NCBI GenBank assembly: GCA_963924555.1
Contig: OZ004588.1
Coordinates: 806,001 to 870,000, forward strand
Source: Crambe crambe
Lineage: Eukaryota; Porifera; Demospongiae; Poecilosclerida; Crambeidae
DNA: 64,000 nt
Direction of reading: 5' to 3'
Shown: piece after piece, positions 1 to 64,000 of the stretch
Numbering within the stretch: the first letter of the stretch is position 1
Layout: every line of letters begins with the position of its first letter
Position numbers and translations under genes: made by a program
Notes under the pieces: generated by a model
What the model was told of the DNA's origin: nothing
Databases searched by the model: none
What the model saw: only the letters and a program-made list of their open reading frames with translations

Positions 1-307
1 GATGACCCTTTACCATACCCAGCTGTGAAGTGCATGTACAGGAAATGAAATAGTGTCATTTATGAGGGAGATACCACTACATAATATTATGAATTTTCCA
101 ACCATCACTGCACCAAAATAATGTATTTTTATGTGACCACATTAGTAGTTGCAATGAACTACATCAAGTACGATTGTCAAAGTTTAAGAGCAAATTAGCT
201 ATCTCTGAAAGCAGAATTCTAAGGTCAGGGAGATATCTAATATTATGACAATTCTAAACGAAACTAAATAAAACTTTCAGCTGTTCACTTGATATGAATA
301 TCGATGA

Positions 308-1115
308 GGCTCACTAGTGTATTTCATTCGATAGAGTTTCATCAGTGCAGATTCGCAGTTCCATATCATCGGTTGTAGGCTGAGGGAGTGTCATACAGAA
401 CCACGGAGGGTTATTGAACTCACAGCAGGTGTTCATAGGACTACACCCCTCCCCGTCCCACAAGGGGTCATCGGAATACAGTCTACCGTATTGAAATCCT
501 GGCCCGGAGTTTCCAGTGTCACAAAAATAGTTAAGTAGGCAGCTGACGTCGCCAATCTATATTGCTGTTAATGCAGGGACAGCTATGACTCGAGTCATAA
601 CTTGAATCAGTTGCAGCTGCAAATGTCCAAATGTGTTGCCGTGAGCCTGCAGCACCGTGCGTGACGGAGACACCATCAACATATTGGCTTTTCCAAGTTG
701 GTATTGCCACTATACGAAGCCCAGAAAGCATTTGTCGAGCCTTTTTGATGTGCTAGGATTCGCCCACACACATTTGAGTAGGAAGGACCATTGGATGGGA
801 AAATAGCTGAGGAGCAAACATTGGGATTTCTACCGCAAGCTCGGAATGGCGAAGTTATAGATCTCCAGTTGGAAGGACATTGGTCACTGGGGTTGGTCAT
901 TCCTAGTCCACTCTCCAGGACCACCACATGAACATTGAGGACCATTATTGTTCTGACTCAGTTGAGGAATCACAATATTTTGCAGAATTTCTTTGATTTC
1001 TTGTTTCGTAGCATTCCTCTGCATATTCAGCATCTGTTCAGAAGGACAGACTCCATCTGCTCCACAGACTGCAGCTGGTGCAGCTCTAGCCGGCAGTGTG
1101 CTATTTTACTGCACG
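308..1115 (-). pseudogene. Decayed copy of the neighbouring secreted cysteine-rich gene
   Basis: Minus-strand sequence aligns by eye along almost the whole length of the intact gene at 2375-3283. The matches include the Leu-Pro-Ala-Arg-Ala-Ala-Pro start of the mature protein, a CGGPG motif, VCGRI, a VDGVSVTHG block, DDPLWDGEGC and the final TTDDMELRIC block. The frame is broken: the CGGPGEWTR part and the following CPSNWR part lie in different frames (shift near position 905), and the VDGVSVTHG part sits in another open stretch near 531-731. No single reading frame spans it and no clean signal-peptide start remains. It is best read as a dead tandem duplicate. A spliced gene is possible but no convincing donor/acceptor pairs separate the blocks. 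Confidence 0.7.
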
Positions 1116-1845
1116 CTAAAACCGAAACAAACTGAAAAAATAAGGAAAATTATGGCCATTATGGAGAGAATAGCTCGAAGCTGTTTAGATGCACGGCTTG
1201 CTGTGGTGCTGTTGAGGACAGAGTTCAGGGAGATAGATTAGATTGCAAACTAAAATGAAGCGCTGCCTACTTTCGGTGGTATTTTTATACATGGATTTCA
1301 TGATGGTACACATACGTCATTACCTATGAACTCCAAAACATCAACTTCTGCCTAGATAAGCTGCTCAAGAATGCTGCAGCAATTGCAGAACATCTTTTGG
1401 AGTGTTTCGTATACAGAACCAATAACACATGGATCCACGCATGGCGACAATTGCATTGCCCTCATTGTCCCTGTGCATGGGTCACTGAAAAGAAAGGATT
1501 CCCTCTCACCATGAAATTAATTTTTCAGATGCTTTGAAGTGTGAAGGCAATAAAGATGTGCTTCGTCTAATTAGAACCATAGGATCAATAACATGTGGGT
1601 CCGGGTCCCATTGCCCCATGCATGGGTCATTAAGAGGCACTCATTGAACTACTCAAGTACCCATCTATGAACTATGCTATAATTAGCTATCAACCTGGCA
1701 AAACTAAAAACACGTACTGCATGTTGCAGGATCACATAATATTCTAATAGCATAATGGTTCAAGTAGTTCAGTTATAGAGGAGTACTTCATTATGCTGTT
1801 CACATGACATAAATATCAACAAGGTTCACTAAGACGATAGAATGC

Positions 1846-2020
1846 AGATTCGCATCTTGATGTAGCTTAAGAGAGAGTGTCGTACAGAACCATGGAGGTG
1901 TTGGAAGGACCACATCCCTCCCCGTCCCACAAGGGGTCATCAGAATACACTATATTGGGGTTGACTCCTGGTCCTGGGTTTCCAGTATTATAGAAATAGT
2001 TGCTGCTGACACACGAAGGG
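1846..2020 (-). pseudogene. 3'-terminal fragment of the same secreted cysteine-rich family
   Basis: A short minus-strand stretch reads TGNPGPG, then YSDDPLWDGEGCG, then a trace of the PPWF..TL segment. This matches the C-terminal quarter of the intact gene downstream, with an internal deletion of the ACCQLNN region. It ends directly beside the inverted-repeat element at 2034-2161, so the insertion may have contributed to truncation. There are now three family members in 3 kb, one of them intact. Confidence 0.6.
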
Positions 2021-2033
2021 ATTTGCTGGGGAG

Positions 2034-2161
2034 TAAGGTAAGGCGGGGCAATTCCGTCATTTCTGATAATCTTTTTTGTTTCTCTGACTAGACTGACTGG
2101 AATATCACTATTTTACAGTGTCGGAATTACCCCATCCTCGTAATTGCCCCGCTTTACCTTA
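2034..2161. mobile_element. Small inverted-repeat element (MITE), 128 bp
   Basis: The left end TAAGGTAAGGCGGGGCAATT (2034-2053) and the reverse complement of 2142-2161 match at 19 of 20 positions, with an unrelated ~90 bp centre. There is no coding capacity. It lies against the truncated family copy at 1846-2020. The family is not identified. Confidence 0.7.
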
Positions 2162-2374
2162 TTGCCCCCATGCCCTCTGTTCACGGCCCCCATTAATAAA
2201 TTCTGTGAGACACTGGTATTATTCTTGCATGGATCAGCTTATCTAAGTAACAAGAAGACTATCCACTATGTGTAGGACTTTGTTTGGAATATACAAGCAA
2301 AGTCTTACACATGTAGTTATGTAAATGAAGGAGACTACATGAGATCAAGTCAGTGCATTAGTTACTTTAATCCT

Positions 2375-3283
2375 TCACATTATGAAGATTTCAATGAAGG
2401 TCACCAACGTGTCTTCATTAGGAATGGAGTCATCATTACAGATTCGCAGTTCCATGTCATCAGTTGTAGCTTGAGGGAGTGTCTTACAGAACCACGGAGG
2501 GTTGTTGAGCTGACAGCAAGCGTTAGTAGTACCACACCCCTCCCCATCCCATAAGGGGTCATCGGAATACACAAAACGATACTGAAATCCAGGTCCAGAG
2601 TTTCCAGTGTCACAGAAATAGTCGTTACCAATAATTGAAGGCACTTGATATTGCCAGTTTATAGCAGTATTAGTGCAACGACAGTTACTACTCGAGTCAT
2701 AGCTTGGATCAGTTTCATACAGCGCAGCCACAAATGACCAAATGTGTTTCCGTGAGCCTACAGGACCATGTGTGACAGAGACACCATCAATGTACTGTTC
2801 ATCCAAGGTGACACTTCGAGTTGTTGATAAGTAAAAAGCATTGGGTGTACCTTCCTGATATGCAGTAATTCGTCCACAAACACGTGAGTAGGAGCGACCG
2901 TCGGATGGGAAAGTGGCAGAGGAGCAGCCCGTTGATGATCCACCACAACCTCTGACTGTTGAATTCACATATCTCCAATTAGTTGGACACTGCTGGCAGG
3001 GGTCGGTCATGTCGAGGTGGGCAATCCTAGTCCACCTTCCAGGACCACCACATGGACATGGAGGAGTGCTATAGCTCTGTCGATTCAATCGAGGCGTCAC
3101 TGTATTTTGCAGGAGTTCTCGAGTATTTTGTATTGTAGCATTCCTCTGTATATTCAGCACCTGGTCAGAAGGACAGACTCCAGTTGCTCCACGGACTGCA
3201 GCTGGTGCAGCTCTAGCCGGCAGTGTGCAGTCTTGCTGCACACTAAAACCAACACAAACTAAAACGATTAAACTAAAGAGCAT
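2375..3283 (-). CDS. Secreted cysteine-rich protein, intronless, 302 aa
   Basis: A single open frame starts with a clear signal peptide (MLFSLIVLVCVGFS, cleavage expected near residues 15-17). The mature protein is cysteine-rich: CPCGGPG near residue 77, a CGGSSTGCSS segment, VCGRI, an IDGVSVTHG...HIWSF block near 165-185, CRC, NDYFCDTG, and a terminal DDPLWDGEGCG...CC...PPWFCKTLP...DDMELRIC block. I recall this last block as typical of uncharacterised extracellular proteins in sponges and some cnidarians, but I cannot assign a named domain or function. The first ATG is preferred because it creates the signal peptide, and a TATA box lies about 90 bp upstream. Two decayed copies lie just beyond its 3' end. 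If SART1 really continues past the left edge of the window, this gene would sit inside one of its introns on the same strand. Confidence 0.8.
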   Translation of the reverse strand: MLFSLIVLVCVGFSVQQDCTLPARAAPAAVRGATGVCPSDQVLNIQRNATIQNTRELLQNTVTPRLNRQSYSTPPCPCGGPGRWTRIAHLDMTDPCQQCPTNWRYVNSTVRGCGGSSTGCSSATFPSDGRSYSRVCGRITAYQEGTPNAFYLSTTRSVTLDEQYIDGVSVTHGPVGSRKHIWSFVAALYETDPSYDSSSNCRCTNTAINWQYQVPSIIGNDYFCDTGNSGPGFQYRFVYSDDPLWDGEGCGTTNACCQLNNPPWFCKTLPQATTDDMELRICNDDSIPNEDTLVTFIEIFIM

Positions 3284-3370
3284 CTCTCGTTGATGATAAG
3301 GCCAGTTTCTGCAGATTGAGTTGGTTACATGCAGCTGCTTGAAGCAGATGTATTGGCCTCATTCTCACTC

Positions 3371-3378
3371 ATTTTATA
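3371..3378 (-). promoter_or_regulatory. TATA box of the secreted cysteine-rich gene
   Basis: The minus strand reads TATAAAAT about 90 bp before the ATG at 3283, a normal spacing for a TATA box plus a short 5' leader. No other strong core element was seen. Confidence 0.45.
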
Positions 3379-4059
3379 GACAGCTCACAGATTGCGGAAG
3401 CCTCAGAGACTTGCCCACACACATCATTATCTTCCACACACCTCTCAGCAGAACTTCAAAAATGAATGTGTGTGGCTATAAAATTTCTTTCGCACGCACC
3501 TCTTAGCAGAACTTCAAAGAATGAATGTGTGTGATTATTACATTTTTGGTCACACCACTACTATACATTTTATAGCACAATACTTGAATAGATATTTTAC
3601 AGCACTTTGTACGTGACTAGTTGGATCACCAAAGTGCTGGTGACTATGATAATAGTATAATTAACTGTTATGTCTGATTATTAAGTGAAGTATGCAATAA
3701 TCACTTATTGGCTTGTTGACTGGAGGTCATGTTTCAAAGTTTAAGAGGATAAGAATCCAGAGCATGTCTAAATTATTTCTGTTTCCTAACTGATTATTAA
3801 TGGTCAGTGAAGTATGTTATGATAATCAACAAGAATTGCTGACTGGAGGTCACGTTTCAAGGGATAAGAATTCAGAGCATGTCTTGGAACTTGATGCTGA
3901 TTATAAAATTGCTGTCCCTTCCCTTCCCTTCCCCTCACCTCACCAATTTCTCTTCCTCCTCCTCTCCCCTTCCTTACCACCCTCCTCTCCCTCCATCCCT
4001 CCCCTTCCTTACCACCCTCCTCTCCCTCCATCCCTTCCCTGATAAACTATCAACAATAC
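3379..4059. other. Non-coding stretch with CT-rich repeat; no SART1 exon found
   Basis: No conserved coding sequence was found here on either strand. Two approximate copies of a ~100 bp block occur (ACTGGAGGTCA with flanks, near 3715-3780 and 3838-3890). A CT-rich repeat fills 3915-4040 (CCTCCTCTCCCTCCATCCC repeated). The missing downstream SART1 exons were looked for here and not found. Confidence 0.5.
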
Positions 4060-7000
4060 CTGCGAGAGCCGTGATCCTTACTGGTGTCTTCCTTCCCCAG
4101 GGGAATCAGATCATCTGCCTTCACTGTCCCTCCCTTCCTAACCTTCCTTCTCTTTTTGGGTTTCTTGAACTGGACCATCTCTTCAGGAGTGTAATACTCA
4201 CTGGCCACTCGGGCAGGTGCCATTTCCAAGGTAACCTGCATGGGCCACAGAAAATCAAGAGTGTGTTATGTCATGTGATCAAAAAGGTCACCTGGCCAGT
4301 GGCCACACAAAATATGTCATGTGATCAAAAAGGTCACCTGCATGGCCACACAAATTATCTATGGATAAATTAATAATGCTAAAAATTCTGATCAGACAGA
4401 GTGAAGAAATTGACCAGAAATGTCGTGTGACCGGCTGTTATTCTGAGCACTTGTGATCAAAGGAGGGAGGGGAATTTGCAAAGTTCATTAGAGACAAAGA
4501 TTGGAGGGGCTTACTTGTTTATCTAACAGTCGCTGTCTGATGATCTCTTTCTCTCTCTCGGCTGATGTATCCATAGTTCCACCTTCACCTACAACATAAA
4601 CAAATAACAAGCAATAAACACAAATAACAACAATAAACAAACAAGCAAATAACAAGCAAATAACAACAAACAAACAAATAACAAGCAATAAACTAATAAC
4701 AAGCAAATTACAACAATAAACAAATAACAGAAACAAAGTAACAACAAATGACAAGAACATCCTACCAAGTGAAAACATCTTTTTCTTCTCCCCATAAATC
4801 TCTTCGTCATACTTATTCAACAGTTCTTTCCTCTTAACCTGCACACAATATTGCAAATTTCACTTCAATCTTATGTATGACCTTTGACCCTCAATACCAT
4901 AACACTATTACTAGCCCACACATTTCAAAGGCAAGTGAAAGTTAGTGTTGATTCAACAAATTGTATGACAAGGATATCCCACCCTTGCTCCCTTGCTAAA
5001 ATTAGCTTACATTTCCAAACTCATCAACCTCTTCATCTTCATAGGGGTTGTAGCCAGGTTTTCCCTTCTTCATCTCCACATTCTTCGAGGCCTTCTCTAC
5101 CTCCACCAGGTTGGGGTTTAGTAGTGTGTCTTCAGATTCATCCAGTACTCCTTCAGGTAATGAGTAAGAGAAGAATGAGTGTGCTACATAACTGCATTGT
5201 TTAGTTAAATTTAATTTCCTCTCATGATTTATTATACTCATTGATAAAGGAGACTTGTTATGAAAGAGAATAGAGACCCTTGACAAAGGCAATTTCCTTT
5301 GACCACCAAGTTGAGAGAATGAAACAAGTTTACTTGAGGTCTAGAGGTCTAGAAGTAAATTTCATTGCAAACGGTTACCATCTCACTCTGGCCCAGAGAT
5401 ATGTAGATAAAAATGATTTCATTTCAGGTCTTAATTACTTACCTCTGTCCTTCATGACTAACATGACATTCCTTCCTTCCTTAAAAGCCGCTACATCATG
5501 TTCCACCTTGATGCCTTTCAGATCATGTGATCCATAGGCCTGCAATCAAACCACATATATCACATGATCAAGTCACATGACTATCACATGAGCACCTTGC
5601 TTCTCTCCTCCTTCTCTACCTCTGAGATGATGTCACCTATACCAAATTCTTCGTCCATCTCTGCCAATAGCCTAGCCTGAAAGAAGAAAATAAATATTAG
5701 GACAGTCCTTAGGAAAAAATTTTTACAGGGTGAAAATTGGTGAATTGAAAAAAAAGGATTACTCAGAGGTAATTTTATTCCAAAAAAAAATAATTTTTTT
5801 TAAAGGTCTTTTTGCCAATAGCCTAGCCTGAAAGAAGAAGAAGAAGAAGAAGAAGAAGAAGAAGAAGAAGAAGAAGAAGAAGAAGAAGAAGACCTTAGAA
5901 AAGGTTTATGAGTGAAAATTGGTGGATTGAAAATGGGATTCCTCATAAAGTAGGAGGTTAGAGGTAATTTTTAAAACCAAAATTTAAAGCTCTTTGTGAT
6001 TCATCCATTTCAAAAGTACTACATTCCAGCATGAATGGGCCTGGGAGATATGGATACTCACCTTTTCCTCTGCCTTCTTTTTCTCTTCCTGCAGTTTTCT
6101 CATCCGAGTGACCCACGACGAGGAGTCCTCATCTTCCCCTTCTCCTTCTACCTCACCCAATCTCCTCACAGAACTGCAATCAGAAAAAGATGAACAATAA
6201 ATCCTAAAAGTCACCTGGCACCTTGATCATTTGCCATAACTTTCTCAATTCTTCAACGAATCAACAGAGAGCTAATTATCCACTCTCTCTGCTGGTGTTT
6301 GAAATTTGAAATTTGGTTAAGAATTGAGAAAATTATAGTGAAAGATCAACATCTGGTGTTAGATGAATATAAATAGACTTTTTAATTGGGCTAAATTCCT
6401 CTCCTCAATGAATCATGCTGCTATACCTTAGAGCATCGGTGATCTTTCTTGCTTCTTTTCTTGTGGCAATTTTCTCCTTTAGCTGGTCAAAACAAACAAG
6501 TAAACAAACAAATTAGTAAATAAAATGTAAACAAACAAATAAACAACAAGCAAAGAAAGTAAACAAATGCTATAAATGCCACTACTCACTTGTTCAGATG
6601 CTTTTAATTGTCCAATGTTCTTAGGGGGAGCATGGATCGCATCTTTCTTGGTAGCAACTGGGGCTGAGAAAAGAGTAAATAATTAGTAGGGATTGCCCCA
6701 CAAAGAATGATGCTTTGTAACTTGGTAGACTCTTATTGGGGGGATAGTGTCTGGTTCCCTCTAGTGATTCACCTTCTTCTGTTGACTTTTCCTTGTTCTC
6801 AGTGGTATCTCCATCAACTTGTAAAGGCTTCAGACCCAGGGAAATTCGGAGTTTACTGAGTGATAAAAAATTAGTGAAGTTTACTGAGTGAATTACCCAG
6901 GAAATTTGGAGTTTACTGAGTGATAGAATTACCCAAGGGAGTTCAGAGTTTACTAAAGTAGCCAGGGAAGTTTGGAGTATACTGAGAGTAGATTACCCTG

Positions 7001-8537
7001 GAGCTAACTAATCGAGTTTACTAAGAGAGTCACATGACTTACTTTGTTTCTTCGATACTCAATGTGACTACATCTCCAGTTGAGGATGCCTTGACAGTCA
7101 CTGGCTCCTCTCCTTGCCTGTCCTCTCCTTTTTCCCCTCGGGATGATGCATCGATAGACCTCTTTCCATTTCTCCTCCTCTCTCCCTCCTCTTCAGTCAA
7201 GTCACCTGCAAAATAGGCAAAGAGGAAAAGGATCATTCTATGTACCCACACTTGAGCCGACACTCGATCAAAGTGGGTGGGTTTTTAAAAATAGTTCAAT
7301 AACTACAACTGGAACCTCCTGAACCTCAACAAAGAACAATCTAATTGGCGAGCAAAGCGAGCCACTCTCTGGTCATGTCAATGGGAGCTTGAGATATATA
7401 TATACGTACGTCAAAAAATTATCATTGCGCATGCGCTGAACCAATTGCTAAGCGACAACAAACTCATTTTAAGCAAAAATTAATCTTGTGAATTTGACGA
7501 TTAGCTACTATAGTATGGAGCCACCAAAGGCTAAAAAGAGAAAAATGGAGACAGAGAAAGAGATAAGAACTAGGCTGGACGAAAGAAATGAGAGGCCTAG
7601 CATGTGCCCCTCCCACTGTCACACCCAATAATATACCAAAAAATTGTGTAAACTGCATGTACGTGCATGAAGACATAACTTCACATTATCAACACTGCTT
7701 CGCTCGCCCAACAACGATTTACAAGTGATTCCTAGTTATACACTCCATTCATAATAACCTCTGAAAGAGCTACAAAGGACAAAAGGCAGGGTCCCAAGTG
7801 TGTCTATTATTCGGAGGTTCCCCCGTATTACAGGATCTTAATGTTCATTACTTTCTTTTCTGTGATTAGACTCCCTCTCTCTCTCCTTCTGAGAACTTCT
7901 CTTCCTATCTCTGGACCTCGACCTATCACGATCCCTCTCTCTGGACTTTCCCCTCTCTCTGGATCTTGACCTATCACGACCCCTCTCTCTGGACTTTGAC
8001 CTGTCACGTCTCCGTTCCTTGGACTTTGATCTATCACGCTTCCTTTCTTTTTCTCTGGATCTTGACCTATCACGTCCTCTTTCCCTTGATCTGGACCTGT
8101 CACGGTCCCGCCCCCTCTCCTTGGATCTGTCACGTCCCCTTTCTTTGGACCTTGACCTATCACGTCCTCTCTCCCTTGATCTTGACCTGTCACGGTCCCG
8201 TCCTCTCTCCTTGGATCTGTCACGTTCCCTTTCTTTGGACCTTGACCTATCACGTCCTCTCTCCCTTGATCTTGACCTGTCATGGTCCCGTCCTCTCTCC
8301 TTGGATCTGTCACGTCCCCTTTCTCTGGATTTGGACCTTCGTTTGACCCTACAATAGTTTCATATACTCATATTCAGTGTACATGTGTGGTTGCCCCAGC
8401 AATAAAATTGCTAACAGCATAAGGACTCAAGAAATATCCTTTATTGAGTACCTTTCTCTGGACCTATCTTTGCGTTTCTTCCTCACTTCCTTTTCCTTCT
8501 CTTTGTCTCTATCACTGCTTTTCTTAGAAGAACCCAT
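4060..8537 (-). CDS. SART1: SART1, tri-snRNP-associated protein 1, 5' 13 exons (partial)
   Basis: SART1 (yeast Snu66) is a U4/U6.U5 tri-snRNP component needed for pre-mRNA splicing in the nucleus. Exons on the minus strand: 8537-8452, 8348-7852, 7205-7043, 6855-6773, 6663-6590, 6482-6427, 6173-6062, 5676-5596, 5539-5443, 5150-5011, 4838-4766, 4588-4515, 4235-4060. All phases join. The protein opens MGSSKK as in vertebrate SART1. A long RS/RD/RE-repeat region is encoded by exon 2, followed by SIEETNKLR...LGLKPLQV, an LLAEMDEEFG segment, LKGIKVEHDVAAF, LLNPNLVEVEKASKNVE, LLNKYDEE and EYYTPEEMVQFKKPKKRR...DDLIPLG. About 570 residues are present. The last exon ends at a good donor (CGCAG|GTATTG) and nothing resembling the roughly 300-residue C-terminal part of SART1 follows within the window. 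Head-to-head with MRPS21. Confidence 0.9.
4590..4750. repeat. AT-rich minisatellite in SART1 intron 12
   Basis: Irregular tandem units of the type AACAAATAACAAGCAATAA fill the intron between SART1 exons 11 and 12. The long hydrophobic open frames on the minus strand here are translations of this repeat. Confidence 0.7.
5837..5892. repeat. (GAA)n microsatellite in SART1 intron 7
   Basis: About 18 uninterrupted GAA triplets on the plus strand lie between SART1 exons 7 and 8. Direct flanks of the repeat (TTTGCCAATAGCCTAGCCTGAAAGAAG) duplicate the sequence at exon 8's acceptor at 5664-5688, so a piece of the exon 8 boundary was copied with it. Confidence 0.85.
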
Positions 8538-8651
8538 CAGTGTTGAAATGACTCTAATTAACGAGCAGCCCAACGTTATTTTCCAAAATAATGCACACCT
8601 TTAGAATCTTCTAAATAGAGAGCACTCACCTGCACTCTTCGTTCAGAAATC
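8538..8651. promoter_or_regulatory. Bidirectional promoter between SART1 and MRPS21
   Basis: Exactly 114 bp separate the divergent start codons. No TATA box is evident. Both genes are constitutive (splicing and mitochondrial translation), which fits a shared housekeeping promoter. Transcription start sites cannot be placed from sequence alone. Confidence 0.6.
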
Positions 8652-9062
8652 ATGTCTTTGTATAACCGAGGAATAGGACTCACTGCCAGAACCATCCTAG
8701 TAAACAAGAACTCTGCTATAAGTGCTTACATGAACCTTACTAGGTTATTGAAGAAAACTGGTTTCGAAGAACGTGTAAGTTCATTAAAAATAGTCCTGAA
8801 GCATGTAGCATGGAACAATACATCACTAATGCATTATTATTTATGATCTGTACTATTACATTAGCTAAGGAGAAAAGCTTACTACGAGAAACCCACAGTG
8901 AAAAGGATCCGTTTGGAGTATGAGAAGTGCGCTAGAGTTTACAACAGGGAGATGAGGAAAAAGGTCCAGTTCGTCATGAAGCAAAACAACCCTTTACCAT
9001 CCACATCCATCCTGGCCATGAACTTGAGACAGACAGAATCTGAACCCAACGCCCAAAAATAG
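8652..9062 (+). CDS. MRPS21: Mitochondrial ribosomal protein bS21m
   Basis: Small-subunit mitoribosomal protein. Two exons, 8652-8774 and 8865-9062, join in phase 0 across a 90 bp intron (donor GTAAGT, acceptor TTAG) to give 106 residues. The N-terminal part carries ARTILVNKNSAISAYMNLTR, like the ARTVMV...VESAYRTLNR stretch of vertebrate MRPS21. Exon 2 carries RRKAYYEKPTVKRIR followed by a basic helix with YNREMRKKVQFVMKQN, the bS21 signature of a basic Arg/Lys-rich C-terminal helix. It is about 20 residues longer than the human protein, with a Ser/Thr/Glu tail. The first ATG is the only one consistent with family alignment. Confidence 0.92.
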
Positions 9063-9410
9063 CAAATCATTTTTATTGTCACCATGCACTCCAAACTTCA
9101 GCTACATATTTATCCATTTCGATAGTTTTACGCAAAAAAAAATCAATGATCATATGCTGAAATTGGGGAATCAGGAGCTCCTATAAAGAGAAGACAAACC
9201 TCTCAACAATGTCAAAGGACACGTATAAAATAATCCTCAGAGAAGGGATGGGCCCTAAAGTGTCTGTTGAGGTCTTCCACTGTAGCTGGCTAGAGTTCAG
9301 TCATGACTATACAGTGCATAATAATGTATTATGTGCATGATGAAGAAGTGAATCATACAAATTAATAATAAAATGAAAAGAAAAGAAAAACAATGTGGCT
9401 AGAGATTCAA

Positions 9411-11196
9411 TCATCCACCGATACAGGTACACCTGCAGCCGTATATGCCCTCTCCAGAATGTTTCAAGAAAGACCTCAAATTGGTTGCCATTTTGTGAGC
9501 ATCTCGCTCTAACTCATTTAACAAGAGCCTCTCCTGACTTCTGCTGAGTAACGACAATTCAACCCTACTATCTTCTTCTTCAGTGTTTGAAATCAAAGTT
9601 CGTTTGGATGGGATTATATGGTAGTTCTTCACATATTCACTGAACATTGCTCTCTTTAACTCTTTGTCAAGAAGGAAGCTGTTGCTGAGAATTTTCTCCT
9701 TTAGACCGAACCTTTCCACTCTTTTCTTAAGAAAGTCCAACTCCTCCCCTTCTGGGGTCACCCCAACACTCTCCAATACCTGCAAAATTTCGTCAAGGCT
9801 CAAAATCTGATCATGAGTTCTTGCAGGACCACATTCTGATCGTATGGCCTCATCCACTGCTTGTAAAAGGTTTTGAATGTATGCTTCATCACTAATAACA
9901 GTTTTCTGCTTCGATGGTGTACTCCCTCCAGTGGAATCACCGATTCCTGTGAAGGGGCACGCAAGTTGCACATCGGCGAGATCTTCAGGAAGAGTAGAAT
10001 CTGACATCCTCAAGCAATCAGCAGCAATCTTACGGGAGAGCCGGTTAGATGTGGACTGATTAACTTGGGATAAAGCTGACACAACGAGTTTCTGATACTG
10101 CCTGGCATCAATGTTTTGAAAAGAAGAATTCCTCTGCACTAAATTGTTTTTCATCTTCTCTCTGTGTTGGTTGATCAGGATGCAGTTGCCATTATTGTGC
10201 TTCAAACTGCCTTGGGGATTGGGAGTGAAAATGATAGATTTCGGAAGAAGAAGACTGCACTGGTTCGTAATTTGGCCTGGAAGATGATGGGGAAAGGGAA
10301 GATAAAGAAATTGGATTGCAACAGTTTTTAAACTTGTGATTTTATATAAGACAGTTGAACCTAGCTGATTCATGTCTGCTCTTCTATTCATGAGAGAGCT
10401 ACATAGGCTAGCCAATTATAGGCGGCCATAATAATAATTATTCTGCAAAATAGCCACTGTAGAAAATACTGTACAGGTATATTATACTCACCATACACTG
10501 CTGGCGACCTCTTGTAGTTGCTCATCTTGCTTTCATACATCTGCACTTCTCTGTTCACTGCTTCCTTCCTCTCAGGAACCACCTCCCACTGCAGACCTTT
10601 CTTCTTCTTCATGTCCCCATTTCCAACTCGCTGAAAGTTTCGACTGAGAGAGAGACTGTGTCGCACTGAATTCTGCAGAATGTAGTAATATTGACACTGA
10701 GGAATTCATACAGAAGAGCCTCCACTTTTGGGACCAGAGGAAAGTATAACAGAGGAGTGTCCTTTATTTCAGAGGTGAATTGATTTGATGTAGTTAGCTA
10801 GCTGGTTAAATTTAGGGATTCTGCTCTGCTTAGCTATTTAAATTTGTAGAGTTGTCTACTCTTGGCATTAGCACATTTAGCTATTGTCTTCTCCCTATGT
10901 ACATGCTCTCTCACTTACTTTCCACGTATTATGAGGACAGTTCTTGAAATAAGAAAACTTGTTTCTGCATAATGGGGAACCATATATTCATATTATAGCA
11001 GCCCCACCCACGTCCACTTAACCCACTGGATATAGGTGTATATATTGGCTACGGTCATCCTACCCGTTCTGCTAGACTTCAGAGCCATCCCGATCAAGCA
11101 GCTATAAGAACAGTTTGGTCTCGCCAGGTACTCCTTCTCCCCACTTACTCTTCCATGTTGCACTTCAGTTAAAAAGAGGGGAATCGCATCGGCCAT
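9411..11196 (-). CDS. Forkhead-box transcription factor, 420 aa
   Basis: Four exons on the minus strand: 11196-11027, 10964-10919, 10672-10492, 10276-9411, all phase-compatible. The forkhead winged-helix domain is split over exons 1-3. Exon 1 gives SYSCLIGMALKSSRTGRMTV followed by ANIYTYIQ (helix 1 and 2), the 46-nt exon 2 gives NKFSYFKNCPHNTWK, and exon 3 begins NSVRHSLSLSRNFQRV, the DNA-recognition helix. A KKKKGLQWEVVP segment follows at the wing 2 position. The recognition helix keeps N-S-V-R-H-S-L-S (HSLS also occurs in FoxA proteins). Helix 1 and the basic wing resemble the FoxN1/4 group most, but subfamily assignment by eye is unsafe. The 288-residue C-terminal exon is not recognisable; it is polar and includes a predicted helical stretch near its end. 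It should act as a nuclear sequence-specific regulator. Confidence 0.88.
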
Positions 11197-11300
11197 TAAT
11201 TAGCGTTTCGCGCACGCGATAATTTTTGATTTTAGTGCGCGAATTTCTGTCCAAGCGCATGCGCAAAACTGGTCACTGAGCATGCGCAATGATTTCAGTC
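11197..11300 (-). promoter_or_regulatory. CpG-rich upstream region with NRF-1-like palindromes
   Basis: Immediately before the forkhead start codon are GCGCATGCGC at 11255-11264, a second GCATGCGC at 11280-11287, and CGCGCACGCG/GTGCGCG elements. These resemble the NRF-1 consensus YGCGCAYGCGCR. There is no TATA box. Confidence 0.5.
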
Positions 11301-11449
11301 TGAACTCTGTTCAATTAGCTACCTGTGTTCTTTAGCTAACCTATTCTGAACTCTTACTTTTAATTCTGTACTCTATATGCCCACTGGGCCTTTACAACGA
11401 ACTTTGACTTTGAGTAAAAAAAAATCAATGAACAAATAAGTTCTCAGCA

Positions 11450-14400
11450 TCAGACCAAGTCCATTACAAAAGGAGGTGAGGGTGTCATGGGGCTGGAATA
11501 GATGGGACACTTGTAGAATGTGCATGGATCCGTCCTCCAGCAGTACCTGACCTTCATCGGCTTCAAGTTCTGGGGACAGAGGGGGAACTCCACATTCACA
11601 TCACTCCCGGAAACAGACTTAGCAGTTCCTTCGATCCACTGGGGTGGTGTCTTGCCTGAGCTGTCGATGCAACCCACTTCAAATCCATAAGGATACCTCA
11701 GCTCCAGTTGGGACATCTCATTAGGGGGACCATATGCGATTGCCACAGAAGTAAGATTAGCAGTACTTTCAGTGCTACATAATTAATAGGGGACACAGCA
11801 TTAGTTGTTGTACAGTGGAAACCACCATTAACGGACACTCCAAAAGAGGATAAACTCTCAGCAAGGGGCACTCTAAATGTATACACCGACTTTACCTCTG
11901 GAAGAGCTGCTCGATAAAGGACAACAAAAGGCTAGGTCCCAAGTCTTTCTAGCCTCTAGGTTCCACAAGATTCAGGTGGAAAGTCTCAACTATTTAAAGT
12001 GTCCTGAATACAGGGGTACATGGCTTTATTTCAGGGGCCCTGATTAGAGGGAGTTCACTGTATACCTCATTTTAGCTGTCTGTGGTAGCATCCCAAGATA
12101 GTATACCGAGGGATCATTGAAAACAACTGCTCGTGCTCCTATGGAGAGACGGGTGCCAACATCTTGTTTGTACCTCGGATGGACACTACCCATGGGGGAC
12201 GTGGGGTCTCCCAGATCTATCGCAACAGCCATGAAGACATCTTTCATCCTGTCGTTTGGAACGTAACCATAATTAGCAGTCTGACCCCAGCGAATCACAG
12301 GGAAACCCCCCACTGTCACGTTGGTTGTACCGTCAGGAGCCAACTGAAAAGAAAGTAAATAGATATGAGATTACAAAAATAACTGTTAGAAGCAAACAAC
12401 TACATCTGCTGATAAAACAGTTGAAAAATGAGAGTTGAATACTTTTGGATGAGTGTAAATAGAAGGGGTTAACCAAGTACCTGCACAAAGCCGAAGTAAA
12501 GAGGTGTGGTTTGTTGCATCGTCCCCTGGTACCACTTTGACCTCCAGTCGTCAATCATGGCTGGAAACGAGCAGCTATACAACTCAGGGTGACCTACGTA
12601 TAAGACAAAAAGATTATCGGGATTGGTGCATGTGGAGCTAAGAAATATTTATCACCACAAAAAAAAATTAGCTGTACCCGAATTGGCATTGGCTTCTCCT
12701 TGGTACCAAATAGCTCCTTTGATCGTCATGTTCAGGAATGGAAATATCATTGCATTCCACAACACAGAGGGATCACCGGGACCCCCTACTCTTCTCTCAG
12801 CTTTTCCCCAGCCAGCTTTCTTCTTTGTTGGCAACCTCCTGGATTTGGATTCAGTCTTGCACTTGCTCAGAGCCTCGGGAGATGACCACGCCTCCACTGG
12901 GGTACCTCCCCAATCAGTGGCAATCAGACCTGTACCCCAGATGAAGACAAGTAGTAATAATGTATCGAATATAGTGACCGGAGTTCTTTAGAGAGCTATA
13001 ATTGTGCATTTTGTATATAGCTTGCTAGGTACTTACCAATAGGGTAGTTAAGATACTTGAAAATATCACGACCAAAGAACCAGCAAGCAGCGGAAAAAGG
13101 TTGCGTTGCGTTTCCTCCTCCAACCGAAGCTGCAAGCAAACATTAACACAGAGTAAACTCTCCATAGCTATAATGCCACCTTGGGTCAAATACACTATAG
13201 ACTTTAGACAGAGCTTGATGCATGCTTAAGTTGGTTCTGCCAAGGAGTGTGATGTGCTACTTACTTGGACTGGCCACAGACCATGGCTGCTCTATTCCTA
13301 TCAACTGTGCCCGAGGAATGGTGGATGTATTGCGAGCAGCTGTGAAGAGTCGAATTTTAGGATAGTTTATTGCATCTGCTATCTCTTCACTCGCATTGAA
13401 AACCTAGAAACAGTTTAACAGTTGCAGCTAACAGGAAAACTAAGGCCTCAACCGCAGGCACTGTAGGAACAAAGGGTTTGTGTAAACTGTGGTTCTGGTA
13501 AAGGTGACTGTACAACTTGCAACGGACACCAAACCAAAATTTATATAGCTTCCTTTTTAAGTAGCCCAACTCTAAGGCCACAATTAGCTATGTCTTTTGA
13601 AAGGAAGCTATGTACATTTTGGTTTGGTGTTTTGAATTTCATGTCGCAAGATTACAGCTTGTTTAGGCACCTTTGCAACAAGCCTAGAGCACACTAAACC
13701 TCAGTTTATACTGGAACTATTGTACTGGTACTTTGATGAAGTAGTGGAATAATGGATTAGTGTAAACTGTGGCTTGGGTGATCTGGCTTTCTCAGTTGCA
13801 AAGGTAATGAAACAAGCTGTACTGCCACTGTACAGTGTTGGTTGGTTGGCTGTCCTAACTGCATTGAATTTTCAATATGAGAATTTATGCCAGGGGGCTG
13901 ATCCAGAGTTTTTAGGAGGGGGCTGTGTGCTTGCACCATGGCCCCTGGATCAGCCCCTGATTATGTATGGTCAACTATGAAGTTGATCTTAATTTATAAG
14001 ATGTTAGTATAGTTGGATTTCAGTGAACATAAACGACATTAATTATTTCAAAACCCTGAAAACTGTAGTGGAGACTCTAGGGATGAATGAGTCCCTCTCA
14101 AATGATAAGCAACACATTGTAAAAACCATATTGCTTGGTCTGTCCTTTAGGGCCGTAGACAAGGTTTACCACTAGCAAGTATTCACCCATGAGACTGTGT
14201 AAATTATTTGTGATCTCACACCACATCCTGTCCCACTTAAAAGTATTTATTCCACTAATTAATTAGTGGGTGGATGAATACCACATAATTGCAGCAATTT
14301 CAATTAAACCACAATAATTATCTACAGCTATTGCACCATGCAGTGAGTATACTGTGGCTAATGGTAATGGAAAAGGGGGGCCCAGGTCCCTTAGGCCCCT

Positions 14401-16107
14401 ACCTGGATCAGCCCCAGTATGCAGCTACTGCTAGGACATGAAATTTGCAGAGTCTCCTTGCACAAGTTTGTTTAATCAGATAAAAGCCCTGCCACAGTAA
14501 ATTCGAATTTTTCCACTCACATTTTTCACAGTGAAGGCCATGTTGCTCTGTCCACTGCACACCCACACATCTCCAAAGAGGACGTCGTTTATGGTGGCAC
14601 TGCCATACTTGTCAGATGTCACAGTGATGGTGTACGTTGTTGTCAAGTCACCTTTAGTTGGTGGCAGCAGTAACTTCCACACACAACCACCAAGGGTATC
14701 TGAAAATGAAAAGGATTTAAAGATTGGTTTAAATACATCTATTTTGGAGGTGAGTTGATGTATGTAATGCACTGGACACAAGTGTCCTGATTAGAGAGGT
14801 GTCCTGATTAGAGAAATGTCCTAATTAGAGGTGTCCTGATTAGAGAGATATTCTGATTAGAGAGGTGTCCTGGTTAGAGAAATGTCCTGATTAGAGATGT
14901 GTCCTGATTAGAGTCCTGATTAGAGAGGTATCCTGATTAGAGGTGTCCTGATTAGAGAGGTGTCCTGATTAGAGAAATGTCCTAATTAGAGGTGTCCTGA
15001 TTAGAGAGAATTCTGATTAGAGAGGTGCCCTGGTTAGAGAAATGTCCTGATTAGAGAGGTGTCCTGATTAGAGTCCTGATTAGAGAGGTGTCCTGATTAG
15101 AGGTGTCCTGATTAGAGAGGTATTCTGATTAGAGAGGTGTCCTGATTAGAGAAATGTCCTGATTAGAGAGGTGTCCTGATTAGAGAGGTGTCCTGTTAGA
15201 GGTGTCCTGATTAGAGAGGTATTCTGATTAGAGAGGTGTCCTGATTAGAGAAATGTCCTGATTAGAGAGATGTCCTGATTAGAGAGGTTTCCTGATTAGA
15301 GAGGTGTCCTGATTAGAGAGGTGTCCTGATTGGGTGTATTGGAAGTTCAGAGGGAGGGATTCAGTGTGGTAGCTGTAGCTGGCCGAGTTTTCTATTAGCT
15401 GGCCTGCCATAATTACAGCTACATATCTCTCTCACCACCAGAGCTAGTTGGTGTGTAAGTCTTCCCGTTGAAAGTGGCAGAGAGTTTAGAGTCACATGCG
15501 GAGACGTAGCCCCAAATCAGAGCCTGGGCAGGAGCTTGCTGGAGGACCATGTGATCTCCGTAGATGCTCGCCATGAGAAGGGGAGGAGGGGGCTGTGAAG
15601 TTACGTCACCAATGAGACCTTGAAGCAAAACAATTTGGGGTATATACAATTAGCATTGCTCCAGCCTCAATGGCCATGGATCATTACCATGGATTATTAT
15701 AAAGAGTTTATAAAAGAGTTTAACATAATTATTATATCTAAAAAGAGTATAGATTTATTACTGCAAGAATTGACTTGTTAGCTCTGTTGTAACAGTTCTG
15801 ATCATGAGGTAGACATATATAGCTAAATCTTTGACAGCAATCAAAATGGAAAAAAAAACCCGACAGCTTACTCATGATAATGCAATTAGGTACTAAACTC
15901 CCAGGCCTAATGGAGTAACTGTAAAGGCCTATAATTGGAGACCACCACTAAGTACTTTAATCATGTTTACTCACAGTATTGGCTATTTTGTGGTATAGGC
16001 TATATGGCCATCCCCTATTCAAGATCAGGTGAGAAATGGTGTGTAGTTATCTCATTACCTGTTGAGAAGATGACCACCAACACCACCAGCACACTAAAAG
16101 AAGCCAT
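11450..16107 (-). CDS. SIAE: Sialate O-acetylesterase, tandem copy A (536 aa)
   Basis: SGNH/GDSL-type esterase that removes O-acetyl groups from sialic acids, lysosomal or secreted in vertebrates. Nine exons: 16107-16059 (signal peptide MASFSVLVVLVVIFST), 15618-15436, 14699-14521, 13403-13265, 13129-13037, 12929-12678, 12593-12481, 12343-12066, 11774-11450. All join in frame. Diagnostic motifs are MASIYGDHMVLQQAP, GDVWVCSGQSNMAF with the nucleophile Ser129, TDWGGTPVEAW, IKGAIWYQGEAN, and SVHPRYKQDVGTRL with the expected catalytic His391. The length matches vertebrate SIAE (about 520 residues). Copy B begins just upstream with the same exon sizes. Intron 2 contains a long minisatellite. The small foldback element at 13890-13961 lies in intron 3. 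Confidence 0.92.
13890..13961. mobile_element. Short foldback element in SIAE copy A intron
   Basis: CAGGGGGCTGATCCAG at the left end is mirrored by CTGGATCAGCCCCTG at the right end, giving an inverted repeat of about 15 bp around a ~40 bp centre. Related sequence (CCTGGATCAGCCCC) recurs near 14402-14417. A non-coding MITE-like element of unknown family. Confidence 0.5.
14783..15330. repeat. Minisatellite, TGTCCTGATTAGAGAGG unit
   Basis: About 550 bp of tandem units, roughly 17-19 bp, based on TCCTGATTAGAGAGGTG, with frequent variants (AAATG, ATATT). It sits in SIAE copy A intron 2. The same unit in the opposite orientation forms arrays at 17403-17517 and 54384-54630. The unit resembles the end of a dispersed element (see 12030-12062, CCCTGATTAGAGGGAGTTC). 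Confidence 0.9.
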
Positions 16108-16136
16108 TCTGATTTGGAAACCACTTAAGTAGCTAG

Positions 16137-16160
16137 GGTTAGGGCTAGGGCTAGGGCTAG
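16137..16160. repeat. Short telomere-like repeat
   Basis: GGGTTAGGGCTAGGGCTAGG: one TTAGGG followed by several CTAGGG variants, just upstream of the SIAE copy A start. It is too short and degenerate to be a real telomere; it is an interstitial repeat. Confidence 0.6.
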
Positions 16161-16483
16161 CTACTCACAAGCTGGTTTGTTCAAAGCAAACTACTGGTCA
16201 GGTGACTTCATCATTATAGGTTAACCACTGACTCCATTATGGTATTCACAGTCAAAAATTAATGTAATAATTAGCCTCCATTGGTAAAAATATTTAACAG
16301 TGCTAAATAATTCATAGAGGAGCAGCTGGTCATATAGTATTATGAATAAAAGAGTACTAAATATTAATTGGTCATTTAAACAAAAGATAGTCATAATTTT
16401 GAGTGTAGCCAAAAATTAACGTTTCTTTTACTGTTTATCTGATTTATAAATAAAACACAATAATAATAATTAAGTCATTATTT

Positions 16484-25744
<9,261 letters not shown>

Positions 25745-27126
25745 TTCTATATCAAGTATGCAGCTACAAGGACCTTCTCTTAATGCTACTATGGTCACTT
25801 CTCTGAATTAACTCTTCTGTATTATCAGTTTAGTGCAAAATATGCAGTGCTGTGCCGATCAGGTGACCAAGTGACTATATAGGGTGTTCTACTGTTAAGG
25901 AATAAAGGAACAAAGAGCATTACTGATATTCACAGCTGAATTATTAGTAGTGAGAACTTAGTCATTACCATGAATACAATTCTAACAGCCACCAGCACAT
26001 GAACAGAGATTATACAGTAGGTACGGTCTCAGGGGGTGTACCTAGACAGGAAAATAAGTATATTATATTATGCAATAGTGTCCCCAGATATTTAAATGTG
26101 TGCCTGCCAATCTTGATAACTAATGCATGTGTCTATAAGACAACAGGACAACATATATATATATAGCTTGTCCTAGGACATACAATTAAGTGACTGTCCC
26201 AGAAAGAAAAACTATAATTATAATCAAACATTGTCAAGCTCTGTATCCGTATCCTCATTCTGTATACTGGTTTGAACCAGCTTTATTTCAGCCCTATAAC
26301 ACAATCTAGGTTAAAGAGACCTGAAATATAAAGTATGAGGATGTGGTAAAAGTGACCATAGCTATGGAGTTATACAGGGGTGTTATCCACAGGATTTTGA
26401 GTAGCCCGGTGTGCCTGTGTGTGGCATCACCATGCCCACTTTATCATCATTTATCAATGCTAGTGTGATGATTCTTGAAGGTCATGGTGCTTCATATACA
26501 CAATAACTTAGCTAACTCTGCAGGCATGGGATAAAATGGATGATAAAAGTGGTCCGGTGAAAACCGGACCAACCGGAGTGGTGGATGCACCCCTGAGTTA
26601 TTACAATGATAGAGCCTGAGGCTATACTGTTAGCAAAAGGGGCATGGTTCTTACAAATCACTTGGAAGTCAAATTTACACGTGCAGAAACTTTATGAATA
26701 CAAAGTATGATCACAGAAAAACCAGGCCACGAGCAGGCTTCTTTAAACGGAGGTATCAGTGGTCACATTCCAAAACTTGAAGTATATCATATGAGAGCAT
26801 GCAACTTTGATAAATTAACAGGTAACCACAGCAGGTATCTTTCTCGGCTTATTAAATAGAGAAGCTACGGCTTCTGTATAATCGTGATATCTAGAATTTT
26901 GTTAGTAAAATATGTAACATGTGACTCAAAATAACTATGGAACCTTTGAATAATTGATACACTGAAGCATCTTGTCTCTTGTAGTTTTTCTTTTTCTTTA
27001 TAACTTTAGTGTCCAAATGGGCACAAGGCGAGCCAACTAGCCACTGGCTAATACTAAGGCTGCCTAAATAAAAACATAAATGAATCAAACAAAACAGAGC
27101 AAACAAAGTAATAGCTACTATTGTAG
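25745..27126. other. Intergenic region; possible inverted-repeat element at 26381-26600
   Basis: No gene seen. The 220-bp piece 26381-26600 begins AGGGGTGTTATCCAC and ends GTGGATGCACCCCT, roughly mirrored ends that suggest a small transposon. The segment 26990-27126 is probably the 3' untranslated tail of the adjacent LINE. Confidence 0.4.
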
Positions 27127-28150
27127 TCAGCATTTAAAGAGTTGTAGTTTCAAGTGTTTCTTAAAAGCCAGGTGAGATGTTAGGCTCGTGATTTCGTCTG
27201 GGACATTGTTCCAGAGGGGGATGGTACTTATAAAGTAGGAGCCATGATGGTAATTTGTTCTCACTCTAGGAAGAAATATTGGCGAAGAGTTAACATGACG
27301 AACTGTGGATGAGGGGTGGGGTGTGAAAACGCTTGGTGGTATTAGTGACCCACCATGGAGAATTCGCCTGCATAGGCAGAGCTTCAGATATTGTCGCCTC
27401 ATTTTCAATGATGGCCATGTGAGCTGTTTTACAAGGTTGGGGCCATCATCTGTCCATCTTCTGGTAGCAACTTTGGCAGCAAGCTCCTGTACCCGCTCCA
27501 GTTTGCCGATGTAAGTAGTGTGATGTAGATCCCAGATACTGGCACCGTAGTCTAGGATTGGGACTACTATAGCATGGTAGAGGCGGGTGAGGCAATTTGA
27601 GTCTGCTAGGTGAAAGTGCCGATATAAAAAGCCAATGATGCGTTTTGCCTGACAGCAGGTTGCATTGATGTGTGCAGACCAGGAGAGATCGTTGGAGAGG
27701 ATGATTCCTAGGTATTTGATGGAGGACACAGTCTCAATAGCCTTCTTTCCAAGGTCTATTTTTAGGACAAGTGGCTTTTTCTTCCTTGTCACCAGCATTG
27801 CTTTAGTTTTGGTGGCATTCAATCTCAGGCCTTGAGTTTCAGTCCAGTCTTTGATGGCATTGACATCTGATTGGACGTCAAGGTAGTGATCGTCAGTACA
27901 CACCTCCTTGTAATAACATATGTCGTCAGCATACAAGGTTAAAGCTGCTCGGGCAGAAAATTTGATGTTAGTGATTGAGTCCATGGTGACTATAAAGAGA
28001 AGGGGACCTAGTATCGAACCTTGAGGCACACCAGATGTTACATAGTTGACCTCTTTTGCACATATTCGTGTAATTAAAACTGGAAAGTGAACACTTGCGA
28101 CCTTGAAGATTATCCTGAGGTCACTTCTATTCTTGGAGGGTCCTTTATAG
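27127..28150 (-). mobile_element. 5'-truncated non-LTR retrotransposon, reverse transcriptase C-terminal half
   Basis: An uninterrupted frame (in the same frame back to about 28150) encodes the end of a LINE reverse transcriptase: SGVPQGSILGPLLF, then the catalytic LYADD box, then the KTKAMLV and IKYLGIILSNDLSWSAHI motifs, and the C-terminal domain ending FKKHLKLQLF. The layout is of the CR1/L2/Jockey kind. The fingers domain, any endonuclease and any ORF1 are missing, so it cannot move by itself. The frame still being open suggests a recent insertion. Poly-pyrimidine/AT-rich sequence follows its 3' end. Confidence 0.85.
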
Positions 28151-28579
28151 ATAGATATACAGACTCTATATGCACTGTAGCCATTGTCGTTGTCATAGAA
28201 TTGGGTTAGGTATAGCTATCAACAGAGAGGTTCTGTACATGCAGCTATGCAGCTTCATCAGCCCTAGCTTGGAGTTTGTGATGGAAATGATCCATTGCTC
28301 TTAATTTATGTAATTGGAGATGGGTAGACATTATAGCAATAGGCTGGAATCCTTGAAAATCAAAGTGATTTAGCTACATAGCTAAAACTATGTGGAGCCA
28401 TGTACAGCTCTGTGAAAATCAATCCATAGTTGGCTTCCTAATGATCCAGAACTAATTATCAAGGCATTTTGTGAATGTTATTTCATGTGATTAGACGAAG
28501 TATCAAGTTAGCCTTTTCTAGTTATCTGATGAATTTCTGAGTTGCTAGGTTGATAATGACACCAGTAGCCATCCCTTGT

Positions 28580-28587
28580 TATAAAAG
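28580..28587 (+). promoter_or_regulatory. TATA box of peroxidase gene 1
   Basis: TATAAAAG 109 bp before the start codon, followed by TAGCGG. It matches the boxes before the other two peroxidases in sequence and spacing. Confidence 0.65.
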
Positions 28588-28688
28588 TAGCGGTCTAGCA
28601 GAGGCTTGTTCAGAGCTCAAACGAGAAGACTATAATTCAGCTGACTTTCTTCTTCAGCAACAGCTATAGCCAGACAGCTACTGCAATC

Positions 28689-31600
28689 ATGAGAGCTCTG
28701 CAAATTTGCCTTCTGGCCATTTGCACAGCAGCTGCACTTGCTACATTTGAGTCTAGTGACTTCACAGATGAAGGTATAGGTTGTATTACATCAATAATTA
28801 GGTTCTGCAGCCAGCAAGTCTACTTGCCCCATGCAGTATTTATATTTCATAATTGGCAGCTATATATTTTGGGAAGTGTTGTTGTTGTTTTTTTCGAATG
28901 TGGGGTGCAAATTTTTTTTGCAGAAACTAATATATTTAAGCTATGTTTTAATAGGGTGCAATATTTTTTTCTTTGTAGAAGAAACTAGTTGCATGCAGCC
29001 TTAATGGACTCTGATTTTATGATAGCTTCACCTCCTTCTTAACACCTCTGTGATTAGTCTTTGTGCATGCATGGGAATCAGAATCTAGTAACTAGCAATG
29101 CACATGTGCATACATGAATAGCCATCAATACAGAACTTTGCATGAAGTTACTGCATTGAATTTCCTATAATGCAGAGAGATGGGAGGCCACTTTGCAAGG
29201 AGTAGAAGAAGCAAAGAAATACATGGAAAATATCCAGAATGAAGCAACAGCCGAAGCTGCTTCTTCCTCGGGATCAGCTGCAAACACTCTCTCGAAATTT
29301 TTCCGTGTGGCATCCCGCAATACTATTGCCAAGGGGCTAGCTAGAGTCACCATGGAAGAAGCTGTCAAAAACACAGAACGCATTTTGTTGGAGAAAAAGA
29401 GACTTGAAATGGCAAAGACAGCAAGTGATGACGAGAAAGCAGAAGTCCTAGCTCAGGAGCTCTACAATGAACCAGGGAGTCTTCTACAGGAAAAAGAGCT
29501 GGCTCATATCTACACTGAATCTGGGTGTCCGGGTGCTGAAGTCAGGGAGGAAGTCGATTGCAACAGTATTCCCAACTCCAGGACTCGTCGCACGATTACC
29601 GGAGTATGCAACAATCTGGAACATCCCACCCAGGGGGCATCCGAGACTCCCTTCCAGAGAATGATCCCAGCACGGTATGCCGATGGAATTTCAGCTCCTT
29701 TCAATCAGGCAGGAACTCGTAGGAAGTTCTTAAGTCCTCATCCAAGTGCCCGTTTGGTGAGTTCCAGAACTATCAGGGATGTCAGCCGCAACGACCGTCG
29801 TCTCACTCACTTAACGATGCAGTGGGGCCAGTTTATGGATCACGATCTTGACTTGGCTGTGGAAGCTCCTCCTAGTGAAGTCACATGCAACGGTTGTGCT
29901 CAGGACGGACTTTGCTTTGCTGTTGTCATTCCACCTAATGATTTCAACTTCGGCCGACGAACGAAAGCTGGCCGAAGTCTTGGTAAGTGTTTGCCCTTCA
30001 GACGTACTCTCGCAGCGTGCCCTGAGAACCCGACTGCATTTAACATTCGTGAGCAAGTGAATGAGCTGACACATTACATCGATGGTTCTATGGTGTACGG
30101 ATCCACTGATGAAGTAGCAAGTACCCTGAGGGGGAGCAATGGAAGATTAAGAGTCAGTGCAAATAACAACCTTCCTATTCACAATTCCTCCCAAGTTCCT
30201 TGTGCTCTCCCCAATGGTCCCTGTTGTCAACCGCAATTCGGAGCCAGAGGATGTTTTCTTGCCGGTGATGTTCGTGCTCTGGAACACGTATCACTCACTG
30301 TAATGCACACCATTTGGGTCCGTGAGCATAATCGTATAGTTAAAAGATTGCGTCAACTGAACCCAGGGTGGAGTAGTGATCGACTTTTCCTCGAAGCTCG
30401 AGATATTGTAATTGCACAAATCCAGCAGATTACATTTAAAGAGTATCTCCCAGCACTGTATGGCTCCAGAGCAAATATGAGGAGATTTATCCAGGATTAC
30501 AACGGATATAATCCAGAAATAGATGCTTCCATCCCAAATGTATTTGCTACAGCTGCCTTCAGATTTGGTCATAGTCAAATCCAACCCAATTTCGCTAGAC
30601 TTAATAGGAGGTTCAGGCCCATCCGCGCTGGTCCTCTGAGCTTGCTGAATTCCTTTTTCAGCACCACGGAGTTTGCCAATAGTGCAGATGGAGGGCCAGG
30701 CACGGAAGTTGACACAATTGCCCGTGGTTGGATCGCCCAGCCTGCACGAGCAGTGGATGAATTCTTGAACTCAATCCTTACAACTCAACTCTTTCAACGT
30801 GGCAAAGAACCTGGAATGGATCTTGCTACTCTGAACATCCAGCGTGGTCGTGATCATGGCCTCCCTGGATACGCAACATGGAAGAGGTTCTGTTTGAATG
30901 CATTTAGAGTCAGTAGTCCATTTCAAAGTAGCCGCACCCGAGCTCAACTAAGGAGATTGTATTTCAGTGATGAGAATATTGACCTCTTCGTTGGCGCAAT
31001 GTCAGAGAGAACCCGTAGAGGGAGCTCACTAGGAGCCATTTTGAGTTGCATATTCGGCTTGACCTTTAGTAGACTTCGTGATGGAGATAGATTCTGGTAC
31101 GAGAACAAGAATACCGTATTCAGTTCGGCACAACTGCGGCAGATTCGAAAGACCAGCTTTGCCCGGGTGCTCTGTGATAACACCAATGTGAATGCAGTCC
31201 AAAAAAATCCTTTCCTTCGCAGACAATCGAGAAGGAAATGTAGAACCATTTCTGGAATCAATCTTTCTGCCTGGAAAGAAAGGAAAGATGCAGAGGAAGA
31301 AGAGCAGAAGGCAACAACTTCGGAGTTGGAAAATGAACTAGCAAAGATTCTAGGAGATGTCCAGGAGGAGAATGACGGGGTCCCGAATGACAACCTGATA
31401 GAAGAATTGGACATAAATGAAGCTGACTCTCAAGTAAGTGTCGGATAGCTAGTATCTATTAATATTGGTATAGTAATAGCATTTAAATTAAAACTGTGGA
31501 ATAATGTTAATGAGAACGAATCATTTCTTTTCAATTTATAGGCAAGTAGTGATGAGGCTGATACAAAGACTGAGACTGAGTCGAAAGCCACAGAGAGCGA

Positions 31601-31736
31601 CGATGATGATGATGATGATGATGCTCATGGAAAAACCATGAAGGCTTCAGATGCAAAAACCATAAAGACAAATCTGGTTGAAATGCTCCAGACAGCCTTA
31701 CAGGATTTACAAAAAGAAGAGGAGCAAGAGAATTAG
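28689..31736 (+). CDS. Secreted animal haem peroxidase 1 (845 aa), lacks the C-terminal Cys domain
   Basis: Exons 28689-28773, 29176-31433 and 31542-31736. The signal peptide is MRALQICLLAICTAAALA. A helical Ala/Ser/Lys/Glu-rich region (about residues 29-160) precedes an animal haem-peroxidase domain of the myeloperoxidase/peroxidasin superfamily. Active-site residues are present: WGQFMDHD with haem-linking Asp250 and distal His251, the Arg395-x-x-Glu398 pair (RALEH), the proximal His494 in RFGHSQIQP, and LNIQRGRDHGLP. The position of the myeloperoxidase sulfonium Met is His. After SAWKE the protein runs straight into KATTSELENELAKIL, so the ~130-residue Cys-containing domain of copies 2 and 3 is absent. 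Exon 3 adds an acidic run of Asp residues and the conserved terminal helix (NLVEMLQTALQDLQ). It probably uses hydrogen peroxide outside the cell; the substrate is unknown. Confidence 0.92.
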
Positions 31737-32416
31737 CCAACTTCAGAATGATATTTTACATGAAAATCTTGTTAATTTTTTTTTGGACTTAAATTAGCTA
31801 GTGATTTTAGTCGATCCTCATTTTTAGCCCCTTTAATGCATACAAGAACTTGTATTTGATCTTCTTTTTTCCCCTGTAGACTAACTATTATTATTCTTAT
31901 TAGCAGTGTAGCTGTATTTTTTTTTGTAGTTGTAACAGCTCATTTTCATAGCTTGGAATTAGTCTTCTTGAGGTGAATTACTGTGACAACTGGTCGAGAA
32001 AAAAAAGCTGAAGTCTCCATTTCGTTTTCACATGGATATAAAAATACAGATTTCCGAAATAATTTCTAAGTTTTTTATCATTTCTAGCTACTGATTCACA
32101 CTGCAAGTTGCTAGTTGGCTATAGATATTACATCCCCTCGGGAGAAACCATAGCTGTCCAACCACTTCCTGCTTCTGGTTAGCCACTAAGTGAGAGCATT
32201 GAGTATACAGATATGAATTGATCTTAAAAGTCAGCTACCATAATTATTGGGAAATTGGGAAATTTATTTATTTTCGTGGTCATGTTCAACTACAAAATTT
32301 AATACAAATTAATAGTGTATATAAAAACTTAATAACAATAACAACAACAACAATAACAATAATTGCTGTAACAACAATAACAAACATCTCCCAATTTATG
32401 GTATAACAAGTATCCC
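31737..32416. other. 3' flank of peroxidase 1; no gene seen
   Basis: AT-rich sequence with an imperfect AACAATAACAAC repeat near 32330-32380. No coding potential found. Confidence 0.5.
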
Positions 32417-32778
32417 AACAGATCCCCCAGCTGTTGTCTGTTCTGCACCTGGCTAGCTTTTGCTATGCCAGCCTAGTACATGGATGGGTGACCCTCATGG
32501 AAAGGCTGGTGCAAGTGGGATGGTGGTGAGTTGGTGGACCTCTACCTGCAGTGCAGGTTGAGATCACCACTCCCACCAGGCAGAGTCTACTGTACTGGAG
32601 TCCACTCCTCAATTGAGGAGGTATCTCTGACACTGCATGCATCCTTTGGAAGGGATGCAAAGCCATTGATCCTGGGGGGCCTGTTAGTATTAGCCTATGG
32701 CTAGATCAGGTTGCTTGTCAGCTACTTGGTGGTGAATTTGTTTACAAAATAAACAAACAAACAAACAAACAAATAAAC
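32417..32778 (+). mobile_element. 5S rRNA-derived SINE (SINE3-like)
   Basis: The head contains GCCTAGTACATGGATGGGTG followed by ACCCTCATGG, a close match to the internal control region of 5S rRNA (TAGTACTTGGATGGGAGACCGCCTGGG). A unique body of about 230 bp follows, then a 3' tail of (AAAC)n at about 32745-32778. A pol III 5S-type promoter at one end and a simple A-rich tail at the other is the structure of SINE3 elements. It is not a functional 5S gene because the first half of 5S rRNA is not preserved. Confidence 0.75.
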
Positions 32779-34445
32779 TCTGTCCATTATAGACCTCCAC
32801 ATCTCTTCTTTTATACTGACACTATTGTCCGAGGTCACAATGACAGTATAGATCATAGTATAGAGAGATACACTGAATGAAATATCTGTAGACAAGGGAG
32901 TTCACCTATAAAGTATAGTATTACATTACATTGAAAATAATTATCTGTAATTCACACGAGGGGGTTTCACTGCAGCCCTGGATGCATGCAGTTCCAGCAT
33001 AATTACTGATAACAAACTCTAATAGATGTCTTGCATGGGGTGTGGATACTAATTCAATCATACTCTGCTAAAGGGATTAGGAGAAACTTCTGAGGTTATA
33101 CATTTAGAACTTGATACACACACTTGTTGATAATCATGTTCTTGTGATATGGGTTTTAATTTAAAAAAAACAACCCATCCATATAAGTTTTAAGATGTAT
33201 TCAACTTTCAGGGCTATGGCAACACTCATTACTAGTTGAAAAGGATGACCATCAAAAACTCATCAACTGAAGCCACTTGAGCTTGGAACCACAACAGAAT
33301 GTCTTCTTGTTTAGCTGTATGATGCATTCTATTCATTAGCCAGTAGGAAAAAGGAGGATGATGTGTGCATAGGCCATGGAGGGAAATGTTGGTGGTGTTA
33401 CATGTAGGTACATCACAGAGCATTCATGCTCTTTCAATGAAGCCATGCACTGTAGATCTTAAGATCATCTCCATTGACAGATTAAGCAAACAGCTAAAGA
33501 TGCCTTTGAAAGGGGAGGGGGGGTTTCTCTTCTCTCCGGTGCTGTTATAGTGATAATTGCAGATACAAATTGAACATTGCTTAGTTTGCAATACTCAAAT
33601 AATTATACCCAATTAACCTTTGTTGTGTGTTCTTCTCCGCATGCATTGATTCAGCTCAGGTTACTAGCTATTAGCTAAATATGAGTCATGGAGATCTAAT
33701 AAAATATTATGATGAAGTCTAATTCATACTGGGCACGTACCCCTCCCCCCTTCGAAAATTTGGCACACACCCCCTCCTTGAAACTGATATATTTGCTGTG
33801 ATTTAAAAAGGCATTGGCTATAAGTTAACCTAGGTCTATAATAGCCCTAGTTCTATGGAAGCACTGACAAAAACCCACATGGGAAACAAACCCTCGTGTG
33901 TGTATCTGCTGGTTACAAGCATGCCATGCATGCACCCGTGGCAAGTGAAGCTAGGGTTGTTAATTTAATCTAATGAGTTCCTTTTCCTTGCCACAGATAT
34001 AACCAGGTGGCCCAGTTCTCAATAAGGTCCAACGTCCTGTGGTAAAGGATGTAACCGTGGACAGGATGTAACCATAGGGTGTAAATGATGGAAGTCATAG
34101 CTAATTATCTACTAGCTGTTTAGTTGCAACAATTAGGTCACTCCATAGCTAGCTAGCTAGCTAGACAATATAGCTAGTTTAACTGCAGCTAAATTTCTTG
34201 GCCATTCAGTGCACAGTAGTACTGCACTCAAGTCTCTGAGCTTACCACATTCACTTCTAGCCCACATACTTCCTGTATGACATAATAATGTATGAAAACT
34301 CTGTACAGCTTCCTGTACATGTGGTGAAGAAGAGAAAAAAAAAGAAGCTCTTAATTTACTACATTTGGCTGCAAACTTTAAGCAAACTAGGGCTGTTGCA
34401 TATTAAAGTTCACCATTTCCTGGCAGCTGGTAGCAAGAGGGCTGC
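32779..34445. other. Intergenic region between peroxidases 1 and 2; no gene seen
   Basis: Contains GCTAGCTAGCTAG runs near 34147 and a C-rich tract near 33740-33775. Short open frames here have no recognisable features. Confidence 0.5.
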
Positions 34446-34453
34446 TATAAAAG
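34446..34453 (+). promoter_or_regulatory. TATA box of peroxidase gene 2
   Basis: TATAAAAG followed by TGGAGGACTGG, 100 bp before the start codon at 34546. Confidence 0.65.
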
Positions 34454-34545
34454 TGGAGGACTGGACAGAGGCTAGATCATAAGCTAGAGTTGGATCTTTC
34501 GATTCAGCTTTATCATATATCCGCAACGAATTCTTCACAGCAACC

Positions 34546-37500
34546 ATGAAAGCACTGCAAATTTGTCTCCTCCTGGCTGTCTACATAGCAGCAGCACTTG
34601 CTAAATTCGACTCGGATGATTTCACAGATGCAGGTATAGCCAATAATTAGCCAGCTAGCTGCATGTGGGCTTCAATTATCACATCAATTAAAAAAAAAAA
34701 AAGATTTATAGAGATTAATAGCAAGTATGTGATACTAGTAGGCTAGCTAATTAATTGCATGCATTGTTCAATGATATCTTGGACAGATTAGCCCTCATGA
34801 AATTCATTCTTGTTCAATTTTGTTCATTACAGAGAGATGGGAAGCCACTTTGCAAGGAGTCAAAGATGCGAAGCAGTACATGAAAAAAGTGGAGACAACT
34901 GCTAAAGCTGCTTCATCTTCACGGACAGCTGCACAGACTCTTGCCAAGTTTTTCCGAGCGGCATCACCCAGAGCTAAAGCCATGGGGAAAGCCAGGGTCA
35001 TGATGGAAGAAGCTGTCAAGCGAACAGAACGCATCTTGCTGGACAAAAAGAGACTTGCAATGGCAGAAGCAGCGAGCAATGACAAGGCCGAAGTGCTAGC
35101 CCAGGAACTTTACAATAAACCTGGAAGTCTACTTCAAAAGAAAGAGCTGGCTCACATTTACTCGGAATCCGAGTGCGAGGAAGTCAGGGAAGAAGTTGAC
35201 TGCGATATGATTCCCTTCTCTAATTCCATTCGCACGATCACGGGAGAATGTAACAACTTAGAACACCCCACACAGGGAGCATCCTTAACCCCCTTCCAGA
35301 GGATCATCCAAGCACAGTATGCTGATGGAATTTCAACTCCTTTCAACCAGGGGAGCTTGCCCAATAAGGGACCCTTCCTAGCCCCCAGTCCAAGTGCCCG
35401 TTTGGTGAGTGATACAACGATATTGGATCGACAGATAAACGACACTCGTCTCACTCACTTGGTCATGCAATGGGGACAGTTTATGGATCACGACCTTGAT
35501 CTAGCTGTGGAAGCTGATCCTGAGGAAGTAGCGTGTGGGGTATGTGAGCAAAGTGCCAACTGTTTGGCTGTTGTTGTACCAAATGATGATGAGGATTTTG
35601 GCGTGGGGACTCGACAGAATGGCAATTGCTTGACGTTTAGACGTACTCTCGCGGCGTGCCCTGAGAACCCGACTGCATTTAACGCTCGTGAGCAAGTGAA
35701 TGAGCTGACACATTACATCGATGGTTCTATGGTGTACGGATCAACCAATGCCCGGGCAGCTTTTCTAAGAACGAAGAACAATGGAAAACTAAGAGTTAGT
35801 GCAGGAAACAACCTTCCAATCATGAATAGCACCCAATCTCCTGAGTGCGCTCCCGATGGTCCCTGTTGTCCTCCGCAGTTTGGAGCTAATGGATGCTTTG
35901 TTGCTGGTGATATTCGTTCTCTGGAACATGTGTCACTCACTGTGATGCATACAATTTGGGTCCGTGAACATAATCGTGTTGCTGATGGTCTAGCAGCAGT
36001 CAATCCTCAATGGGATGACGAGAGACTTTTCATTGAAGCTCGAAACATCATAATAGCACAGATTCAGCAGATTACGTTTGAAGAGTATCTCCCGGCATTG
36101 TATGGCTCTTTGGGAAATATGAGGAGATTTATTGCCAATTACAGCGGCTATAACAAACTCGTGGATGCTTCAATTCCAAGCTCATTTGCAACTGCTGCCT
36201 ACAGATTCGGCCACAGTCAAATTCAACCAGTTTTTGAACGACTTGGTAATGATTTCGGCTCGATTCCTGCTGGTCCTTTGAACTTAGTCGATTCCTTTTT
36301 CAGTCCCACCGAATTTCAAAACAGTGCTGTCAATGGACTGGCCACAGCAGTGGACTCAATTACTCGTGGTTGGATTGTCCAGCCTGCACGTGCATTGGAT
36401 GAGTTCTTAAATGAAGTAATTACCACACAGCTCTTAGAAACTGAAGAGGAGGTTGGAATGGATCTGGCTACACTGAACATCCAGCGTGGTCGTGATCATG
36501 GTCTCCCTCGCTATGGGACATGGAGAAGCTTCTGTAGAAATGCTTTTAACGTCCGGCGTCCTTTCCGCAACATGCTCACAAAAATACGCCTCATGCAACT
36601 CTATGGCATGACGGATAATGCCGATCTTTTTGTAGGGGCACTCGCAGAAGAAGCCCTTACTAATGGACGGGGCGTTTTAGGAGCCATCTTGGCGTGCATA
36701 TTTGGTTTGACCTTTAGCAGACTTCGTGACGGAGATCGATTCTGGTACGAGAATAGGGATCCCAATCTGGAACTCTTCAATGACGCACAACTGGAGCAGA
36801 TCCGAAGAACCAGTTTTGCTAGGGTGCTTTGTGACAACACAAATTTGGAAGATATCCAACGTAATCCTTTCCTTCAAGGTAACCGGGGAGAAATCTGTAA
36901 TCCTCAATTCAGTAGTATTGCTGGAATTGATTTTTCTGCCTGGAGAGAGGAAGATGTTTGTGCGTACAGAGCAACTTTCCGCCTTGACGACATGCGGTCG
37001 TTTGACTTGACAAACAGGCCTCAGGGAACAGGAAGGAACAGTGTAACGAACTTTAATTTCGTGTCCAACACAACCAGCACACAATGCATTCCTATCATAT
37101 GTCCCACGGCATCTCTAGCTACAGATGTCATTGCCTCTCCGAAATTTTCCTCCAGAAGTGGCTGTAGATTGGTTGGGACGACAAGACTAGTGTTTGTACA
37201 GAGAATCCAACAGAGTGATATACAATCCAATGCCGCACTTTTCGCTACTGAGACACAATGCAAGCAAAGCACAACCACTAACGTTCTCTACACATACGAT
37301 TGTCGTTCTCAACCCACCAGTGAGAAAGCAAAGGCAACAACAGCAGATTTGGAGGAAGAACTAGCAAAGATTCTGAATGTCAGGGAAGACACTCCCCCAA
37401 AGGCTCCATATGGTTACTTGGAGCATTTCAAAGTTACTAATGATCTACCACGTGATCTTCTGAATGCATATGACACAGACCCTCCAGTAAGTCTATAACT

Positions 37501-38232
37501 ATATATATATATATAGTGTGGAAAACTTCATGGAAAATATTGGTGGGAGTAACCTTTTCGTAGTTATCTATATACACCCAAGTAGCTTTGGGGCAATCAC
37601 TATACTGGAAAATAGTGGGTAGGTATTAATGATGGCTTAAATAGTTGCAAAGTAATAGATAAAAGTTTTCCATAATACCATATAGCATGATATTTTCGTG
37701 GGAAATTTTTTCGTGGATTTCGTGGTACATGATAATACGAGAATTCCATGAAAATTTTGACCTACGAAAAATTTTGTGCTATATATATGGTAGTTACAAT
37801 AGAACCTCTAATAAATGACACTCCAAAGAGGACTGTTTAAATAAAAGAAAAAAAACAAAAAAACTCCGAAAGAGGACAACCTCTCTATAAATTGTTGGGT
37901 CCCAAGTGTGTGCATGTGCATTACTTAAGGTTTCACTGTATCCTATTGTTCCATAATATACCCATCTCACCTCGTCTGGTGTAGTTGACCCTTTACCATA
38001 TATCAGGAGATATGGTACCATGCCATCTCCCCTATGTTCTACAGCCTGTATATCATCATTGCCACACCCATACTGATTCTTTTTTCTCTCATTGCAGACA
38101 ATGAGAAGCAAGGTTCAGGCGGAGAAAACCAAGGGTTCAAGTTTGAAAACAACTGTTAAAGAAAGCGGCACAAAGAATGACTTGATTAATATGCTCCAGG
38201 CAGCACTCCAAAAGCTAAAAGAGAATAATTAA
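34546..38232 (+). CDS. Secreted animal haem peroxidase 2 with C-terminal Cys domain (958 aa)
   Basis: Exons 34546-34633 (signal peptide MKALQICLLLAVYIAAALA), 34833-37486 and 38098-38232. A helical Ala/Lys-rich region spans about residues 30-160, and the haem-peroxidase domain about 162-725: WGQFMDHD (Asp248, distal His249), RSLEH (Arg391, Glu394), YRFGHSQIQP (proximal His490), LNIQRGRDHGLP (Asn578). A further domain of about 130 residues starts FSAWREEDVCAYRATFRLDD and contains conserved cysteines, ending VLYTYDCRSQ; I do not recognise it. Then come KATTADLEEELAKIL and the short exon 3 helix NDLINMLQAALQKLKENN, shared with its neighbours. DNA from about 36829 to 37040 is almost identical to copy 3. 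Intron 2 holds an inverted-repeat element. The same extracellular peroxidase role as copy 1 is inferred. Confidence 0.93.
37676..37792. mobile_element. Palindromic MITE in peroxidase 2 intron 2
   Basis: The left end TACCATATAGCATGATATTT is mirrored by the right end TGCTATATATATGGTA, with internal TTTTCGTGGG...CCTACGAAAA also in inverted orientation. Similar foldback sequences (ATTTTTGTGGG, AAAATTTTTGTG) occur near 18836-18930 and 53585-53695, so this is a dispersed family. A fragment of another dispersed element (37795-37950) follows directly. Confidence 0.6.
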
Positions 38233-39785
38233 CTGATGTGCTGAAGACTAGATATATTATGAACTGATGCAACATTGTGTCCATTTTTTATGTAGCTAAC
38301 TAGAGAATTTATTTTCCTTTTTTAAAAATGAAGTTACAATTTTGTAGAAGAATTGATTGTTTTGTTGTTATAAAGAATTTGAGATGAACTATGTTGCAAG
38401 AATGAGGTGCCATCAACAAATGAAAACATTTGACAGCTAGCGGGCAAGCAGAGGAACGTAGCCGATAGGTTCAAACTCATTTGTGTGGATAGCTAGGTGT
38501 CTTGCTGTTGATTTGGCAGTTTGATGACAGTTTGATGGCAAGTGTTTTATTTGTGGTTATTAGGAGTTGATATTAAGCTGGAGCAATCCGGCTGTATATA
38601 CTATTAGAGCATGTACATTATGCATGTGCAGGGGATTGCTATAATCACAACACATGTGTATGTCTGGGGCATTTTGGAGTGTAGACCTATACAGGGTTGT
38701 CCCCAGAAAAAAAAAGTAGAGCGGTAAATTGTGTCACTGTGCATGCGTGTAATCAGTCGCACGTGAGATCGTCAGGCCGAGTTTCGAACTAACTGTAGAG
38801 CTAGAGTCATATTGAAGTAGTGAAAATAGCTTAGTTAGTTCATTATTCCAAGCTCATAAGCTTAAAAGCCTACCTTACCGCTGGTGCTGGATTCTCTCCG
38901 TGCACTAGCTAGCTGAGCCAGACTATAGCTAGCTTTTATTGAAGTCTAAGCTTTTATAGGAGATAGCGCGGCGTTGCAGCACGCTCTGGGGACAGCCCTG
39001 CTATATATACATATCCAGCTGGCTCACTTGCTGAAATTATACACAAGACAGAAACTCAATACACATGCAAAAGTTAAAATAATATATGGAACCTCGAGCA
39101 ATAAAGGACACTCCCAAAAGAGGAAAAACCTCTGGACAATGGATTTACAGTGTATAAAAGTAATACGTTACCTCCTAACCTCTCTAAATGACTGCATGGT
39201 CCTAATGTGTCTCTAATTATTATTCACTGTGCATGACCATGGTGGATCTCTGTCATCAGGGACTTTCATACATCCTCGATGCTTTTCAACCCTTGCATTT
39301 TCACACATGAGAATTAACCCACAAGGGCAGTTGCGATGATTATAAGTAGAGTAACCAATTTTGGGAATACAAATGAGTGGTAAAAGCACTTGAAACCATC
39401 CAACTACTTCCCACTTCCACAAGTGTAAGCAAATATTTAGCTCTGAATAGACCATAATTAATGTGAGCAGGATATCCTTGACCATAATTCACTAATGATT
39501 GCAAAGCTGAAGAACTAGAGCAGCTTAGATGAATTTCACTATCCGCCATCATGAAGACTATAAACAAACTTGGTAGAATTGTAGTGGATTTGTGGGACAT
39601 GAGATCATGTACCATCGACCACCTGTGTGAAAAGGGTGAAACCTTCTTTCATAAGATAACAGCTTGATCTTAGCCCCTTAGCCACATCAATGCTAAATTC
39701 AAGGGTTGTACATGAGAATCAAATTCCTACCTTTTCCTGGAACACACATGCATGGGACTCACTTGTACAGCATGCATGCACTTGC
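38233..39785. other. Intergenic region between peroxidases 2 and 3
   Basis: No intact gene. Contains a relative of the TGGAACCTCC MITE family at 39088-39212 and a possible decayed exon at 39213-39485. Confidence 0.45.
39213..39485 (-). pseudogene. Possible decayed exon of a secreted protein
   Basis: A minus-strand stretch reads IGYSTYNHRNCPCGLILMCE followed by GCMKVPDDRDPPW, which looks like real extracellular protein with spaced cysteines. The upstream part is in a different frame and no start, signal peptide or splice structure was found. It could be a pseudogene fragment or chance. Confidence 0.25.
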
Positions 39786-39793
39786 TATAAAAG
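39786..39793 (+). promoter_or_regulatory. TATA box of peroxidase gene 3
   Basis: GC-TATAAAAG-C, 130 bp before the start codon at 39916. Confidence 0.6.
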
Positions 39794-39915
39794 CAAAAAA
39801 TTTGGCAGAAATTAAATCATAACTGGTCAGTTTTAGAGGATCTTTGAAAGGGGATCCAGCTCCTGTCAATCAGCAATAAACGATCATATAGATCTATCGT
39901 TTCACCACTGCAATT

Positions 39916-42900
39916 ATGAAAGCTCTGCGAATATGTCTTCTAGTTACTACGTTGACAGCAATCTCTACAACTGCATATGCAAAATTCACATCCAGTGATT
40001 TCACAGATGCAGGTAGTGTTTCAGGTTTTGCTATAAGCTATAACAATGTTCTCTCTCTCTCTCTCTCTCTCTCTCTAGCTAGCTAGCTAGCTAACTATAT
40101 AAAGTCATTTGATATTTCATCTTTATAGAGAGATGGGAAGCCACTTTGCAAGGAGTCAAGGAAGCGAAGAAATACATGGAAGATGCACGAAGTACTGCAA
40201 AAGCAAAGGCTGCCTCCTCTTCATCTTCACAAACAGCTGCAAAGACACTTGCAAAGTTCTTCCGAGTGGCCTCTCCCAAAGCTAAAGCCATGGGGAAGGC
40301 CAGAGTCACGATGGAAGAAGCTGTCAAGCGAACCGAACGCATCTTGCTGGACAAAAAGAGACTTGCAATGGCAAAAACGGTAAGCAAAGAGGAGAAGGCT
40401 GAGATATTAGCTCAAGAACTTCATAATGAACCTGGGAGCCTTCTTCAAGAGAAAGAGCTGGCTCACATTTACCAGGAGTCTGGTTGTGTAGAAGTCAAAA
40501 TGGATCGAAACACCGACTGCGATATGATCCCTTTTGCTAAATCCATTCGCACGATCACGGGAGAATGCAACAACTTGGAAAACCCTACTCAAGGAGCTTC
40601 TTTCACTCCTTTTAATAGAATTCTTCAAGCACAGTATGCCGATGGGATTTCAGAGCCATTCAACCAGGGAGGAAGAAGAGGTAAGGGCCCTTTTGTACCT
40701 CCCAGTCCAAGTGCCCGTTTGGTGAGTGATACTGCAGTGAGAGATCGACAGGTAAACGATTCTCGGCTAACTATCTGCCTGATGATGTGGGGTCAGTTTA
40801 TCGATCATGATAACGTCTTGGCTGGGGAGCCCGATCCAGCAGAAGTACCGTGTGGTGATTGTGAGCAAAGTGCAAACTGTCTGGCTGTTCGGATCCCAAA
40901 TGACGATGAAGACTTTGGTGTAGGGACGCGACAAAATGGAGTGTGCTTGCCATTTCGACGCTCACTTGCTGCATGTCCGGAGAACCCAAGTGCTTTCAAT
41001 CCTCGGGAACAGATCAACGAACTCACGCATTACATTGATGGGTCTATGATATATGGATCCACAAATGCCCGGGCAGCTTTTGCAAGAACAAATACTGGAG
41101 ATGGAAAACTAAGAGTTAGTGCAGGAAATAACCTTCCAATCATGAATAGTTCCCAATCTCCTGCGTGTGCACCCGATGGCCCGTGCTGTCCTCCTCAATT
41201 TGGTGATAATGGATGCTTTTTTGCCGGTGATGTTCGTGTGCTTGAACACGTATCTCTCACAGCATTGCAAGCTATTTTTGTGCGCGAGCACAATCGCGTC
41301 GTCGATGCCTTGGCTCAAGTCAATCCACAATGGGATGGAGAGCGACTGTACCTTGAAGCTCGTAACATTGTGATAGCAGAGGTTCAGCAAATCACATATT
41401 ATGAATATCTTCCAGCTCTTTATGGCACCAGAAGAAACATGGAGAGATTCATTCCCCCTTATAAGGGTTACAACCCACGTGTTGATGCCTCCATTCCAAA
41501 TAGCTTTGCTTCTGCTGCTTACAGATTCGGCCACAGTCAAGTTCAACCATTTTTTGAAAGACTTGGTAACGACTTCACATCCATCAGTGCAGGTCCTTTG
41601 AGTCTAAGGGATTCTTTCTTCACCACCACTGGGTACTTTGGCAGCGCTGATAATGGGATTGGAACTGAGGCAGACACGCTCCTTCGAGGGTGGCTTACCA
41701 CACCAGCACGTGAAGTAGATGAGTTTGTCAATTTCGTTCTCACTACTCAGCTCTTTGAAACTGATAATCAAACCGGAATGGATCTCGTTACTCTGAATAT
41801 TCAACGTGGTCGCGATCATGGTCTCCCTCGCTATGGAACGTGGAGGAGGTTCTGTATGAATGCATTCAATGTCCGACGCCCTTTCCGCAATGATCTGACT
41901 AAAATACGCCTCAGACAACTCTACGGAATGGAACAGAATATCGATCTATTCGTAGGAGCGCTAGCAGAAGAGCCCTTAGCAAGGGGAGGGGGAGCATTGG
42001 GAGCTGTTACGAGCTGCATATTTGGTTTGACCTTCAGCCGACTTCGTGACGGAGATCGATTCTGGTACGAGAATAGGGATCCCAATCTGGAACTTTTCAC
42101 TGAGGCACAACTGCAGCAGATACGAAGAACTAGTCTAGCCCGGATACTCTGTGACAACACAAATTTGGAAGATATCCAACGTAATCCTTTCCTTCAAGGT
42201 AACCGGGGAGAAATCTGTAATCCTCAATTCAGTAATATTGCTGGAATTGATTTTTCTGCCTGGAGAGAGGAAGATGTTTGTGCGTACAGAGCAACTTTCC
42301 GCCTTGATGACATGCGGTCGTTTGACTTGACAAACAGGCCTCAGGGAACAGGAAGGAACAATGTAACAAATTTTAATTTTGTGTCCAACACAACCAGCAC
42401 ACAATGCATTCCTATCAAATGTCCCACAGCATCTCTAGCTACAGATATCATTGCATCTCCAAGATTTACCTCCAGAAGTGGCTGTAGATTGGTTGGTACT
42501 ACAAAACTAGTGTTTGCACAGAGAGTCCAGCAGAGTGATATACAATCCAATGCTGCACTTTTTGCTACTGAGACACAATGCAAGCAAAGTTCAACCACTA
42601 ACGTTCTCTACACATACGACTGTCGTTCTCAGACCTCAAGTGAGAAGAAAGCAAAGGCAACAACAACAGATTTGGAGAAAGAATTAGCAAAGATTCTTCA
42701 AAGGAAGGACGACACTCTCATGAAATACCCTTATGGACTTTTGGTACCTTTCAAGGTTACTGATGACCTACCACGTGATCTTTTGGATGCATATGACAGA
42801 GATCCTCCAGTAAGTGGGTCTTTAATGATATACAATACTAGTCTCACAGCATTTTTATTTAGAGGGGAAAATAGGCTTAGGACAGAAATGTATGAATGAA

Positions 42901-43099
42901 TTTAGGTTTCTAAATCTCATATGCACCCACTCCTCTGTTTCTTTTGCAGTCAATGAATGGCAAAACAGAGAAGATTTCTAGTTCCAAGGCTCGGGCCAAA
43001 GCCTCAAGGGCTAACACCAAAGATGATACCTCAAAAACAGGAAGAAAGGAACTAATCGACCTACTCCAGACTGCAATCCAGGAGCTGAAAAATAACTAG
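39916..43099 (+). CDS. Secreted animal haem peroxidase 3 with C-terminal Cys domain (975 aa)
   Basis: Exons 39916-40012 (signal peptide MKALRICLLVTTLTAISTTAYA), 40129-42809 and 42950-43099. Same order as copy 2: helical Ala/Ser/Lys region, haem-peroxidase domain, Cys-containing domain beginning FSAWREEDVCAYRATFRLDD, KATTTDLEKELAKIL, and terminal helix ELIDLLQTAIQELKNN. Catalytic residues are kept: WGQFIDHD (Asp258, distal His259), RVLEH, YRFGHSQVQP, LNIQRGRDHGLP. Local differences from copies 1 and 2 are MMWGQ for MQWGQ, DHDNVL for DHDLDL beside the distal His and calcium-ligand region, and ALQAIF for VMHTIW after the Arg-x-x-Glu pair. These may alter substrate access. Read-through of the second intron donor would give a different, shorter tail. 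Convergent with the gene at 43415-46672. Confidence 0.93.
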
Positions 43100-43414
43100 T
43101 AAAGTATTGAGACTTTTATGAATCGTGAATTTGAATAACATTATATGTAGCTAACAGTGACATAGAATCATGATAGCAATAATTTGGCTCTATATGAAAG
43201 TAATTTAAAAATGAAAGATTGTACAAAATAACGAGTCGGGCTCTGTCAGTCTTGTTAGCTAATTGAAGAATAGCAAGGGCTTTGGTTCTCCATTATTACC
43301 TCCATTTTGAATCTTCTTAGCAATGAGCTGCATGTTAAAGAGGGAGGCCATGAAAATTGCTGTCAGAATAATTATGGCTATATAGATTTGAACTATGACC
43401 TTGATGAGCTGTAG

Positions 43415-46400
43415 CTAATTGAATTCTTTTGGGAGAGATCTTGCATGCTGAAATTAGGTGATGAAAACCCAGGCCGTAGAATCATGCTATTCAAGTACAT
43501 CATACCGTTTGCCTCAGGTCTCCTGATAAAGTTTTCTTTTTCACAGGAGGCGGATTTTCAAAATATGGGGGTCTTTTCACAGCTAAAGGCAAATTGAGAT
43601 CGCTTGGCACATAGCGGAATCCTGAAGGATGAAGAAAGAAAGAAAGAAAAAAAGAAAGAAAGAAAGGAGGAGGAGGAAGAAGAAAAAAGAAGGATAAGAA
43701 GCAGTATAATTATGAAAAAATTAAATAAAGACTTAAAGTGCCAGTCCTACTCGAATAAATTTTAGACTAAAGCTTACTTCCAGAACCATTTAACTTGATT
43801 ACAGTAGAGCCACCGATCCTTGCACCATTCTTGAATTTGGAACCAGTCTCAAGAAAAGATGTACAATCAGAATCAGTCTTTTGGCTCTGCCCACAAGTCA
43901 GTCTTGACCTCAAATCAAAACGATTTGGTATAAAATTGGTACTGGCATCAGGTTGAGGTATAATTGTACTGTTGTTGTACAAACCAGTTCCAAATAAACT
44001 GGTTCCAAGATTTGTCGGCTTCCTTTGAGCAGTGAGCGATGAAAAAAGAAGAGCAGCACTGTCCGGTGAGAAGTTGAAATCTTTGTATTTTTGTTGAGGA
44101 TATTTTATAGACGGAGATAGCTGTTGACGTCTTTTATGGTTGCTTATTATTGTAGTTATTGGGGATGGTGTTTCAGGTCTTGCACTTGGTTCGCTTTGGT
44201 TACATGTACCTGCTGCTGCTGTCAACACTCTTGGAGCTGGGGGAAAGGCTATCTTACATGAAGCTGCAGCTGTCGATGCTGTATTCAACACTCTTTGAGA
44301 GGGAGGAACTAGCTTAGAGGTAGCCGCTGCTGTTATTGGGGATGGAGTTTCAGGTCTTGTACTAGGTTCACTTTGGTTACATGTACCTGCTGCTGCTGCT
44401 GTCTTTAACACTCTTGGAGCTGGGGGAAAAGCTATCTTACATGAAGCTTGAGAGGGAGGAACTAGGTTAGAGGTAGCCGGAGTTTCAGGTCTTGTACTAG
44501 GTTCACTTTGGTTACATGTACCTGCTGCTGATGATGCTGTCTTTAACACTCTTGGAGCTGGAGAAGGACATGTACTCACTGCTTCTCTTTGAGAGGGAGA
44601 AGCTGTTGTTGATGTTGTATTCAACACTCTTTGAGAGGGAGGAGCTAGTTTGGAGGTAGCTGCTGCTTTTGGAGAGGAAGGAGCTAGTTTTTCATGGAGT
44701 CTGTTTTTGAATCTTGGAGATGGAGGACTTGGTATGATGTCTGTTTTCTTTGGAGAAAAAAAAAAGCAGCTAGTGTGGTGTGTCATGAAGTAACAATATT
44801 AGCTGTAGTGACAGTGTCATTGTGTGGTTTTATGTAAAGTGCATGATCTCTCACCAGGGGCTAGGTGTCTCCTACTAACAAACTGGCCTATAGCTGTAGC
44901 TTAAACTAGGGTTAAAGAGTTCTACCCCTGAATAAGTCAGGTTAATAAGTTCATCCGACCTACAAATTAGTCTGGCATAGTCGACCCTTTACCATATTTC
45001 CCTCCAGGAGGAAAGGGTCTGGATACATGACTTGTGCATGCAGCAGGAATCATTTTTTATACCTAACGAACCACAAAAATTTCAATTGCACCGTTCAGCG
45101 AGCAACTCGCTCTTCTGTCCCTGCTTTGGCTGTCGTGCAGTGAAACAGCAATACCCGAGTCCTTGAATGATAGTAATAGTTGCAGTTTCCATGGAACTAA
45201 AATCGATCTGGCAAATGATAAAGTATGAAAGCTGGCCTCTTAGTGCCTCGATGGTAAGCTTGCACATGTGATTGGAAGCAAATAAAGCAACCTGATTGGT
45301 CCTGCAACAATAGTTGCAGCTGCACAAGTTGTATATGCTAGTAAGTCCAGACCCTTTCCCAGATCCTCCCAGAGGGGGTACAAATTCAGGTCCATACCCA
45401 GGAATTTTTGAAAGGGGGGTTCCAATAATCTGTGTGCTTGCGCGCGGAAATTTTTTGCATGGCCACGCTCACTTTTCCTGACCACACCCATTTTGATAGA
45501 TCTGTGTACGCTGTTGCAGCTGTTAACTGTAGATTGTAGGCAGTCAGGGAGTAGCTGATGAAGATGGTACCACTTCTACCTGTACAGTTGTCCAAGTCTT
45601 ACTTTATAATACAAGCTGAACTTAGCAGAGCTAATAGCTTTAGGCACAATAGATCTATAGCTGTTTTAAATTCAGTAGCCTAGGGGTGGGTTATAGCTAG
45701 CTAAAAACTGACCTTTTCTGGACAATAGGCTTTGTTAGACTTGTTCTCTTTCTCTCTGCTTTGAGCTAGCTCATGCACATGAACTAAAATGATTTTTAAT
45801 GATGCGTGCGATGTAAGTGCGCGTTTAAAATTCAATTTGAAAAGGGGGTTTGATCGAACCCCCGAACCCCCGCTGGGTACAGGCCTGAAATTACATGCCT
45901 AATGGGTATTAATTGTAACATCAATAATAATGTAGATGTATGATCACTGCCATCTCATACCTCTGCATGCTCTGTGAAACTAGCAGGTGGTTGATCGCCA
46001 AATAACAAAGCATCATCTTCATCCTCAAAAAGTTCGCTGAAACTTTATTATTAACATCACCGTGGTAATTCATTACTTCACATACCATCATTAGCTTATA
46101 CTTAAAGTGGGGAAATCCCCATGAAACCTTGCTAGTGCACTATACTAAATTAGGTTAAAGTCCCACTCCAAATGATATAACATCACCATGGTAATTCAAG
46201 TACCTCAGTTTAAATGACACCATGATTTCCTCTCTCTCCCCTTCCCTTCAAAAAGGAAACTCCATTCAAAAGAGGGATTTTCCACTAATAGACATTATTG
46301 TCATAGTCACTGATATGGCTATTATACGTATAATGTGCCCTAAGAAGCCTAAGAGATGCTTATCTTGTAAAGACATCAAACGATCACCAGATCCTGCGCA

Positions 46401-46672
46401 GTGATATGGTTTACAAGACAAGCATATATTTCCCTTTCCCTGGATCACTTGTTTCACTCACTTTATATTACTTATGTCTACTTCTCCTTCTGGCTGCTCT
46501 AGCTCCAAACCCAAAATTTCATCATCATCTAGAAGCAGCTGCTGCAGTTAAAAAAAAAGTTGAGTGTGCATGTTAGTTACTATAGCAGCTGTGTCATTGT
46601 GTGCAGAACTGTAGTACAAGTTACGTGGCACTTCACTCTTACCTCCTTTGTTGAGATAATATCCACTGCCAT
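43415..46672 (-). CDS. Unrecognised Pro/Ser-rich protein with acidic N-terminus (434 aa)
   Basis: Six exons join in frame: 46672-46643, 46541-46462, 46036-45961, 44747-43778, 43621-43506, 43447-43415. The N-terminus is acidic and hydrophobic (LLLDDDEILGLELEQ; ELFEDEDDALLFGDQPP), like short linear binding or activation motifs. Exon 4 is low-complexity Pro/Ser/Thr/Ala with internal repeats: APRVLKTA and CNQSEPSTRPETPSPI occur three times and PPSQRVLNT twice, with matching DNA repeats, so the region has expanded recently. Exon 5 gives RYVPSDLNLPLAVKRPPYF, which looks conserved. No signal peptide or membrane segment; an intracellular, largely disordered protein is inferred. The final 33-nt exon (HARSLPKEFN and stop) is supported only by phase and an acceptor. 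I do not recognise the family. Confidence 0.6.
44787..45960. other. Long intron with a repeat element at about 45391-45893
   Basis: This is intron 3 of the Pro/Ser-rich gene. Its right part begins CCATACCCAGGAATTTTTGA and ends with a CCGCTGGGTACAGG motif; the CCCAG/CTGGG ends and a GGGGG...CCCCC inner pair suggest a transposon of about 500 bp. The copy of TTGACCCTTTACCATA near 44975 also occurs at 2-17, 37984 and 62325. Confidence 0.4.
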
Positions 46673-46740
46673 GACTATAGAGCTAGCCAGTCCTTCTCTG
46701 CACGTGTCAAATGACCTCCGACCTTTGCCTTAATTACTGT

Positions 46741-46750
46741 GCGCATGCGC
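46741..46750. promoter_or_regulatory. NRF-1-like palindrome upstream of the Pro/Ser-rich gene
   Basis: GCGCATGCGC lies 69 bp before the minus-strand start codon at 46672, in a TATA-less region. Confidence 0.5.
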
Positions 46751-48205
46751 AATAGCAGTTAAAAAAGTTAAAATTACGTAATGACCTATTAGGTGGCCAC
46801 GTGGGCGTGGGCGATCGGCTCGAATATTAATTATTTTGCGGTAGGCACTAATCGCCCACGCTAATTGGTATTTTCAGACTCCCTTTATTTTGTAGACCAG
46901 CAGTATCCTGCATTGTGCAATGAGGACTAGTCTCACACGTTTTTTAGATACATGCCAAGATCATCCCTTGATAGCAGTAATAACTAATTTGGTCATCCAG
47001 TGGAGGACCTGGTCCTGATTGAGGTGTTTCATGTTGGTTTAAGAGAGGTAAATATCAACAGTTTTGGTTTTTAAGGAAAAATCCTTTCAGTGTAGGTAAT
47101 TTGTGCCATATGGAAGTTGATTTTTAGTGATAAGTACGACTGGCATAACAACAACTCGTTTTCATGTGCAAAATAAAATTAGTCCCCCCATAGCTAGTGC
47201 AGTAATGTCTGATGAGATCACAATTATTCATGACAATCTCTGCTGAATCTTAGCCTAGCTATACCATATTCAGTTGATTGTTCCTCCATGATCGGGATAG
47301 CCTCCATAATTGGGCTATACCATGTTCAGTTGACAGTTTTAATTTTGCCCCTCCATACCATGTCCTGTACATTTCTTGAGTAATCCATTTAGCTAGCTGT
47401 GATAATAGGTAAATATACTATCTATAAAAACGGGGAGTCACAGCGGCCAGGCCCCATATAAATAATTATTTTTTGCCACAGTTCAATGAATGGAAGCTGT
47501 TTATACAACAAATCAAAACCAGGTCACTAAATTTACTAACTAGCCTTAATCCATGGGAAATTCCCAAGAAATGGCATCTTCGAAATATTTGCTCATGCAT
47601 CGCCTGCAGAAGGAGAATAGCTAATTATAAATGCATTCCACCCATGAATTCACTTTCTATAACAAACTGGACAGTAATTATCACAAGTAGTTAACTAGTT
47701 ATAAGCTTTCCTCTATGTCATCCTGGAATATAATCAATAATAGCCTATAGCTAGATTGTAGGGACATTCCACGTTGCTATAATTGGCTCTTGATGATCTC
47801 CATGTTATAAGCGTGCAGATTAATTCTAATTTCCACCCAAAATTACAATATTTCTTTGTGATTTTGATAAGCTCATGTCGTAATCTAGTAATGTGTGTCT
47901 GCAGACTTAATTACCATCCTAAACCCACACAGCTAAACTAACTGATAAGAGGGTATTGTTGGTTTAGCTATACTAGCACTCGTTGGAAGTTTGAAGTAAG
48001 AGAAGTGTTGAGTGCTCAGATGTGGGATTCCCCTAGGGACGAATATGTTTGTTAAAAATAAACCAAAACAACAAAAATATTTATGATGTAACATAATTTG
48101 GTAGTATGAATTTTTGTAGCTATTTAAAAATATTTAGTAAATTCATACATGAAGTGTGGGTTTCCCCTATGCCATGTGGCCTGTTATGCAACATTTTTTT
48201 TTTAA
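46751..48205. other. Intergenic region; no gene seen
   Basis: AT-rich sequence. The 73-residue open frame near 47473 has no features that mark it as coding. Confidence 0.5.
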
Positions 48206-48213
48206 TATAAAAG
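48206..48213 (+). promoter_or_regulatory. TATA box of the CUB-like secreted gene
   Basis: TATAAAAG followed by TGGAG, 116 bp before the start codon. TATAAAAGTGGAG is identical to the box of peroxidase gene 2. Confidence 0.65.
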
Positions 48214-48321
48214 TGGAGTTGCTCTGTTCCTATATCCAAGCCTGAGCACAGCAAGCAGCAAAATCATCTTCATACCAACTCCATTGAATCTTACTAGCTA
48301 TAGCTTCAAGCAGAACAAGAA

Positions 48322-49107
48322 ATGGCACCAGCATCATTTATCATATCCACCATCTTTCTCTCCACCATTATTAGTCTATTGGAATTGGCAGCAGCACAAA
48401 ACTGTCCCTGCAGAGAAAATGTCGCCATGAATGTCCATTGTAGTGACTCTAAGCTCATACAGAACGAATACCTCCAGCATGATAATGTAGCAAGAGGTCT
48501 CTATGGCGACTGTCTCCCCGCTGTTACAGAAAAGTATGTTTCAAAAAATTTCTATAATCCTATAGATGACAATTACCTTTATTTCAGTTCAGCAAAATGT
48601 TTCAAATGGAGTACAAAGAGATGCTCTAACCAGTTGGAAGGGAGATGCAGTCTGAGAACACAAACCAAAAGGGCCACCAATCTTCTCATGAGCAACTCAG
48701 ATCAAAGCACTGCTACCTTAGTATCACCAGGCTTCAATAGGAGGAGATACTTGCATAGGATATTCTGTCTTTATAACGTGTCTCTTAACTGCCCTGGGAG
48801 GAATGTGGATATCACAGCTTCCGAGAGAACCATGCGTTTTTCATCTGACCAAGAAGATTATCTAGCTTTTTACATCAACCAAACACTACATCGTGAGAAA
48901 TTGTGGGGGGATAAGATCCTTCCATCCTATCGTACAAGACTGCCAAGTAACTCCTTCATGGCAGTGTTTTACACAGATGTGGATTCTCATAATGCTGGGA
49001 GATTTGAGCTTCAAGCAAGGTGCAGTGATGTAGCACCCACGGCAGGTCCAGCAACCACTGAAATAGGTTCAGGGGACACAGGTACACTGATCATCTCAGG
49101 ACAGTAA
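48322..49107 (+). CDS. Secreted protein with possible CUB-like domain, intronless, 261 aa
   Basis: A signal peptide (about residues 1-25, ending LELAAA) is followed by a cysteine-rich N-terminal half (CPC, HC, DC, KC, RC, RC spacings between residues 28 and 115). The C-terminal half, about residues 145-240 (FCLYNVSLNCPG...DYLAFYI...NSFMAVFYTD...GRFELQARC), has a CUB-like pattern: first Cys pair, central hydrophobic strand, then FMAVFYTD before the final strand and Cys. The last 20 residues are Thr/Gly/Ser-rich. At least two N-glycosylation sites (NVS, NQT) are visible. The CUB assignment is tentative. It shares its promoter box with the peroxidase cluster 5-20 kb upstream. Confidence 0.7.
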   Translation: MAPASFIISTIFLSTIISLLELAAAQNCPCRENVAMNVHCSDSKLIQNEYLQHDNVARGLYGDCLPAVTEKYVSKNFYNPIDDNYLYFSSAKCFKWSTKRCSNQLEGRCSLRTQTKRATNLLMSNSDQSTATLVSPGFNRRRYLHRIFCLYNVSLNCPGRNVDITASERTMRFSSDQEDYLAFYINQTLHREKLWGDKILPSYRTRLPSNSFMAVFYTDVDSHNAGRFELQARCSDVAPTAGPATTEIGSGDTGTLIISGQ

Positions 49108-49436
49108 CAGACAAAAAATATGACTGCTTCCTAATTATTTATCTATGCAATGAGTACAGGACAATTATTATTATTATGGCATTCATTTTGGCTAATTTTA
49201 TCTATTCAAAATTTAAAAATTACTTTTTTTATAACACTTGCTAATAACTGACAAATTATACAAATAATTATAAGCTCTAGCTAACTAGTATATTTATTAG
49301 CTGCATGCATGATAATTAATGCTGCAAGCTGGCTATACAGTAACACAAAATAATCTGCATCATTTTCATACTTAGCCATAGACTTCACTCATCAGAACAT
49401 CACCCCATGCATGCAAATAACTTTGGGCAACTCAGC

Positions 49437-50084
49437 ATTCCAATTTTTTATCAAGGGGATTTGGAATAAACTTAAAGCTTTGCCTATGAGGTGACAAAGA
49501 AGGTCATGAATGATAGTACCCTGTGAATGATTAAAATTAATCTAGCTATTGTTTTCCTTATTAAATGGAAAATAAATAAGTGACATAATAGGAAAAACAA
49601 TGATGTTGAGACCACCCTAAAGGCATAATTTTGGAAAGTGCATCACTGCATAAGCCATTATAATTATAGTTTGAACACTGCGAGTCTGACATAGCTACAT
49701 GTAATTGCTGCATGCCTGCACCAAGATTCTGTAGCTTCAAACCCTGGGGAAGTCCTGCTAGTTATAAACTAATTCTAAATGCTGTCTTGTCAAAAAGTAC
49801 CAATGCATTGCTGCAGTACAGCGATCATTCATTCTCATCATTCAACTCATCATTCCAATTTTTTTATCAAGGGGATTTGGAAAGATATTCATAAACTTAA
49901 AGCTTTGTCTATGAGGTGACAAATGCTGACCAAGAAGGTCATGAATGACGGTACCCTGTTAATGATTAAAATTAATCGAGCTTAAGCAATTATTGTTTTC
50001 CTTATTAGCTAAATGGAAAATAAATAAGTGACATAATAGGAAAAACAATGATGTTGAGACCACCCTAAAGGCATAATTTTGGAA
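49437..50084. repeat. Direct duplication of ~200-bp non-coding unit
   Basis: The segment starting TCCAATTTTTTATCAAGGGG at 49437-49635 is repeated at 49852-50084 with a few small insertions (e.g. AGATATTCA and CTTAAGCAA). About 215 bp of different sequence separates the copies. No coding content. Confidence 0.88.
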
Positions 50085-50225
50085 CATGCATGGATGGAAG
50101 CAAAAAATGTAACACCTTTTTTTGACAAGTCAGCATTTAGAAATAGTTTATAGTATCTCTTAATTGAAATACCACTGTCTATAGCTAGCTATAACTCATG
50201 TGCAGTACACAGTTAATTCTCACAT

Positions 50226-50362
50226 GCAGTGTTGCCAGGTTCATGGATTTATCCACAATCTGTGGATTTTTGGATAAGAAAATTGTTTATGGATGTCCAT
50301 GGATGTCTATGGCATCCTTTTCTGTCTGTGGATTTTTTAAGAGAGCAACCTGGCAACACTGC
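50226..50362. mobile_element. MITE with perfect 16-bp terminal inverted repeats
   Basis: GCAGTGTTGCCAGGTT (50226-50241) and its exact reverse complement (50347-50362) bound a 105-bp centre rich in GTGGAT motifs. ACAT lies directly outside both ends, a possible 4-bp target-site duplication. The CAGTGTTGCC end is reminiscent of hAT-like non-autonomous elements, but an 8-bp duplication was not seen. Confidence 0.8.
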
Positions 50363-50479
50363 ACATGTGAACAATAAATCATAGCTACCTACAGCTCTAC
50401 TACTATCGATATGATGCTCGAGTTATAAGTTAGCCACGGGCCCCAAGTACCTAGTACCTGCAGTAAAAAAAAATGAAAC

Positions 50480-50549
50480 TCTCGCGCGCGCGAGATCGCA
50501 CGTGGGTTGAATGACTGCGCTCTAAATAGAAAAAAAAACAGGTTCTACA
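50480..50549 (+). promoter_or_regulatory. CpG-rich upstream region of OXA1L
   Basis: CTCTCGCGCGCGCGAGATCG, a palindromic TCTCGCG-type element, followed by CACGTGGG, within 70 bp of the start codon. No TATA box; typical of housekeeping starts. Confidence 0.5.
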
Positions 50550-53500
50550 ATGTTATCTGCAATAAGAACAGGAACATGTAGCCGTGGATGTATTTTATCA
50601 ACCTCTAGACATTCAAGTATTTATTCTCATAACATTTCTTCGGGCTCATCGATTATCTGGTCGCGGAGACCATCAGCCCCTGTCGATCACCTTACCAGAT
50701 GCAGGCTTTTGAGTACATTACCAACATCATCCAGTCAAGCAGCTGATTCCCAGATAATTCAAGACACATCCAGTCCTCCTGTTCCTCCCACAGAAGCATT
50801 CCAAACATCCTCACATGAAATATGGGCAGCTGATGCTGCAAAACTCTTATCCGAGAATGAAACTTTTACCGATCTTGGTCTTGGAGGTTACTCACCAATT
50901 GGACTTCTTCAATCTTCAATGGAATTCTTTAACAGCTCCCTCGGGTTGCCGTGGTGGGGGGCCATTGTGGCTAGCACCCTCTGCCTAAGGGTACTCTTTA
51001 TCCCCCTCAATATTTATATCCGGAAAAATGCAGTCAGATTAAACAATATCAACCCTGAGGTCGAAAAATTCAAAGATAAGATGAATTTGTACCTTACTGT
51101 TGGGAAAACCGAACTAGCCAACTTGGAGAGACGTAAAATGAACGCTGTTTTCAAAAAGCACGGAGCTCGACCCATTCTCTCTGTGATTCCCATGTTGTTT
51201 CAAGGTGGAATCTTTTTAAGCTTCTTTGTGGCAATTCGACGGATGGTGAATGCTCCGGTGGTTGGCATGATGAATGGAGGGGCATTGTGGTTCACAGATC
51301 TGACAGTACCTGATCCTGCTTATGTGCTACCCATCATCTCCACCGCATCACTTCTGGTCAGTTTGGAGGTAGGTTTGGAGAAACTCATATTGGAGGGAAA
51401 TTCCGGGGAAAAGTACTCCCTGGAAAAATAGAGGGAAACTCCTGGGATATTGGAGAAAACTCCGGGGAAAAGGACAGATACTGGAGGGAAACTCCTGGGA
51501 AAAGGACAGATACTGGAGGGAAACTCCCGGGAAAAGGATAGATGTGGAGGAAACTCCTGTAGATATTGTTATTATCCATTCTTTTAAATGTTGAGTCAGC
51601 TAGGTGGAGAGGCTGGAGTTAAGAACCCACAGATGGAAAAGACAAAGAAATACTTTCGTATTGCAGCTATTGGTATGATAGCAGTTACATCCCGGCTTCC
51701 TGCTGTGAGTCCAATATTACATTGGTATTAACATCACTGTTTGCATTTAATAAAGGGCTGGGATAGTCAAGAATTTTGGTAAAGGGGTATTATGCTATAA
51801 CTGTTAGCTTCTGGTAAAGGGTCATTGGGCCGTAACAGTTAGCATTTGGTAAAGGGTCGTCATGAGATCTAGTAAAGGATTGTGCTCAAATTGCGGTGCT
51901 GATTTCTCGTTTATTATTCCAATTTCTTCAATGCCCCTTAGGGTCTCTTTATGTACTGGTTGCCTTCTCTGGCATTCTCCATTTGTAATGTTCTGGTGCT
52001 AAAGTTGCCGGGTATTCGTGGCCTCCTGGGAATAGACGACGAGATAAATGTCCAAGGCAACCCTCAAGACAAAAGACTAACTTGGAGCGAGAGTGAGTCA
52101 GTTTCCCTTAAAAAAAATGAGCCAATGAAAGTGAGATTATGGTGCTCTTTATTAAGAGTTTGGGGTTCCCCCTAAGAGGATTATATTGACTTCATTAGGT
52201 GGTGCTCTTTATTAAGAATTAGGTGCTTCCCTAATGGTTTACCTCACAGTAATATGAATTGCACAATATCTGAAGCTATTGCGGAACTTAGCATGGCTTC
52301 AGTTTTGAGTTAGTCTTTCACTGTTGTGTGTTGATATTGGAAGGTGGGTGGTATACTTTCATCGTAACATAATGTAACGGTAGAGCAATGGACGTGTGAC
52401 CATATTTGGGAGGGGGAGGAGGTAAGGGAGAGAGGGTGATACATTTATTATGGCAGGTTATTCTTCAAGTGTAATTAGACTGAGCTTTGCCCAGTGACCA
52501 GGCTCAAGAAGAATGCGTGGTAAACTTAAAAGTGGGTGGAGTTAATCAGATTAATTATAATATGATATCACTTAGTTATCTCCACAGTTACCCTAACCCT
52601 TAATAAGGCTATGAGTAATTGAAACCAATTATGCACCCACTGGTCAGAGGTTCCCCATAGTTACCCCATGCAACTTTAAACATGGCAATGAACTAAATTA
52701 TTACCAGGGATATACCCACTGTTCGTAACCACATAGGGGAAAATGAAGTTACTCCAACTCTTAAATGGGGCAATGAACTAATTATCAGGGATGTACCCAC
52801 TGTTCATACCACATAGGGAAACTAATAATTACCAGGGATATACCCACTGTTCATAACCACATAGGGGAAAAGGAAATTGCCCCAACTCTTAAACAGGGCA
52901 ATGAACGAATACAGTGAAAACTCTCTTAGTGAACTCTCCATATTCAGGATGAAAAAACCTCTTTATTGGTGATATTTTTTCAAGGAACCATTATTGCTAA
53001 TACAAACTGAATCTCTGAAGAGTAGAAACCTCTCTATTAGGAGATCCCATGTCCGCTGTATAAGAGGTCCCACTGTGTACTCAACTGTTCATACCACATA
53101 GGGAATGTAATATTTATCACAGCAGGTGTTATGTGTGGCCACTTGCATTGGAACTAAAATAATGTTTGGAACTTTCCATCAATTTGCTTCCAACTTCATA
53201 ACATCCTTATCCAATTTATGTCCACATTCTTGTGCAAGCTAATAATATTATAATAGTGTCTGTCATTCTAGCCCCCAGGGCCTAATAGTGTCTGTCATGA
53301 TTAGCTTATCATTCCTTTCACTGGAAAACAAGAGCAGCTGTCCACAAGGAGAGGAGCGTCGGGGTTGAATTTTATCTCTTTCCGATGTCTCTCGTATTCT
53401 TGTGCAGAAATCTGATATTTCAGTTACCTTATTATTGTGATAGTGAACTTGATGTTATAGGATGTTAATTATTAGGGTCATGTGACATTCACATGATATT

Positions 53501-55055
53501 GGTGGACACTGGACCCTATTCATGATTCATGAGGTTTCCCTAAAGTCTCACAATCCTGATAAAGATTCTATTTCTACCGCATAGCATGGTATTTTTGTGG
53601 GATAAATTTTTGTGCAATGTGTGAACCATCTCTTGTTTTAGTGTATTAAAATACACAAAAATTTTATCCTGTGAAAATTTTTGCGATGCAGCACATATTT
53701 GACCTTGTCTAATGCCATGTTTACACGTGTGCCCAACCCGGGTAGAGATTCAATCTGGATTCCAATCCACCTAATTGATGTGGGTTGGGCTACCCAGTTT
53801 GGAATCCGGGGTTGGTACCGTTCACATGCGAAGTGAATCCGGGTCGAAACCTAGAACCCCCATGTAAACGGGGCTTAAGACACGCTGATTCCCCTAGGGC
53901 TAAGTCACAAGTCTAAATACATGTATTTGACTGAGTGGACAATCCCTTGTCTAAGACCCTGGGGCTAAGTCACAAGTCTAAAAACATGATAGCTAAAGGA
54001 AGTCTAAATTTCTGCCTGTAACTTTCCACGTATGCAGTTGCCATGGTCCATGGAACTGTTTACGATAAGGTTCTTCTTGTGAGGTCCTCAGTAAGAGCCA
54101 GTTCGTGTGAGGAATTACAAATGCTCTTCCAACAATCTTCACTAATGACACCAGTAATTATTTGAGAACTTATTCTTTTAGGAATTTGTAGTAATTGTGG
54201 GGAAACTACACCCTGAAATTCTTATAGACATGTCTTATGTCCCATTTGCATTCTACTAGTAATTACAGAGGAACTCTTCAGGATGGACACCCTGAAGGCA
54301 TGAAATCCAATAATAATATCTTTATTATGTAAGACACTTCAGTGTCTCCATTATGTAAATGTGTTTTAATCCACCCCTGAAATGAGCACATCTCTCTAAT
54401 CAGGACACCTCTCTAATTAGCAGGACACCTCTCTAATCAGGACACCTCTAATCAGGACACTTCTCTAATCAGGACACCTCTAATCAGGACACCTCTCTAA
54501 TTAGCAGGACACCTCTCTAATCATGACACTTCTCTAATTAGCAGGACACCTCTATAATCAGGACACTTCTCTAATCAGGACACTTCTCTAATCAGGATAC
54601 CTCTCTAATTAGCAGGACACCTCTAATCAGGCAGATGTAAATACATACATACATATTAACCTGACAATGTGTGATTGGTTGCCTCTTTTGTCTATGAGCG
54701 TTAATCCATGTTTAGCATGTTACCCTGAGTGCTTGGTCTTATTTCGAGTTTAGTCTTCAATTCTCTGCCTTTTTAGGAGGTCACCCCTTCCTGTTTTGCC
54801 CCACCTAGGTACCCCTTCCTGTTTGGCATTTTGTCCCATGAAATCACAATTACTCGAGGACTCCTTCCGGGAGGTCAGAAATGGAGTCAAGTCCAAGTCC
54901 TTGAAGTTGCAGTCTGAAACAGGAAACTAGCCAATTCCCCTCCACCCTTGGTCAAGTTTGCCTTTTGTCTGATCAAATTTCCCATTAACAGCTTTAACAG
55001 CTGTGGGGGTTAGAATCTCATCCATTATATCTGGACATTAGTGAGCCGAGGGAGA

Positions 55056-55095
<40 letters not shown>

Positions 55096-56319
55096 CTATC
55101 TTTTCCTATACAGTAAAGCTTATTATGCAGTAACTACCAAATACTGTTCTGTGTGTGTGACCTTATATCTCAACTGACCAATCAAGCTGTCCCAGCCCTT
55201 GTGCAGGGAAAGGTAATAAATGATGTCCTATTGGCAGCTGCAGTGGTAAACAATCCTTATACCGAATCCTTGGGTAAGCTCACATCCCATTATAGTAACT
55301 CCGCACCCCAAGCATTCAAAAAAGAAAAAAAAGAAAAAAGAAAAGCTTTACTCCCCAAAGTGTTATGGTCCTGGTATGCAGTATAGTCTATGCTGATAGT
55401 ATTTTGAAAAGGAATTTGGAGTGTCAAATAAACATTACGTTTTAGTAGCTTAATTAATTAATGCTGCCATTGTTATGTTCACTGTGAATGGCCTATATGC
55501 TTCCATTGAGCTCTGATCCTGATTAAATTCCAAAGTAGCCCTCTTGAGTAATCATGCCATGATTACGCACTGTCCCTTTGAACTGCAAACCTCCTTTCTC
55601 TCATCTTTAGACTTTGGCAGACATTTCAACAAGAAAATCTGGCTCTTATGTCACCAAAAATGAGCCCAGATCTTTTGTAAAGGTATTCATACTATGCGTA
55701 ACAGAAAACCTCTCCATTTCAGTGTCTCTCATTTCCCTGTGGTTAGCTCACGTTTCCCTCAACACCAAAGACAGTTGTTGATGACCTTCTTGTCACTTTG
55801 AACTGTTTGTGGCTCTCTCTATACGCTACCAGTAACTGGATAACGCTTGAAGTGTGCCTAGCATAAAATTTGTGTGATTTACCTCACATGGTGCGTGTGC
55901 ATGTGTTCAGTTGGCGGGTGAAGAGATAATGGGAACAGAAAATTTATGTAGTAGCTTATAGTGCCTGAGGCTAAATCAACTTATAATAGTATTCATAGAG
56001 GTATGGTATTTGTTATCATAGACTTTTAACAGTCATAATTTCAGCCAGAGATCAATCCCATGAAATTGGAAAGGGTAAGGTCCCAGGTGACTGCTTCTTT
56101 CAGCGCGCATCCTTAAGTTGTTAATTTGTTGTTGTTAATTTGTTTATTTGTTTATTTGTTTGTTTATTCATTGTTTGTGCATATTCAGCCAGAAAGTTGA
56201 GACAGAGAGTCGAAGAGAAAAAGAAGGAACTGAAGAAAGAGCAGGCCCGATACGAGCAACTCAGAAATGACCGAAATCCCAAACTATTCGCACAGAAGCC
56301 ACCACCAAAGGAAAAGTAG
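50550..56319 (+). CDS. OXA1L: OXA1L, mitochondrial inner membrane insertase (401 aa)
   Basis: YidC/Oxa1-family insertase that places mitochondrially made subunits into the inner membrane. Exons 50550-51368, 51600-51704, 51942-52092, 56189-56319, joined in frame; the last intron is 4.1 kb. The N-terminus is basic and Ser/Thr-rich, as for a mitochondrial presequence. The core starts LGLGGYSPIGLLQ and LGLPWWGAIVASTLCLRVLF (first membrane helix), followed by a charged coiled region KHGARPILSVIPMLFQGGIF, ALWFTDLTVPDPAYVLPI, GMIAVTSRLPAGLFMYWLPS. The tail is a basic coiled coil (RKLRQRVEEKKKELKKEQAR) ending PPPKEK, as expected for the ribosome-binding C-terminus. The YWL motif and five hydrophobic segments fit the family. 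The length is close to the human protein (about 435). Confidence 0.9.
51395..51565. repeat. Minisatellite in OXA1L intron 1
   Basis: About five units of 30-35 bp built on GGAGGGAAACTCCTGGGAAA with AGGACAGATACT inserts, directly after exon 1. It fills most of the short intron. Confidence 0.85.
52680..52915. repeat. Imperfect tandem repeat in OXA1L intron 3
   Basis: Three copies of a ~60-100-bp unit containing ACCAGGGATATACCCACTGT and CATAACCACATAGGGGAAA, with alternating insertions of GCAATGAACTAA. Confidence 0.8.
54384..54630. repeat. Minisatellite, ACACCTCTCTAATCAGG unit
   Basis: About 13 units of ACACCTCTCTAATCAGG with AATTAGC variants, in OXA1L intron 3. Same sequence family as the arrays in both SIAE genes. 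Confidence 0.9.
55049..55095. repeat. (GA)n microsatellite
   Basis: GAGAGAGGGAGA followed by uninterrupted GA dinucleotides in OXA1L intron 3. Confidence 0.9.
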
Positions 56320-57680
56320 CTGTAACAATAATTGAAGCCACAAGAGAGTACAATTAGGCAGTAACTGATATACGAGTCATGTAGACTGCATGTCTTGTAG
56401 GCTGCATCTCTATGGGGTATAATAATATCATGTACAGTCAATTGAACTTGGGGGTTGACTGTGGCCTTCTCTACATCAACAGTGAGCTAATTATCCACTG
56501 TCTCTGTTAGTGAATGCACTTCTGTTGTTATTACAAGCATTGTGGGGCAAGTGACAGTCGAGTGTGCATCCTCATTATAAACTTTTATCCAAGGTCATCA
56601 CAAAAATGATATTGCAAGATATATAGAATCCAGTTATGGCGGATGACCAAGGTGCCAGGTGAATGCAAAATAGAGGGCTGAAGGGTTTATGTAAACTTTG
56701 GTAATCATGGAGACCTCTGGCTCTAGGTCACAATAGTGGTGGAATCATGCCATAATAGGTGATTATAATAATCAAAACTCTGAATATATACAGGCCAGGC
56801 TAATTAAGTTTATGCTTGTCCCGTCCCAGAGCATGCATGGAGTTCAGCTGTGAAGTCTGGCTCACAAGTCATGACACCTTCTTGGTTCAATCCAAAGGCA
56901 TGGGCATGGGGGGAGGGGGGAGCTTGTTACTTAACTATATGCTAACAAGTACCTCGGCAGTCTTTGATGGGTCTCTCTCTCTTTGTGGAACAAGTTAGTC
57001 AAATCTTTTGTTGATTGGGCCACGGCAACATGTGGTGTTTTGTTATGGGTACATTGTGGAATTAGTGGTCCCTCATGTCTGGGGTGTGGAGCTAAGACCA
57101 TGAGAAACTGCGAAAATACAGACTAACTATTGTAAGTGGGACTCAACCATGGAGCCTTCAACATTAAGATTCAGTGTTCTGGCCATGGATGTTTCAGCTT
57201 GTGTACTAATGAATGATTCCATGCAGTATAGCTAACTTTTGCTCTAAAGCATTGACAGAGAACATGTAGTTAATACTTTGGAAATGTGTGTGGTACCTTG
57301 GATATTGTGGTAGGTGGAGCTAGAGGTATATCACAGGAGCCGCTATGATACTATTAATGTGTCCAGCTGTCCAGCTTGAGCTAGTTCTGATATTTGTCAA
57401 CACTACAGGTAATGTTAGACCATGTATTCAAACTTCAAAGAATGAGCAATTGGAATAATATTACACTGCTGTAAATCATGATCCAGATCACATATTTTAC
57501 TCTCAAGTAAGTTGCTAGAATCTAATTACATACAGAGAGTGAGCACCTGTGCCTTCAAATTTCAAAATGGGCCAGGCCAGTAATGAGCTGAGGTACTGGA
57601 ATGTTGACTGGTACTTAATTTCCTTTTCAATCACCAATGCGCATGTGCATTTATAGTGTAGCTAGCTAGCTGGGCTATAA
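56320..57680. other. Intergenic region between OXA1L and the Four-jointed-like gene; no gene seen
   Basis: No conserved open frame. G-rich tract near 56905-56920. Nothing else supported. Confidence 0.5.
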
Positions 57681-57940
57681 TACAGAGGTTTTAGGGAATC
57701 TTGCAAAAATTGGTCGTCAGGCCTCGGACCACTACGCATGCGCACTGCTCGAATTTTTGAAATTGTTGGAAAGGACTTTAGAGAAGTAAGCTTTGAAGAG
57801 CTAGCTAGTGACTGTTCTAGTATAGTTCTAACCTATTAGCATGCCATTCACCTTCTCCGGTGAGATTTTCGAGGCTCAAAAGTTGAGCATGCGCGAGAAT
57901 GCACACTCAGCATTTTGCAAGATTCCCTAAAACCTCTGTA
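57681..57940. mobile_element. Tc1/mariner-type MITE with perfect 28-bp inverted repeats
   Basis: TACAGAGGTTTTAGGGAATC plus eight further bases at 57681-57708 is the exact reverse complement of 57913-57940. The ends read TA-CAGAGG...CCTCTG-TA, consistent with insertion at a TA dinucleotide. The 204-bp centre has no coding capacity but carries two GCATGCGC motifs (57736-57743 and 57887-57894). It ends 97 bp before the Four-jointed-like start codon, so it may supply promoter sequence. The perfect ends indicate a young insertion. Confidence 0.88.
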
Positions 57941-58037
57941 CTACCATATATCCCTACAGCAGCTGCGTAGTAGATTATAACCTTACGAGTGTGTGAAAAG
58001 GTATAATTGGTTTATAAACACAGAATAGTTCGCAGTC

Positions 58038-59144
58038 ATGGCACTGGAGAAGATCTGGAGAAGAATGGTGAACTGTCAGCTGGTGCTCTGTACTATAATC
58101 TATCTACTGGTGGATGCAAAACCAACAGAGTTGTTGCAGGCTGTAGAAGTGTCTGCTAAAGATGGAGTGGAGAATCCAGAAGAACTATGGACGAGATTGA
58201 ACTCGGATGAAGTGGCTAGCAGAACTGACGAATCTCATAATGTAGGATCAAATAAATTCTTCACTCTGGAAGATGGGTTAGATTTCATCTCAAAGATTCA
58301 CAAAGATAAGTTTGTGAGTTTGAAGAGAGGGTGTGGAAGAGGAAAGAACATGTTGGCTACTCTCTCAGACGGAACAAAAGTTTGCTGTCGGTACAGGGAT
58401 ATTCAGTGGCGCTACATTCGAGGAGAATTCTATTCCTACCACCTTAATAACTTCCTTGGATTATTCAATGCACCACCTGCTTCTCTGGTGAAGGTGAATT
58501 ACTCCTCTCCACAATGGGAAGCTGTAGCAGATGAAGCCAAGGAAGCTGGATGGAAAGATCATGCTACAATAGTTGTAAATCTGTTCATTGAAGAACTGAC
58601 AGATGAAAATTTCCCATTGGTGCTAAGAGACGATATAACCGTCACACAGGATCACACAAATGGGATATCCAAATCTGAGAAAGATCGACTGCTTCAGTGG
58701 TCTGATTTAATCGTCTTCGATTTCATCGTGGGACATAATGATCGTATCTTCTGCAACCTGTTCAACCTGCAGTGGAATAACAAAATGATGAAAAAACCAG
58801 TTCACAATCTTTTGAAGCGAAGGAAGGACAACAAACTATTCCTCTTTGATAATGAATCTGGATTCTGGATGGGATATGCTATTGGACGGAAGGAACCATC
58901 CAAGTATGAGCTACAGGCAAGATTTTTAAAGAAAATGTGTGTTTTTAGAGACGAGACTATCAAAAGAGTGAAATATTTGCTTCACAAAGGAGATTCTCCT
59001 AGCAAACGGTTGCAAAATTACATCAAGAAAATGGACAGGCGATCATTTCAAATGATCCAATCTTTAGACTCAAACGAAAAAGAAGAGTTTGAATCGAGAT
59101 TGAAACTTGTAATAGAACAGGTGAAGAAATGCAAACAATCATAA
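58038..59144 (+). CDS. FJX1: Four-jointed-like Golgi kinase, intronless, 368 aa
   Basis: Four-jointed is a Golgi type II membrane kinase that phosphorylates extracellular cadherin domains of Fat and Dachsous in planar polarity and growth control. A hydrophobic segment at about residues 12-27 (CQLVLCTIIYLLV) fits a signal anchor. The C-terminal domain matches the family in order: CGRGKNMLATLSDGTKVCCRYR, an EFYSYHLNNFLGL helix, SPQWEAVADEAKEAGW, LLQWSDLIVFDFIVGHNDR followed by NLFNLQWNNKMM, then FLFDNESGFWMGY with the DNE metal-binding motif, and MCVFRDETIKRVK. The length is close to vertebrate FJX1. Whether it is an orthologue or a member of a related secretory-kinase group needs a tree; no cadherin substrate gene lies in the window. 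A MITE sits directly upstream. Confidence 0.83.
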   Translation: MALEKIWRRMVNCQLVLCTIIYLLVDAKPTELLQAVEVSAKDGVENPEELWTRLNSDEVASRTDESHNVGSNKFFTLEDGLDFISKIHKDKFVSLKRGCGRGKNMLATLSDGTKVCCRYRDIQWRYIRGEFYSYHLNNFLGLFNAPPASLVKVNYSSPQWEAVADEAKEAGWKDHATIVVNLFIEELTDENFPLVLRDDITVTQDHTNGISKSEKDRLLQWSDLIVFDFIVGHNDRIFCNLFNLQWNNKMMKKPVHNLLKRRKDNKLFLFDNESGFWMGYAIGRKEPSKYELQARFLKKMCVFRDETIKRVKYLLHKGDSPSKRLQNYIKKMDRRSFQMIQSLDSNEKEEFESRLKLVIEQVKKCKQS

Positions 59145-60550
59145 TTGTTGTTATTTTTGTTGTGTGCGTGTTGTGTTATGTGTTCAGCACCATTGTACAT
59201 ATTTCCTGGTATTTTGGGAAGTTTACACAAGTTGATTTAATTATACTGCAACTAATTAATATGACAGTTGTAACTAAGTTAATCTTGCATCCAGTCTGTC
59301 TCCAGGCTTGCTGTATTCTGTGGAATACAATTAATGATTAGTCTTATAATAATACTGAGATTAACAAGGAAAGTACTTCCCAGGGCTCATTACTTCAATT
59401 CTATGAGCTATCAATAATTTTTGTGAAAACATTTCCTAATGTGGTGATGTCAAATGAAATTGAAACGTGAAATCATCTAGTGTATTGTATATAGTGATGA
59501 TTTGAATTACCTCACTCATCAATGCAGTGTTTGTAACAATAGCCCCATATCATGCTGCCCAACATAGGATAGGCTACAGTTATATTTAATCTTAAGTTCA
59601 GTGCCAAACATGCAAAGTTTATTTCAAAACAACCTCCCCCTTGCATTCATCTCTTTTGCTTGAATAAGAGATTGATGTCCTTGATACTTCTAACAATGCA
59701 TCTTGCATGCATAAACTGGTAAATATTTAGCTATTGATGATGTGTGACTCATAAAGTGACATCTGTGGAAAACAAGTTAGCAGGTCACTTACGTTGTACT
59801 GGTCAAGAATAAGAAAATCCAATATTTAATTCAAGGCACTGAGCTGAAAGGGCCACCTCTGTGCAGTAGCCCACTCAAAGGTAACCATAATAACTATAGG
59901 TTCAAGCATAGATTGCATACATAATGCTCAAGTCACATTTGAGTGCTGGATAGATCCTGAATTTTAAGGTCTTGGTCTCTTAAAAGCACCTTTACCTGCA
60001 GGAATTGCATTATTATAAGTAAAGCATGATTAACTCCGAGCCGATTAGCCAGGTGATATTTGTATAGCAGCTACTGAGCCCGATCACTCACTCTATACAC
60101 AGTCACAGCCAGCTTCCAGTAGTAATTGGTCCAATTAAAAGTATCACATTCCTAGAATACTTTATGAAAAGTGATCTTGTTTTCGAGCAACTTGATGGTG
60201 AGCTACAGGTTGTTTATGCACCTGTTCAGCATATACATAGCACACATCCAGACATCCATGGTACAGATGGCATCAGTCATGATCTGGTCACACCAAAATG
60301 ATTGACATTCTACCCACTAAGAATGTAATAATTTTATTAGCTTAATTTAATGATTAGTTTGTTCTCTTTACCACCTTATGGGGTGTAAATATCATGCAAG
60401 GAACTTACGTATCAGATTAACAATCATCCTGTTCCTTTCACTATTCCCACCACATATCATATGGCAACTATGGAATATAGATAATAAACTAAGCTACATT
60501 AATGGTGGAAGGGAATAAGTCAAAGTCCCAATGAGGTGATGAAATAGTAT
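59145..60550. other. Intergenic region; no gene seen
   Basis: AT-rich DNA without conserved frames, between the 3' ends of the Four-jointed-like gene and the DUF4442 gene (convergent). Confidence 0.5.
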
Positions 60551-61054
60551 CTAAGAGTCCCAGTGAGGTGATGAGTAATATCGTGTCTCTCTCTTGCTTG
60601 GTTTTCTTCGGATGTAAAGAGTCTTATTCACTTTAGCGACGACACTACCCTCAGTGTCAAGTATGTCAACTTGAAAGTCCATAAAATGAGGTTGACCGTC
60701 TTTTGTCTTCTCTATTATATTACTGATCATTTCATCAGTGAGTACAAAGTTTGCTCGCACTTCACTTCTCGCTGGTCGACAGAACTCAATCGTCGCCGAT
60801 TTATCCCAAACAAAGTGGTCCTTTCCAATGTGATAGATGAGCATCAGCATGTAGAAAGGATCAGTCATGGAGAAGAGACTACCACCATAGTGGCTCCCCA
60901 CTGGGTTCATGTTCAAGTATCGTAACTTCATCCTTGTCTCTATCTCCCTAAGATCTTGTGTGGTCTTTGTGACTCTGATTCCAGCTCCTAGGAAGGGGGG
61001 CCAGAATCTACTTAAGATCCTTAACATTAAGGGTGATCGAAAAAGAGCTCTCAT
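60551..61054 (-). CDS. DUF4442 hotdog-fold protein (167 aa)
   Basis: A single-exon frame. The central part MKLRYLNMNPVGSHYGGSLF followed by SMTDPFYMLMLIYHIG and the VWDKSATIEFCRPARSEV segment is the signature of the DUF4442 family, which belongs to the thioesterase/hotdog superfamily. The GGSLFSM...DP region corresponds to the hotdog helix where acyl-CoA or acyl carrier substrates usually bind. Family members are uncharacterised, so an acyl-thioester substrate is only inferred. The basic N-terminus (MRALFRSPLMLRILSRFW) could direct it to mitochondria. It is divergently paired with IBA57 across 114 bp. Confidence 0.85.
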   Translation of the reverse strand: MRALFRSPLMLRILSRFWPPFLGAGIRVTKTTQDLREIETRMKLRYLNMNPVGSHYGGSLFSMTDPFYMLMLIYHIGKDHFVWDKSATIEFCRPARSEVRANFVLTDEMISNIIEKTKDGQPHFMDFQVDILDTEGSVVAKVNKTLYIRRKPSKRETRYYSSPHWDS

Positions 61055-61168
61055 TCTCTCTTCCTTGTGACACCATACCTATGTGATAATTAATGTTGCA
61101 TCATCCTTTACTCTAATTTATGCACACCTTCGAAGCCCTACCCACTGAACTTTGAACTATACAAAGTG
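61055..61168. promoter_or_regulatory. Bidirectional promoter between the DUF4442 gene and IBA57
   Basis: 114 bp between divergent start codons, no TATA box. The shared promoter suggests co-expression, and both products may be mitochondrial. Confidence 0.55.
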
Positions 61169-63227
61169 ATGAAGCGTCTGCCTCGCTCCAGAATAGTGAC
61201 TCAGATATTCAGGAGAGCTCTGAGGGCCCAACAGTTTCGGCAGTCAATAACATGTAGCAGTCCTAACCACAAGGTTAGCAATAGACCATTGACCTTTCTA
61301 TGAAAGCCATGCACATGTTCCCTTCAGCAAGATCTCCTAGAAGATGTGCCTTCCAGCACCCACCTAGCCAAACTTCCCCATCGCTGTGTGGTGCATGTCA
61401 AGGGGAAAGACGGACCAAACCTCCTGCAGGGATTGTTGACGGCTGATGTGACCGGGCTAGGTCAAAGGTCATCTGTCTTTTCCATGCTTCTTAATGCTCA
61501 GGTATGGTGGAAGAAGAAGAGAATTATAATTAATGTTACCATATAGGGGCGTGTGCTCTATGATGTCATACTCTATAGACTGGAGGAGGAAGATCATATG
61601 ATTGAGTGTGACTCGGAAATTGTCAACAAGGTCATCACACATTTGAAGAGATATGCTCTGCGTTCTGATGTAAGAGAAAATCTCTAGCCATAATAATGGA
61701 TAGTCTGAAGGTTTAGTATGAGACTAGAACTTAGTCTCTAGAGTACATGTCTTTAGGATCAAAAACAAAAGTACACTCAAGTTGAATGGGATCAATGATG
61801 AAGAGGTAGAAGTCTAACTCAGACTTCTGTTCCCTAGGTAACCATCAACAGTGAAACAAGCTGTGATGTGTGGATGGCATATCCAGGAAAGCCTGCAGAA
61901 CCCACAAGAGATACGATCATATCTGTCCTTGATCCCCGACTAAGGTAATTTAAGTAACGACATGTGAATGTTGCCTTCCAATAAGTTTCAGCAGACTTTT
62001 TAGCTACTGTATGTGTTTCTTGGAGAGAAAATTTAAATCATAAAAGTTTGCCCTCTTCCCACCTAAGGACCCTCTGGAATGAGGACACATAAAATGGCCT
62101 CCTGATGCACCAGTTATAAATGTGGATCATTATGGCTATCTTTTCTATTGTTTAGTTCATTTGGAAGTAGGATCCTGGCTCCAACAATACTCTCAGGTAA
62201 CCATATCCCCCCACTTGTCAACGTCCTTTCCTTCACTCATTTCCCTCAACACAGCTTCTGAAATAGCACCAAGTATCCCAGTCTCAACACCTGGTATATA
62301 AGTGTATGCTGTGCTTATTAGTATGATGATCCTTTACCATATACCCAGAGCACTACCACAAACACAGATTGAAGCTTGGAATAGCGGAAGGTCAAACTGA
62401 AATTCCAGCTGGAGCTTGTTTCCCTCTGGAGTACAACCTGGACTATTTAAATGGAGGTAAAGTCATGGAACCTTGTGTTTCAGTTTAGTGCCAGATGACC
62501 AACTGCACAGTTGGTTGTCCATAAGGAATGAGAAATAGGTAGCGGTTTATCCGCTAATCCATGCAGTTGTATGTATTCACCACCTATTGCCTAAACCTTC
62601 TGACAACCAACCTGCAAATGGACAGTAATAATGATAATTTTGTTTTCATAGTGAGTTTTAGCAAAGGGTGCTACTTGGGACAGGAACTGACTGCTCGCAC
62701 TCATCATACTGGCATCATCAGGAAGAGAGTCATGCCAGTTGCCTTTGATGAAAGGTTTGGAATAAAATTATGACCTATGACTTGATGAATTAGTTGTTGT
62801 CCTTGCAGCAGTGCTGGTGGTGAGATTGGCAGTGGCGCAAAACTTGTCAACAGTTCGGGAAAGGCCGTGGGAAAACTGATTGGTCATTTAGGAGGTCTGG
62901 GACTGGCTTTGCTTCGAGTAAAGGAAGTGTAAGTCTTCACTTTTTCATAAATTTTAGCTTTCTATTAGTTAGACTGTAGCTAGCCTCAGGGCTGAAAATT
63001 GTCCAACCATTCAAGAACACATACACATACATGACAGAAGTGAGAAATGACTAAGATAACAATGCCAGAGCCTTATATTTTTGCCAACCCATATTTTTCA
63101 AATGATAAAGGGTAGACAATGTAATAAGCTTTATCTTTATTTATGTAGTGAGAGTGGTCCACTTTATTTTGAAGATGAACAAGGAGTTGAAGTTGTAGTT
63201 AACACACCTTCATGGTGGCCATCCTAG
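61169..63227 (+). CDS. IBA57: IBA57, mitochondrial Fe-S cluster assembly factor (319 aa)
   Basis: Folate-binding YgfZ/GcvT-like protein that works with ISCA1/ISCA2 in making [4Fe-4S] clusters in mitochondria. Nine exons: 61169-61273, 61328-61501, 61547-61669, 61838-61944, 62156-62196, 62349-62456, 62652-62754, 62809-62928, 63149-63227; phases all join. An Arg-rich presequence ([19 protein letters not shown]) precedes [60 protein letters not shown] and the diagnostic [17 protein letters not shown] motif with conserved Cys226, followed by the C-terminal barrel (GKAVGKLIG...LALLRV). The protein is slightly shorter than human IBA57 (356). The first ATG gives the presequence and is therefore preferred. 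Head-to-head with the DUF4442 gene. Confidence 0.93.
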
Positions 63228-63254
63228 TGACTCATCAGCAAGAGACGATCTATG

Positions 63255-63320
63255 TATGTAGCTATGTATGTATGTATGTATGTATGTATGTGTATGTATG
63301 TATGTATGTGTATGTATGTC
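63255..63320. repeat. (TATG)n microsatellite
   Basis: TATG units with TG interruptions, just after the IBA57 stop codon. Confidence 0.93.
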
Positions 63321-63620
63321 TCAAAACATAGCTGGCTCTAAAATTATGTGGAGGTGGAAGATAATTAACAATTAGGTGAGGTAGAGAATGTTTTACGATG
63401 TGAAACTGAGAAATTGAGATGGGGTCATCACCAGAGGTCAAGTCAGAGAATTTAGCCTTGTCAAATTTAGCCTTGCGCAAAAGTTTTTTTTTTCATGTAG
63501 GATAAAGATAGAGTTTGTATTAGCGTTTGAAGATCCAATGCTTCATCATCTTTGGTACAAAACCCCTTTTGAAGATTTACTTGGACTGGTTTCCATTACA
63601 TTGGCTCTTATACTCGGCTC

Positions 63621-63630
63621 GCGCATGCGC
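63621..63630. promoter_or_regulatory. NRF-1-like palindrome, gene not identified
   Basis: GCGCATGCGC in a CG-containing patch (CTCGGCTCGCGCATGCGCC). It may mark a plus-strand start beyond 63660, but no coding exon was recognised before the window end. Confidence 0.35.
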
Positions 63631-63791
63631 CTCCAATCTCGCTAGCTTGTACTGTATCGAGTTGTCCTTATTCTTTGTGTAGTAGGTGAGTTGCTCAGGG
63701 GCTAGCTAGAGATTTTAAAAATATAGCTACTGTAGGTATAGCTTTATAGCTATAAATCAAGTGTGTGAATTTATACAGTTTCAACTACTGC

Positions 63792-63980
63792 TCAAAGGTG
63801 TGTGATAGAAATACCAATCACACCCTTCCTTTCCAATACCAAGAAACTGAATTCAACAGCAATGCAAATTCTGCCATCATAAGTCTTGGCATCAACCGGC
63901 CAACTGTCTGTCTTCAAGCAGTAGAGTTTGTGTCCTGCCTCATTACCAATATGCCTTGCAACAGTGAGAATAGCCGACCT
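63792..63980 (-). CDS. Last exon of an unrecognised gene (partial)
   Basis: A minus-strand frame of 62 codons and a stop begins directly after an acceptor (ATTCTTAG) at 63980, so the rest of the gene lies beyond the right edge. It reads AILTVARHIGNEAGHKLYCL, then TDSWPVDAKTYDGRICIAVE and FSFLVLERKGVIGISITHL. The balanced hydrophobic and charged pattern looks like a globular domain rather than chance. No family recognised, and no ATG is expected in this exon. Confidence 0.45.
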   Translation of the reverse strand, partial: RSAILTVARHIGNEAGHKLYCLKTDSWPVDAKTYDGRICIAVEFSFLVLERKGVIGISITHL

Positions 63981-64000
63981 CTAAGAATATGTGACAAAAG

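What the first reader, a model, noticed from the sequence alone, without database searches (positions are those of the whole stretch)
28689..43099. Tandem cluster of three secreted haem peroxidases with unusual flanking regions
All three copies combine a signal peptide, a ~130-residue helical Ala/Ser/Lys-rich region, a complete catalytic peroxidase domain and a conserved short C-terminal amphipathic helix on its own exon. I know of no named peroxidase class with this N-terminal region plus terminal helix. The helices may drive oligomerisation or anchoring of an extracellular cross-linking or defence enzyme.
Basis: partly seen in the sequence, partly recalled or inferred. Interest (0 to 1): 0.72.

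Follow-up and report, generated by a model that had tools for sequence, protein, structure and literature searches.

The report
Sponge peroxidases with new tail domain
Three neighbouring genes in what is probably a sponge encode secreted relatives of human myeloperoxidase; their odd front part turns out to be the known pro-segment of such enzymes, while their tail, a cysteine-rich domain in two of them plus a short end helix, matched nothing in the libraries searched and recurs in sister genes of the same animal.

Summary
In detail: three tandem, open, probably secreted animal haem peroxidase genes (845, 958, 975 aa) lie at 28689-43099, each with an N-terminal region, a complete catalytic domain and a C-terminal helix. 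The reading of the N-terminal region does not hold: it is a pro-region of the myeloperoxidase kind. A nine-row profile matches vertebrate pro-regions end to end (P 2.5e-7; 0 of 100 shuffles; reversed control fails). The pro-region Cys and its core partner (MPO Cys158-Cys319) are both kept in 12 of 13 peroxidases found in this genome and both gone in the thirteenth. It was seen in 8 of the 13 genes, was probably lost by copy 1, was homogenised between copies 2 and 3, apparently by gene conversion, and has no Pfam match above cut-off and no PDB match. A 13-residue helix pattern ends 7 of the 13. The three genes branch outside peroxidasin plus TPO/MPO/LPO. Likely use: oxidation of halides or phenols at extracellular matrix or in granules, with the tail docking the enzyme; inferred, not shown. 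New variant of a known kind.

The parts
28689..31736 (+). copy 1 (POX1), three exons 28689-28773, 29176-31433, 31542-31736; 845 aa
   Evidence: splice model; PF03098
34546..38232 (+). copy 2 (POX2), three exons 34546-34633, 34833-37486, 38098-38232; 958 aa
   Evidence: splice model; PF03098
39916..43099 (+). copy 3 (POX3), three exons 39916-40012, 40129-42809, 42950-43099; 975 aa
   Evidence: splice model; PF03098
29176..29528 (+). pro-region of copy 1, ends at the Cys equivalent to MPO Cys158
34833..35176 (+). pro-region of copy 2
40129..40487 (+). pro-region of copy 3
29529..31280 (+). catalytic peroxidase domain, copy 1; ends where MPO ends (SAWKE)
35177..36949 (+). catalytic peroxidase domain, copy 2
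40488..42269 (+). catalytic peroxidase domain, copy 3
36950..37309 (+). extra six-Cys C-terminal domain, copy 2 (absent from copy 1)
   Evidence: Pfam only below cut-off (tRNA-Thr_ED, E 0.026); family profile has no PDB match
42270..42629 (+). extra six-Cys C-terminal domain, copy 3
   Evidence: no Pfam or PDB match
36720..37299 (+). tract much more alike to 42040-42619 of copy 3 than the rest (gene conversion inferred)
   Evidence: four-fold sites differ 7/53 in the extra domain vs 99/201 in the catalytic domain, p 1.5e-6; dS 0.19 vs 1.08 and identical runs
31281..31352 (+). conserved segment before the linker, copy 1 (...KATTSELENELAKIL)
   Evidence: alignment
37310..37375 (+). conserved segment before the linker, copy 2
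   Evidence: alignment
42630..42698 (+). conserved segment before the linker, copy 3
   Evidence: alignment
31668..31733 (+). terminal amphipathic helix, copy 1
38176..38229 (+). terminal amphipathic helix, copy 2
43046..43096 (+). terminal amphipathic helix, copy 3
28580..28587 (+). TATAAAAG 109 bases before the start codon, copy 1
   Evidence: consensus only
34446..34453 (+). TATAAAAG 100 bases before the start codon, copy 2
   Evidence: consensus only
39786..39793 (+). TATAAAAG 130 bases before the start codon, copy 3
   Evidence: consensus only

Best explanation
A tandem triplet from an early-branching clade of secreted animal haem peroxidases, probably in a demosponge. Each enzyme is made as a preproprotein. 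The N-terminal region is an MPO-type pro-region, tied to the core by a disulfide (copy 1 Cys146-Cys310, copy 2 Cys144-Cys305, copy 3 Cys152-Cys315) that, as in proMPO, should help folding and ER exit and mask a surface of the core. The mature enzyme binds haem by two ester links and should oxidise halides, thiocyanate or phenols with H2O2. The tail (a cysteine-rich domain, lost again in copy 1, then a flexible linker and a short amphipathic end helix) is a lineage-specific docking module that places the enzyme on an extracellular scaffold or in a secretory granule, for cross-linking or halogenating matrix protein (favoured) or for killing microbes. Shown: gene structure, catalytic residues, pro-region homology (by profiles), the conserved Cys pair and its joint loss, tail conservation, unequal divergence of copies 2 and 3. 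Inferred: gene conversion, disulfide formation, secretion, activity, docking and biological use.
For: PF03098 full length; best solved relative of copy 3 is MPO (E 7e-104); catalytic residues. Pro-region: a profile of 9 rows of this genome against 6 vertebrate rows, hhalign 89 percent global and 91 percent local, P 2.5e-7 and 9.3e-7, 96 columns in global mode, 0 of 100 shuffles in either mode, reversed profile 2.0 against 39.2 in global mode; against the two MPO rows alone, whose letters were seen in PDB chains, P 3.6e-4 global and 1.4e-3 local, 0 of 100 shuffles. With copies 1-3 alone the global score was reached by 0 of 150 shuffles, and by 1 of 150 when the xSGC end was cut off. Cys158/Cys319 equivalents: both in 12 of 13 genes, both gone in S91b; 0 of 76 prokaryotic relatives have a Cys within three columns of either place. 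proMPO Cys158-Cys319 link and its role: passages of PMC5437232. Tail: the extra domain is in 8 of 13 genes; a profile made without copies 2 and 3 finds both first among 675 window ORFs (E 7e-8, 3e-7); end-helix pattern in 7 of 13. Parsimony on the tree: one gain, losses in copy 1 and S99 (3 changes). Context: a haem peroxidase 'similar to peroxidasin' is in the skeletal proteome of the sponge Vaceletia (passages of PMC4633127).
Against: No structure could be predicted. The trees flag copies 1-3 and the vertebrate rows for unusual letter make-up, and no test of rival topologies was run. No expression, localisation or activity data. Nothing separates matrix use from defence use. The end-helix pattern was not seen in 6 of 13 genes, though last exons of S92, S95 and S98 were not sought; it is weakly amphipathic in S97 (528 of 5000 shuffles) and S93 (163 of 5000).
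Confidence: 0.6

Rival explanations
1. Same enzyme family, but used chiefly for defence: stored in granules of wandering cells and released to make hypohalous acid, like MPO and EPO, with the end helix as a granule sorting signal.
For: Closest solved structures are MPO and LPO, with EPO further down; pro-region kept; tandem copies and unequal divergence that points to gene conversion are common in defence genes (general knowledge); two DUOX-like genes, possible H2O2 sources, are present (domains checked for one).
Against: The sulfonium Met of MPO is His; a cysteine-rich tail domain is not part of MPO; no expression data.
Confidence: 0.3
2. The N-terminal region is a new oligomerisation domain and the terminal helix its partner, making a homotrimer.
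For: Amphipathic end helix (shuffles reaching the observed moment 15, 61 and 15 of 5000 for copies 1-3; segments chosen by eye); peroxidasin works as a trimer (passages of PMC8533639).
Against: The N-terminal region is homologous to the MPO-type pro-region, which in proMPO blocks dimerisation (passages); the end helix is only 13-17 residues; copy 1 keeps the helix without the extra domain.
Confidence: 0.08
3. The genes are peroxidasin or peroxinectin orthologues with degenerate accessory domains.
For: Of four vertebrate rows, copy 2 is most identical to the recalled peroxidasin (41 percent); a sponge proteome paper calls such a protein similar to peroxidasin.
Against: They fall outside the clade of peroxidasin plus TPO/MPO/LPO (99/97), while another gene of the same genome, S95, groups with that clade (91/88); no leucine-rich repeat, Ig or von Willebrand C match in the long-exon or last-exon translations. 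Peroxinectins could not be tested.
Confidence: 0.07
4. Copies 2 and 3 gained the extra domain, copy 1 is the ancestral form.
For: Copy 1 is the outgroup of copies 2 and 3 (100/98).
Against: Homologous domains in S91a, S91b, S93, S94, S96, S97 outside the triplet make one gain and two losses the shortest history (3 changes).
Confidence: 0.05

Closest known systems
Vertebrate peroxidases MPO, EPO, LPO, TPO (family 1 of the peroxidase-cyclooxygenase superfamily)
   Same: Pro-region ending in the Cys158-type cysteine, complete catalytic domain that ends at the same place as MPO, two ester-link residues, core Cys319 equivalent.
   Different: Branch outside the clade of vertebrate peroxidases plus peroxidasin; no sulfonium Met; additional C-terminal parts; copy 2 is 38-39 percent identical to MPO, LPO and TPO (LPO and TPO rows recalled).
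Peroxidasin (family 2)
   Same: Same catalytic domain family; similar segment before the core with the SGC cysteine (recalled sequence); additional C-terminal parts.
   Different: No leucine-rich repeats, Ig domains or von Willebrand C module found by Pfam; outside its clade.
Sponge skeletal haem peroxidase of Vaceletia (PMC4633127, passages)
   Same: Sponge, haem peroxidase called similar to peroxidasin, found in the skeletal proteome.
   Different: Sequence not compared; no tail domain is mentioned in the passages seen.
Bacterial and archaeal PF03098 peroxidases
   Same: Catalytic domain, 32-41 percent identity in the best segment (best 80 of 125 loci).
   Different: No Cys within three columns of the Cys158 or Cys319 places in 76 of 76 full-length frames; no match at E 1 to the tail or extra-domain profiles among 3289 ORFs of the 80 loci.

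Membership tests
Animal haem peroxidase (PF03098) | Full-length catalytic domain with distal Gln/His/Arg, proximal His/Asn | tested here: met
Animal haem peroxidase (PF03098) | Covalent haem by Asp and Glu esters | not testable with these tools
   residues present, bonds not testable
MPO-type preproprotein | Homologous pro-region before the core | tested here: met
   weak with single sequences and not found in PDB by profile search
MPO-type preproprotein | Cys158-Cys319 disulfide | tested here: inconclusive
   both residues present in 12 of 13 genes and both absent in S91b; bond itself not tested
Chordate peroxidases (family 1) | Falls inside the MPO/LPO/TPO clade | tested here: not met
   trees, (LPO and TPO rows recalled)
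Peroxidasin (family 2) | LRR, Ig and VWC domains | tested here: not met
   (long exon and last exon of each gene, scanned apart; the 28-32-residue first exon was not scanned)
Peroxidasin (family 2) | Falls with peroxidasin in a tree | tested here: not met
   one recalled human row only
Peroxinectin (family 3) | Integrin-binding KGD-type motif and clade | not tested
   no arthropod peroxinectin sequence available; Dictyostelium peroxinectin A is a weaker match than MPO and LPO

The most novel reading that the evidence does not exclude
Sponges evolved their own branch of MPO-type proenzymes in which a new cysteine-rich domain plus a C-terminal docking helix addresses a haloperoxidase to the skeleton or granule; the pro-region and its disulfide tether to the core are older than the split between this branch, peroxidasin and vertebrate peroxidases, so they were part of the first animal peroxidases. 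These enzymes would be candidates for the unknown halogenating or cross-linking enzymes of sponge skeletons.
Probability: 0.3. Interest if true: 0.62.

Novelty: new variant of a known kind. Interest (0 to 1): 0.43.

Why it matters
It shows that the pro-region and the cysteine pair studied in human proMPO occur in a distant animal branch, with a natural joint absence of both cysteines that supports their pairing. It also defines a new C-terminal domain and an end-helix pattern that can be tested for matrix or granule targeting. Brominated components of sponge skeletons are known (starts of the abstracts of PMC5334614 and PMC3705403 in a search listing); whether these enzymes make them is open.

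Tried and rejected
Single-sequence comparison of the pro-regions with vertebrate ones was weak (in 9 of 15 pairs more than 5 percent of shuffles did as well), as was a PDB search with copy 1's pro-region alone (no peroxidase listed), a first hmmsearch of 675 window ORFs (copy 2 top at E 0.017, copies 3 and 1 in the noise at 3.5 and 5.7) and a PDB search with the nine-row pro-region profile, which did not list MPO. Profile-profile comparison of copies 1-3 alone was suggestive and became clear after further genes were found. PDB and Pfam searches for the extra domain gave nothing above cut-off. Scans of prokaryotic genomes and viral contigs for the extra domain found nothing, nor did a viral scan with the whole alignment. 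Rfam: 0 matches at gathering thresholds in the window. The idea that the domain was an insertion in copies 2 and 3 was dropped. Literature: in the listings of nine searches I saw no title or abstract start that describes this tail in sponge peroxidases; of eight papers I saw passages only, none was read whole.

Rows dropped: S98 (near-copy of S99 with an apparently broken frame) was left out of the second tree and of the nine-row profile; S92 and S96 were also left out of that profile, S95 was tested apart; one ORF per bacterial locus was kept for the first tree (73 of 76) and 10 of these 73 for the second.

Full report
What is there. Three open peroxidase genes lie head to tail on the + strand at 28689-43099. 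Each has three exons with the same intron phases: a signal-peptide exon, one long exon of 2.3-2.7 kb, and a short last exon. All three match the animal haem peroxidase family over its full length; the other Pfam matches, in copies 2 and 3, are below cut-off. Mapping to human MPO gives Gln257, Asp260, His261, Arg405, Glu408, His502 and Asn587 in all three copies; the position of the sulfonium Met is His. Between copies dN/dS is 0.11-0.39 in the regions compared. A TATAAAAG box stands 100-130 bases before each start codon.

The animal. The window is part of a 143.1-Mb assembly in 119 contigs. The same assembly holds six sites that read CGA-S-YAF, the silicatein active-site motif with Ser for Cys (motif and query recalled), in a cluster on contig C15 where the silicatein query also matches; the best matches to the query elsewhere are of the cathepsin type with Cys. 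A silicatein-bearing demosponge is therefore likely; no tool named the species.

The N-terminal region. I first found only weak likeness to vertebrate pro-regions. The genome search (27 exon matches, counts are lower bounds) then showed 13 non-DUOX peroxidase genes, the three here plus ten others, and two DUOX-like genes (domains of one DUOX checked). I call the ten S91a, S91b, S92 to S99 after their loci. A profile of nine of the thirteen pro-regions matches six vertebrate pro-regions end to end: hhalign probability 89 percent, P 2.5e-7 in global mode, 96 columns, 0 of 100 column shuffles as good, and the reversed profile scores 2.0 against 39.2. Against this, the same nine rows as a single profile do not find MPO in the PDB. 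One gene of the same animal, S95, has a pro-region that the vertebrate profile finds directly (E 1.3e-9 with Z set to 1000), though S95 alone does not match the nine-row profile significantly (11 of 100 shuffles).

The cysteine pair. In human proMPO, Cys158 of the pro-region is linked to Cys319 of the core, which blocks dimerisation and is needed to leave the ER (passages of PMC5437232). Both cysteines map in copies 1-3. Across the 13 genes, 12 have both and S91b has neither. Of 76 prokaryotic relatives none has a Cys within three columns of either place. This joint conservation and joint absence supports a disulfide, which I could not test directly.

The tail. Copies 2 and 3 carry about 120 residues with six cysteines after the point where MPO ends; copy 1 does not. 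Homologous domains stand at the same place in S91a, S91b, S93, S94, S96 and S97 (four cysteines in the first two, six in the rest), so 8 of 13 genes have it; in S92 and S95 later exons were not sought. A profile made without copies 2 and 3 finds them at E 7e-8 and 3e-7, first and second of 675 window ORFs. Three single-protein searches of the genome found it in peroxidase genes and in one decayed fragment only. Pfam gives matches below cut-off only, and the PDB none. On the tree the shortest history is one gain and losses in copy 1 and S99 (3 changes). Between copies 2 and 3 the domain is far more alike than the catalytic part: four-fold sites differ at 7 of 53 against 99 of 201 (p 1.5e-6), dS 0.19 against 1.08. 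Gene conversion is the simplest cause.

The end helix. The last residues of copies 1-3, S91a, S91b, S93 and S97 fit one 13-residue pattern with Leu at 2, 6 and 13, Leu or Ile at 10, a hydrophobic residue at 3 and Glu or Gln at 7: 7 of 13 genes. The exon-3 linker before it is 15-31 percent identical between copies 1-3. The moment is reached by 15, 61 and 15 of 5000 shuffles for copies 1-3, by 21 and 36 for S91a and S91b, and by 163 and 528 for S93 and S97; I chose the segments by eye, so these numbers flatter. The same loose motif also occurs three times elsewhere in window ORFs (6 hits, 3 of them the copies), so its place at the very end, not the motif alone, is the evidence.

Where the enzymes belong. 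With 73 prokaryotic rows as outgroup, copies 1-3 join the animal rows (100/100) and lie outside peroxidasin plus TPO, MPO and LPO (99/97). With nine further genes of this genome, all of them but S95 form one clade with copies 1-3 (11 rows, 100/99) and S95 groups with the vertebrate rows (91/88). LPO, TPO and peroxidasin rows are recalled; several animal rows have unusual letter make-up. Arthropod peroxinectins were not available.

What it does. H2O2-driven oxidation of halides, thiocyanate or phenols follows from the family and the conserved residues. Secretion follows from the hydrophobic start and the disulfide-rich family. A tail that is kept through wide divergence suggests docking to a scaffold or sorting to a granule; this is inference. 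I favour a matrix role because a haem peroxidase is part of a sponge skeletal proteome (passages of PMC4633127). Demosponges lack detectable collagen IV (passage of PMC5395295), so the known peroxidasin reaction would need another substrate. A defence role is the main rival.

Verdict. The cluster is real; its N-terminal region is of a known kind; its tail is a new variant. Published descriptions of this tail were not seen in the listings of nine paper searches, which cover open-licence papers only.

Noticed in passing
window 27130-28215, - strand: Reverse transcriptase frame just upstream of the cluster (PF00078, E 7.5e-15); probably a non-LTR element.
   Followed up: no
window 11453-25413, - strand: Exon-like frames that look like repeated sialic acid-specific acetylesterase genes; two weak SASA matches below the Pfam cut-off.
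   Followed up: partly
window 50526-51428 +, 58029-59141 +, 60554-61078 -: OXA1-type membrane insertase (PF02096), Fam20-type kinase (PF06702) and a DUF4442 protein.
   Followed up: no
window 43770-44798, - strand: Low-complexity Pro/Ser-rich frame with internal repeats next to copy 3; no Pfam match.
   Followed up: no
window 40773-40817 (copy 3, residues 248-262): Copy 3 departs from its sisters beside the distal His: an extra Cys249 and MMWGQFIDHDNVL for MQWGQFMDHDLDL.
   Followed up: no
L099 (G000:C21:2503500-2511500, - strand): Peroxidase S99 lacks the extra domain and carries a very long tail of repeated amphipathic-looking segments (1251-residue frame; no Pfam match above cut-off in the tail); S98 is a near-copy with an apparently broken frame.
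   Followed up: partly
L095 (G000:C15:2945500-2951500): S95 groups with peroxidasin/TPO/MPO and is 50 percent identical to recalled peroxidasin, although a review dates peroxidasin to the Porifera-Cnidaria divergence (passage of PMC4420034); its accessory domains were not searched.
   Followed up: partly
L104 (near G000:C15:2242970): Decayed copy with part of the extra domain and an intact-looking end helix.
   Followed up: partly
L100, L101 (G000:C20:3010000-3023000): Two adjacent DUOX-like genes (peroxidase, EF-hand and ferric-reductase domains in L100; L101 read as alike), a possible H2O2 source.
   Followed up: partly
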